Both the position numbers and the translations under genes were made by a program. From the NCBI RefSeq assembly GCF_029784155.1, contig NC_073691.1, positions 92,803,617-92,867,616 on the forward strand: a stretch of 64,000 nt of DNA. Direction: 5' to 3'. The notes under the pieces are model-generated. The model did not search any database. It saw only the letters and a program-made list of their open reading frames with translations, and was not told where the DNA came from. This document shows, piece by piece, positions 1 through 64,000 of the stretch (positions are counted from its first letter, which is position 1; each line of letters opens with the position of its first letter). The stretch comes from Uranotaenia lowii. Its lineage: Eukaryota > Arthropoda > Insecta > Diptera > Culicidae.

Positions 1-1216
1 AAATGTTTTGTCGATTTCATGGCAGTAATCGCACGTAATGGTAATAATTCTCTGTTGTAAACTTTGATACAAATCGTTTTTATAGCCCTTTAAAATTCTC
101 ACTGAGAGCAGCTGCCAAGAACGCCTTCAAGCGAACGTTTGCCACTTCGATCTTTTTTTGTTATTCCAAAAATCGTTTATTCATTAAATTAGTCTCCATA
201 AACATTTTTCTGTCGTAATTGATTAACATTGTTGGATGTCTATTTTTATTAATATTTCCTTGTAATCTACCATCATGTTCTGCATTTATTGTTATGCCCT
301 ATTGATCGATAATAGTACAATAAAATAATCGCCGAGATGGGCCAGTTTTGACATTTGAAAAATTCAAAACAGCAACCATAGGCCGTCCACGAATTACTAC
401 ATAACACGATTGCCTTTAAAAATATGTGTTTGAGTTTTCTTTGAATAAATTTTTTATTCAAAGCTACATTATGCTTTAGACTATGTCAGGTACCACTTTA
501 AGTGATATTTTATCATACTATTTGGTAAAAATGTATTTATTTTTATAAAAACATTTACGAGTCAAGTTTTTTTTAATCCTTTCAGGTGTTACGTCATGTA
601 TGAGCGACCCACTAAAATTGGTTTGTTTACAGCTTTTCTTGTTTTGTTTTTTTCATCCACGTCGTGATTTGTGCACTTCCAGAAGTTCGTTCAGCTCCTC
701 GATTTATCCGTGTTAGTACCGGACGAGAACGTGAATAATCATCGGTTACCTGGAGAAGTTACTACGAAGGCATCGTCGGATTGTACCGTGGTTTCGTTAT
801 GTCGGTCCCGTATATCATCAACGAAGCTTTCTTCGGTTGCTTCAATACCGCCACGGAGATGCTACCAGATTCGAAGGATAAGTTTTGTTTCCTGGCAAGC
901 ATCGACCACAAAAATTTTGACGTCAGCCTCCGGTATAAGCTCGTATCCATTTGGCCCCATTTGATGACACAGTATAGCAGTGCTCCAGCCACCGTTTCTT
1001 CAATACATTCCTTGCCCAACAATCGGCAATTGCAAGAAGAAAAAGTTGCATTTTTATCGGAGGTATACGTGTAGTACTCTGGTGCTTGTGTTTTAAGATG
1101 AAATCAAGGTTTAGTTCATAGTTTAGTTGTTAGATGATTGGTATGTTATTTTAAAGTTTTTACTTCAACAGGTCAGTGATGTATGTGTCAAAATAAATTT
1201 TGAAGATTTGGATTAG
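1..1216. other. Flank without a recognised gene
   Basis: AT-rich DNA downstream of the P-like gene. Two overlapping 97-residue plus-strand frames (671-964 and 781-1074) are open. The second contains a plausible-looking stretch ending in a tyrosine-valine before its stop, but I recognise no family and see no splice context that would make either a gene. I see no 31-bp P-type terminal inverted repeat here. A T-rich run at 1217-1240 reads AATAAA on the minus strand and could be the poly-A signal of the gene that ends at 1342. Confidence 0.4.
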
Positions 1217-1341
1217 ATTTTTTTTATTTTTAGATATTTTCTCTGTATGTATACTTAACATTAAAACTTTCTCTTATGAATGCGCCAGTTGAAAATATGT
1301 AGAAATCAGTACAAATAAATGTTCAGTTGTTTCTTAAGAAG

Positions 1342-4300
1342 TCATGTGAGGGTAAGATTCATTCTTTTGGCTTTCTGATTCCTTTTTATTTTGCGTTTCT
1401 CTTCATCGAACGTTTTTCTTGCTAAGCGGACTTCGCGTAAAAAGCCTTGAATAAGTGTGTTCAAGATTCTGTCAACCAATACCTTGAAGCACCCATTGCA
1501 AATTACATGTTCGTATTCCGTGTCGTCTAAATACTCTTTCAGGCGGGTTTTAACATTTCGTTTGTTTTGTTTTAAAAATCGGCGGAACTTTTGTTTAAAT
1601 ATAATAAAAATCTTAAAACCCATGTTGTACAGAAGCTGGTTTGGAATCGTTATTTTACGTCGAGACAAACTTTGTTTGATGAACGAAAAATCATAATCTT
1701 CATTCTTTGATATGGTACTGATGTTTGAGGCCGTAAGATTTCTACGACATGCAAGATGTTTCACTTTACGAAGGGCGCTTCCTAAGATGTAGACTAGCGC
1801 ATTCGTCTCTTTTTTGTAAATAATTACAGAGCTCGTTTCTCTGAGTGGTGTCTTCTTGTAATGAGTTATTTTTTCAGTTTGCCCGGCGTTCATGTTATCT
1901 ATGTCTTTATCGTTTAATAAAGGAACATTGTCGTCATCAATACAGTTTTTTCCAGTCGAATGTTTTTGAATAGCTTCAATCTGCGCGTATTTGAAAGCAG
2001 TTGAAAACTGCAGAGCATTCGGCGCATCATTAAATCCACATCTACGACGAACCTCGGCAAAGAAATTTTCCAGACAGTCTTGGCAAAGACGATTTGTGCA
2101 TAGGTAGCGACATTCGTATTTGATTTTTAACCTCTTCCACAACCATTTTAGGGCACAAATATTATGAACCAGCCCTTTGACATAATGAGGTATTCTTTGA
2201 GTCGCTTTAAGCGATTTAGACTCGATCAAAGACTAAAAAAAATCAGAATAAGTAAACGAAACGCTTTAAACTCGAACGTTATTACCTTTCTAATGTCAAA
2301 GCAATTTTTGTTTGTGAAGTACATTTTTTTGAGAATGGAAAGTGCATCATCTAAAAATTTCCAATGTGAACTACCATCGGTGATTGGTTGTCTTAGAGGC
2401 TACGACAATGTTGTAGGGTGTTTAATATTTATTAAATAAATTAAAGTTATTGTAATGAAATTTGCAAATAAATAGAAACAAATATAGGTTACCTTTCCAA
2501 TGCTATCGGAGAATCGTTCTCTGGAATTAAACGTATCAAAAATCCTGTCATGAAGTAAAATGAATTGGGCAGTGTCGAGTGCTGCAAGAGGTAGTTGATT
2601 GTTTTTAACATAATAATGGATTGCGGAAGCACATGTTTCGCTTAGTGTTCGAGCCGCTAGAGCCACGTTCATAGAAGCGAAAGGTGGAAGGTTAATATTT
2701 TTTTCCTGGAGTTTTGGAACTAATCTTATGGTCGATTTGACATCTACTTCGTAAAGTAGTTCAAGATGCTTATAGGAGGCTATCTTTCCATTGGAAACGA
2801 CATTATTTTTCCGAAAAGCATTGCGAGCACTTTTTATTAAATGTGGAGTATCATAAAAGACTGCAACCTTTTCTCCATCCACGTTAATCCATGGTTTATT
2901 CTTTGAAACACGAGCTTCATGAAGCATTTTGAGATTCGTACTTCCTTGGTCCATCGTGATAGCAACTGGTATTAATCCAATTCGTTGTATGGCACGAATA
3001 CATTTTTTTATTAGCGTAAATTGACATTCACTGCCCAAACTGTTATGAGCCAAAAAGAATGCAATAGGCTGAAAAGTATAGACACGTTAGTACATAACAT
3101 AACATAAGATCGAAGTATCAAAAGAGAAAAATATAAATCATTCATCAACAATTTAAATGAAATTTAAATCTAATAAAATCATAAAATGAATAAAAGAATC
3201 AACTTATCTAGTTTATCTTTAAAATCTGAAATGGTAAATTATAAAAACAGTTTTCACCTGTTTGTAATTTCTGTACAGCCCTGAAACCATAATAGTAATT
3301 GCTTCAGACGCCAATTTCATGTGGTTGTTGTTTTCGATTTTTTTCATCGTGCCTGTGTCCGGAAATCCGTAGAAAATATCTGCTTTGGCACTGTATGCAA
3401 TTTCCGATTTTATAGACATGCCATCACAGGTGAGAAGCACTATTCTATCTTGGTTATTTTGAAATTTTGAAACCTTTTGTTTCATCATATCAATGATCTG
3501 GTGATTGATACCCGGTTTTAGTCTAATGTTTTTGTAAAAGTTATAAATTGAATTCTTACAAGGCAGAGTGATAATTTTTGATTGCTGTATGTGGCGATAT
3601 GCACGCGGCCCACTTATATAGAGACCGGAGGCAAATTTCATCGTTTTTGCGTGATACCTTCGAGCATGTGGCTTTTTAGATGAATTAAGCAATGAGTCTA
3701 ATATAACTTGATTTTTTCGAACTTTGACTCCTAGAGCTTCATCATTAGTTTTGACTTTTTGAAGAATTTTAATCTCCTTCTTCAGCAAAGACACTTTTTG
3801 TTTCAACTTATTAACAGTGTTATTGCGCCTTTTAATTTTTTGATTTGAAACAAAAAGTTGCCGCTTGAGTCGGATGATATTCGCCTTTTGTAAGTTCTTC
3901 AAAATTATGCCAGATTTTGTATTCCGTATTCTATCTACACTATTTGATAAGATAGAATTCTTGGCATCTTCAAACATGATACGCTGACCTAGGAAACGAA
4001 AAAGGTTAAGGTAAGATTACTTCTAACAATTTTCTGAAATTTACAATTTTCAGATTAACGCACAATTTACATCTTCGAATGTGTCCAACAAAACAACTTT
4101 TTCCGATTCATAAAATGGATCCTCAGAAGCCAAGAGATTAAATGACGAGCTACATTTCTCGAGGCATTTCATATCTGTAGTGACGTCCAACGAATTTTGC
4201 TGCCCTATAGGAAACCATTATAGTTAGTTAAATTAATATGCACCTCGAAAACTTAAGTAGCTTACGCACTTCTGACATTTTGGGATGTGTCCAACAGCAC

Positions 4301-5469
4301 ATATTGTTCCGAATTATTATTCGGATCATCCGAAAATGAAAAATTAACTGGGGAGCTACATTCTTCGAAAAACTTCCAATCTGTATAGCTAGCATCTTCG
4401 TATGCATGGTATGCACTCGAAACTGCAGTTCCTATTTCTTCAATTTCCATAGCTACCAACCGCTCTTCTCGTGAAGGATTTGGGGAGATTGGCGAATCAT
4501 CCTGCTCTAAATATTCGTATTTGGTAAAATTGTCATCATCGCCCAAAGACGGGGGCACACATTTACAGGGCGCACAATTTACATCTTCGAATGTGTCCAA
4601 CAAAACAACATTTTCCGATTTATAAAATGGATCCTCAGAAGCCAAGGGATTAAATGACGAGCTACATTTCTCGAGGCATTTCATATCTGTAGTGACGTCC
4701 AACGAATTTTGCTGCCCTAGGAAACCATTATAGTTAGTTAAATTAATATGCACCTCGAAAACTTAAGTAGCTTACGCACTTTTGACATTTTGGGATGTTT
4801 CCAACAGCACATATTGTTCCGAATTATTATTCGGATCATCCGAAAATGAAAAATTAACTGGGGAGCTACATTCTTCGAGAAACTCCCAATCCGTATAGCT
4901 AGCATCTTCGTATGCACTCGAAACTGCAGTTCCCATTTCTTCAATTTCCATAGCTACCAACCGCTCTTCTCGTGAAGGATTTGGGGAGATTGACGAATCA
5001 TCCTGCTCTAAATATTCGTATTCGGTGCAATTGTCATCATCGCCCAAAGTCGTAAAGTTTTCCAGATTATCCGTCGGATTATGTATTGGAACAGCAGCTC
5101 TAACAAGACTGTTATTGAACAAATTAATTAACAAAATGTATGCGCCTTATTTTGAATTAGCACTTACCGCTTACCCATAAAGTGTGTATTCCGAAAACAG
5201 CTGTCTGAAAAATGATCCGAACAGATTTTCCTTCGTTTGAACGCTTTCGGACCGGAAGTTGAAAAGAGCTCTTTTTTTTCAGCTGAGCCGCAAGCTTCCA
5301 CCCACATTCTGCATCTGGCATTTTACAACAGACATATTAAGTAAAAAACAAATTCAACAACATAACTTATTTTCACTTACAGGTTTTCATCTTGTGGAAA
5401 CTGAAAAAAGGATTTTCCGGGAGTTTTTCCCTCCTCATTAGCACAAACCAATATTTCGCACCGCGGCAT
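1342..5469 (-). CDS. P-element-like THAP transposase, nine exons, intact frame
   Basis: Reading GT-AG introns on the minus strand gives exons 5381-5469, 5168-5314, 4780-5108, 4270-4716, 4064-4204, 3258-3988, 2493-3068, 2286-2399 and 1342-2232. All phases match, for a product of about 1,154 residues, longer than the roughly 750 residues of Drosophila P transposase. Exons 1-2 encode a THAP zinc finger: the start MPRCEILVC gives the first cysteines and KICSDHF the Cys-x2-His pair. Acidic repeats follow, then a Lys/Asn-rich likely coiled coil and the RNase H-like core. Candidate catalytic acidic residues are in LLTCDGMS, ITMDQGSTN and QDCLENFF, so a D-D-E set is kept. Such proteins bind DNA through THAP and cut and join transposon ends. 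No terminal inverted repeats were found, so it may be a living P-like element, an old one, or a domesticated THAP9-like gene. It lies on the same strand as the integrin exon. Confidence 0.8.
4064..5108 (-). repeat. Tandemly duplicated acidic exons of the P-like gene
   Basis: Two coding modules alternate A-B-A-B. Module A (4780-5108 and the lower part of 4270-4716) carries a run rich in Asp and Glu ending SEQYVLL. Module B (upper part of 4270-4716, and 4064-4204) carries MKCLEKCSS and ENVVLLDTFEDVN. The units are about 510 bp and nearly identical, including the small introns between A and B. The donor is GTGCGT after the second A and after the last B. In the middle copy the B donor reads GTGCGC and the frame stays open straight into the next A, so B and A are fused into one exon. 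Confidence 0.8.
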
Positions 5470-7119
5470 GTTGATTGTTTATGTTTTTTGTTTACACTTT
5501 ACACTGCAAATTTGTTTTGACAGTTTTCACTGCAGTCTTTGATGACATCTGGTGGACCAATCAAAAAACAAGACTTGATGCAAAATAGTCGTTGAAATTT
5601 TTACACAACATTCGGGGGCTGGCTTGTTTATCTGTTATCTGTGCTTTTACGAAACACATCGTGAAGAAAACCTGATTAATCCTTAATCCAATCAATTGAA
5701 ATGGTTTGATCATCAATTGATGTTTATTGGTCATTCAATCTTATCAAAACATTTCAATCCGTCATATATCCAATACTTATATCACTATCAGCGGTGACTT
5801 ATATCCTTATGAATGGTGTGCCATTCAGTTGTTGCCATTAGAAGGACATCGAAATCAGTGGCGTAGCCATTTAATCGGTTCCGTAAGCAGTAGCGTGGCT
5901 ATAAAACCACACAACCCGTATTGCCTGACAATGAAAATCGACCTATGAGGATTAGTTCCTGGAAAGAGGCCATCACAATAGGCAGTTCCTTTCCTACTCC
6001 AATCAACGTCAGTGAGCTGAAGCAAAAGCAATCATCAGCTTCAACGGAATGGGACCGGCTGGAGTTTGGTAAATATTTGCGATTCCCAGGATCTCCGCTT
6101 TCGTCCGTGTTTTCTTCATGGGTTTGCATTTTTCGCTGCGATTAGTGTGTGTGACTAAACCAAACACCAACGGCAACTCTTAACCTCACCACAACCCCTT
6201 ATTTCCTCAATTGTTTCGAGACTCGAGTGTGCAGAGTTCATCATTTGTGTGACATTAACAGCAATCCATGGAATTTGATACGCGCCACGCCAAACGGCAG
6301 CCTACTGTTTTGGACGCTTGTTAAAGCTCAAAAAGTCTCAATGAGTTGAGTAAACAAACTCGCGTTGTGCCCACCTTTGTTGATCGTTTTTTTGTGATTC
6401 TACAATAAAAGGGCTTCGCCTCTTCTATCGGATGGATCGGTTAGTGCATAAGTAAGCAAAACACTCCGCTATCAAGGCCGTTTTGGGGGATTTCATATCA
6501 TCAACACAAGGTGTGAGATTTGTGTTATTAAGTGGAGGGTTTGGCGGTGATAATCCGGTGGAACCTTCGCGGTTGCTAAACCTCGGAATAAGTGCCTGCG
6601 AGTCGATAATTCCCAAGCTACACATTGTCCCCTCATTTTCCCCCTTAAAGGTAGGTACCTTACATTTTCAATATCCCCGGCACGTCCTCGTCGAAAATAG
6701 ATGAGTTTGTTTTATGTATTGACATCCATTGTCTTCTCGGTCCACAAAATGCAAAAGTGACCTGGCTGTAGTGTTGTGAGGCTCTCTTTCAGCTTTCGTC
6801 TTTCCGTCTTCGATGGGAAAACTTTCCAAACACGTCCAGCCAATTGGCCGAAACGTGAGCATTTATTTGATATGCCTATAAAGGTCGCCCATAGATGGAA
6901 TAAAAAGGCAGTTAAATTAGACATCTACCTAGGTGCTTTGCAAATCGGACTGAGATTAACCGTTGGCCAATTTCATGGGAATAAGTTTTCCTCTCGGATT
7001 CGGATTGATTTGGCTATTTAAAACTATTCCGAAACCATTCTTGGAAGAAACGCTAGAATAAATATGAAGAGTTGTAAATAAGTTTATCTACAGCCAATTG
7101 GTCAAAAATGTGGAAAAAA
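5470..7119. other. Intergenic or intronic DNA, no gene seen
   Basis: Upstream of the P-like gene. It contains only short frames of 60-80 residues on both strands with no recognisable motifs. 5470-5650 should hold the promoter of the P-like gene but I see no clear TATA or initiator. Confidence 0.4.
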
Positions 7120-7341
7120 AATCTAATTTCAAATTCAGATTTCAGATTTTAGATTTCAATTTCAGATTCAGATTTCAGATTCAAAACTTTAGAAATAGAT
7201 TTCAGATTCAGAATTCAGATTCAGATTTCAAATTCAAATTTCAGATTCAGATTTCAGATTCAGGTTTCAGATTCAGATTTCAGATTCAGATTCAGATTCA
7301 GAAGATATCAGTTTCATATTTCAGATTCAGATTTTAGATTT
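7120..7341 (+). repeat. 13-bp satellite array, minor, TTTCAGATTCAGA type
   Basis: Degenerate tandem copies of a TTTCAGATTCAGA unit. This is the reverse complement of the unit in the much larger array at 9924-11050, so the two arrays face each other across about 2.6 kb. The 79-residue open frame over it is a repeat artefact. Confidence 0.85.
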
Positions 7342-7556
7342 GAGCTTTAAGATTCCAAGTTGTCTTTTTGACTTACTTGAATTATGAACAATTCAGTCAA
7401 ACTCTCCTCTCGCACTGATTCAAGGATTGCAGTTTTTTTTTCTAAAGTTGTTTTTTTAATCCGCCTAATTTACAATTTGGTGAGTAACTTAGGCTTTCTT
7501 CTGAACTCTACTTTAAATTTCAAGCTATTTTCTTCATTCGAGCAAATTATTCTTAT

Positions 7557-8022
7557 CTGTAACTCAGGCTGTTTCCTCTGAATTCACTTTTCGAGTTCAA
7601 GCTGCCTCTCGACTCGCATGTTGTTTTCTTCAATAACACAGGCTGTCCTCTCAACTCGCCTTTCGATTTCAAGCTGTCCTCTCTACTCGCTTGAATTCTT
7701 ATCTTTAGCTCAGGCTGTCCTCTCAATTCGCCTCTCGATTTCAAGCTGTCCTATCAACTCGCTTGTTTTTTCATCAATAACTCAGGCTGTCCTCTCAACT
7801 CGCCTTTCGATTTCAAACTGTCTTCTTGACACGCTTAATTTCTAATCAATTACTCAGGCTGTCCTCTCAACTCGCCTTCAAATTTTATGCTGTCCTCTCA
7901 ACTCGCATAATTGTTTCTAAAACGTTCAGGCTGTCCTCTCAACTAGCCTTCCAATATCAAGCTGTCCTCTCAACTCGCTTGAAATTGTGAACGTGATCAG
8001 GCTGTCCTTACGACTCACTTTA
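7557..8022 (+). repeat. CT-rich minisatellite
   Basis: Imperfect tandem copies built on CTCAGGCTGTCCTCTCAACT alternating with TTTCAAGCTGTCCTCTCAAC, with variable AT-rich spacers of 20-40 bp. At least ten GCTGTCCT cores are present. No coding potential. Confidence 0.85.
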
Positions 8023-9923
8023 TATTTCATTTTTATTCCTATTTCGGCATTATTTCATAAGCCGCTCATTTTCCAATGAAAATCCGGTTAGTTATCATCT
8101 TTTTTTTTCAAATATTTTATCCTTATAAAAGAGATGTATCCATTATATTACCTTAAAACCGCACCATTAATCATCTGTTTTCAATTTTTAAAGTGAATTT
8201 CTTACTTAATATATAAGGCTGGAACAAATATCAATTTCTCCTTTAGTCACCCCCCTTCCCCCCCTTCGAAATTTTCAAAATCCCGAAGGGGGGAATTAAT
8301 AAAGTTTTTTTTTTCAATCAATAAAATCTTAGTTCAATTAAGTATTTTAAGTAAATTTCAAATAAAAATTCAAATATTCGAAAGATTAAAAGACCAAAAA
8401 TCAAATTTTGGAAGATAGAAGTTAGCTCACATTTTGCCTTCTTGATTTTATTGAATTTTTCGATAAAAAAATATTTGATTTATAGGTTTTATGCAATTAT
8501 TTAGTATGCAATTTGGTTGCATACAAGCTTTCATGCAATTTATTCCATTTTATTTTCGCATTAATTGAATAGAACACTTCAATTAGTGGCAAACCTTCTA
8601 ATGGTTATGCAAATTATCTGTGATAGCATCAGCTCTTCCTTGTATGATAAATCATGCAATATTATTTTTGACACAAAGTTCGTCTGAGGTCAGGGTAGCA
8701 AATAGTTGAACACTGACAGGTTTTTTTTTGTTTCTGTAGGTACGTTAAAATGTGAACGGCCCCCGTTCATGTCGTTAACTAGAAAACATATCCTAACGTG
8801 TTGCTCGCTCAAGTGAAGGCGAAAGATGCCAAAAATGGTCGTCGAAATACATTTTAAGTGGCTTAGGCGCGCGATAGCATTAATTGTTCGGTTAATGTCT
8901 GAAGTGCGTTGACGGATTTCGACACAGGTTGTTGGCAGGTTTTTTGTCCGTGAACCTAAGTCCATATAGTTTTTTCATTTAACATAAGCAAATAAGAATT
9001 TAATTCGTCTTTGGAATCCCTACAAACTGTATTGTATGTCTTCTTTGAGCAAAATACTATGTTAGCCTTTTTATTTCCCTCAAAATGGAATGGGCTTAAT
9101 TTGCATTAATTCACTATGTATAGGTAGTGTCAACATAATTGATTGCTGACTCCCTCAGACTCGCCACTTTCAAGCCGAAGTGTACAAACTCTAGGGCTAT
9201 AAATAACGGATTAATTCCAATTACAACCCGTTGATTACTCGTCAATATCACCTCCTCCTTCCTAGATGGCCATAAACAAATCGACAGAACCGATATTTTA
9301 AATGGAAAATAGGTCCAGTGTAAACTACTCGGAATGTGCGGAGGATATTTATTTTCGTCCCCTCGGCCAAGCTCGTGTAGTCTTTTAAAGTGCTGCTCTC
9401 GGGGGAGAGCTTGTAAATATTTATTGCTGACATGCATGCAAGCAACAACGACCTTCGAAAAACGAAATAAGACAGAGAGCGAGAAGCAAAAAAAAAACAC
9501 TTGTTACTAAATCCCTCCTTTTGTGATGTTAAGTTGCTTTCTTTTGGCATTTTTTCCTTTTCTCACCGTTTTTTGTCCCAAAGCTTTCTTGCATGCTGTC
9601 AAGGCAAAACGATGCTAAGCCGTAGGACTCTGCTCAGGTGAAAAAGAGCAATCCATGTGCATTGGTACCTGTTTTTGTTTCCCTATTTGGTCTTGAATGT
9701 GGATAGCAAGTGGGCTCCTGCCTGACAGTGACAGTTCGCATGCAAATGTGCTATATTTTGAAGAAAGTTTTGCTCTCGAGCAAAGTGTGCTGTGTGCCTT
9801 TTGAGCAATCTATTTGCACAAATGAAGCAAACCTCAGCAAATCTTTTATAGGTATAGTAGGCGTGTTTCAAATTAATAATTATTTACAAAGAAATATTAC
9901 ATACAGACCTTGAAAAAGTTAAA
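8023..9923. other. AT-rich stretch, no gene seen
   Basis: Short frames on the minus strand (8690-8965, 9114-9500) resemble no family I know and lack splice or codon support. A small hairpin at about 8260-8292 pairs CCCCCCTTCG with CGAAGGGGGG around a short A/T loop. Confidence 0.4.
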
Positions 9924-11050
9924 GAATCTGAAATCTGAATCTGAAATCTGAATCTGAAATCTGAATCTGAAATCTAAATCTGAAATCTGAATCTGAAATC
10001 TAAATCTGAAATCTGAATCTGAATCTGAATCTGAAATCTGAATCTGAAATCTGAATCTGAAATCTGAATCTGAAATCTGAATCTGAAATCTGAATCTGAA
10101 ATCTGAATCTGAAATCTGAATCTGAAATCTGAATCTGAAATCTGAAATCTGAAATCTGAATCTGAAATCTGAATCTGAAATCTGAATCTGAAATCTGAAT
10201 CTGAAATTTGAATCTGAAATCAGAATCTGAAATCTGAATTTGAAATATGAATCTGATTTCTGAATCTGAAATCTGAATCTGAAATCTGAATCTGAAATCT
10301 GAATCTGAAATCTGAATCTGAAATCTGAATCTGAAATCTGAATCTGAAATCTGAATCTGAAATCTGAATCTGAAATCAGAATCTGAAATCTGAATTTGAA
10401 ATCTGAATCTGATTTCTGAATCTGAAATCTGAATTTGAAATCTGAATCTGAAATCTGAATCTGAAATCTGAATCTGAAATCTGAATCTGAAATCTGAATC
10501 TGAAATCTGAATCTGAAATCTGAATCTGAAATATGAATCTGAAATTGAATCTGAAATCTGAATCTGAAATCTGAATCTGAAATCTGAATCTGAAATCTGA
10601 ATCTGAAATCTGAATCTGAAATCTGAATCTGAAATCTGAATCTGAAATCTGAATCTGAAATCTGAATCTGAAATCTGAATCTGAAATCTGAATCTGAAAT
10701 CTGAATCTGAAATCTGAATCTGAAATCTGAATCTGAAATCTGAATCTGAAATCTGAATCTGAAATCTGAATCTGAAATCTGAATCTGAAATCTGAATCTG
10801 AAATCTGAATCTGAAATCTGAATCTGAAATCTGAATCTGAAATCTGAATCTGAAATCTGAATCTGAAATCTGAATCTGAAATCTGAATCTGAAATCTGAA
10901 TCTGAAATCTGAATCTGAAATCTGAATCTGAAATCTGAATCTGAAATCTGAATCTGAAATCTGAATCTGAAATCTGAATCTGAAATCTGAATCTGAAATC
11001 GGAATCTGAATCTGAAATCTGAATCTGAAATCTGAATCTGAAATCTTAAT
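9924..11050 (+). repeat. 13-bp satellite array, major (TGAATCTGAAATC)n
   Basis: About 86 tandem copies of TGAATCTGAAATC over 1.1 kb, mostly perfect with scattered single-base variants and occasional shorter units. It is intronic if the integrin reading is right. The high homogeneity suggests recent expansion or ongoing unequal exchange. Confidence 0.95.
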
Positions 11051-11416
11051 CTTCTTTTAATGTGGAAGGTGAATCTGAATCTCTCATTAGAATTTTAAAT
11101 CTAAAATCTGACTTTGAATTGTATTATTGTTGACCCGTGATTTTTGAAAAAAAAGTGATTCAGACATTTTCAAATATCGCTTCCTAGATAAAACATGTGA
11201 ATTATTTTACAATAGGCGATGGAAGCGGTGCCGAATTTGGGTGATGGTTTTCCACTAGTGCAAGTGAGATGCAGCTAAAATTTCACCCAACTTTTGACAG
11301 ATCTTACGGGGTTTTCTTAAGGAGAGAAAGAATAACTTTTCGATTCCATCGCCCATTGATGATTGTTCGTTGCCTTTGATTAGATGGAGAAAGGGTCCAA
11401 TTTTGGTAACCAAACC

Positions 11417-11843
11417 TATAGACACTATAATTTCATATAGTCTGGCAAAGAGAATGACGGGAGCCAATCGAACTGTCATTCACGCGGAGCCAATCGAGCA
11501 AACTTTCTAAATATTGGAAAACCATGGTTGGAGTATTGAGATTTACAAAGCTTTTCTGGCGCTTTTCTAACATATACTTAAGTTATTTAACATAATTTTT
11601 ACTATTTTTGTTCACCTATAGATTTAAATGATTGAAATATTTTTCAAAAGCGATTTCGAGTTGAAGTGACAAAAATAGCATGTAATTTACGAATCTTAGA
11701 AACTATTTTTTATTTTGCTACTGGAGAGAGTTATGAAGAGCTTGAACATTATCATAGAATGCTCGATTGGCTCCGCGCGAATGACAGTTCGATTGGCTCC
11801 AGTCATTCTCTTTGCCAGACTATATGAAATTATAGTGTCTATA
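11417..11843. mobile_element. MITE with 8-bp target duplication
   Basis: A 427-bp element with inverted repeats of about 85-90 bp that begin TATAGACACTATAATTTC. It is flanked on both sides by ACCAAACC (11409-11416 and 11844-11851), an 8-bp target-site duplication. An 8-bp duplication fits hAT or P-like transposition; the terminal bases do not settle which. It encodes no protein and lies in the inferred integrin intron. Confidence 0.85.
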
Positions 11844-11851
11844 ACCAAACC

Positions 11852-12627
11852 GCTTTAAGACAAACAAATTTTGCGAGTAGGCGTCGATTTTCAATGAGAA
11901 GCACCCGTTTTGTCTGGTTTGTTATTGTTTTTATCTTGAAATGTTCATGTTACCTTGATAACTAAAAGATAACTATCCTATTTACAACGAAGAAATGACC
12001 GGAAGTGAAGCGAGTATGATGGAAAACCGCACCGAGTCAACCACCGCAAATGCGAAAATCGTGCGTGCGTCACGACTCTATTCGCCTAACGATGGACTTT
12101 GGTGAGATTGTATTATTTTAAAAACTATGGAGGTACTCATATCATCCCCCTTTTTTAGAACATTTCCCAAGTCATCAGTTAATTGTTTCGCAAGACATCT
12201 AACCTGTTTTAAGTTCCCTCGCCGGAGTGTCCCTGTATTCAAATTGAAAAGCTTCAAGTGAGTATTGAATCCAGATATAAATTTTTACAGCATCTGTTGG
12301 TTTGAAAAATTAATTTTGCATTTTGTATCATAAAAGAGTTTTCAATTTTTTTAAATTTTATTCCGGCATTGAATGAGTCAAAAATATGTGCTCATCATTT
12401 CCTAACGAGCGTAATGGTCATAAAAATTCCACGAAAGCACGCGCTGTTATCGCACATTTTTTTACTTTGCCTTCGTATCCATTAAAGAATGGCGGCAAAA
12501 AAAACATCAATAAATTCACCCCAACCCAGTTGAATCGACCTTACAAATATCTAAGCCCCAGTAGCGATTCTACGAAAGTGACTTAAGTAACAGAAAAGTA
12601 GCGTTTTTCTTCTCTTTGATGACTTAC
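11852..12627 (-). other. Inferred start of integrin intron
   Basis: Downstream of the integrin donor site at 12626-12627 on the minus strand. No second integrin exon is visible here or further down to position 1. No other gene was seen. Confidence 0.5.
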
Positions 12628-12854
12628 CAGCTTTTCTTATCTCCTGCCGTGGTCAGTTTTTCCGTATGCGAGGCCACCGAATATCCAAAGTAGGTATTGG
12701 TGGCACCATACTTGACGATCGGAAGTCGCGTTTCGAAGTTGAAGCTCTCGACGATGGTTCCCGAGGTGAGGAACAGTGCTGCCAGTAACCCGTAGGCGGC
12801 GGCATTTATTGTGCTTGGAAAAATCTGACCGGAAATGCCTCTCTGGTTCGTCAT
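12628..12854 (-). CDS. Integrin alpha chain, first coding exon
   Basis: ATG at 12854 opens a signal peptide (hydrophobic AAAYGLLAALFLTSG) followed by the mature N-terminus FNFETRLPIVKYG and the first blade of the beta-propeller, TYFGYSVASHTEK. The exon ends at a strong donor, CTG|GTAAGT, splitting a tryptophan codon. In family members this is followed by a VGAP motif in the next exon. Alpha integrins pair with a beta chain at the cell surface and bind extracellular matrix; in insects they anchor muscle and epithelia. The remaining exons are not in the window. I cannot say which insect PS-type chain it is. Confidence 0.75.
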
Positions 12855-13830
12855 TTCGATTATTCCTTATTGTGTATGGATCTTCGAATCAGAATAATGA
12901 TCACTTAACTTATTTCATTATTAGGAAGCCATTGACGCGACTCAAAAAAAAAAAAAACAAATTACACCATCCGAGAATTTTAGAGGATTTTCCTCTAGAC
13001 GAAATCTTCACAGTTCAATCTCAATTAACTCACACACAACTTTTGCAATTGGTTATTTTCGTCGCATTTGCACTTTTCACATTCACTGCTAACTACTGCT
13101 TTTTTTCTCTTTTGGCGATTTTCTCTGAATCACTTGCACTTCTGCTGCTGCTGCGGCAACAGATGGCAGGATTTTACAATTTCATACAATACGACTTCCG
13201 TAAATGATCTCGGGAAGCGAATTCTTGCGTCTAACTCACACGTAGTACCTATGTAGCTGAAAGGAAACTGATTTCCGTTTAATGGAAAACGATAAAATCG
13301 ACGAATTTATTGTTAATTGTTATACTGTAATGTGCCATGTGGGAATGTTACTCGAAGGCGAACCACAAATGATGTCCGACGATAGTTTTTCGTGCTTGAA
13401 GAAGGGATTTCAATTATTGAAGACTCTTCAATGAAAAGAGTGACACATCTTGTAGCCTTTAGGTTATTTTGCCCCGTTAAACCCCCACAGAGCAAGCCAT
13501 TTTGGAGTGCTCCTTTCGATCACTCAAAGCTTTCAAGCTGTTCATCGAGAATTTTCCGATGGAACTCAGCTTCATAGGGACAAAATTTGTAGAAGATATA
13601 AGATTAGAAAGGTTCAGCTAGGTTTAAATGAAAATAAATAAGACACTCCAAATGAAAATGATAGGGAAAACATTCAGCAGATTTAAATTTAAAATTAACA
13701 AACACACACAAAGCTCAAACTCAACGAAACGGGAATGACAGCAACTAAACGTCAGTGGAAAATGGAACGGATGTTGGGTTAGGGGGGGTTGCCAACTCAT
13801 TGACAAAAGCCTAGAAGACTTCCTTTCCAC
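12855..13830 (-). other. Integrin 5' untranslated and upstream region
   Basis: Sequence upstream of the integrin start codon on the minus strand, with an A/T tract near 12945 and a CAG-rich stretch at 13143-13163. No clear TATA box or initiator. The 143-residue plus-strand frame (12776-13207) overlaps the real exon antisense and is rejected. 13260-13830 shows nothing recognisable. Confidence 0.4.
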
Positions 13831-13835
13831 CTGTG

Positions 13836-13874
13836 CACTATGGGGCAGCTCCATACAATGAGGCGGCAAAAAGT
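13836..13874 (+). promoter_or_regulatory. 23-RSS-like left end
   Basis: Heptamer CACTATG at 13836-13842, then exactly 23 bases, then GCAAAAAGT at 13866-13874. The last matches the RAG nonamer ACAAAAACC at six of nine positions, including the central A tract. The motifs are read directly; recognition by a Transib transposase is inferred. Confidence 0.55.
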
Positions 13875-14691
13875 ATGATTAGGTGTTTTGGACTATTTTG
13901 TTATTTTTGAAAATTTTGTATGAAAATTACTATTTTAACTAACTTATAATAAATTCTTACAAGAATTTTGCATAAATAGCTTTTAAAGTACGATGCTTGG
14001 TGTTATTTTTGACCCTACTTTTTATTTCTTTTGAAAACCAGGTTTTGGATTAATTGATCATTAAATGATAAATAACATCAAGATATTTCATGAAACTCAA
14101 GAGAAAAATGTGTGAAATGATTGATCAATCATGAGAAACATTTTTTTTGACAAACCAACATCAACTTTGTTGAGTTTTTACTCATTAATGGGTAAAAATT
14201 ACCCATTTGCATGATATTTTCAGCTTTATTTGACTATAACTCAAAAAACGGTGCTTTAAGGTGCCTGGAATCTCTTTCATTGTATTTTTAGGACTTGAAA
14301 ATAGATCTTGATAGTGAAAAGAGTATGGGGAAATGCGGGGATTTTTTTTGGCAAGCCTTTAAAGTTTTTGATTTTTGAAAAAATAATTATTTACTCATTT
14401 TTATCAGAGATCAATTTAGAGTGTAAAAATTTTGAATGGTTCAAATGATAGCTTTTAATATAAGCTTTCATATGGTGTACTTTGAATTTAAGAAAAAAAT
14501 GTTTTCCATAGAAATATATGTGATTTAAATTTTTTTCTTCAACATATAAATTTTTCAATTTTTCAAAGTCTGATGTCTGTGGTGCGTTCTGTATTCAAGA
14601 TAATGAGTTGAAAAACTGGGAATATCTTAGTTAAATATTAAGTTATAAACTAGCAAAAATAAAAACGCGACCCGATAAAGTTCAGTTTTTG

Positions 14692-14719
14692 ACTTTTTGC
14701 CGCCTCAAACCCCATAGTG
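14692..14719 (-). promoter_or_regulatory. 12-RSS-like right end
   Basis: Read inward on the minus strand: heptamer CACTATG (14713-14719), exactly 12 bases (14701-14712), then the same GCAAAAAGT nonamer-like block (14692-14700). Together with the left end this gives a 12/23 pair. Confidence 0.55.
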
Positions 14720-14724
14720 CTGTG

Positions 14725-15660
14725 GCCACGCAAGCGCAAACACGCATTGAGTGCAAAGTTAACAACGTTAAATAAAAGTTAACTTAAGTATTTTAGAAGT
14801 GGAAAGTTTAAGTGAGCTTCGAGATTATTTAATTCAAGTGAGTTTATAAACCATTCCATTACAAGCACCTCTCCTAACCATAGTTCCCATCCAGGACCCC
14901 TTTTAATATTTTGCCTCAAGATTCTGGCTAAAGAATCTGGCCATAAAATCCCGCCAAGTGGGTTCAACAAAGCTTCCGTTCGCACGAGGCAAACGGGCCA
15001 GTGAATCACCGCTTTACAATCTGCTACTCTGCCATTGCCATCCTGGGTCAGGAGGATTCCAGGCAACGAATCCTACCAAGGCGACTCAACCAACTCCGGT
15101 TACACGTGGCGACTGGGCAGGTGAGCCGAAGCACTGGTCAGAGGGTCCTGACCATCCCGTGTCCATCCGCTAGTTGGGTCCACCGAATTGCCATCCCAAG
15201 AGGCAAAGGATCCAACGAACACAGTGGACAACAACAGCGGAAAATCCCCAGCAACTCAGCGTATAACAATCCATCGGGTTCCGTTGCTCTGTCGAGGAGC
15301 CTGCGGAGCGCAAGCGCTGCGGCACCATCCAGAGTACCAGCGAAAGATTGGCGTCCACCACGACGGCCAACCATAACCGCCAATCAGATTCATCTCGATC
15401 TGGTTCCAGAGGGTGTTGTTTGATCCCTTCAAACGGGTTCGTGAGAATTCAAATAACAACCCTCCGGTTCCATAGCATCGAATGGTCAATTGATGACCAC
15501 GATTGAAGACGCAGCATCGAAGGGTTCCCGTTACGGCCGGCCAGTACCAGCAGCAGCAGCGAAGCAGAACACACCCTACACACCCACACTACACGAAAGA
15601 GTAAGTTATAATACATAACATTTTGCTTTTTTTTAAATCATTTGTGTTCTTTCTTGAATA
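14725..15660. other. GC-richer unidentified segment
   Basis: 14900-15600 is clearly richer in G and C than its surroundings and holds overlapping frames on both strands, the longest 140 residues at 15001-15423 plus. None matches a family I know. A donor-like AGAGTAAGTT at 15599-15608 plus could mark a non-coding first exon, or this may be an eroded retroelement leader. Confidence 0.3.
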
Positions 15661-17440
15661 TCCGACCAGTTCCTTAAAAGCGAGAGCCGACCTTGAGCTC
15701 AAAGTGTTTCTTAAACTCTAGCTGGCCCAGCAAAAGAGGCGTATGAAGCCCACCCCAGACGGTTGCCGTGGATTGACCAGCAACTAGGGACTATTGGCGA
15801 CCTCCTTCGGAGTGAGCAAGTAATAATCTGCAACGCATCTACATGAAGCAACTTCACACAGGAAGGTTTCAACAATCACAGATTTTTTTAAATGTTAGAT
15901 TTCTCGGATTTTGTGAAAAATTTTCTAGGTCCAACAATGAAGCATTGATTTCTAGTTATCATTCGTGAAAATGATTTGAAATTTATGAAGCTCAAATGTG
16001 GATAAAGTTAGTGTGAAAATCACTTCGTTTTATTAGTATTTGAGATCCATTATGCTGAGTTACAGTGGTTACACTCTGGCGATGAACCTCGCACTTCCTT
16101 CCATGGCGACCGTCAAAAACTTGAGATTTTAGATTTTTATTTAGAAGATTGTGTCATTTTTTTTCCATAAACAATGCACAAAGTGGACTGCCACAGAGCA
16201 TGTATCGTTTGGGAACAGTTCGATTAGGTCTGGTGTGTCTATCGGGAAAAAAACCGATTAATTGATTATTTTTCGCGGAATTGAGCAAAAAATCAAATTT
16301 AGTTTTACATTCAACAATAAAAAAAAACATTTTTATGTGTTTTTTCCTTTTTTCTATTTGAATTTTTCAGAAATAATTTTGGATTTTACCCGAATTTCTG
16401 TTATGAATTCCTGAATCCGAAGTACAGCTTTTGCCAGGTAATTTATTTTAACAAAAATTGTTTTTTTGTCAATTTCACGAATCGAACGAGCTGAAATTAC
16501 CAAAATAATTATTTTTCAACTTTGTACTGAAATGTTTTTTTTTTTTTTTTAAGTAGGGTAGGGTCGTCTGAGAAAACGACTTAAGGAAGCTGCTTTCATT
16601 ATTTTAAAAGAATTTCCTTCCGTGTTAGTTTAATGCTGACTTTTAATTATTGGTCTTTCTTTCTAATATTGGTCAATGAAACTCTACAGGAAATAGATAA
16701 ATCCATTTAGTACGTTTAAGCCTATTAATGATTTATTTTACTAAGTTCCTTCATTGTCTTACTTTCGTCTTACAAAGATACCGAAATTGTCTCAACTTAT
16801 TCCACCCTCTTCAAAGATAAATTTAAAAAAAAAATCCGGTTGCGGTTCATCTATTCGAATTTTTTTTAGAGTGATAAAAGTTCAATCAACAAAAGTTTTT
16901 AAAGGAAATTTACGTTTCGTTATTCGATCATTTTGTTTTCTCTAAAGTTGCAAAAATCAGCCATATGCAAGTCTTTAAAATTAATATTTGGGTTTCGAGA
17001 TACAGCACTATTTTCATTTAAACTGTAACATATCAAACACGACAAAACACATTTGGTTGGAAATAAACTGAGAATTTATAAAAATAAAACAAACATGTGT
17101 CAAGTTTTAAGACTTCTATGGGAAGAACCAAAATTTAGTCATGGTAAATTCATAGATTTTTAAACGAATTTATTCATACAAAAATCATATTTACCACAAT
17201 CAATTTTTTATCAAATGCCATATTTATTAATCAAAACCAATGACCATGAATTCTATCTTCAAAGCATCAATATCAATTCATCCATTTTTTTTTTCGTTCT
17301 GACACTCAATGGAAATTTTTTGGATTGCTTCCCCATGCATCGTTAAAGTTTAAAAAAATCGAGGTTTTCTGTCCTGCATTTCCTAGTAGGCGTGTGCCAA
17401 ACTGTCAACATGCTTTTTTCCGACTCAGCAAATTTTATAG
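15661..17440. other. AT-rich DNA, no gene seen
   Basis: No open frame over about 65 residues and no clear repeat boundary. Confidence 0.4.
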
Positions 17441-17442
17441 TA

Positions 17443-17539
17443 CAGACCCCGTTCGAATTTGGCAACACGCCCGTACATTTTGTGTTGCCAAAATCGAATG
17501 TTGCCAAAATCGAATGTTGCCAAAAACGAACGGGGTCTG
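17443..17539. mobile_element. 97-bp mini-MITE with TA duplication
   Basis: Terminal inverted repeats CAGACCCCGTTCG, flanked by TA on each side (17441-17442 and 17540-17541), fitting a Tc1/mariner/pogo-type non-autonomous element. The interior is three copies of a TTGCCAAAA-type motif. The whole element is under 100 bp. Confidence 0.75.
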
Positions 17540-17929
17540 TAATTTGAAAGAAAAATAACAACCAAATACAGTTCAAGTGTTAAAAGTTCGCCAAAGAAAT
17601 CGTTCATGTGAAAATTACGAATCAAAATTGCTCAAGTGCATTTGAAAGAAATTTGTGGTTCAGTAAAAGTTATGAAAAACCTCATCCTGGAAACCTGGTA
17701 AAAATAGGTGTTTTGTAAATGCAGTTGTGGTTCGAGATTCATTGGATTCAGTGGCAAAATCGAGTTAATATCACCACGGAGAAGCTATAGTCAACATTTG
17801 AAGTTTGCTGAAGTCCACAGGAAATGCCATCATAGCTGGAGAAGGGTCCCGGATGGCATCAAATATATAACATGTTTGTATCTGCGTCTAGTTTTGGCAG
17901 TTTATGGTGAGATCAATCAATTATTTGCG

Positions 17930-18058
17930 TGTTAATATGCGAAATCCGTGTAAAAAAACGGTGTTAATTCGAAAATCCGCGTGAAAAGAACCGCGCTAAT
18001 TCGAAAATCCGTGTAAAAAAAGTCGCGTACAAAAATACCGCTTAAACAAAACCAGTGT
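17930..18058 (+). repeat. Imperfect ~45-bp tandem repeat
   Basis: Three diverged copies of a unit containing TTAATTCGAAAATCCGTGTA and an A-rich tract. No coding potential. Confidence 0.6.
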
Positions 18059-18060
18059 AT

Positions 18061-20500
18061 TAACAATCCATTATACAATCATACTTATATAGATAATTCA
18101 TATGGAGCGTTTAACAGGAAACTCCACGCTTCATTACTCCCCTTGATGCTTACAAGTTTTGGCCATGTTGATGTTAGAAGAATAAAGAAGAACTCGAGGT
18201 TTTCTGTCTAGCATTTGAAAATTTCACCCCGAGTAGTTATTTATTCTCATCCAGAGAATCTCTGAAAACTGGAGAAGTGTTTGTTTTAGTTTTCAAGAAC
18301 CTTCCAGTGAGCTTTTAGCAAACCAAAGTGTTAGGTCGTATCTGAGATATTGGCCCTTTATCTGCACAAACGCGCGGGATGCAAGAAACATCAAGTAAAA
18401 CGTAAGAAATGTGCAAAGTTGGAGATATGTGTGCGTGCATCCCAATTTCTATAGAATTATGTCCGTTACTCTCATTATGTGACAGCTTAAAGATAATCAG
18501 AAAGGTATGTAAAATAGTAACTTTGACGAAATGTTAAAAAAAACAGGAAGAAAAGTCTATAAAGCTGGCTGGCTTTATTTTTGTTACTACAATTTTTCAC
18601 TCAAGCTAAAAATTCTCCTTGTAGGTCCTACAGTTTTTTTGTAGTGAACGGTTCGACTTAAACATTTTACAATGTTTTCTGCCAAAAAAATTACGTTTTC
18701 TACAACAAACAAAAATTAGAGCCAAAAATGCTCCGTGTGACACATTTGCGTAGAATTAGAACGCATACCGATGCTAGTTCTACGAAAAAGTGTCACTTGC
18801 TTCACCACTTTTCCTATCATATTAAAAGCTTGTATGGTTTCTATTTTTCCCAAAAAATCAAGTTGAACCGATATTTGAGGAAAATACGCTCCTCTTTGTT
18901 TATAAAAATGTGTAGTTGGGTATAGATCTTGTAAGTTGTGCCTACCGAAAAGTGTTGGTAAAAATTTCATTATGTAAATCACTCAAGGCTCCTCGCTCCT
19001 CCTCCACCCTCTATTTTAGTATTGTTTTCGAGGAGTAACATTACATTTAGTTTAAACTCATTTTAAGAGATTTTTTTTTATAAATTTGCCTTTTTCATAG
19101 AATTTTCTCAAGTGTGACATTCTTTTGTAGAAATATTAACATAGAGACAACCACCTTGATGAAAGTTGCAAGTTCAGAACAAAGTATACTTGTTTGTATT
19201 TTTATTGGAAAGTTAAAACTGACAAGGGAACGTTTTTAGCAAAAAAGTGGAAATGACCCAAAAGTCACATGGGACAGTTTTGCTTGGAGTATTCAGCTCA
19301 GTCCAACTTAAACGCATCAACATTGGGAATTGTGAATGTTCTACAAATATCTGACACTATTTTCTATGATTTCTGAACGAAATTGATGGTTTTGCGATTG
19401 AAATGTTTTTCAGTTTGTGTCGGCAATTGGCTTCATTCGTAAGTTCTGGGATATAGATGGCGTTCATAGATGGCTTATAATTGAAATTGACATGTTCAAT
19501 CTTAAGCTCCAGAGAACAAGTCAGTGTTTTGAACATGCCGGCCGAGTAAGACAACTGCCGGCAGTATCATAATGGTGCCTGAATCACACATTGCCACATG
19601 AACACATTTGTATGTAAGTAGGAATCACTTATCAGAAAGCAAACTGAAAATTCAATCCATCATGTGTTTGCGCGAACGCCTTGAGCTCTCTAAGTAAGAG
19701 ACTTAATACCCGTGACGACCAAGCCCATGTCTGCATCGCATTAGATATGGGGCTACGTTTTATGGGTCGCTTGCCTTGCATTATCCAACTCACACACCGA
19801 TCTTGGTCCAAGAAAATAAAACCTCAAACAGTCCATAGGTTACTCCGTCTTTTATAGTCCGGATTTTTTTTATTCTTCTAAATAGATCGACAAAGCAGGT
19901 TCTCCTCGAGTTGTTCCGTGATCTGTACCGGTAAGTCGATGTTTGGCATCCGGCGAAGTGGAGCCATGTCAGCTTAAGCAACTTCACTTTAAAATGTATG
20001 TCAACAAAGAAGCACAACAAACATCAGATCAGCATCACTACTCCGTCATCTTGTTACTCCTTCCTCTTTGTTGTGAGTTGTGAGCGTTTCGAGTATACAA
20101 TTTTGAATTCCAAAGCTGGTCTGATCAAAACTGCCGGCGCTAACAGTTTTTTTTATTCTCCTCTCCATCCATATCGCCATTCGCGTATACGCCAACCACT
20201 ATAATTCCACGTTTTCTTCCTCATCGTAGTGAATATTCATATGCATATCCCCAACTTCCAGACACCACCACCCATCATTGGGCGGCCGTCTTAGAACAAA
20301 CATGCCGCCAGATATCTCAAGAATGAGCTTATCTCTGTGCCCTCCCCCCAGTATTGACGATTTCATAATTTCATGACCCTGTGATGTAATGATGATGGTC
20401 CACTCGATTTAACTGCACCGAGAAGATATCACTGATAAGCGCTCGCTTTGCAGCTTATTCTCTTGTCAACTTTCGCTTAGCCCCTTTACACTAGTAGGTA
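18061..20500. other. Non-coding DNA, no gene seen
   Basis: Only short frames under 90 residues on either strand. Nothing recognisable. Confidence 0.4.
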
Positions 20501-20539
20501 CCTAGTATAGTAGTGCAGTTGACCGGATTGATAAACGAA

Positions 20540-20800
20540 ACGATTGCACTCACACTTCAACTTATTTGTTAGTACACATCAAATCACAAATAAAAAAAAA
20601 TTACTACAAAAAAAGACCGAACGCACGGAGACACCTCTTCTTTAGAATAGGCGCAGGGCGGGCTTAAAACCGGACGGACGAACGAGCGTGCTCCTCGATG
20701 GAAGTTTAGCGGCTCACTGAACTGCCGAGAAAACCGTCCCGTCAATGGAAGAGAACGCCCCAACCAACTGACTGAAACGGACGGAATCAGCACAAACGAG
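20540..20800 (-). promoter_or_regulatory. Possible minus-strand transcription start and 5' exon
   Basis: On the minus strand the segment has initiator-like TTCAGT and TCAGTT motifs, a sharp rise in G and C, then an A/T-rich leader and a donor-like GTGAGT at about 20550. This resembles an insect promoter with a non-coding first exon and could be a distal start for the integrin gene 7.7 kb downstream. There is no direct evidence for that link. Confidence 0.25.
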
Positions 20801-21505
20801 GAAGGAATGCTGGTCTGCTTACTGGTTATTCGACGAACGAACGAAACGAGTACGCCTAACGCATGGCGCAAACGAGAGAAATTCTCATCTCACGTCTCAC
20901 TGTTTCGTTTATGTCGCATCGCATTGTTGATGTTCCGTCATTCTTTCAATGATACCTAAATTGAATAAAGTTTAAACCATTGCCATTTGATGACGTAAGT
21001 ATTATTTAGCATATAAAGTTGAAAATAATCTAGATTCTTAGTTTTATATTTAGAAAACTATTAACTTAGACAATTTTATTGTCTCCAGATCGATTTTAAA
21101 ATTCCGAAAACTAATTCTACCCGATTCTGACGTCATCATCGACACCAATATCATTGCACGTGCAAGGTTTGTTTACCTTTTTCCCCATCTGCCGTGACAT
21201 GCTGTGAAGTGATGGCATCGCACATTTAGAGATGATCGAATTGTAGCTAAAATACTGATTTCTGATCCTAGCATGCTTGATAAGTTGCAGTCCTGAGCTG
21301 AATTTAATGCCAGAATCGATAGCAAACTGTAACTAAAATCAGCGATCAATGCCGAAATGAAGCATCATTTGATGTTTTATTTTTCATGGTGACAAAAAAA
21401 GGTTTAATTGACCCTCACCCGCTCTTGAGTGTCAATATGACACTATTGGAAGTTTGGCGGTTTGTAACTTGATACTACTCTACGGCGAACCCGGTATCCC
21501 AGTAG

Positions 21506-21595
21506 AAGGTGGTGAAGGCTGGCCAGATACGCTGGACAGGACATGTTGCAAGAATGCCGGCAACTGTCCTGCAAAACAGGTGTTCGCAACGCTGA
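21506..21595 (+). pseudogene. LINE reverse-transcriptase C-terminal fragment
   Basis: A 29-residue frame ending in TGA contains IRWTGHVARMP, a motif common near the C-terminus of RTE and related LINE polymerases. It is preceded by an in-frame stop, so only a scrap remains. The Tc1 element inserted just downstream at 21613. Confidence 0.5.
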
Positions 21596-21712
21596 TAACA
21601 CATCCAGTGACATAAAGGGTGATACGGTCAAAATTTGGTCAATATCAACTTGACGAATTTCTTTCAATTTTGCATTTAAAAAACCTGAACACCCCTCATT
21701 TTGAAGGTGTGT

Positions 21713-22955
21713 TTTTTTTTTTTTAGTTGATCACCCAGGTGGTAAATCCTTTTTACGGATTGCATTCCAAGGTACGGCGAGCGACCGAGTCCCCCCAGTA
21801 TGCTACTCTGGGTCCATGGGTGCAATTGGACGACTCATGATACTAAGTACCCCTACGCCATAAAGTCCACCTGGGGCCGCAGACTTGGTTCCCACCTCGA
21901 ACTGTTTAGTACACTATGCTTCAATAGTGGGAGGTCTATTCGCGCTGATGCGCTCCAAGGCAATACTCATTAACGAGACCACTTTAAGCAAAATCTCTCC
22001 TCCTTACGATTCGACGCCTGAACTCTCCTCTAACGACTTGAGAACCGACATCTCCTCGCAGTGACTCGAGATTCCCACACAAACCTTTCCTCTTCGCGAA
22101 TTGAGGCCTGATCTCTCCTCTAACGACTCGAGATCCGACCCCTCCTCGCATCGACTCGAGGCTACCTCTCCTCTGCACGATTCAAGGCCCGATCTCTCCT
22201 CTAACGACTTGAAATCTGACCTCTCCTCGCAATGACTCGAGGTGACCCTCCTCTTGTTGATAAGGGGGCCTGGTCCCTCCTCTTACGACTCGAGACCCGA
22301 CCCTCATCATAAAGACTCGGGGTTGACCACACAAACCTCTCCACCTGAAGGTTTGAGGCCTGACCTCTCCTCTAACGACTTGAGGCCCGACCTCTTATCT
22401 TAAGGGTTCGAGGTTTGCCACCTTGCCCGTCGTGTGCCTGATCGAGAGCAGCTTATCCTAGACTCGCGCCTGTCACGGCACACACGCGGGACTTAACGCA
22501 ACGACTCGGATGATTCCCGGCGAAGACATCATCCTACTCTGACTCGAATGGCTCACCCGGCGTCGAGAGCCACTCTACCCGTGGGTATTCCCCGAACGTG
22601 GAATATCCCTTTCCCAACGATTTCCACTGCGAAGAAGGTCAAGTCTTATCCCCGCAGCTTCTGTCGTTGAGAAGCGCCCTACTCAGATACTCCCCGAAGG
22701 TGGAACATCCTACGCACGAACGCGGCGCACCCACGGCATCCGCTACGCAGAAGGTATTGTCTTATCTTTGTAGCTTCAAACCGAGGGGTCGGACGCACTC
22801 TACTCGACAGCCCCCCGTCGATGTGGTCAGTCTACTCCGACCGATGTCCGGTCTTCTTTATCCCCCTTGGCTGGCAACCCTAGGTTTTTTGGCCCGCGGA
22901 TTTTCCTGCCCGTTGTGTGCCAGATCGAGAGCAGCTTATCCTGGACTCGCGCCTG
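21713..22955 (-). mobile_element. Poly-A-tailed retroposon inserted in the Tc1 element
   Basis: The 17-bp sequence TCATTTTGAAGGTGTGT occurs at 21696-21712 and 22956-22972, flanking 1,243 bp that starts with a poly-T tract. It is therefore a minus-strand insertion with a poly-A tail and a target-primed duplication. The interior has a minisatellite of CTCCTCTAACGACTCGAG-type units (about 21990-22420) and an internal duplication of roughly 50 bp (22425-22475 and 22907-22957). No protein is encoded, so it is probably the 3' end of a LINE or a SINE-like unit. Confidence 0.75.
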
Positions 22956-22965
22956 TCATTTTGAA

Positions 22966-23361
<396 letters not shown>

Positions 23362-23402
23362 GCTCCTATTTTGATTTTGGAATTCACTCTTCAGTTGCCA
23401 AA

Positions 23403-24297
23403 ATGCCGTCCAAGGAAGAAGAGCAGCGTATTAAAATTTTTCTCGCGCATCGCGAAAAACCGAACTACTAACACGCAAAGCTGGCAAAATCGCTAAAAGT
23501 TGCCAAATCAACCGTTACAAATGTTATTAAAGTGTTTAGAGAACGTTTGTCGATAGCCAGGAAGTCTGGATTAGGGGGAAATCGAAAACCGGAAGCCGCT
23601 GAGACGACAAAGAGAGTTGCCGGTAGTTTCAAGCGAAACCCTAACCTCTCTCTCCGAGATGCCGCAAATAAGCTGGGTGTATCGTCTACAACGGTGCATC
23701 AAGCCAAAAAACGAGGCGGACTATCGACTAACAAGAAGGTGGTGACTCCAATTCGCGATGATAAACAAAATACGACGGCCAAAGCGCGATCCCGGAGGCT
23801 GTACACGACGATGCTGACGAAGTTTGACTGCGTAGTAATGGACGACGAAATCTACGTCAAAGCCGACTACAAGCAGCTTCCGGGTCAGGAGTTTTATACG
23901 GCAAAAGGAAGGGGAAAGGTAGCAGATATTTTCAAGCACATAAAACTGTCAAAGTTCGCGAAGAAATATCTGGTTTGGCAAGCCATCTGTACCTGTGGCT
24001 TGAAAAGCAGCATTTTTAAAGCTTCCTGGACTGTCAACCAAGAAATTTACGTGAAAGAGTGTTTGAATAAACGTCTGCGGCCTTTCCTGAAGAAACACGG
24101 TTGTTCCGTACTGTTTTGGCCGGATTTGGCATCTTGCCATTACGGTTAAAAGGCCCAACATGCTAGAGCTCCGCCCAATTGAGAAATACTGGGCTATTGT
24201 CAAGCGGAACCTAAAAAGACAAAAAAAAATACTGCTAAGACCGAGCAGCAGTTAAAGGCAAACTGGGTTTCTGCGGCGAAGAAGGTGGACAAAGTGA
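23403..24297 (+). pseudogene. Tc1/mariner DD37E-type transposase, broken
   Basis: Starts MPSKEEEQRIKIFLAHREK. An N-terminal helix-turn-helix region is followed by the catalytic part with VVMDDEIYVKAD and FWPDLASCHYG. An in-frame TAA lies at 23469-23471 and another at 24147-24149. A deletion with frameshift then removes sequence before RPIEKYWAIVKRNL, so the second Asp and the Glu lie about 19 codons apart instead of the expected 37. Gypsy-1 inserted at 24298, and the last codons with the stop resume at 42186-42255. It cannot make an active enzyme. Confidence 0.85.
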
Positions 24298-24298
24298 C

Positions 24299-24487
24299 TG
24301 TTGTATTATTGAAGTACCCCTCGTCAATTGAGTTCCGTGTAGAGAAAAGTATGTAGAGCTTGTAGAGAAATAAAACATGTAGAGACATTCATTCGTTCAT
24401 GTATAGTTACGCAGTAAAGACGTTAAAATAAAGTTCTAAGCTAAATTGTTATCGTTAATTCTTGCGTTTTATTGAACGACTAAAACA
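24299..24487 (+). repeat. Gypsy-1 5' LTR
   Basis: 189 bp from TGTTGTATTATTG to CTAAAACA. It contains AATAAAA and AATAAAG polyadenylation-type signals and matches the 3' copy except for one T/C change at the sixth base. Confidence 0.95.
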
Positions 24488-24500
24488 TGGTGTCAGAAGC
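24488..24500 (+). other. Gypsy-1 primer-binding site
   Basis: TGGTGTCAGAAGC directly abuts the LTR. It is complementary to a tRNA 3' end, probably a leucine tRNA judging from known 3' ends ending CTTCTGACACCA. Confidence 0.7.
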
Positions 24501-24659
24501 CATCGCGAGTTTCTAGTTTCCGGCGACATACGAAATATCGTGGAAAAGTGTAAAAGACTTTAAACTTTTCGAGCAAATTAGCATATAGTCGCGTCGGAAG
24601 GTGGCAGCCATTTTGTTTTGTTCGAGAAAAGTGAAAAGTTGAAAAAACATCCTCATAAA

Positions 24660-27600
24660 ATGGATGCGAATCAATTCAAATATTTCATGGATCAACAAGC
24701 CCAAATGTTCAGTCAACTACTACAAGGAATCAACAAACGCTCTGGAGCGCAGTCAAATGCAGTTCCGGTTTCTCAGTCACAACCTTGTGCAGCGAATGTG
24801 TCAGTTCCTCAACCGTCCCCTCTGTCGCTGGTAGGCGACATGGAGGTTAACTTCGAATTTTTCGAAAGGAGCTGGAATGATTACGCCAAAGCGATTGGAA
24901 TGGACCGTTGGCCCGAAGCTGATAACCCGCAGAAGGTTAGTTTCTTACTTTCCATTGTAGGAGAGCCTGCTCGTAAGAAATTTTTCAACTTCGAACTAAC
25001 CGCTGAACAAAGAGCGAATCCGGAAGTCGCGCTGCTAGCAATCAAGGCCAAAGTGGTATCCAAGCGAAACATTCTTCTGGATAGGTTGGACTTCTTCAAT
25101 TCGGAACAGCAGTGTGACGAGACCATTGACGACTTCACTACGCGTCTGAAGATTCTGGCCAAAATGGCTCATCTGGGTGTTTTGGAAGAAGAATTGGTGA
25201 CTTTCAAAATCGTTACAGCCAATAAGTGGTCCCATCTTCGAACGAAAATGATTATTATCCCGGACATCACCAGAGAGAAAGCCGTCGACATATGCAGAGC
25301 CGAAGAAATAACCACTCAACGCGCTAAGGACTTGCACGTTCCCTCAACACCAGCAGAAGTGAATAAGGTAGAAAAACCCCTAAACAAGAAACATAATTTG
25401 TGCAAATTCTGTGGAGACCGTCATGAGTTTGCCAAAGGAGTTTGTCCAGCCCTGGGAAAGCGATGTAAGCGATGCAATGGCAAGAACCACTACAAAAAGG
25501 TATGTAAATCTAAACATAGCTCAAAACGACGTTCGAAAAAAATAAAGGAAATACGGGAAGAAGACAGTGAAACAGACAACCAATCATCATCCTCGAATGA
25601 TGCTTCATCCGAACAAAGTGACTGCGAATACGAGATAGGAAAGATATTCGACTATTCCGACAAGGGTGGTAGTGTTCTTGCTGAACTCGATCTAAAATTC
25701 TCTGATTCCTGGTCCTCAGTTGTCTGCGAGATTGATACTGGGGCGAATACCAGTTTGATTGGTTACAAATGGCTATTGAAGTTGAGCAATGAGGTAGTTC
25801 CGTCCCTGTCACCTTCCACATACCGTCTCCAAAGCTTTGGTGGGAATCCGATAAAAGTCTTGGGTCAAGTTAAAATTCCCTGCAGAAGATCGGGTAGACG
25901 TTATCTTCTTGTACTCCAAGTTGTTGATGTTAATCATCGTCCACTGCTCTCAGCGAAAGCTTCTCGTATTCTGGGATTAATAAAATTTTGTAATTCCGTA
26001 AATGTATCACAATCCACTTCCACTGATACAAAGGAAAAACTTCTCCAAGTATACCGAATTAAGGCTGAAAAAATAATCCAGGGACACGCATCGCTATTCT
26101 CGGGCTATGGGCAGTTTCCAGGGACAGTTACTCTTGAAGTAGATAATACCATTCCACCTTCAATTCAACCACCGAGAAGAATCCCCATCGCTATACGTCC
26201 AAAATTGGAAAAGGAATTGAATGCCCTTGAGAAAGATAAGATCATCGTAAAGGAACCTCAGCATACAGAATGGGTTAGCAATATCGTCATCGTACAACGT
26301 GGAGGAGAACAAAAGGGTATTCGAATTTGTTTGGATCCAATTCACCTCAACAAATCTTTGAAACGTCCACACCTCCAATTCAATACTTTGGACGAAATTC
26401 TTCCGGACTTAGGCAAAGCAAAGGTGTTTTCGACCATGGACACTAAAAAGGGATTTTGGCACGTCGTACTGGACGAACCTAGTAGCAAATTAACTACTTT
26501 TTGGACTCCTTTCGGAAGGTATCGTTGGTTGAGAATGCCTTTCGGAATCGCTCCAGCACCAGAAATCTTTAGAATGAAACTGCAAGAAATAATACAAGGT
26601 TTAAAGGGTGTTGAAAGTCTCGCTGATGATATCCTGGTATACGGAGTAGGAGACAGTTTCGAAGAAGCTTTGATAAACCACAACATTTCGCTTAAAAATC
26701 TTCTGTGTTGTTTAGACAAAAATTGTGTGCGCCTAAATAAAGACAAGCTTAAACTTTGCCAGACGTCTGTTCAATTTTTCGGGCATGTGCTCACAGACTG
26801 TGGCCTAGAACCTGATCAATCTAAAATTTCAACCATTCGTAACTTCCCAACACCAACTAACCACAAAGAAGTCCATAGGTTTATTGGAATGGTTAATTAC
26901 CTCAGTCGTTATATTCGAAATCTCAGCGTAAATTTGACACACCTGAGGAAATTGATTTTGCAAGACCAACAATGGAATTGGACGTCGGTAGAAAATGAGG
27001 AATTTCTACGAATCAAGTCAATGGTATCAGATATCAAAACTCTTTGTTACTACGATGTCAACTTACCATTAATTATAGAGTGCGACGCCAGTTGTTTTGG
27101 ACTAGGAGTAGCTTTATTTCAAGGCAATGGTGTAATAGGTTACGCATCTCGAACTCTTACACCTACGGAGCGCAATTATGCACAAATAGAAAAGGAGTTA
27201 CTAGCGATTGTGTTTGCTTGTACCAGATTCGATCAGCTTGTCGTGGGGAACCCGAAAACCATAGTCAAAACTGATCACAAACCACTCCTAAATGTTTTCT
27301 GAAAACCTCTGCTAACAGCTCCTAAAAGGCTCCAACATATGTTGCTGAACCTCCAGCGGTACAATATAGTATTGGAATATGTTACAGGAAAGGAAAATGT
27401 AGTTGCTGATGCACTATCTCGAGCCCCATTCGATGACAAAAATAGTGCACATTCCTACCAGAAGCAGAATATATACAAAATTTTCCAAGAGTTGGAAAAA
27501 ATAGATCCGAAGATCTTCCTAAGTATTTCGGATGCAAGATTAAGTGAAATTATACAAGAAACAGAAAAAGATAAAACACTGCAACTAATCATAAACTACA

Positions 27601-28830
27601 TTCAATATGGTTGGCCTTCCTCCGCTGACCAAGTGCCAGACGACGTAAAAATTTATTATAATCATCGTGCTGAATATTCCACGCAAGATGGACTCATCTT
27701 TCGTAATGATCGGATACTTATCCCTTATACACTCCGTCGAAGCTTGATTGATAAGTGTCATACCAGCCATAACGGAATCGAAGCAACTCTTCAGCTTGCA
27801 AGGGCAAATTTGTTTTGGCCTGGCATGAGCTCACAAATAAAAAATGCTGTCCAAGGTTGTCCGGTGTGTGCCAAGTTCGCGTCGTCACAGCCTAATCCAC
27901 CGATGCTGAGCCACAGCATTCCAATTTATCCATTTCAGCTAATATCGATGGATGTTTTCTTTTTGGAATATCGTAATACCAAATGCAAATGGTTGGTCAC
28001 CGTAGACCATTATTCGGATTTTTTCGAATTGGATATTCTTCCGAATTTAACACCAGAATCAGTGATAGCTGCTTGCAAAGAAAATTTTGCTCGTCATGGG
28101 ACACCACAAAGGGTGATAACAGACAACGGAACACATTTCGTTAGCCGCAAAATGGTCGAATTTGCAACAAACTGGGATTTCGAACACGTTACCTCCTCTC
28201 CTCATCATCAACAAGCCAACGGAAAATCGGAAGCAGCAGTCAAGATTGCAAAGCGATTGATCAGGAAGGCTGATGAAACGGGCGCCGATTATTGGTTTGC
28301 TCTTCTTCACTGGCGCAATATTCCAAACAAAATTGGATCCAGTCCAGCAGCTCGATTGTTTTCCAGATCAACACGGTGTTCGGTTCCGACTGCAGCTGCC
28401 AATTTAATCCCAAAAGTCGTGGAAAATGTTCCGGAATCTATCGAGAAAAATAGAAAGCTATTCAAAAAGCAATATGATAAACAGAGCCGAGACTTACCTA
28501 TTCTTCAGAGTGGGTCCCCAGTGTTTGTTCAGTTGAATCCGGATGCCTCGAAGCTATGGTCACCTGGTACAGTATCTTCCAAACTAAACGACCGTTCCTA
28601 CCTAGTTAACGTGGGAGGAAAGGATTACCGCCGTAGTTTGGTCAACTTGAAACCGCGTAAGGAACCCGAATCGTCGCCTTGCCATCCAGCACAACCAAAA
28701 CAAACTTTGGATGAAAAACAAACAACGACTACACCGCCTTCGCCGCCTGCTGCTATCAGATGTCAACCACCCAACGACGGTGTAATCGAATCACCGCCTA
28801 CTACACTGAACCCAAATTCACACTTAAAAA
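24660..28830 (+). pseudogene. Gypsy-1 gag-pol polyprotein, interrupted
   Basis: One frame from ATG at 24660 encodes gag with zinc knuckles (CKFCGDRHEFAKGVC near residue 247, then CKRCNGKNHYKKVC), an aspartic protease (DTGANTS near 358), reverse transcriptase (LADDILVYG near 653, with L in place of the usual Y), RNase H (IIECDAS near 803) and integrase. The integrase has an HHCC finger around 27760-27870 and the catalytic motifs SMDVFF, ITDNGTHF and GKSEAA. A single in-frame TGA at 27300-27302 interrupts RNase H; the frame reopens at once. The reading ends in the nested TIR element, and the authentic C-terminus resumes at 41832-41969. Apart from these two defects the gene is well preserved, consistent with a young insertion. 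Confidence 0.85.
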
Positions 28831-29542
28831 ACACTAGAAGAATCACTTAAAAGTGAAAACGCAGTGAATTTCTTCATTTCAAGTGGCTCATGTACATTTC
28901 ACTTGCCTCTCACTTAAGTTTTAAGTGACCGAATCAATATACACTAGCTCATCACTTGAGTTTTAAGTGACCGGCATTGAATGTCTTCGATGCTCACTTG
29001 AAATCCACTTGACCGGTCACTTAAGCCAATATTCACTTGCCCATCACTTAAAATTCAAGTGATTTTTTGCATAGCGAATGTCAACAATGTCAGTATTGAT
29101 TGTTTCATTGTTGTTTGGAAAAGAAACAACAGAGGTTTGTTTGAGTTGGTAGATGCAGAATTAAAGTAATTTATATGTTATAAAACAATGATATTTTCCA
29201 TAGGTCGACCGACAGAAACATCGTGTGAACCGGTTAACACGTCGCAGAGACCCTTTTTAAAGCAATCAGGTTTCGGATACGTTTTCCGATGATGATTTAT
29301 TTTGGAAATATTCAAATGCAATTAAAGTAAGTATCATGCAAAACAAAAAATACTAGTTAAATTTATTTTATTTTTTAATTATTATTTCAGAAAAGATCAA
29401 CCCGAATGTCTCGTCAAAGTGAGTAAGTCAATGATTTTTCGAAGCCGAAAAATCTTTTTGAAGAAGAAAAAGTGACGTTTTTTACGTTGTATTTTTAATA
29501 AATAATTGTTTTGTAGAAACAAAGTTGATTAATGTTTGATAT

Positions 29543-31568
29543 TGCAACGGGAGGCAGTGGGCGAATTGGGATCTGGGTTGTTAGCGGATGATTTAAGCGC
29601 CACTCCGAGGAGACCAGCCGCCTTTTGATAGCTTGCCCGGCTTTTGAGACCCAACATAGGGTGGGTGTATATTGTATTGGCCCAGATCAGACTCAACCTA
29701 CCGACCTCAACCGTCGATCATCCATCAATATCCCCGACTAATTGGTCGAAAAATCTACAAAAATTCAGACTGGTTGTTCGGTTGGCCAAAAAATATCAAC
29801 TGACTGGAAAAACTATATTTCCAGAATTGTCTTCAGCGGACCCACTTTCCCCGAACAAATTCCCCAGGATTGCTTCGGAAACTGGAAAGGGGTTGGATGG
29901 AAAAAGAAACAAACTAGAGTCAACCCAACTCAAAAAAAAAACTCTACTCTACCGAACAACCGAAAAAAACGTGAACCTTAACCTTTCATTAAAAACATCG
30001 TTTATTTGGTCTCAAAAAACGTTTGTTGCAACAACTAATTTATTTACATTTTCTGATGGTGGTGGTTGGTGTTTGTAGGATTAGTAAGGAGTGTATTTTA
30101 CATTTAGGTGGGTGGTTTTGGCTTCTACATTCCTCTACATACTACTAATTCTCCTCAGAGATTTCTCCTACTCATCACTAGCGCCTCTAGCGCTGCCTAG
30201 GCATACTAAACCTTCCCAAAGTTTCCCCGGATGGGGGTATTTGTCGGTAGTTTGAGAGTGCTTTTCCTAAAGTTTCCTTTAACTTGACAAGGAAACGGTG
30301 CGGTTTTTTCTTTAACACCACCGGAGGTTATTCCAACCTCATCGGTGGACCATGGATTTTATGTATATAAAAAAATATACCGTAAGGGGAATTGAACCCG
30401 GGCCCTCTAGGTCCTCAGCTGGGAACGTAGCCAAGTGAGCTATTTGCTCATATGTAAGATCGCCTTAAAAAATGGGAATCAACATCGGATTCCAATCATG
30501 CGCATGATATAATATGGTTTTGGAGTACTCACGTTGCTGGGCAATCAAACCTCAATTAGCTTTCGGTTGATCCCCAGACCGTCGTTTCTGCTGCTGTCGA
30601 TGCTGGTATGGTCGTCGCCGGGTGGTGTCGGGAAAACTGCGTCGCTGCCGTGATGTGTGGCTTCGGCGGTAACGGTATGCGTCGACCCGCAGTGGATTTC
30701 CTTGGACCAGGTGGTGATGATGTTTGTAGGCTCGCGTGGGCTTCGTACCTGATCCGTTTCATACATTAGTTACAGGGAAAAACGCACTAAAAACCATTAA
30801 AAATTACCGTGTTCTGCTCTTTGAGTTATCACCCAACGGTATTGCTTGCACTTAGGACACTCTTAATCGCACTCTAATTTTGGGAAGGTTTTAAAAAAAG
30901 ACATTTTTATGAAAAACTTAAAATCCACGTTTTTTTATAAAGTACCTTGTGGTACCAATGCGGACCCGAAATAAAAAAAACTTGCAGTCCAGCCTACTCC
31001 ACAGCCCAAGGAAAAGTGATCGAGTACTTGCATCAGCCCTCAGATCAGAACAGTCATCTAATTTCCTGACCGGAACTTCGTAATCGTTAGCGAACGATTA
31101 CGAATGTTCACGAAAAACCCTCTTCTTTTTCACATATTTTTCTGGTAACCAACCCGAGATATTGATATCCGATCTCGGGTGTAGATTCTAATTCCCGATT
31201 CTTACCAATACAACCATAAGACCTATCATCTGGTGGGGTCAACGCCCGGACATGCATCAGCTGGTGGCGATATCTCTAGCAAAGTTTCGCCAAATCCCTT
31301 TAAAACACCCAGATCCGCTTTACGAAGAAAAAGAGTTTTTCCGTGACGTCACGCTCTCGATGGGGTGCGTCGAGAGTTTTGTTTACTCTCCAAAATATTT
31401 CTCTCCTACTCGGCTATGCTCTTGCATGGTTCATTAGTTCTACAAATAGAATGATTATCGGCTTTGCAGGGATGGCTATTTTCAGCTAGGCGTTCATTCG
31501 GTCTACTCAGGGATGTTCAAGTAAAAAAAAAAAAATACAAATTATTTGATTTTATCCATACTGCTACA
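29543..31568 (-). repeat. Gypsy-2 3' LTR
   Basis: 2,026 bp, unusually long for an insect Gypsy LTR. Small open frames in it occur identically in the other copy and are not supported as genes. It contains a tRNA-like module at 30388-30442 and a TATATAAAAAAATATA stretch at 30364-30379. Confidence 0.95.
30388..30442 (-). other. tRNA-like A-box/B-box module in the LTR
   Basis: On the minus strand TAGCTCACTTGG (30431-30442) matches the pol III A box at 11 of 12 positions and GGTTCAATTCC (30388-30398) matches the B box at 10 of 11, with a normal 32-base spacing. The arms pair poorly, so this is a tRNA-derived remnant rather than a working tRNA. The second LTR has the same at 40435-40489. Confidence 0.5.
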
Positions 31569-34071
31569 TCATTCCTCACTAGATTTTCGAAAATTTGATT
31601 GGAACTAACGTAGTTTGTTCCAATCAAATTTTCGAAGGTTAAATCGAAAATAATTTCATAAAAGATTGATGTTTCCGGGGTCATATGTTTTCATCACCAA
31701 CTAAATGGCTCATCCTCTATTTCCAGGTAGTAAAAGAATTATTACTCCTGTAACTGACCATCAATGTTTGTTGAACTCCGGTCTCCAGCAGAAACAAAAA
31801 AAGTTCATGAAATTAAATTCTTAACGTAACCTTGAAGAAACACTTTCATCAACACAAGATCTATTAACTTATTCCTGAACAAAACTTGAATATTTACATT
31901 TGGTCTTTCTTTGTGTAATGACTGATGACAATTTTCTTCCTCCTAAACTGCTGCACCAATCATATAAAAACTTCATTCACTGTTTTCTTTACTCAGCAAA
32001 TCAGCTAAAACAGAAAACAATGAGAAAAAATTCCTCAATGGAAACCCTAAAAAAGATTATCACTGTAAACTCCTTTCCGACAAACTAGACTCAACCTCAA
32101 AATGCAGCTTTCAAGAAAACGAATCTAATGCTCTCGATAAGAAAAAAAAAAACAATGACAAATCTAAACTCGAATGTAATTGTTGATTTTAACCTCAAAA
32201 TGTTTTGAGCAAAACAAATCATCCCAATCTACAATCTCATAAAAAAAACTTGCTTGGACATCTGCCTTGAAAAAACTTTCAAGAAATATTATCCAATTAA
32301 ATTTTCCCAAAATACTCCGTGTTCATGCAAAACATGAGCACCCCTAGTACAGAGCTCTCCTCTCCAGCAGAACGATTGATGAACCACACATCTGTCACTA
32401 ACACAAATCCAACCAAATGTAAACAAACCGTCATAAGTGTATCGCGTGTGATTATTTCTGCTGCCCAAAAGTTGTTCCGAGGAAAAACGCGTAAAACCAG
32501 CTGAAACTCCGCATATATCCGTGGCGATGGTGATAAACTGTTGCAGGAGAGTTTCCTACATCGTTCCGTAATGAAACCGTAAGTTGATAAGTTCTTTTTT
32601 TCTCGTTTTAGCAAAAACCAAATCCTCCAGCTATCCGTCGTGATGGAACGAAAAATAAGAAGAAGGAACCTTACTGTGTTGATCCATCTGCCGAGTTCTT
32701 TCCATCTGCACTGCACTGAACCATACGGAACCGGAAGTCGACTGGATGCCATACTCTGTGTTTTACCCCCGCTGTGGAGAAGTTTTCCTACTGTGGTTAG
32801 CCGAACAACATCAAAACCAGGTAACTTAAAATTCAATTAACAAAAAAGTATAACCATGCTCTACTTTATCGACTAATTCTATTTTTTAATCTTTTAGCTT
32901 GACTGCACGTTCGCCAAAAGGAAAACCGGAATAAGGATTTATATACAAAGGAAATGAAAGGAAAATTATCGGAAAATGGAAGGAGAATTTATGGAAAATC
33001 AAAGCAAACTAAAAAATGGAAACTTAAAAGCGAAAATCAAATTCTATCCGAAGATTTGAGTGAGTTTTTCAAAATTCCAGCTGTAAGTACTAACCCTAAA
33101 TTAAGAAAACTAAAACTAAAATAAGAAAATAGGACTGATCGTAGGAATCAAAAAACTAAAAAACTAACTACTCTACTATTTACAAAAATATTTACATGAC
33201 GTGGAGTAAAATTCAAAAATTCTTACAAAATATGTACAAGACGTGACAATCGTCGTTTATGATGGTTGTTCGATGCTCGCTCGCTTCGGTCGTATTTCAG
33301 TCAGCATCTCCTCCTCGCTTCGATTTATTTGTCTGATTTCTTCTGAGGTTAGCTCGCTTTATTCTTCGTGAATAAATTCACTACTTTTTACAGGTCATAA
33401 CTTGACCTCATCAGATTTCAAGAAAATTTTATACTTTTTCGGAATCAACGATGACTGACTGATGGACTTCAGTTTGCTTTGCATCTAAGGTTTTTGTGAA
33501 AGGGTCGTTTTCCGGTTTTAGTTAGGAGAAACTGCTGTTTCTTTTTTCAAGAAGTACCCCAGTCAAGGTTTTGCTTGAGTCGTTATCAAATAGCTTCTCA
33601 TCCTCGCTTCATTTCTTTGCGACATCTATCCATGGCTCAGCTCGCTCTTAATAGTTAGAAGATCACTTTCCAAAATACATCAATTTAGTAAAAGACTGTT
33701 CTAATACTAAGTCGACCGATTTTGGAAAGCTCTCACTCAGACTTGGCATATCCCTATTTCTCCACAATCGTCGGATTTCGCGGCGTGATTTTTCTTGCAA
33801 GCAGAGGAGCTCTTTCACCCAGAAATCGTCGATCCTGGGAGAGGTAATTCTACCTTCGTGCTTGTCGCCGTACTATGTCTGATAGGTCATCACTTTACCA
33901 CTTCAATATTCGCTAAGTTCGTACTTCAAACGGAATCAACGAAGACTATCTGGTCGACATCGAAGCTCACTTGAACTGGTGTGTTATTTTTGACCCGTAG
34001 GTGTTTTTGTCATCTTGAAGATTTGTTGTCATTTGTTCAAAACTAAACTACATAGCTGTACTAGATTTTGG
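31569..34071 (-). other. Gypsy-2 region between pol and 3' LTR
   Basis: 2.5 kb with no enzyme domain. The longest frame, 179 residues at 32297-32836 minus, sits where an env gene would be, but lacks a signal peptide, cysteine pattern or fusion-type features I could recognise. A perfect 20-bp hairpin (31586-31605 with 31617-31636, 11-base loop) lies 18 bases from the LTR. The polypurine tract next to the LTR is weak (GTGAGGAATGA on the minus strand). Confidence 0.6.
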
Positions 34072-37000
34072 TTAGGAGTATGTGTGCAGTTTTTTAATTT
34101 GATCAGCAAAGTAGACACCAATTCGTTTCCCTTGCTGATCTTCAAGCTCATACGTGTGAGACCCTAAGACCTTCCTAACTACGCATGGTTCATACTTTGG
34201 CCCAAGTTTTTTGCAAAACCCCTTACCCTTGTCTGAAAGGTCGAAAGCCTTTTTTAGAACTTTTTCTCCGGGAATGTAACGAGGGCAACTTTGATTGGAA
34301 CGTAAATTATAAGTCTTTTCGTGTCGTTTGTAAGCAGCTGCCAAGTTCGACCTAACTTCTTCAAAAAGTTTTTGTCGTTCCTCTACTATAGTTCCCTGAT
34401 CTTTTTCGACTGCCTGGTGTTTGTCTCGTATTTTTGCGTACTCTCTTCCGTCAGATATCTGATTACGGCCGAAAACAACAAAATACGGACTATGTTTGGT
34501 GGAGTTATGAATGGCTGTGCGGATTGCGTTGGCAATTGACTGTATGTCGTCTGCCCAGTGTTTATGTTCCTTTTTTAGCGTTGCTCGAATCGCAGTCGTT
34601 ATCACCCGGTTAACACGTTCCGTGTTGTTAACTTGCGGATGATAAGCTGGTGTTAACCAGTGGTTAACATGGTACGTCTTCAGAAGGTTGGTGAACTTGG
34701 TTGATGTGAATTGAGTACCATTGTCTGTCAAAACAATCTCCGGTACTCCAAACAAGCGAAATATCATGTTTTCGACAAATTCGGTTAGTGGTTCTGCTTT
34801 GGCTTCCCTGAAGGGTTGCACCAACACGAATTTGGAGAACACATCAGTTGCTACTAGCAGACAGGTGGCGCGGTTTTTACCGGAAGCTGGAAGAGGTCCG
34901 ACGAAGTCTAGAGTGACGAATTGCCAAGGGTATTCAACAGGTTTTTGGGAACCCATAGGAGGTGTTGTATTGATATTCACGGCTTTGCTGGTTTGGCAAG
35001 GGAGGCATTGTCTACAAAATTTCCTTATTTCCGCGTTCATCTTTGGCCAATGGAATCGCTCTTTGATGGCCAACAACGTCTTTTCGTAACCGAAATGGGC
35101 TTTGTTGTGTTCCTGTTGGATAATGGAATTTCTTTCGGCTTGTGGTGGATATCGTTTCCAGGTGAAACGTGGATCGTCCTGATGGTTTGCAGACTTGATG
35201 TATTTCCATACTTCCCCATCAATTACGCGAAAGTCCTTGAACTTTTCCGGGTTTGATGAGATGTCCTTGATGAGTTCCTCATATTCTGGATCGAGTGTTG
35301 TTACGGATATGGCTTCGATGGATCGTGACAAGCAATCAGCTGTGATGTTGTTTTTGCCTTTGCGATATTCCAATTCAATATCGTAAGACTGGATACGCAA
35401 AGCCCACCTGAGGAGTTTGGAATTCCCTGATTCGGCTCCGATTTTGAACAGCCAGAGAAGACTTCGCGCATCAGTCACGACCTTGAATCGAGTGCCCTCT
35501 ACATAATGGCGGAAATTGTCGATCGCTAGCAGGACACCTAAACATTCCTTTTCTACAGCTGCATATTTTTTTTGAGTCGCGCTTAGCTTTTTGCTGAAGT
35601 AACCTATTATCCGGGTCTCGCCATCTTGGACCTGGACTAACGCAGCACCTACAGCGTTCTCGGAGGCATCTGATTCGATGATGAACTGTTTCGTGAAGTC
35701 TGGGTTCGCTAGAATTGGGGCGGAAGTCAGCAAAGACTTCAGCTCTTGGAACGCTGTTTCTGCCTCTGCGGTCCACTTGATTTTCTTCTCCTTCTTCAAC
35801 AGATCGGTTATCGGCGCGGTTATTCGACTGTAGTTTGGAATAAACCGTTGATAGAACCCGGCCAGTCCCATCAAGCGTCGTATATCCTTCAGGGATTTCG
35901 GTCTAGCGTAATTTAATATCGGCTCAATCCTTGATTGATCGATACTCACGCCCCGGTCTGTTAACAAGTACCCTAGATACATCACTTGTTTCCGACAGAA
36001 CCGTGATTTTTCGAGAGATATTGTCAATCCAGCGTTTCTCAATCTTTTCGCGACTTCTCTTAATAGTCTCAGATGTTCACTCAGATCCTTCGTGGCTACG
36101 ACTATGTCGTCTAAGTAGACGAAGACCTGGGGCTGCAAATCAAACCCTAGAGCTGCTCCCATGAGACGACACATTGTAAACGGCGCGTTAGTGACCCCAA
36201 AGGGACAAACTTTAAACCGGAAAAGTCCTTTAGAGGTCCGGAAGGCGGTGTAGTTCCTGCTTTCTTTTTTCAGCGGAATTTGGAAGTACGCGTCCTTGAG
36301 GTCGATAATAGAGAAGTATTTGGCTGACTCAAGACGATGGAATATGTTTTGCATGTTCTGCATCGGATAGGAATCCTTCACCGTCATCGCGTTTATTCGC
36401 CTGGAGTCGAGACAAACTCGGATCTTGCCATTCGACTTCCGGACAGGAACAAGTGGATTCGTCCATTCGCTATAACATTCCTCTATAGCTCCCAGCTCCT
36501 TAAACCTCTCGATTTCTGCGTCGATCTCTTTTTGTATGTACGGTGAACATTTGTAGACAGGTTGATTTCGTGGTTTGGCGTCATCTTTGAGCACAATTTC
36601 GTGCTCAATCAAGTGTGTTCGGCCGAGTTTTCCGGGCGCTGTGAAAGCAAACTCCTTCACTGCTTCGATTAATTCTGCTCTTTCCTGCTCGAGTAATTCG
36701 TGTTCAGTTTCTATATTTTCCGGAATAGGTTCTTCTGGTATATCGAAAGTTGGAATATCGAGTGTGCTGTCGGAGTCATTTTTGGTGAGGTTAGGGAATT
36801 CATCTGATGGCTCGATGTTGAAACAAATTTGAGAGTTTGGTACCGTGTCTGAGGTTTCAAGCTTCTCGAGTCCATTTCCGACATCGATCATCGGATGGAT
36901 TCCAAAACTATCCCAAAAATCAGCTCCTAGAATCAGCTTTCTTGAGATTTGGGGAACGATGATTGTAGGTACAACTCGAGTTATGCCTTTGTACTGAAAA

Positions 37001-37353
37001 GGTAAATTTAAGTACCCTAAACATCGATATTCAGTTCCGTCCGCTGTGCTTACCCTTACTGCTGCAGGTTGGATTTCCAAGCCATACTTCTCGGCAAATT
37101 CGGCTGAATTTGTTACGCTTATCCCAGCCCCTGAATCAAGAAGAGCGTTAATCTCAGTGTCGAAAACCTGAACACGGATATGTGGACATTTATTCGTATT
37201 TATTCTAATATGATGAATTTTTAATAATGGGTCGAATTCTGGAGTTTTGGGAACACAATGTTGCTCAGGGGTGTTTGAACTCCCAACTTCAAACCCCTGT
37301 TTTAGTTTCCCTGTTGTTGGCGACTTGTTCTTGCGTAATTTTTCGCAGAACAA
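34072..37353 (-). CDS. Gypsy-2 pol polyprotein
   Basis: 1,093 residues, entered by -1 frameshift from gag rather than from the first Met. In order: aspartic protease (LLDSGAGISVTNS), reverse transcriptase (FSIIDLKDAYFQIPL, CPFGVTNAPFTM, catalytic VYLDDIVVA), RNase H (ESDASENAVGAAL, then KYAAVEKECLGVL) and integrase. The integrase has a zinc finger ending CRQCLPCQ and the catalytic DFVGPLP, LTDNGTQF and NNTERVN. It makes the enzymes for maturation, cDNA synthesis and insertion of Gypsy-2. There are no internal stops or missing catalytic residues, so it may be functional. Confidence 0.95.
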   Translation of the reverse strand: MFCEKLRKNKSPTTGKLKQGFEVGSSNTPEQHCVPKTPEFDPLLKIHHIRINTNKCPHIRVQVFDTEINALLDSGAGISVTNSAEFAEKYGLEIQPAAVRVSTADGTEYRCLGYLNLPFQYKGITRVVPTIIVPQISRKLILGADFWDSFGIHPMIDVGNGLEKLETSDTVPNSQICFNIEPSDEFPNLTKNDSDSTLDIPTFDIPEEPIPENIETEHELLEQERAELIEAVKEFAFTAPGKLGRTHLIEHEIVLKDDAKPRNQPVYKCSPYIQKEIDAEIERFKELGAIEECYSEWTNPLVPVRKSNGKIRVCLDSRRINAMTVKDSYPMQNMQNIFHRLESAKYFSIIDLKDAYFQIPLKKESRNYTAFRTSKGLFRFKVCPFGVTNAPFTMCRLMGAALGFDLQPQVFVYLDDIVVATKDLSEHLRLLREVAKRLRNAGLTISLEKSRFCRKQVMYLGYLLTDRGVSIDQSRIEPILNYARPKSLKDIRRLMGLAGFYQRFIPNYSRITAPITDLLKKEKKIKWTAEAETAFQELKSLLTSAPILANPDFTKQFIIESDASENAVGAALVQVQDGETRIIGYFSKKLSATQKKYAAVEKECLGVLLAIDNFRHYVEGTRFKVVTDARSLLWLFKIGAESGNSKLLRWALRIQSYDIELEYRKGKNNITADCLSRSIEAISVTTLDPEYEELIKDISSNPEKFKDFRVIDGEVWKYIKSANHQDDPRFTWKRYPPQAERNSIIQQEHNKAHFGYEKTLLAIKERFHWPKMNAEIRKFCRQCLPCQTSKAVNINTTPPMGSQKPVEYPWQFVTLDFVGPLPASGKNRATCLLVATDVFSKFVLVQPFREAKAEPLTEFVENMIFRLFGVPEIVLTDNGTQFTSTKFTNLLKTYHVNHWLTPAYHPQVNNTERVNRVITTAIRATLKKEHKHWADDIQSIANAIRTAIHNSTKHSPYFVVFGRNQISDGREYAKIRDKHQAVEKDQGTIVEERQKLFEEVRSNLAAAYKRHEKTYNLRSNQSCPRYIPGEKVLKKAFDLSDKGKGFCKKLGPKYEPCVVRKVLGSHTYELEDQQGKRIGVYFADQIKKLHTYS
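37266..37311 (-). promoter_or_regulatory. -1 programmed frameshift signal, gag-pol
   Basis: On the minus strand the slippery heptamer GGGAAAC (37305-37311) is in the correct X_XXY_YYZ phase of gag, and the gag stop TAA follows at once. After five bases comes a stem-loop: CAGGGGTTTGAA pairs with TTCAAA-CA-CCCCTG, twelve base pairs with a 2-base bulge and an 8-base loop. Slipping back one base at the heptamer puts the ribosome in the pol frame. GGGAAAC is a known retroviral -1 site. Confidence 0.85.
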
Positions 37354-39170
37354 CTCTCACATGTTCGAATGGTGCGACCAAGTTTACCGCAACCGAAACA
37401 GAATATTACTCTTGGCCTCGAACAATCTCTCCATCCGTGTCCTTCCTGTTGACAGTTCCAACAAGCGGTTTTTGTTGGAAGGTGATTGTTGGAAAATTGC
37501 TGTTGCTGTTGGAAAACGGGTGGTTGGTTAGCTTGTTGTTGCTGCTGGAAAACGGGTGGTTGGTTAGCTTGTTGTTGCTGCTGGAAAACGGGTGGGTGGT
37601 TAGCTTGTTGTTGTTGTCCATAAGTTTTCTGCGGTGGTGTCTGCTGATGATACAGATTCGTCCCCTTCGACATTTGGTGGTATGAACGGCTGTTCATCAC
37701 ATTCACGTCTGCTGCCTTCTCGTTTTCCTCTGGATCTGAACCCACATCAATGTTATTGATTCCGCGCCGAGGTTGAGGGTCCCAAGAAGCTTGTAGGGAT
37801 AGGTCTGTTGCATCGATCTTATAGTTCAGCTTTATCAAATGGTCCAAATTTTCAACATCTACTACAGAAATTCTGTCATGATAGTGATGTCGCATGTTGT
37901 CCCAAATGACTTCGAATTTCCTTCTTTTAGACATTCTCCTCGACAACATACGATTCAGCTTTTCGATCTCGGTAACGTACGCGATAAAAGATTCGCCCCT
38001 TTGCTGTTTTCGATTGTGAATCTTTAGACGAATCCCTTGGTCCTTGTTAGGGTTACCAAACCTGGTTCTCATCAGCTTCTCGAAATTGTCCCATGAGTGG
38101 AAATTGTCTATGTACGTAAAAAACCAGTCGGAGGCCGATCCCTCTAGAAGCAAATGGATGTCTCGTAACAACCTAGTTTTGGGAACCCCTTCAATTTCGG
38201 ATAGTTTGTCAACTTTGTAAAGAAAGTCCTCAACACTAAGTGAGCGAGAATCCCCCGAAAATTTGATCTTCCATTTTTCTACTCGATGCGAATCATCCCC
38301 CCTACCTCCATGCCGAGTTCGTGGCCTATAGTCTCTATGGCTTTCCGATTCCGAATCGCTCTGGCCATATCCTCTGTCTTTGTCCCTGGGTCTGTTATCC
38401 CTCTTGGCATCGTAGAATGAATCGTCTTCTTCACTTTCGTCTTCGTCGTCCTCTAGATGTCCTTTCCGAACCGTTGGGCTAGTGTTAAATTGGTGTTGTG
38501 TCCATTTGCTAGAGCTTGGAGTTTCGTGGGAGTTGGTACGGTTTCCTTGTGAGTCTGACATCAATGTCCACATGGCGGTTATCATTTCCTCCATATGACT
38601 GAGACGTTGGTCCACAGGATCCTTTACCTCGGTCCTTGCAGGAGTTGCAGTCGGTTTTGGAATCGTCCCTAGACTATTCCTTGGGTTTCCGGTTTGTTCA
38701 TGGTTACTGGTTCCCGGCGCTGTAGTTATATTTTGAGTAAGAAGCTCACGGATCTGCTCTTTCATGGGCGTTGTTGGAAGGACCACTTTATTTGCGCTCA
38801 TCACATTTTCGATCCGCCGAACTAAATCCCTACGCATTTTCTTCTGGTCTTCAGAAGCTGCCTGTAGTCGTTTAGCTCGATACCAGTAATGCAGCAACCT
38901 GGACTCATTTTTTGCATCCATCTTCTTCCGATGGATAGATTTCTCGATGCTGGACAACTGTTCCCCCAGGAGGCAAAAATAATCAGACACTGATTCACTT
39001 GACTGATAGTTTTGTTTTTTAGACAAGTCATCGCGAAAAATCATTCGTAAAAGCCTTTGCTTTCCTGCTAAATCGAGACTTTTGGTTACATCCCCAAATC
39101 TACCGCGTATTTGTAACTCGTAGTTAACCTCTTCATTGTTTAAATGTTCCGCACACGGAAACCGATCCAT
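37302..39170 (-). CDS. Gypsy-2 gag polyprotein
   Basis: 622 residues. The N-terminal half is charged and partly serine-rich; a capsid-like region follows, with SDWFFTYIDNFHSW and RGESFIAYVTEIEKLNRM typical of Gypsy gag. A glutamine-rich segment carries three near-identical copies of QQQANQPPVFQ (about 37490-37615), then a zinc knuckle CWNCQQEGHGWRDC and a second one in which the His is replaced (CFGCGKLGRTIRTC). It would form the particle and bind RNA. It overlaps pol by 52 bases in a different frame. Confidence 0.9.
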   Translation of the reverse strand: MDRFPCAEHLNNEEVNYELQIRGRFGDVTKSLDLAGKQRLLRMIFRDDLSKKQNYQSSESVSDYFCLLGEQLSSIEKSIHRKKMDAKNESRLLHYWYRAKRLQAASEDQKKMRRDLVRRIENVMSANKVVLPTTPMKEQIRELLTQNITTAPGTSNHEQTGNPRNSLGTIPKPTATPARTEVKDPVDQRLSHMEEMITAMWTLMSDSQGNRTNSHETPSSSKWTQHQFNTSPTVRKGHLEDDEDESEEDDSFYDAKRDNRPRDKDRGYGQSDSESESHRDYRPRTRHGGRGDDSHRVEKWKIKFSGDSRSLSVEDFLYKVDKLSEIEGVPKTRLLRDIHLLLEGSASDWFFTYIDNFHSWDNFEKLMRTRFGNPNKDQGIRLKIHNRKQQRGESFIAYVTEIEKLNRMLSRRMSKRRKFEVIWDNMRHHYHDRISVVDVENLDHLIKLNYKIDATDLSLQASWDPQPRRGINNIDVGSDPEENEKAADVNVMNSRSYHQMSKGTNLYHQQTPPQKTYGQQQQANHPPVFQQQQQANQPPVFQQQQQANQPPVFQQQQQFSNNHLPTKTACWNCQQEGHGWRDCSRPRVIFCFGCGKLGRTIRTCESCSAKNYARTSRQQQGN

Positions 39171-39589
39171 TTTTCTTTATTTAAATCAATAGAACTTGTG
39201 ATCAACAAAAACGTAGCAAATGGTAAAAAAAATAAACTTAATGATATGTATTTGAAAAAAGAAATGAATGAACTAAAGATATGTAAAAGTGAGAAAGAAA
39301 AAAAAAAATATAGCCAAAAATATGATAACGAATGTAAATATGGGAAAAAATATTTGAAGGAAAAAAAATGAACTGGTTCCCCAAGCCGTTTGTACAATCT
39401 AATAATTGTACTTTTTAAATAATAAGAACTAATTACTATAAAATAAGGCAACAATAAAAAAAAAAAATATATGCAAAAATAAAAGTTCAAAAAGAAAAAT
39501 AAATTCTATTTTCCTTAGCCGAAGAAAAACTAAATGAGAAAATTACCAACTCTTATGATTATTCGTGCCTTTAAAACGTTGGGCGCCAC
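39171..39589 (-). other. Gypsy-2 leader with primer-binding site
   Basis: The leader is strongly A-rich on the plus strand (T-rich in the transcript). TGGCGCCCAACG on the minus strand (39577-39588), one base from the LTR, fits the 3' end of a lysine tRNA. Confidence 0.85.
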
Positions 39590-41615
39590 TGCAACGGGAG
39601 GCAGTGGGCGAATTGGGATCTGGGTTGTTAGCGGATGATTTAAGCGCCACTCCGAGGAGACCAGCCGCCTTTTGATAGCTTGCCCGGCTTTTGAGACCCA
39701 ACATAGGGTGGGTGTATATTGTATTGGCCCAGATCAGACTCAACCTACCGACCTCAACCGTCGATCATCCATCAATATCCCCGACTAATTGGTCGAAAAA
39801 TCTACAAAAATTCAGACTGGTTGTTCGGTTGGCCAAAAAATATCAACTGACTGGAAAAACTATATTTCCAGAATTGTCTTCAGCGGACCCACTTTCCCCG
39901 AACAAATTCCCCAGGATTGCTTCGGAAACTGGAAAGGGGTTGGATGGAAAAAGAAACAAACTAGAGTCAACCCAACTCAAAAAAAAAACTCTACTCTACC
40001 GAACAACCGAAAAAAACGTGAACCTTAACCTTTCATTAAAAACATCGTTTATTTGGTCTCAAAAAACGTTTGTTGCAACAACTAATTTATTTACATTTTC
40101 TGATGGTGGTGGTTGGTGTTTGTAGGATTAGTAAGGAGTGTATTTTACATTTAGGTGGGTGGTTTTGGCTTCTACATTCCTCTACATACTACTAATTCTC
40201 CTCAGAGATTTCTCCTACTCATCACTAGCGCCTCTAGCGCTGCCTAGGCATACTAAACCTTCCCAAAGTTTCCCCGGATGGGGGTATTTGTCGGTAGTTT
40301 GAGAGTGCTTTTCCTAAAGTTTCCTTTAACTTGACAAGGAAACGGTGCGGTTTTTTCTTTAACACCACCGGAGGTTATTCCAACCTCATCGGTGGACCAT
40401 GGATTTTATGTATATAAAAAAATATACCGTAAGGGGAATTGAACCCGGGCCCTCTAGGTCCTCAGCTGGGAACGTAGCCAAGTGAGCTATTTGCTCATAT
40501 GTAAGATCGCCTTAAAAAATGGGAATCAACATCGGATTCCAATCATGCGCATGATATAATATGGTTTTGGAGTACTCACGTTGCTGGGCAATCAAACCTC
40601 AATTAGCTTTCGGTTGATCCCCAGACCGTCGTTTCTGCTGCTGTCGATGCTGGTATGGTCGTCGCCGGGTGGTGTCGGGAAAACTGCGTCGCTGCCGTGA
40701 TGTGTGGCTTCGGCGGTAACGGTATGCGTCGACCCGCAGTGGATTTCCTTGGACCAGGTGGTGATGATGTTTGTAGGCTCGCGTGGGCTTCGTACCTGAT
40801 CCGTTTCATACATTAGTTACAGGGAAAAACGCACTAAAAACCATTAAAAATTACCGTGTTCTGCTCTTTGAGTTATCACCCAACGGTATTGCTTGCACTT
40901 AGGACACTCTTAATCGCACTCTAATTTTGGGAAGGTTTTAAAAAAAGACATTTTTATGAAAAACTTAAAATCCACGTTTTTTTATAAAGTACCTTGTGGT
41001 ACCAATGCGGACCCGAAATAAAAAAAACTTGCAGTCCAGCCTACTCCACAGCCCAAGGAAAAGTGATCGAGTACTTGCATCAGCCCTCAGATCAGAACAG
41101 TCATCTAATTTCCTGACCGGAACTTCGTAATCGTTAGCGAACGATTACGAATGTTCACGAAAAACCCTCTTCTTTTTCACATATTTTTCTGGTAACCAAC
41201 CCGAGATATTGATATCCGATCTCGGGTGTAGATTCTAATTCCCGATTCTTACCAATACAACCATAAGACCTATCATCTGGTGGGGTCAACGCCCGGACAT
41301 GCATCAGCTGGTGGCGATATCTCTAGCAAAGTTTCGCCAAATCCCTTTAAAACACCCAGATCCGCTTTACGAAGAAAAAGAGTTTTTCCGTGACGTCACG
41401 CTCTCGATGGGGTGCGTCGAGAGTTTTGTTTACTCTCCAAAATATTTCTCTCCTACTCGGCTATGCTCTTGCATGGTTCATTAGTTCTACAAATAGAATG
41501 ATTATCGGCTTTGCAGGGATGGCTATTTTCAGCTAGGCGTTCATTCGGTCTACTCAGGGATGTTCAAGTAAAAAAAAAAAAATACAAATTATTTGATTTT
41601 ATCCATACTGCTACA
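39590..41615 (-). repeat. Gypsy-2 5' LTR
   Basis: 2,026 bp, offset by 10,047 from the other copy and identical to it wherever compared, including a 13-base A run near its right end. Confidence 0.95.
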
Positions 41616-41831
41616 ATATTCCGAAATTTCACCTAAAAACCACTACAATTGAAAGATATTAATGACCTGAGCAAACATTTGAAATTGACTTTGCCATTCA
41701 CTTGAAATTCACTTGATCGCTCACTTAAGTGATTTCACTTGACCGGTCACTTAAAATTCACATGAATTTACGTATGGCGCAAATTCACTCCAGATGTCAC
41801 TTACCTTTAAAGTGAAAATTATTTTCGGTGT

Positions 41832-41969
41832 ACCACAACTTCAACCTCATCGAATATGTTACCGAGTACATCGAAGATCAATTCACCTACCAGGGTGGAC
41901 CACACTTCTCGTCCTAAAAGAGAAATTCGAATTCCAACGAAACTTCAGGACTATGAATTGGAATATTAA
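41832..41969 (+). pseudogene. Displaced C-terminus of Gypsy-1 pol
   Basis: Forty-five codons and a stop, in frame with each other, ending LQDYELEY. They were cut off from the main Gypsy-1 frame by the insertion at 28831-41831 and lie just before the polypurine tract GAAAAGGGAAAGA (41979-41991). Confidence 0.8.
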
Positions 41970-41991
41970 GTGAATTTTGAAAAGGGAAAGA

Positions 41992-42180
41992 TGTTGCATT
42001 ATTGAAGTACCCCTCGTCAATTGAGTTCCGTGTAGAGAAAAGTATGTAGAGCTTGTAGAGAAATAAAACATGTAGAGACATTCATTCGTTCATGTATAGT
42101 TACGCAGTAAAGACGTTAAAATAAAGTTCTAAGCTAAATTGTTATCGTTAATTCTTGCGTTTTATTGAACGACTAAAACA
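41992..42180 (+). repeat. Gypsy-1 3' LTR
   Basis: 189 bp, preceded by a polypurine tract and followed by the GTGAC duplication at 42181-42185. Confidence 0.95.
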
Positions 42181-42386
42181 GTGACTGTACAAAATCTGAT
42201 GGCAGGGGTTAAGCGTAAGGCCCGGCAATTCGGATTTGGAAAAGCGGAAGCCTAACTGAATATTTTTCCTGAATTTTATACTAATTAAACTTGAAAAAGA
42301 AATTTAATATGATTTTTTAAATAAACGATATCACCGATTTACACGCGTTTTCCCTTGACAAAATTTTGACCGTATCACCCTTTAAT

Positions 42387-42982
42387 CACTGATCATACTG
42401 ACAGGACACTTAAAGCAGAAACACAATACAGCGTCGGTCGTCGCGTCACGTCAGCGGTCAACGCTGTCGATAAGTACTAAAACGCGGACGCGACGCACCC
42501 GACGATTTTTGCATCACAATTCAGCGTCAAGAGACATCTTAGATGTCTCTTGACGCTGAATTGTGATGCAAACATCGTCGGGTGCGTCGCGTCCGCGTTT
42601 TAGTACTTATCGACAGCGTTGACCGCTGACGTGACGCGACGACCGACGCTGTATTGTGTTTCTGCCTTTAGAACAAAAATTCGATCATTTTCTGGCTAAT
42701 TTTTTTCGTCAAATTTAGCAGGTTCGCAATACCGACGGCAGGTGGCGAACTTATATTTTTTCCGGTAGAAATTCCCTGTAGGAAAAATATACCTGTTTTG
42801 CAGGATTTTATCGTCTGAATTGCCTGTTTTTTGCGAAAGTCGGGTGGCACTTTCTAACTGGGATAGCATTTCTTCAAATCGATCGATGCGCACTCTGGAA
42901 TCGATATTGGGTACTATCGATTTCAGAGTGCGTAAATTATCCAAAAAACGAAATCGACTGTCCAGTCAGTATGGTCAGTGAA
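42387..42982. repeat. Inverted repeat pair around the hairpin MITE
   Basis: TCACTGATCATACTGACAGG at 42387 onward is matched on the opposite strand by sequence ending at 42982, over 23 bases with about two mismatches. Between them lie the MITE and an 18-bp hairpin (42888-42905 with 42915-42932, one mismatch). This may be another TIR element of about 600 bp; I could not fix a target duplication. Confidence 0.5.
42413..42667. mobile_element. 255-bp foldback MITE with TTA duplication
   Basis: Almost perfectly palindromic: two 127-bp arms around one central base, with about two mismatches. The flanks are TTA (42410-42412 and 42668-42670), fitting PIF/Harbinger-type target choice. The arms are GC-rich and full of CG steps. 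A transcript would fold into a long double-stranded RNA. No coding capacity. Confidence 0.9.
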
Positions 42983-43523
42983 TCAATTATTGTTTCTGGG
43001 ATGGCTGCAGATTTGTGGATTAAGCAATGTTTTTGTTCTTCCTCAGTCGGTTGAATGGATCTCGGCTGCGGCCAATTTTTTTCTCTCTGCTATAGAAATC
43101 CTGGTCCTTTGAACCAGAAACTATCCGTATTCAATTGACCTCCTTGTCCCTGCTTTGTAGCCATGTCCGCAACGTTTTGTTTCTTAGGTACCCATCGCCA
43201 ATCAGCAATGGAGGTCGTCGACAAGATCTCCGATACCTGGCAAGCTACAAATTGCGAGTAGCGCCCATGGTCTGACCGAATCCACGCCAAAACGGTACTC
43301 GAGTCTGACCAGAATATTGTCCGTGTTACGTTCACCTTGCATCCTTCCTTGATAAAAGTTTCCAAGCGTGCTGCCAAAACCGCAGATCGCAACTCCAGCC
43401 GGGGAATCGACCAGTGGCGTAAAGGAGCCACTTTGGTCTTGGCTGCAATGAGAGCACACCGGAAACCGTCTACCGAAATAGGGATTCTAAAATAGGCCAC
43501 CGCTGCATACGCGTCTTCGCTTA
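42983..43523 (-). pseudogene. BEL/Pao RNase H region
   Basis: SEDAYAAVAYFRI, the IPRLELRSAVLAARL segment, FWSDSSTVLAWI and WVPKKQNVADMATK are typical of the Pao RNase H part. An in-frame stop at 43090-43092 follows GPGFL; WPQPRSIQPTEEE continues beyond it in the same frame. Confidence 0.8.
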
Positions 43524-43528
43524 CGTCG

Positions 43529-45141
43529 CACAGTGGGCCAGGAACCACACTTTTACGGTCAAAATTGACTGCAGGCCTGAGGCTTCGTTGTAGCTCATCG
43601 GTGTCTTCGACAAAGTTACTCGACTATATTTGCGCTATCTATTGATGGATTTGAAATAGTTCTATTTTTCTTCGCAAGGTGGCGCCAAAATCTAACTTTT
43701 TTCAGGAGCAAGATACAGGCATGGTTTCTTCTACAAAGTTGTTTATTATACCTTTAGCATCAACTTTGTAGAACATTATTAAGCTCTATGTTTTGTACTT
43801 ACCTTCCAAAAACAGTAATTTGAGAAAACCTTGCCAAAAAATGGTTTTTTTCACCTATTTTTATTTTTAGCTTTACAATACCTCAAATTTCCACAGTATT
43901 TGATTGGAATAGACTCAAATGAGATATTCTAGTGGAAAACTTTTTCGATTCGCAGACTTTTACTGTCAAAATCGCAAAAACTAGGTTAAAATTATACATT
44001 TTTCAAGTTGCAATAACTTGCTTGCGAGCAATTTGACGCACCTCATTTTTTGAGAAGTGACAGTTGTGATTATGATCTAAATGCATGTAAAAAATGTCGG
44101 TGGGTTCTCGTGGGTTCCTTGCCAAATGATTTAATTAAGTTGGTTAATTTTCAATGCAAATTCACATATTAAAAGACCTTTTTCAAAGAAAACATCCGCA
44201 TTTCTCGTAAAAAAGTCGAATTTTCATTGTTCAGTTATTGGATGAATCTACTGCTTGTTGAGTTGATGCTTGAATAAATAGTTCAGCACATTTTTCGCAC
44301 TGTGAATCAAATTTTTAAAAATCAAAATTTTCAAAAATTATTAAAAAAAACAGTTTTAAATTATTTTTTATTTTTTAATAAATTTTATCAAATGTGCTTT
44401 ATCGCTTAATTAAGCATCGCAATGGACTAAAGCAATAATAAAACGACGAAAATTCGACTTTTCTACGAGAAATGCGGATGTTTTCTTTGAAAAAGATCTT
44501 AAAATGTGTGAATTTGTATTGAAAATTAACCAACTTTATTAAATCATTTGGTAAGGAACCCACTAGAACCCACCGACATTTTTTTACATGCATTTAGATC
44601 ATAATCAAAACTGTCACTTCTCAAAAAATGAGGTGCGTCAAATTGCTCGCAAGCAAATCGCTCGCATTGCAATTTGAAAAATGTATAATTTTAACCTAGT
44701 TTTTGCGATTTTGACAGTAAAAGTCTGCGAACCGAAAAAGTTTTCCACTAGAATATCTCATTTGAGTCTATTCCAATCAAATACTGTGGAAATTTGAGGT
44801 ATTGTAAAGCTAAAAATAAAAATAGGTGAAAAAAACCATTTTTTGGCAAGGTTTTCTTAAATTACTGTTTTTGGAAGGTAAGTACAAAACATAGAGCTTA
44901 ATAATGTTCTACAAAGTTGATGCTAAAGGTATAATAAACAACTTTGTAGAAGAAACCATGCCTGTATCTTGCTCCTGAAAAAAGTTAGATCCTTGCGGAG
45001 AAAAATAGAACTAATTCAAATCCATCAATAGATAGCGCAAATATAGTCGAGTAACTTTGTCGAAGACACCGATGAGCTACCACGAAACCTCTGGCCTGCA
45101 GTCAATTTTGACCGTAAAAGTGTGGTTCCTGGCCCACTGTG
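43529..45141. mobile_element. Transib-like foldback transposon
   Basis: 1,613 bp with inverted arms of nearly 700 bp and a central AT-rich loop of about 225 bp. The ends are CACAGTGGGCCAGGAACC, flanked by the 5-bp duplication CGTCG (43524-43528 and 45142-45146). The interrupted BEL frame confirms the boundaries. A CACAGTG terminus and a GC-rich 5-bp duplication are the marks of Transib. At both ends CAAAA begins 24 bases after the heptamer, where a 23-spaced nonamer would sit. No transposase is present. Confidence 0.8.
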
Positions 45142-45146
45142 CGTCG

Positions 45147-46984
45147 GCAAATATATGGAGTTCTAGCTGACGATAGGAAGACTTATTGGCGCTTGGGAAG
45201 TAGCACCTTGGAACACGAACATCGGCTAACATCGGGAATTGCTCGATCCATTTTACCCACTTCTCGCTAGCTCGATCGCTTATTTCCTCATCCCACTGCG
45301 TACCTGCACGCCAAATGTCTTGCAGCAGAACCTTTTCTTGGATTACGAAGGCCGCTAACAAGCCCAGCGGATCAAAGACGCTCATCAGGATTCTGAGTAC
45401 TTGACGCTCCGTAGATCACACAATTGTGGTTGAAAACTTGTTGAAAATGCCAGGAAATCATCTTTAGGCAGCCAATGCATTCCGAAAACTCTTTCGATGT
45501 TCGTATGTTCAAGATTTAGGGACCTTGGATCGGCAGATATTGGTTCTCCCAAAACCTTCTAGCACCTTCGAACTGTTAGATCTCTATCCTCGAATATTGA
45601 AGCCTCCTTGAGCATGTACGGTTTTCACTTCTTTGGCGATTTCTTCGGTTTCTCTCTCCGTTCCAAAGCTGCTGAGGTAGTCGTCCATATAATGACAATC
45701 GAATATCTCTTCTACAGCCCCGGGGGTACACATTCTCATAATCTAGGGCATTTTTTCGTTTTACGAATAGCGCTGAAGCTGGGGAACACGTTGCACCGAA
45801 AGTGGCCACTTGCATAACAAAAACTTCCGGTTCTTTGAAGGGGTCTGTCCTCCATAGGAACCTCTGAGCGTGTTGGTCCTCTGGGCGAATACGGATTTGG
45901 TGGAACATCTCAGCAATATCAACAGACACAGCAACTGAGAATTGTCGGAATCGGAAAAGCACATATGGTAGCTTAGCAAGTTGATCAGGACCTTTGAGTA
46001 ACATAGCATTCAAGGAGACAGTTGCAGCTGCATCCTAAATCATGCGGACTTTGTGTGGTTTCTTTGGGTTCAGCACTACTCCCAGTGGAAGGTACATACT
46101 TTTCGACAATCCTCTCTCTGCAATTCTTTCTCAGTAGCGCGGCGAGCGTGTCCTTTAACCTGATATTCTTCAATCTGTTTCGTAACTCATTCCAGCATCT
46201 CCGAGTTTCGCTTGAGCTTACGCTCGAGGCATTCATGGCGCTTCAATGCCATTGGGCGACTGTCAGGGAATTCGAAGTGATCAAATCTCCAAAGGAGGCC
46301 TGTTTCGAACCGGTCACCTTCCGGATTGTCGTTTCCTGTAAAATCTGTTTGGCTCGCTTGTCACTCTTGGATTCCAAAGCTATTCGGCCCGCTGCTCCTA
46401 CGTCCTCTAAGGCGAAATAGTCCCGCACTGCAGTGTGCAGAGTGTTGTCGCATGAACAATCGTTGCTGTGAATATTCACGGACAGTTTCGATCGGTCTTC
46501 TGTGGTTCCTCCATAAATACACCTCCCGAGCCTCGTTTTAATAGCTACTGGTTCTTGCGGTCGACCTTCTTTAATAGAGAGCGGAACTGTTAAGCGTAAG
46601 TTGTTCAAACCTATAAGAACTCGTGGTACCGCTTACAGGTAACTGGTAATGGGAAGACCCCGTAGATGAGAGAATGAACTAGAAAGAGCTCGATAATTCA
46701 TGGATTGGTGGGGAAGCGACAGTGCTTTCACTGTTCGAGTATCTCACAGTTTGAATCTCGGTCGATCAATACCAGAAACACTAAGTTCCACCACCTTTGA
46801 ATCTCGTTCTGTGCGCATTACGTTGCCTGTCCATCGTAGACAGAGCGTCTGACGCTCACCCTGCAGGCCAAGCTTACCGACCAACGCTTCTTCCACAAGC
46901 GTAAGTGAAGATCCCTCGTCAAGAAAGGCAAAAGTTTGAATTTTTCGATTCCCACTTCCATGAACAACTATTGGTACAATCCGT
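45147..46984 (-). pseudogene. BEL/Pao protease and reverse transcriptase
   Basis: From high to low coordinates: an aspartic protease of the DUF1758 kind (FLDEGSSLTLVEEALVGKL, 46744-46984), a linker (46243-46608), then RT with VSVDIAEMFHQIRI and FGATCSPASALF (45576-46013). A catalytic YMDD is visible in another frame near 45685, and VFDPLGLLAAFVIQEK of the Pao domain lies at 45147-45385. At least four frame changes occur, so it is non-functional. Confidence 0.8.
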
Positions 46985-47366
46985 TTCATACGGTATGCCC
47001 TGCGACACTTGAACTGGTTAGATCCGTTTCGTTTACCCAGTTACGAAAACCGTTGCCGCCTAATTGATTTAGACACGCTTCAAATTCGTCGTAATGCTGC
47101 ACGTGCTCTAGTCGTAGCGGATCTCCTTGCGTCGAGGATTGACGCTCCCATGCTGCTGGAGGCTATTCCTCTCAGTGTGCGACCCCGAGGATTAAGGAAC
47201 CAAAATCTACAGCTCTATGTTCCCATCCGGCTGAATAACTACGGAGCCAAGGACTACTTTCCGAAGAAAAATTTTAATGGTTTCGAGAACTTTGTAGATT
47301 TAACTAGTTTTTAACTCATTATTTTTATTAAGTTATCATTAGGATCAACATGTGATCCGTTGATGT
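46985..47366 (+). mobile_element. 5'-truncated LINE tail
   Basis: Encodes the last ~100 residues of a LINE polymerase (IPLSVRPRGLRNQNLQLYVP) and its 3' untranslated tail, which contains TTATCATTAGGATC. It is the same family as the LINE at 55173-61792 but in the opposite orientation, inserted between BEL gag and protease. Confidence 0.8.
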
Positions 47367-47919
47367 TTTTACACAAATAAATCCTCGAAATCCGGAAAAG
47401 ACAAAGTTGCGAAATACTACGGTGAACATGGTTTTCATAGACAGGCGGGCCACGAACAGTTGGTTTCGACCGTTGATTTGTAGGGAATCTGGAACTATGC
47501 TGGGCCTGCTGAGAACGGAAAAAGTGAAGAAGAGGGTGGTGGCGAACATGACAACCATTCCCGTTACACTTTCCACTAACACGGCAGGAACGATGTCCAT
47601 GAAAGTTGAGACAGTTCCGGCAAAGTCCCTCTCTTTCCACGACCTGCCAGCGTTCATCGACGTTGAGGGATTTGAATTGCTCACACTAGTTCAGACGATG
47701 GTTATGACCGCATACAATACACGTACGTTCTCTCGTTTCATCTCCTGTATAATCTGCATGTGCATGGAGCACTCCCCGTTTCGGTTTGCCGCGTTCTTCA
47801 GTTCTACTCGAATTCCGACGTAAGATGTTACAAGTCTGGCTGATTTCATGAGGGCGGACATAAACTCTCCAAACAGTTTAAGGTTTACTTCACCAATCAT
47901 TTCACTATAACATGCCCAC
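47367..47919 (-). pseudogene. BEL/Pao gag C-terminal part
   Basis: Contains the Pao zinc-knuckle region CRNCLNFHGHRSC followed by CNGNGCHVRHHPLLH. Upstream lies NLKLFGEFMSALMKSA in a second frame. Frameshifted. Confidence 0.7.
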
Positions 47920-49548
47920 TAGACCGCTGCAGGCTTTGTATGGGAAATCTGAAATTTATAAGTTATTACAACTCCCATACCATTTTTGATGGTATTTTCA
48001 CACACAAAAATCTCCGTAAAGTTTGAAAGCGATACATTGAGTCCTGATTTAGCGCAACGAGTTTTAATTTTGTATGGAGAATTACATGGGGAATCAATTT
48101 TTTTTATTCAAAAATCGTTACAGACTTACAGAAACTTCGGAAAAATAAAAAAAAGGCTGAATACTATTCCTCGAATTAATCTCTACAAATGATGTGAAGG
48201 TGCTATGATGATTAGTTGTTACACAACAAAGATATTTGGAATTAAGAAAAGATTTATCAAAAACTCAGACGAGTTTGCTTCACTCATGGCATCGCTGGCT
48301 GAAAACTTGCATGCAAGTTATTCCTTCCCAGATCGAAGGAACGGTTCCGAATCGGTCCGAAACCGGTCAGAAATCAGTCCAAAGTCAGTCCGTTTAACAG
48401 GTGAAGATTTATAATGTTGAATTCTTCATAAACTAAGTTTAGTAACTTTACTTTACACTATGGTGGTATTATTTAGAGAAAAAGCATCATTATTACAGTA
48501 AAACATTCATAACTTATATAATTTTCAATCGTTTTCGGTAAACAACCTCTTGAATCATTTGTTTTAACTGATTCACAGAATCCACAGGAAATGAAATTTT
48601 TTTAAATGTTATAATCAGGTCCGAATCCATAATTAAAGTTGATTTTTTCTAAAAAATGTGTTTATTTATCGTGTTTTCTATCATTAATTCACAAAAACTG
48701 TATGTATTGTGTTAAATTTACACAAAAATGAAGATTAGATGATCAATTGCAAATTTAACACTAAACATACCGACATTTTTTGTGTACCTTTTCATACCGC
48801 GAGCGGTCAAATGACAGCAAACACCTCTTCCGCTAAAACTCTCTTGTTTCTCGACCGATTTCTACAAAGTTTATAATTTTGGAAAGCTCGTTAATTGACT
48901 CAAATACGGTTTTCAGACAAAATAGAGCTTCAATTATTTTTCTCAAAGTTATTCAAAGTCGAAGAACAAAACAATCGAAAAAACAGGCTTCGGGAAAAAG
49001 GCTATAAATCAGTTATTAAGTACCCGAAAAAAAAAATTTCTTAGTGCCTGAGAACGCTGAAATTAGAAGCTATATGTTGCACATATGGAAATATTTTTGT
49101 TAATTTCTTAAGATCACTACCACTAAAAATGTAAAAAAGTGGTAAACCGTAATTTTTAATAAATCAACCACCAAAGCTGTTCCCGTTACATAAGAAAATT
49201 TTTGTAAAGTGAAATGGCGTAGAGACGTAATTTGTGACATTTTGGCATCTTTAGATTTCTAAACCACGGAACACAGAATATTTGATGACTTTTCAAAGGT
49301 AGCTGTTTCTTTTTAAACTTTTTATCAATCTGCCTTTTTGAGACTATTCTAGCACCTAGAATTGGCTTTGCACTGGATCGCAGTGTTCTCAGGCACTAAG
49401 TGAAATTCTTTTAGAGTACTTAATAACTGATTTAGAGCCTTTCCCGAATCCTGTTTTAGGAATTTTTTTCTTCGACTTTGAATAACTTTGAGAAAAATAA
49501 TTGTAGCTGAAATTCGTATTTAAGTCACATAACGAGCTTTCCAAAACT

Positions 49549-52500
49549 TAGCTTAGCTTAGCTTAGTTGACTACTCATATCCACCTTAAATCATAGAACT
49601 TGAATTGCTCAGAAATAATCATTCATTTAAAACTTAAGATAACATATTTGATTAGAATTTTTTCAACTTACGCACTTCAAATTCCATGATCGCTGGCGTG
49701 GCTAAGAAGAACAAGTTCTACCTCGCCAATGGTTGCTACTCCGTGATTGATCGAGGCCATCAGTTTTGTTCAAGGGCCAAAAGAATGGTGCTTGGGACTA
49801 GCAGTTCATTCACAATGCACAAAACTCATGCTCTCCCTTTGAAAATGATCAATAACGACGCCGGCCACGTCCTAGTAGTCAATGAGGAATGAAGGAAGGA
49901 TTACACTAGTTTACAAAATTTTAAAAAAATCGTGAACTTGATTAACTGACCAACATTTTTAATGTAAAATCAGGCGCTGAATCCGAAAATGAAATTCAAA
50001 AAAATCTCAGTAGAGCCGTTTTTGAGTTATGCTCCAAATATGAAATTTCGAAAAAATTAAAAAAGTTCTTGTACTTAGATTAAAATATCTCGGACGGCAT
50101 AACAGTAATTTGAAATCCCTTTTTTGCATATTGAAGGTGAATAAGTTTTCTATCGATCATCTGAACAATGTTTTTGCGTTTGACCAACAGTATTGCTGAT
50201 ATTAGTGACTTTATGAGAAAAAAAATTAAAAAAAACGCATTTTTTTAGAGAAAATTTTGTTTCAACGAAAGTTTTAGACTCGATGGTAGCATTTAAAAAA
50301 TCTGATTTTCTTTTGCGCTTAAATGTCAATTCAGAACAAAGATTTCAAGTGGTTATTTATCAAAATCGGTTGAAAATTGAAGGAGTTATTGCTACTTTAC
50401 AATAACTGAAATTTTTGGAGTTTTTAATAATTTAACAAACCGCAGTACACTTATCATAGTATAGGAAGAATGAAACATGATAAATCTCACTCGCTCCAAG
50501 TCAAAATAATTTATTAGCTTACCAGAAGGTCATATGCCAAGTTTCAGGAAGATCTGACCATAGGAAGGGGTTGCTTAAGTCTAAAACCTGAATAAAGTTT
50601 TGAGGTATTTCGCCCGGAAGGAACGAAAAATACTGGTTTTTCATCAATAACTTTTTTCATCACTAGCTGATTGTTTTTTATGGTTGATTTTCTTAAAGCC
50701 TAAGGTGAGACAAATATTTCACCCGAAGACTGTAACTCGATTGGATTTGAAACAGAAAAGTTATTGCGGTTCAAAGGCCGCAAATTTTGTCCAACACGCA
50801 ATGAGTACTTTTTACGCATTGCGTTTTATACGACAATTTTCGACCAAAATACAATCTTTGAACCGCAATAACTTTTCTGTTTCAAATCCAATCGAGTTAC
50901 AGTCTTGGGGTGAAATATTTGTCTCAACTAAGGCTTTAAGAAAATCAACCATAAAAAACAATCAACTAGTGATGAAATAAGTTATTGATGAAAAACCAGT
51001 ATTTTTCGTTCCTTCCGGGCAAATTACCTCAAAATTTTATTCACGTTTGAGACTTAAGCAACCCCTCCCTATGGTCAGATCTTCCTGAAACTTGGCATAT
51101 GACCTTCTGGTAAGCTAATAAATAATTTTGACTTGGAGCGAGTGAGATTTATCATGTTTCATTCTTCCTATACTATGATAAGTGTACTGCGGTTTGTTAA
51201 ATTAATAAAAACTCCAAAAATTTCAGTTATTGTAAAGTAGCAATAACTTCTTCAATTTTCAACCGATTTTGATAAATACCCACTTGAAATCTTTGTTTTG
51301 AATTGACATTTAAGCGCAAAAGAAAATCAAATTTTTTTAATGCTACCATCGAGTCTAAAACTTTCGTTAAAACAAAATTTTCTCTAAAAAAATGCGTTTT
51401 TTTATAATTTTTTTTCTCATAAAGTCACTAATATCAGCAATACTGTTGGTCAAACGCAAAAACATTGTTCAGATGAACGATAGAAAACTTATTCAATTTC
51501 AATATGCAAAAAAGGGATTTCAAATTACTGTTATGCCGTCCGAGATATTTTCATCTAAGTACATGAACTTTTTTAATTTTTTCGAAATTTCATATTTGGA
51601 GCATAACTCAAAAACGGCTCTACTGAGATTTTTTTGAATTTCATTTTCGGATTCAGCGCACGATTTCACATTAGAAATGACCTTCAGTTTACTGAGTTCA
51701 AAAATGCTGTAAACTAGTGTTATTAGTAGGATACTTAAAAGGATCAATTAACAACCTTTTGTCCCTTTATGTTCCAAAGTTTTACTTTAAAATTTTAAAA
51801 CAAAGGTAAAAGGTAAGTCAATATTACCAACTATAGAAACCGTCTATACGTCTGCGAATCTATATTCAAATATCCAAGGAAGGGGTTATGTCAGTGGGGG
51901 AAAGGTAATACATCAGGATCCATTTTGGTGAATGGTGCGATCGAGTTTTCCTACACCTCCTATGCTCCTAGATTTTTCATAAGGAAACTCCTATTTTTAT
52001 ATTTGAGGCAGTAATGAGAAATTTAATAGTAAAGTAAAAAATGTATTAAAATTTTCCTTTAACTAACTTGTTTTCCTAAATTTTGTTCCCTGATACACTA
52101 ATGTGTTTCCAAAAACGACCCTTTAGTGTAAAGAATATTAAAATTTTATTGAGGGATGAAGTGAATCTCCTTTTTAATTTTTTACTTGTTTATTAAGATG
52201 TGATAACTGATTAAGATCGTTTTAGGAAACTCATCAGTGCAATTCAACACTTTGCCTCATACTTTTTTCACAATTGCACGAAGAAAACAAATCAACAAAA
52301 AATGTCAGTTATTCATAGTATACAAGTGAGAAAATCGAGTTAAAAAATTTGAATTACTGAAAAAAACCAAAACTATTTTAATGTAGGTATGTATGTATTT
52401 ATGTATTACCATCACCCAATTAGCAATTATTCGCTTTATAACTTGTTCAAGATTTATCAACTGTAAAAATCCAAATGTCTTTGAGTGGACTATTACAAAG

Positions 52501-54000
52501 AACAAGACATGTAAGCAGAGGCACTTACATTTCTTAGTACGGGTAGGATAAAATTGTGTGTACCGGAAGAACAAATCTAAATTATACAGCGTTTGATTCG
52601 AGGCTTTATAATGCTAAGCGCTCCACTGGATGGGGAGAAAACTCACTGTAAATCAAATGTTTGGTAAGGATAATGATCATACGTGAAAAATTTATTCAAA
52701 AATCGATTGAATTCCTCCTGTATCACATTTTTCTTGTCTTATTAACATCACAATTTACATGATTTTATCAGTTTTCAACATTTCCTTAATTACCATTTAT
52801 CTAGTTGACTTTAACTATCAAGTGTTTTTTATTTTCAGATTATTCTTAGTTTCAAACTTTAAACTTCTGAAAATCTAAATATTTAATCCATGTTCTAAAA
52901 TTTCAAAATGTTCTAGTTTCTTAAATTTCACAATTTGATGTGTTTGAAACCTACAAGTGTGCAAATAGAATAAATTTAAAAAAAAAACTGGATTCCAAAT
53001 TCTCAAATTAAATAAAATTCAAATTTTTAAATTTTGTTCAAGCTTTCAAAACATATTATAATCAATTTAAAAAAAAACTTAGAATTTAAAAAATTCAAAA
53101 AGATGATTTCTGCGCTCACTCTCCGTTCTTTCTGGTCTTCACAACAACATCTATCGAACTGATACGATAAGCGTATGTTAAATCGTCTCGCTTAACGCGG
53201 TGTTTCGAAAACTCCTCTAAACGAACTCCCACTAAAATCTTCTTCACCATCTTCACCAAAAAAACCAATTCACATTTCCAACCAGCCCTCTCTAAAGACA
53301 CCTCTTACCACAAGATCCACCGTGTCGATTAAAAACAAGGCGCCACGCTTTTAAAACCCAATTCTAATCTATAAAATCCCAAAAAATATCGAAAACGAGG
53401 ATTAATACTTAGCTTGGAATCCTTGGAGCTGTAACTCTTAGGCTCTTCTTAGAATTTCACGTCAAAGACTAGCCTGAGTCCATCATTCTGTCTATCTAAT
53501 CCAAAAATCTGATTTCTCTTGCTATGAAATCATTCGAAAAAACTACATGCTCTTAAATTTATTGTTTATTTCATTTCACACACAACTTTCCGAAAAAAAT
53601 TAGACCTTTTTTCTTCAAATTTCCGTTCACATATTTTCAGCCCGTAATCTAAGGGCGCAGCCTCCGATCACGAATTATGATGCGCTTGGAATAAAAACTT
53701 GAACTTAGCCTCGATTTTCTGGCTGTTTTTGACAATGAAGGAAATCCGGCAAGAGAATAATTGATGTTCGAAAGGACACTTATCAGGTTGTTCCGACACT
53801 ATTTCACTACGGAAAACACCAAACAAAGCCGATAATTCCACTACTCTGGACTCGTTGCGAATCTCAAACATACGTACAAACAGTCTCGCACTAATTTTCG
53901 TACGAAAATTTAAATATATTTTAATTTTCCAAAAAGAAATTTTCCAGCTCCGAAAAAACGCGTTTGACACATTCAACCGCCGCCTACTCTTTTTTTTTTC
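49549..54000 (-). mobile_element. Probable LINE-type insertion with long target duplication
   Basis: ATAACGAGCTTTCCAAAACT is present at 49529-49548 and 54001-54020, flanking 4,452 bp. The left edge is a (TAAGC)n tail on the minus strand, as in some LINEs. It holds a CACTA-ended palindrome (49904-51719). I see no polymerase domain; the frames at 53668-53976 and 49686-49892 are unrecognised, so it is either mostly untranslated sequence or a non-coding passenger. Confidence 0.6.
49904..51719. mobile_element. CACTA-ended giant palindrome
   Basis: 1,816 bp with arms of about 850-900 bp, closely matched over most of their length, around a centre near 50810-50815. Termini CACTAGTTTACA with TTA duplications (49901-49903 and 51720-51722). 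CACTA ends with a 3-bp duplication fit the EnSpm/CACTA superfamily. No transposase. Confidence 0.75.
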
Positions 54001-54204
54001 ATAACGAGCTTTCCAAAACTATAAACTTTGTAGAAATCGGTCGAGAAACAAGAGAGTTTTAGGGGAAAGTGTTTACCGTCATTTGACCGCCCGCGGTATG
54101 AATGTATACCACATGCGTAACTTAATCTTATTTTTCAACTTGGTTGTGAATTTCGGGAACGTTTCACCACATCTATCAGCGTATATTGTGTCGCCAGTCC
54201 AGCG

Positions 54205-54379
54205 CTGTAAAATCAGTTGAGCGACAATGGATTTTTCTCAGAGTAGGTAAGTTAAACCTAACGTCGGAAGTAGTGCGCTGGAATCGTACGGTGACCCGCC
54301 ATCCAGCGCACTACTTCCGACGTTAGGTTTAACTTACCTACTCCGAGAAAAATCCATTGTCGCTCAACTGATTTTACAG
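54205..54379. repeat. 175-bp hairpin
   Basis: Two arms of about 79 bp, one or two mismatches, starting CTGTAAAATCAGTTGAGCGA, around a central spacer of about 17 bp. Probably a small MITE; no clear target duplication. Confidence 0.8.
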
Positions 54380-54912
54380 TTTTTCCCTGTAACGACAATA
54401 TCTCCAATAATCTCAAAAAGTTTGTATCTTACTTTCTACATAGTGCTGTAGTTTTTTTTCTATCTGCGTTACCCGATTTAAAACGCCTTTGTGTATGCCA
54501 CGCAGTAGCTTGTATTCAAAAATTTAGCTAGGAAAATTGCATGCAAGTTCATGATTCCAGTGCTGCTGACAGTTTTGACTGTTGATCTACTATGAATGAT
54601 TTTTTTTTTACAGATGGCTTTAACTTTTTTCTGGTAGCATCTAGCTGAAAGTAACCTTAGTAAAAATTGAAGTTTAAGAATACAGTAACCCAATGAAGAA
54701 GTTATTTTTTGCATAAGACCCAAAATTGCTTCCCTAGCGATTTTAATCTGAAAAAAAAAACTTTCCCCATACTAATTTCCATACAAATTTAAAAATCGTT
54801 GCGCTAATTCAGGGATGAACCAAATCATCTTATATTTAACACAGATGATTGGAGAGCAAAAAGGAATCGGAAAAACACATGGGAGCAAAAAGTCAGTTTT
54901 TGCAGCGGTCTA

Positions 54913-55172
54913 ATGTCCACTGCATCTGATATGAAATGGGCAAACGATCAACAAGTTCGGCGAGCAAGGATGGGTTGAAAAAATGGGCAGTTTGATTGGC
55001 AGCTTCTAAAGTGTAGCAGAAGCTTTGGACGGCCAGGCCGTAATCAATTAAAGTTTTCAGCTTTTCGGCTTTTGGGGCGGGAATAGTTTCAATTTTGTTC
55101 AAAAGGACCTTGATTAATTGCACAGGTCGACCGTAATGGCTGCGGAGAGTGTCGATAATTCCTGGCACTGAA
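54913..55172 (-). pseudogene. BEL/Pao gag middle part
   Basis: GIIDTLRSHYGRPVQLI and LAELVDRLPISYQMQW are typical of Pao gag (DUF1759-type). It joins 61793-62750 upstream and 47367-47919 downstream once the insertions are taken out. Confidence 0.8.
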
Positions 55173-55235
55173 TTATTGTTTATTAGAATAAAATCAACGG
55201 ATCATATGTAGATCCTAATGATAACTTAATAGTAA

Positions 55236-56768
55236 TTACAATACAAGATAAAAATTAACATAAAAATTAACACAGGTTTGTACAGTTCTTGAAACAGTTA
55301 AATTTTTTCTCCGGAACACGTTCCTCGAAACATCGAAGTCGAAATGCTCAGAAAAGCGATTGAACGTTTTCAATATGCCGATAAATGCGCTGTTCGCTCC
55401 ATAGTTGTTGAGAGGAATAGGAACATAGAGCTGCAAAAGCTGGTTTCTCAATCCTCGGGGACGCACGCTGAGAGGAATGGCCTCTAGCAAAACGGGACAG
55501 TCAACTCTGGACGTTTGGTCTATAAGGCGGCAGCGATTCTTATAGCTTGGTAAACGGAACGGGTCTTGCCAGTTCAGATGGCGTAGGGCATACCGCAAGA
55601 GGCGACGCTGGATAGCCTCGATTCGTTCAGCCCCATTCTGGTAGAAAGGGCACCAAACAGCTGAAGCATACTCGAGGATGGAACGAACTATACAGAAGTA
55701 AAGACTTTTCAGGCAATACACGTCTTTGAAGTCTTTGGCCATGCGAAATAAGAATCCAAGGTTTCTGGATGCTTTGTCGACGATGTAGTTTGTGTGAGTC
55801 TTAAACTCCAGGCGTTGATCGAGAATAACGCCCAGATCGTTGATGTGGTCCACCCGAGAAATGATTCCGTCTCCGAGAACGTACTCCGCAATAAGAGGGT
55901 GTCGCTTACGTGAGAATGATACGACCGAGCATTTACTGCGATTCAGGGACAGGCAATTCATGTCACACCACTGAGCAAACACATTGAACTGCTGCTGCAG
56001 GAAATTGGTGTCCTCTTGGCTGTTTATGGTGTGAAAGAGTTTCAGGTCGTCGGCATATGCAAGTTTTTTGCAGTCAAGTAGCGAGAGTACGTCATTAAAA
56101 TATATCACGAAAATTAGTAGTCCTAAATGACTTCCTTGAGGCACACCGGAGCAGGCAAGAAAATGGTTTGAAAAAGAGTCACCAATACGAATGGATAACT
56201 TTCGACCTGTTAAGTAACTGTGGAACCAGTGCAGAAGGGATCCACAGAAACCCAGACGTTCCAGCTTTGGGATAGCGATATCGTGGTTCACCTTGTCGAA
56301 TGCAGCAGAAAGGTCAGTATATATGGCGTCAGTTTGAGTTTTCCTAGCAAAGCTGTCTTGCACAAAAGATGTGAAGGTGAGTAAGTTAGTAGTCGTAGAT
56401 CGTTTAGACATGAACCCGTGTTGATCATTGAAAAGTTGGTGCTTGAAGAACGAATTAATGGGATCCAAGATAACCAATTCAAACAATTTGGCTATCGCGC
56501 ATAGAGCTGAAATTCCGCGGTAGTTGTTAAAATCTCTCTTGTCACCCTTCTTGTGAACAGGAAACATGTAGGCTTCCTTCCACAGCGAGGGAAAGATTCC
56601 AACATCCAGCGATGATTGGAAAATAAGCCGAATAGGAAACAGCAAAAGTGGCATAAAACGCTTCAAAAAAGTAGCAGGAATACCATCCGGGCCCATATAT
56701 GTAGAGTTTTTCAGCTTAGTTGTCGCTTTCGATATGGGTGCATCGTCGATTATGATACCGTTAAACGA
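55236..56768 (-). pseudogene. LINE ORF2, reverse transcriptase part
   Basis: About 510 residues with GPDGIPATFLKR, PVHKKGDKRDFNNYRGIS, DLSAAFDKVNHD, SGVPQGSHLGLLIFVIYFND and catalytic LAYADDLKLF, all standard non-LTR RT blocks, then the LINE C-terminal domain. The natural stop is at 55236. The frame is cut at its N-terminal side by the TIR element at 56769-58539. This half alone has no internal stop. Confidence 0.85.
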
Positions 56769-58539
56769 CCCGAATAGCAAAGACCATGATTAATACCATA
56801 ACCCAACGGTATTATTCAATTTAACAATAAACTTCATCCTAATTTCAAAATCTTCAACAACCTTCTAAAATTTTGAAACCTCCATGGTTTTCAAAGTAAC
56901 CGCGAAATGTATCGTCAATTCATGACGCTTCACAGTTGACGAATCTATCAGAAGCATGGTATAACAGCAATTAACTTATGATTTTTATTTTTACAGTGAA
57001 CTTCATGGTAAAAAGAAAATCCATACCAAAACAAATATTGGTAAGCTTTCCCGATCAGGAGAGCATATCAAAATAATAACTCAAACGTATCTCACCCAGA
57101 TATTTACATCTGATTCAGATATAATTAAGTACTCTAAATTTTCGATTTTAAGTTTCTCCAATCTTTATTATATCTTATTCTGATTGACAGACTTGAAAGG
57201 GGTTGTGCTCATTTTCAATGATAAAGATTTTTTTCGGATTGTCCTAAAATAAAATGATTATATCTTATTTTGATATACGAACTACTTTTTATGAAACACG
57301 GACATCGAAGTCAACGGCCCAAACCGTGCATTAATGAGTTTCGCTCAGCAGATTCATAAAATTGAATCAAATCTTTGGAGTACCAAAAATGGAGCATGAT
57401 TTTAGCAAATAGTGTGGGTTACTATCATTCCACTAGAAATTTTTCTCGAAGCATTCATATCTTGATAAGTTATAATTTTGATAAGATTTGTTCTGCCTAA
57501 TATCAAACTATGCTATCTGAACCAGATATAATCTTGATAGGAGCATATCAAAAACTGATATAATTTAGTTATGATCGTATAGATTTTTTGATATAATTTG
57601 AGATATTTTAACATCCTACGAGTACCGAGTTATAACTAATTTAGATAGAAAAAAAATTAGTATCAAAATATCTCATTTTGATATAATTTTGTTTTTCCCT
57701 CCTGATCGGGTTTGCTTTTCAAACCTACTTTCAATTTTTCGTGTAATCGTTTTTCAACCTGAAGGCTAAAATAAATTTTTCGTGTTCAGATTTTGTTTAC
57801 GCGCCATTTATCCGGACAGCTTTTGTGGTCGACAATTTTAAAACCAAAATTCCTTCGGTGAGTACTTTGCAAAACTCATTTAGTTCTTTTTTAATTACAA
57901 TTTTTGTTTCTTTTGTTCTAGGAGCTGATACAAAGTCGGTCCAGCCGGATACATCGAACGAGGATATAGCGACGGTCGGATGAGGATGGAGTCAATTTTT
58001 ATGCTCAGGCATCCAAACATGCTTGGAAAAAACTGGGGAAAATCTATTCTATCTATTTCAGAAAGAGGTAAAGTAAACTAAAAAGTAAAATGTAATTAAA
58101 TTTGTTTTAATAAAAGTATCGATTAAAATTTTTGATTTGTAAAAATTATCCGAAAACCCCCCTATCTATGAAAATATGAATAATTGTCCACCATGAAATT
58201 ATACAGTCAACACATATTAAATATCAATGAAAATTCATTGGAGGACAATAAATTTCACAGTTCCTGTTAGAAAAACTGGATGATCAAATAACCATCGACT
58301 TTATAGTTTTGTGTTTTCAAATGTATGGAAAAAAGTTGATTTTTTCATTGTTAAGTTGCTTAACAACCCCCTTTTTTCATGGCAATTTTTGCCGAAACCA
58401 TGAATATTATAGTCAAAAACATTGAATTTGACAATGCATTCATGGTTTCAATACCATGATATTCATATCATCAACCATAAAACCCACGGTGGAGTGAAAA
58501 TGGAATTCATGGTTTTTTCACCTTACTTTTCTATTCGGG
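56769..58539. mobile_element. TIR element inserted in LINE ORF2
   Basis: Ends CCCGAATAG inverted, with CATGA-type similarity further in, and a 2-bp GA duplication (56767-56768 and 58540-58541). Removing it restores the LINE reading frame exactly, which fixes the boundaries. 1,771 bp, non-coding, with another TIR element inside. Confidence 0.75.
57050..57710. mobile_element. CCCGATCAGGAG-ended MITE
   Basis: 661 bp with inverted ends CCCGATCAGGAG and an interior rich in GATAT/ATATC motifs in both orientations. TTT flanks both sides and may be the target duplication. Confidence 0.7.
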
Positions 58540-58541
58540 GA

Positions 58542-59594
58542 AGAACCTATAGGCAATATATTTCTCACAGCTCTGGTCAGTTGCTCAGGAGAAATGGATC
58601 CCGTTGTAAAAATGCTAGAGAACTTCACGGCAAATAGATCACAAATTTCGGGATCAGAGTTCACTGTGTCGCTGTTCAGGAACATGTGAGACGGAAGCCC
58701 TGATTCTCTCCGCTGATTTTTCACGTGCTTCCAAAAAGATTTCGGACTTCTCTTGAAATTCTGTTGTAACCGTTTAATATAATTCTGGTAGCAACGCTTA
58801 CTGGCTTTCTTATAGGCAGAATTCAATTTGCGATATATGTCCTTAGTGTAGAGGGACTTGTGCTTGTTGTAGTTGCGTAGTGCGCGCTGCTTGGCCGTCT
58901 TAAGTTTCCGAAGACTTCCAGTAACCCAGGGGGTCCGTAGATTGGTAGCCGTGCTGCGTTTCGGCACATGACGATCGATGATATAATTCAGGATGTTCGC
59001 AAACGTCTCGGCAGCTGCATTGGGATTAGAGAAATCGAGCTCAACCATTTCAAACCAGGTAGATTGAAGCATCGGTGACTTCATGAGTATGTCGTCTGCC
59101 GGAGAGCAAATCGAGCTTACTTTAGAGAGGCAGAGCGAAAAAGATTCAGCTAAAGCCAGGTCTCCAGAACGGTCAGGGGGCACCTACACTACGCACAAGT
59201 AGAATTTCCGATCTCCGAAATCAATGCGAATCCAAACAAGTTCTAAATTGTCCCAGGAATCGTCTTCAATTGGCTGAGCTGAAAACGTAGATTTCACGGC
59301 GAGTAACACTCTACCACCAATAGACTTTTTGCTGTTACGAGGACTACGGTTGCACCGGAACACTGCGTAATCTGGGCCGATAATCTGACTATAGAGGGTC
59401 CGGTCGTTGAGCCGGGTTTCGGCGAAGGCAATGACGTCGTAGCAGGAACACGAAGTCGCCAACAAGTAGTCAATCAAACAACTATTAACACCACCGACGT
59501 TCTGGTAGAAAATGTTGAAGCGTTCGGGCGAATCCAACGTAGCGCGGGATCGATGATCACTGGAAAGGTAAATTCCATCACGCGGGAAAAACAC
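58542..59594 (-). pseudogene. LINE ORF2, endonuclease and linker part
   Basis: 59187-59594 encodes an APE-type endonuclease start (FNIFYQNVGGVNS, AFAETRLND). A single in-frame TAG at 59184-59186 interrupts it, then the linker continues (PKSFWKHVKNQRRESGLPSH) to the TIR insertion. The endonuclease lacks its C-terminal catalytic half, so an internal deletion is likely. Confidence 0.75.
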
Positions 59595-60854
59595 TTAGTG
59601 ATATCATCCCGCATAATCAATTACAATATATAGAGAATATTCTATATTGTCTCTAAACGTTATCGTTTATTGTAAAGTGAACAGTATATGTACAATTACA
59701 CAGACCATATTAACAATCTGTATTATGATTATCTGTTAAAGTACCATATGGGGAAAGGGCTGTTAAGCATGTTTACCATTCAAAAAGAGCGATTTTTTCG
59801 AACAAATATTTCATGCTACATTATTGGATACGGTTAAAATATCATCCACTTTTGGCGAGCAAAACAATCTACCTGAATGTTCTAGCTACGTTGGAATACA
59901 AAATCATAGATTTCATCAACTTCAATGGATATAGTTTGCTTATAGTAGTTTGTAGTAAAAATAACGCTCAATCATACGTTCCGCATATTGTAAAATATTT
60001 TTAAAAAGAGCTTCCCTGTACCATAACCAATATAGTTCCAATTCTTTCCCACAAAAAATAAAATAAAATTAAAAAATTTAAATGTTGAGATTTTTATTTT
60101 TTATTTCTGATATTATACATGGATTATACAATCTTACCTATTTGTGCAGATCTGCATTGTTCAGCCTTTCAGTAGATTTTTTTTCCGCTCTCCGCTCAGC
60201 AGAGATCTTTGTTTCTGTAATTTCATTAGTTTTATTTAATCTCACTAGTTTTTATCGATAATATAATATAGTTTTACTTACTTTTCGCGTTCTGTGTGTT
60301 TTTCTCAGCGTGATTCTTTTTTTTCGGAGCCATTTTGAACACAGTTTTCAGTTCCGAACCTGGCGTGGGGTTGCCGACACAAATTTTAACGAAGTGAAGT
60401 GAAAATTAGCAGATGCTGAACCCAAGAGCGAAAAAATGCATAAGCTCACAACTACATCTTAAAATAACAATATTAGTTATTATCCGCAAGAGGTGAAATG
60501 ATAACGACTTGTCTAACTCATACAATGTTGTCAATGTTGTTTTTTTTTTTAATTTAATGTCTAATGCTAAGAAAATATAAGGAAACTTTGTCGTACACTG
60601 TTAGAGTCCTGGATAAGGTCCAGAGACAATATTCAAAGGTTGCAAATTTTTATTCTCTTATTATACTATACTTACTAAATCATATATCATATTGTCACTG
60701 TCACTGATACGATCCTGTCATAATTTATTGAGGTAATAAAATTTTGAACATGTATAATGAAATGATACTTGGAAGATATTTCATACTGGTACTGCTACCA
60801 ATATATTAAGTTAATAGTTAGTACTATATCCCCAACTGTTTTTAATTATGCGGG
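59595..60854. other. AT-rich part of the LINE, no ORF1 seen
   Basis: An ORF1 would be expected here, between the 5' repeats and ORF2, but no frame over 63 residues exists. The stretch is probably eroded or inserted DNA. Confidence 0.4.
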
Positions 60855-60865
60855 ATACTTGCCAG

Positions 60866-61112
60866 GCCGTGATCGTCTAGTGCTACAGGAAGCCACCAGC
60901 GTACCCAGATGGAAATTTTTTATACTGAACCCTAGACGTTCCCCTTCCCTCTCCTAAATTAAATTATAATCTAACAGTTGAGTCGCCGCGACTATTACGG
61001 CTCCCCCTTCTACTAACATAGATAAGTTAAGTGATACACTCGGCAAAATGAAACTTTGTAAGTAAAATGCCTTAATAAACAAAACTTTGATTAAAAAAAA
61101 AAAAAAAAAAAA
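60866..61112 (+). mobile_element. Short 5'-truncated retroposon with poly-A
   Basis: 247 bp ending AATAAACAAAACTTTGATT plus about 20 A, flanked by ATACTTGCCAG at 60855-60865 and 61115-61125. Probably the 3' end of another LINE family. Confidence 0.85.
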
Positions 61113-61125
61113 TCATACTTGCCAG

Positions 61126-61660
61126 AAAGCGCTGGCTGGAGAACCCCTTCGCCACAGACGAACTCAGGGCCGGAACGACTGATGACGCTGGCAGGAAACA
61201 GCGCGAAAGAGTCGAAGGGCTTAGGGGTCTCCGTAGTTCCTAGTTCGTTGCGTCCCGGTGCTGGAGGCCCGGAAGTAGTCGTAGGATTTACAAGGTTCGG
61301 AAGATCTAGCGGGATGCATCTGTGCCGGAACGGAAACAGGATACGCGAATGGCAAGTTCAAGACATAAACTGGTACTTGCCTGTAAAAGAGGCCTGGAGA
61401 ACCCCGTCACCTCCAACGAACTCAGGGCCAGGACGACTGATGACGTAGGCAGAAAACAGCGCGACTGAGTCGAAGGGCTGCGGGGTCTCCAAAAGGCTCG
61501 AATCGATGCGTCCTGGTGCTGAAACCCAAGTAGAGGCTGAAGATGCAGGCTGGAGAACCTCGTCGCCACAGTCGAACTCAGGGCTCGGACGACTGATGAC
61601 GCTGGCTGGAATCTGCGCGACTGAGTCGAGGGGCTCAGAGGTCTCCCAAGTGCCTAGCTA
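61126..61660 (-). repeat. Tandem 5' untranslated units of the LINE
   Basis: Three diverged copies of a GC-rich unit containing GGCTGGAGAACC, GAACTCAGGGC and GACTGATGACG, starting near 61130, 61390 and 61548. Repeated 5' units carrying internal promoters are known in several LINE families; that role is inferred here. Confidence 0.65.
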
Positions 61661-61792
61661 GTTGCGTCCCAGTGTAGAGACCCAACAAGTAGTAGCTAAT
61701 CCTTTCTGAACCGGTGAAGCTTCGCAATACAATCTCAAGAGAGCTGAGGTCTCATCGTCGTTATCAGCTGAAGTGGGAGCCAGATGATTCCA

Positions 61793-62750
61793 GAACTAGG
61801 GATAAGAATGCGACTGCGAACAGATTCCAGAGCATCGCCTTTGAGACAACGCTGGAGGCGTAGTAAATTTTCAGCTTGGTTGTACCCGCATGCTAGCGTA
61901 GTAGTAGTAAAAGTGCTGATGAAAACAGGCCAGTCAGCTGGGTTCCCAGTAAAGGTAGGGAGGTCTCGAGCTATGACCTGGCAGGCAGCTAACTGCGATG
62001 GTGTGGGCGTATAATCTGCCATAACTTGAGCAAAATTAATGTATTCATTTGGGCAACTCCCCAGCTGTTTAATCAGTGACTCGTGGGGCTCATAGAGTTG
62101 TTCAGTTGGCAAGCATTTATTAGGAGTGGTCTTACCTGGTTTCTCGGTGAGAGGGGGTAGAAGTGGCAAAAATGCACCCACCAAACTGGAAGGGTGGGGT
62201 TTATTCTCACGATTTGCTGGATTCTCCGGGTTGTCAGTTGTCGTGGTGGGAACAGGAGTAGGCGAGTTTTGACGGGCTGATTCCAAAACATGATCTTGTT
62301 TCGGACGTTGGTTTAGAGCCAAACATACTGTGAGTAGCTGACACAAGACTTCTACGTCCGGTTTTGAATTCGACGATTCACGTTTTTCTGCTTCCGGAAT
62401 CCTGGTTAATACTCCACCTATTGGTGCAGGCTGTTGCTTTGTCGCTGTGTTCGATTGTAGAACATTCTCCAGATTGAGGGTCAAAACTATTCCGTGGAGT
62501 TAGCTTCCCGTTCCAGTTGAATTCTTTCCTTTGTACTTCAGTTGATGACAATCCTTGAATGACAGAAGCAATTCCAGGACTGGGAAGGATTGGACCGTCA
62601 GGCGAGTTTTCAGTTGATGAGATTTGATCTAGCCATTCCGCGGTAATTTGACGGCTGATTCGACTTCGGACACTTGATTCGTCTTCTTCACTGATCGTAG
62701 ATTGTAGGAGTTTATATCGTGTGTCAACTAGATTCTTTTCGGCCTGAATA
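61793..62750 (-). pseudogene. BEL/Pao gag N-terminal part
   Basis: Two overlapping frames (61793-62484 and 62378-62750) with a frameshift near 62480. FTGNPADWPVFISTF and NLLRLQRCLKGDALE are typical of Pao gag; NLVDTRYKLLQS upstream belongs to its coiled region. Confidence 0.8.
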
Positions 62751-63867
62751 CCCAAGCAACCAGAATTCCCTTAAAAAGGTTCCATAGAAGCTTAATGAGC
62801 TCTCGTTTGTGTCTGAACAGAATGCTAATCGGCCCAAAATTTAAGTTCTTAAAGCTACTTTCAAGTTCGTTTAGGTGGCTGTAGAGAACGCTATTCAGCT
62901 TCTAAGAGAATGTCAAGAAACTTCTACGCGCCGAAAAAAAATCCGAGTGACAGATTGCTCTGACAACCACATGTCAGATTGCTAGGTTGCCGGTCTATCA
63001 TGGTCTATCTCATTGATTTTGATTATATTGTTTTGATTACAAAAGCTGCTTACACGCCTAGAGAATTGAACCGCTGCTCTCTAGGTTGCAATGAAACTCA
63101 CCAGCCTCTCGACCAATCCATCAATAGCCAATTGCCACTGTAATGATTAGTATTTAAACTTAATGTCATTTGAGATGATTGAGTGGGTTGGTCAATAGAA
63201 GGTACCTTATTTCGTTCAAAGGACTTTCAGTACACAATATGAATCAAAACAAAAATTCGCATCATCAAAATTTATTCGAATATCTTATTTAACATTCATA
63301 AGAAAAATTCGAAAAAATCTTGAATTCCATTTGTAAATATCAGTACAGATATAAACAAAACAAATACCATGACAAAATATATAGGTTCTTTAAAACACCT
63401 TCAAGTATCTTAATGGTGCGCCTTAGAATGTTACGCGAACGTTATCGACCTTCTTGAAAAACATTTATGACATGTCGCTTAGAATTCCGATATAGGTTCT
63501 TTAAAACACCTTCAAGTATCTTAATGGTGCGCTTTAGAATGTTACGCGAACGTTATCGACCTTCTTGAAAAACATTTTTGACATGTCGCTTAGATTTCCC
63601 ATATAGGTTCTTTAAAACACCTTCAAGTATCATAATGGTGCGTTTTGGAATGTTACGCGAACGTTATCGACCTTCTTGAAAGAAGTTCCATTGAAAGCGC
63701 CTAGAAGTTCTGTTATCGATAGTTTAACCTTTCAAAGGGCGATGGAAGTTCCTGAGTAACTTTTACGCGACAAGAGTCACCTGAAGTTCCCGTAAAACAT
63801 TTTTTCAGCCAAATGTGAACTTCGGAGTTCCATCTTTAAGTAAAAACGCGACTTTTGGTTGCTTGGG
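62751..63867. mobile_element. TIR element CCCAAGCAACC, TA duplication
   Basis: 1,117 bp, inverted ends CCCAAGCAACCA, TA on both sides (62749-62750 and 63868-63869), inserted in BEL gag. No coding capacity. Confidence 0.85.
63380..63690 (+). repeat. 111-bp tandem repeat, three copies
   Basis: Copies start at 63380, 63491 and 63602 with TATAGGTTCTTTAAAACACC and are nearly identical. They lie inside the TA-flanked TIR element, close to its right end. Confidence 0.9.
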
Positions 63868-63869
63868 TA

Positions 63870-64000
63870 GCTTCTAGACGGATATCTAGCGCTCTCTGCT
63901 CAAGTTCTCGATTCTCAGCTAGATGTTGCAGTTGCAGTTGAATTTTTTTTGAGCGCGTACCCGATGATGTTGCACCACTCCGAACGCTAATAGCTGCAAG
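63870..64000 (-). pseudogene. BEL/Pao gag extreme N-terminal part
   Basis: A short open stretch rich in charged residues with QLQLQHLAENRELEQRA, continuing past the window edge. It joins the gag frame at 62750 when the TIR element is removed. Confidence 0.6.

What the first reader, a model, noticed from the sequence alone, without database searches (positions are those of the whole stretch)
13836..14719. Transposon whose two ends form a 12/23 pair like RAG recombination signals
Left end: CACTATG, exactly 23 bases, GCAAAAAGT. Right end: CACTATG, exactly 12 bases, GCAAAAAGT. The flanking duplication is 5 bp (CTGTG). Transib transposons are relatives of RAG1 with CACWATG-type ends and 5-bp duplications. 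As far as I know, a 12/23 difference within one Transib-like element is not a standard feature, so this could be an independent or ancestral form of the rule. The spacing is counted in the sequence; function is inference.
Basis: partly seen in the sequence, partly recalled or inferred. Interest (0 to 1): 0.9.

Follow-up and report, generated by a model that had tools for sequence, protein, structure and literature searches.

The report
Transib transposon with 12/23 ends
This is a short, gene-less jumping DNA of the Transib family (relatives of the enzyme that cuts antibody genes) whose two ends carry the same signal at two different spacings, 23 and 12 bases; the asymmetry is shared by the copies examined and by related gene-bearing elements in the same genome, but this kind of asymmetric Transib was already described in other insects.

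Summary
The 884-bp element (13836-14719) is a non-autonomous Transib. Of 40 scored copies (1068 candidates), 40 have the 23-bp spacer and 34 the 12-bp one; one has 11, five have a changed or damaged end. An exact 5-bp duplication flanks 36 of 40.

Transib-coding relatives in the same genome have homologous ends: L066 (Hztransib match E 1.8e-60), L068 and the more distant L114/L111 read 12/22. L096 is symmetric 22/22, yet its 5' end holds the A-rich block that sits at spacer 12 here. The asymmetry looks like a shift of one end's block by about one helical turn. Of 24 end pairs tabulated, 20 are symmetric (19 exactly).

A 12/23 Transib is not new: a review (PMC8355894, passages) lists Drosophila Transib5 and Anopheles gambiae Transib2, N1, N2 and N3. 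Whether the transposase needs a 12/23 pair is untested here. The direct autonomous partner with CACTATGGGG ends was not found.

The parts
13831..13835 (.). left target-site duplication CTGTG
   Evidence: exact 5-bp duplication in 36 of 40 copies
13836..14719 (.). whole non-autonomous Transib element, 884 bp; no ORF of 150 aa or more overlaps it
13836..13842 (+). long-end heptamer CACTATG (no substitution in 37 full-length copies)
13843..13865 (+). long-end spacer, 23 bp
   Evidence: 23 in 40 of 40 copies
13866..13874 (+). long-end nonamer-like GCAAAAAGT, within the shared block 13859-13874
13875..14683 (.). A+T-rich interior without a recognised gene; about 3.2% substitutions between the ends against 1.5% and 0.6% in the two ends
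14684..14692 (-). second A-rich 9-mer TCAAAAACT at spacer 20 of the short end (7 of 9 to the RSS nonamer)
14692..14700 (-). short-end nonamer-like GCAAAAAGT, within the shared block 14692-14707
14701..14712 (-). short-end spacer, 12 bp
   Evidence: 12 in 34 of 40 copies, 11 in one
14713..14719 (-). short-end heptamer CACTATG (one substitution in 37 full-length copies, L005)
14720..14724 (.). right target-site duplication CTGTG

Best explanation
The element is a high-copy non-autonomous Transib (MITE-like), moved in trans by a Transib transposase of, or close to, the L066/L068/L114 lineage, a RAG1-type DDE cut-and-paste enzyme. Each end is a bipartite site: a CAC heptamer where cleavage and joining occur, and an A-rich block read by another surface of the protein. 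At one end the block lies 12 bp from the heptamer, at the other 22-23 bp, so the second contact is one helical turn further away. Shown: anatomy, spacing shared by the copies examined, 5-bp duplications, homology of both ends to Transib-coding elements with 12/22 ends, and a symmetric 22/22 relative with the same block. Inferred: which protein moves it, that the block is a binding site, and that the short end arose by loss of about one turn.
For: Copies. Ends more conserved than the interior (5' end 1.5%, 3' end 0.6%, interior 3.2% substitutions over 37 full-length copies); in the first 39 bp of the long end the substitutions all lie inside the spacer, chiefly at positions 14 and 24. Coding relatives: L066 (TSD TGTGG) and L068 (TSD CGTCG) have the shared block at spacers 12 and 22; L066 pieces match Hztransib (PDB 6pqn) at E 1.8e-60 and 3.2e-19, and L068 is 94-96% identical to the L066 piece. 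The short ends align without gaps (21 of 26 in the block). L114/L111, a diverged relative (63% and 47% identity in two pieces), reads 12/22. L096 is 22/22 with TSD CGCTG, and its 5' block matches the MITE short-end block at 20 of 26; apart from the element itself no place on either strand of the window exceeds 17 of 26.
Against: No coding element with CACTATGGGG ends was found, and the pattern search that would look for it directly did not complete. Relatives L066, L068 and L114/L111 have CACAGTG heptamers and a 22, not 23, long spacer; L096 has CACAGAG and CACACAG. L114/L111 lacks a matching 5-bp duplication (GCGAC against GACGT), so its ends may not be an original pair. A better RSS-like 9-mer lies at spacer 20 of the short end. 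The scored copies are the nearest 40 of 1068 candidates, which favours intact ends. Terminal indels are not clearly depleted: 2 of 65 events fall in the terminal 67 bp of 884, about 5 expected.
Confidence: 0.85

Rival explanations
1. The spacer difference is functional: the transposase works best on one 12-type and one 22/23-type end, a 12/23 rule in a RAG2-less transposon.
For: The asymmetry is kept in the MITE copies examined and in L066, L068 and L114/L111. The difference is 10-11 bp, about one helical turn. ProtoRAG prefers its asymmetric 27/31 pair (PMC8289069, passages). Recombinant Hztransib together with mouse RAG2 is reported to recombine mouse 12/23 RSSs (PMC8355894, passages), which shows that a Transib enzyme can use such a pair, though with RAG2.
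Against: 20 of the 24 end pairs tabulated in this genome are symmetric. Mouse RAG1 without RAG2 shows no preference for 12/23 over 12/12 (stated in PMC8355894, passages), and PMC7204232 (passages) expects invertebrate RAGL enzymes to be rather insensitive to asymmetry. Each lineage may simply have inherited its ends. I ran no assay and saw none on such ends.
Confidence: 0.35
2. The asymmetry is tolerated but not required: a one-turn deletion at the 5' end of an ancestor was fixed because the protein reaches the block at either distance, and was then copied by descent.
For: L096 (22/22) has the same 5' block. One-turn changes keep the helical face. Symmetric families are abundant.
Against: Retention of both 12 and 22/23 in diverged lineages is what one would also see under selection; this evidence cannot separate the two.
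Confidence: 0.5
3. The element is a CACTA (En/Spm) transposon, since its ends begin CACTA.
For: First five bases CACTA.
Against: 5-bp duplications in 36 of 40 copies, whereas CACTA elements make 3-bp ones (recalled). Coding relatives have CACAGTG ends and a Transib transposase.
Confidence: 0.02
4. The 11-bp difference is a private indel of this copy.
For: None found.
Against: 40 of 40 scored copies have the 23-bp spacer and 34 of 40 the 12-bp one.
Confidence: 0.01

Closest known systems
Asymmetric 12/23 Transib elements: Transib5 (Drosophila) and Transib2, N1, N2, N3 (Anopheles gambiae), as listed in the PMC8355894 Figure 2 legend (passages), after Kapitonov and Jurka 2005 (not held, not read)
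   Same: 12 and 23 (+/-1) spacers between a CAC heptamer and an A-rich nonamer-like block at the two ends of one element; N1-N3 are, by their names, non-autonomous (recalled convention)
   Different: I could not compare sequences: the figure and the 2005 paper are not held. Heptamer here is CACTATG; relatives here mostly CACAGTG.
Hztransib (Helicoverpa zea), PDB 6pqn series
   Same: The transposase pieces of L066 match it along 217 and 131 residues
   Different: PMC8289069 (passages) describes Hztransib TIRs as symmetric with little or no nonamer similarity. L066 and L068 have, upstream of the part that aligns with the solved chain, a stretch with a GRPKK motif.
Vertebrate 12/23 recombination signals with RAG1-RAG2
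   Same: Bipartite signal, 12 and 23 spacers, 5-bp GC-rich target sites (PMC11844651, passages)
   Different: No RAG2 partner was looked for; nonamer 6 of 9; no evidence for a pairing rule
ProtoRAG of amphioxus
   Same: Asymmetric ends, 5-bp duplications (PMC8289069, passages)
   Different: 27/31 spacers and a RAG2-like gene

Membership tests
Transib superfamily | 5-bp, GC-biased target-site duplications | tested here: met
   exact in 36 of 40 copies, mostly C....G
Transib superfamily | termini beginning CAC, heptamer-like | tested here: met
   CACTATG at both ends; one copy (L005) reads CACTGTG at one end
Transib superfamily | RAG1-type DDE transposase encoded by the element or by a partner with the same ends | tested here: inconclusive
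   The element has no ORF of 150 aa or more. Relatives L066 and L068 with homologous but not identical ends carry Transib genes, broken in these copies. Partner with identical ends not found.
Transib superfamily | Pfam RAG1 family PF12940 | tested here: not met
   0 matches in the genome, 12 candidates scored. The 14 control genomes did not ring either, and the same genome holds clear Hztransib relatives, so this model is not a valid test for Transib.
12/23 asymmetric Transib subgroup | one spacer of 12 and one of 23 (+/-1) to an A-rich nonamer-like block | tested here: met
   23 in 40 of 40, 12 in 34 of 40 copies; register caveat at spacer 20
CACTA (En/Spm) | 3-bp target duplication (recalled) | tested here: not met
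   5 bp
RAGL/ProtoRAG | adjacent RAG2-like gene | not tested
   no search for RAG2-like genes was run
Works like V(D)J 12/23 rule | transposase prefers unlike ends | not testable with these tools
   needs an assay

The most novel reading that the evidence does not exclude
In this genome a Transib lineage without RAG2 moved from symmetric 22/22 ends to 12/22-23 ends by shifting one end's A-rich block one helical turn, and its transposase now depends on unlike ends, so a 12/23-type rule arose inside a transposon by a single small deletion.
Probability: 0.25. Interest if true: 0.85.

Novelty: new member of a known kind. Interest (0 to 1): 0.5.

Why it matters
The origin of the 12/23 rule is an open question. 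It could have come with RAG2 in vertebrates, or it could have been inherited from transposon ends. This genome holds symmetric 22/22, 12/22 and 12/23 Transib ends with a recognisably homologous block, plus a MITE with many similar copies. That gives natural substrates and candidate enzyme families to test directly whether a RAG2-less transposase cares about spacer asymmetry.

Tried and rejected
Private indel: rejected. CACTA: rejected by 5-bp duplications. Pfam RAG1 as a probe: no hit, uninformative. Viral contigs: a 51-aa Hztransib piece gave 23 pattern matches but no confirmed relative, and the exact long end gave 0. Transib motif in the window or in loci L001-L040: only an 8-residue chance match in L022. 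A first script for ends in L041-L060 used a poor motif pattern and led nowhere.

Idea that asymmetry goes with an extra NBD-like GRPK part of the transposase: L066 and L068 have it, but so does the symmetric L065/L073 family, so the correlation fails. The search was a simple GRP[RK] pattern on degraded copies.

End pairs not resolved: L041, L043, L048/L097, L061/L074, L063, L069, L071; L054 was unresolved as first held and resolved later as L096. L095 shows only the 22-end. L101-L105, L107 and L110 were scanned by one pattern only, without an end. L106, L108, L112 and L113 gave no clear end and L109 one possible single end. L056 was left out of the end table because its 3' end is disrupted. 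L046 and L049 are near-identical including flanks and count as one insertion. Family-A copies L044, L045, L050 and L052 were not tabulated.

Full report
Observation. The window holds, at 13836-14719, an 884-bp element flanked by CTGTG. Its ends read CACTATG-23-GCAAAAAGT and CACTATG-12-GCAAAAAGT. The two ends share a 16-nt exact block that includes the nonamer-like stretch, at offsets 16 and 5 after the heptamer, so the 11-bp difference is independent of how the nonamer is cut.

Copies. The own genome (1.08 Gb, 2009 contigs, three large ones of 216, 437 and 370 Mb; mosquito-like by my inference, no name given) gave 1068 first-look candidates, of which 40 were scored. Of these 40, 37 span the whole element. 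The long spacer is 23 in 40 of 40. The short one is 12 in 34 of 40 and 11 in one; it is not readable by the rule in five, two of which (L015, L039) have substitutions in the nonamer. By eye on the printed lines, L027 has lost about 10 bp of the short end and L031 has gained about 6 bp in it. An exact 5-bp duplication is present in 36 of 40, with C first in 25 of 36 and G last in 31 of 36. Over 37 full-length copies the mean divergence from their majority sequence is 3.1% (1.4-6.2%); the ends vary less (1.5% and 0.6%) than the interior (3.2%). This set is biased towards intact copies close to the window's. Terminal indels (2 of 65 events) are not clearly depleted.

Register. Against the RSS nonamer, the long end has its best match at spacer 23 (6 of 9). 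The short end has 6 of 9 at spacer 12 but 7 of 9 at spacer 20, where TCAAAAACT follows; that second A-run is conserved too. The case for 12 is therefore the shared block, not the vertebrate consensus.

Coding relatives. PF12940 found nothing. From surroundings of about 3 to 10 kb for a part of these I read the ends. L066 (TSD TGTGG) and L068 (TSD CGTCG) carry broken Transib genes. L066 pieces match Hztransib at E 1.8e-60 and 3.2e-19. Both elements have ends CACAGTG-12-GACAAAAGT and CACAGTG-22-GACAAAAGT. Their 12-ends align without gaps to the MITE short end, and their 22-ends share CATACAA and an alignable A-rich block with the MITE long end. The 12-end lies upstream of the transposase gene in these relatives. 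A search with the L066 piece (150 matches) gave a more distant relative on C1 (63% and 47% identity in two pieces). Its ends read 12 and 22, but without a matching 5-bp duplication. L095, a third L066-type copy, shows only its 22-end.

Symmetric relatives. Of the 24 end pairs tabulated, 20 are symmetric: 19 with offset difference 0 and L070 with 1 bp. Twelve of them are one family (L072 and eleven others, two of which, L046 and L049, are one duplicated insertion); its nonamer-like block reads at spacer 11 at both ends in 10 of the 12, the other two having substitutions. The rest are L062, L064, L067, L070, L073, L098, L096 and a second element in the window (43529-45141). The four asymmetric ones are the MITE, L066, L068 and L114/L111. 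These 24 are not a random sample: the regions came from the top of a motif list, and several loci gave no end pair. L096 matters most. It is 22/22 with TSD CGCTG, heptamers CACAGAG and CACACAG, and its 5' end holds GCCAAAAGTCAAAATTTAAACTTC, which matches the MITE short-end block at 20 of 26 positions; apart from the element itself no place on either strand of the window passes 17 of 26. So the same block sits at 22 in one element and at 12 in the others. The simplest reading is loss of about one helical turn at the 5' end. The direction is inferred; no tree was built.

Prior knowledge. PMC8355894 (passages read) states that 12/23 asymmetries occur in Transib5 of Drosophila and in Transib2, N1, N2 and N3 of Anopheles gambiae, with spacers 12 or 23 +/-1, and cites Kapitonov and Jurka 2005, which is not held here. 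The same passages say that recombinant Hztransib with mouse RAG2 recombines mouse 12/23 RSSs, and that mouse RAG1 alone has no preference for 12/23 over 12/12. PMC8289069 (passages) says that most Transib families have symmetric ends, and reports that ProtoRAG prefers its asymmetric 27/31 pair. PMC7204232 (passages) expects invertebrate RAGL to be rather insensitive to asymmetry. In the listings of six paper searches and the passages of the seven papers I opened I saw no test of a Transib transposase on its own 12/23 ends; most subscription papers are not in that library. The finding is therefore a new member of a known kind.

Mechanism. Most likely a Transib transposase of the L066 lineage, or a partner not found, cuts at the heptamers and joins with a 5-bp stagger, using the A-rich block as a second contact at two distances one turn apart. 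Shown: anatomy, copies, duplications, homologous coding elements. Inferred: the mobilising protein, the contact, the one-turn deletion. Unknown: whether unlike ends are required. I give tolerance 0.5 and requirement 0.35.

An attempt to link asymmetry to an NBD-like GRPK part failed, because the symmetric L065/L073 family has one too.

Noticed in passing
window 43529-45141: A second Transib-like element, 1613 bp, TSD CGTCG, symmetric ends CACAGTGGGCCAGGAACC..., identical for the first 49 bp of both ends. Its heptamer CACAGTG equals the vertebrate consensus heptamer (given in PMC8289069).
   Followed up: partly
L096 (C2:234986400-234995400), element 363-5514 in gene orientation: Symmetric 22/22 Transib whose 5' block is homologous to the 12-end block of the window's element.
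   Followed up: yes
L073 (C1:76190100-76200099), element 3331-8227: Transib with symmetric long ends and, upstream of the transposase core, a GRPK-containing stretch that resembles the RAG1 nonamer-binding region by eye (resemblance recalled).
   Followed up: partly
L027 and L031: Natural MITE copies with a shortened (about 10 bp) and a lengthened (about 6 bp) short end, possible natural spacer variants (read by eye).
   Followed up: no
L109 (C1191), near 3096, minus strand: A possible single Transib end, CACAGTGGTCCAAAAGGGTCAAAAGT, downstream of a Transib coding match.
   Followed up: no
window 1342-3977 (-): Three ORF pieces of a P-element/THAP9-like transposase (TNP-like RNase H and GTP-binding insertion domains).
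   Followed up: no
window 24618-28850 (+), 34072-39170 (-), 55236-56780 (-): Retrotransposon genes: two with reverse transcriptase, RNase H and integrase domains (the second also with gag), one with reverse transcriptase only.
   Followed up: no
own genome: Transib is abundant and diverse here: 150 scored of 258 candidate C-terminal motifs in several families, many of them in broken genes, against the remark in PMC4411706 (passages) that autonomous Transibs are typically in one or a few copies.
   Followed up: partly
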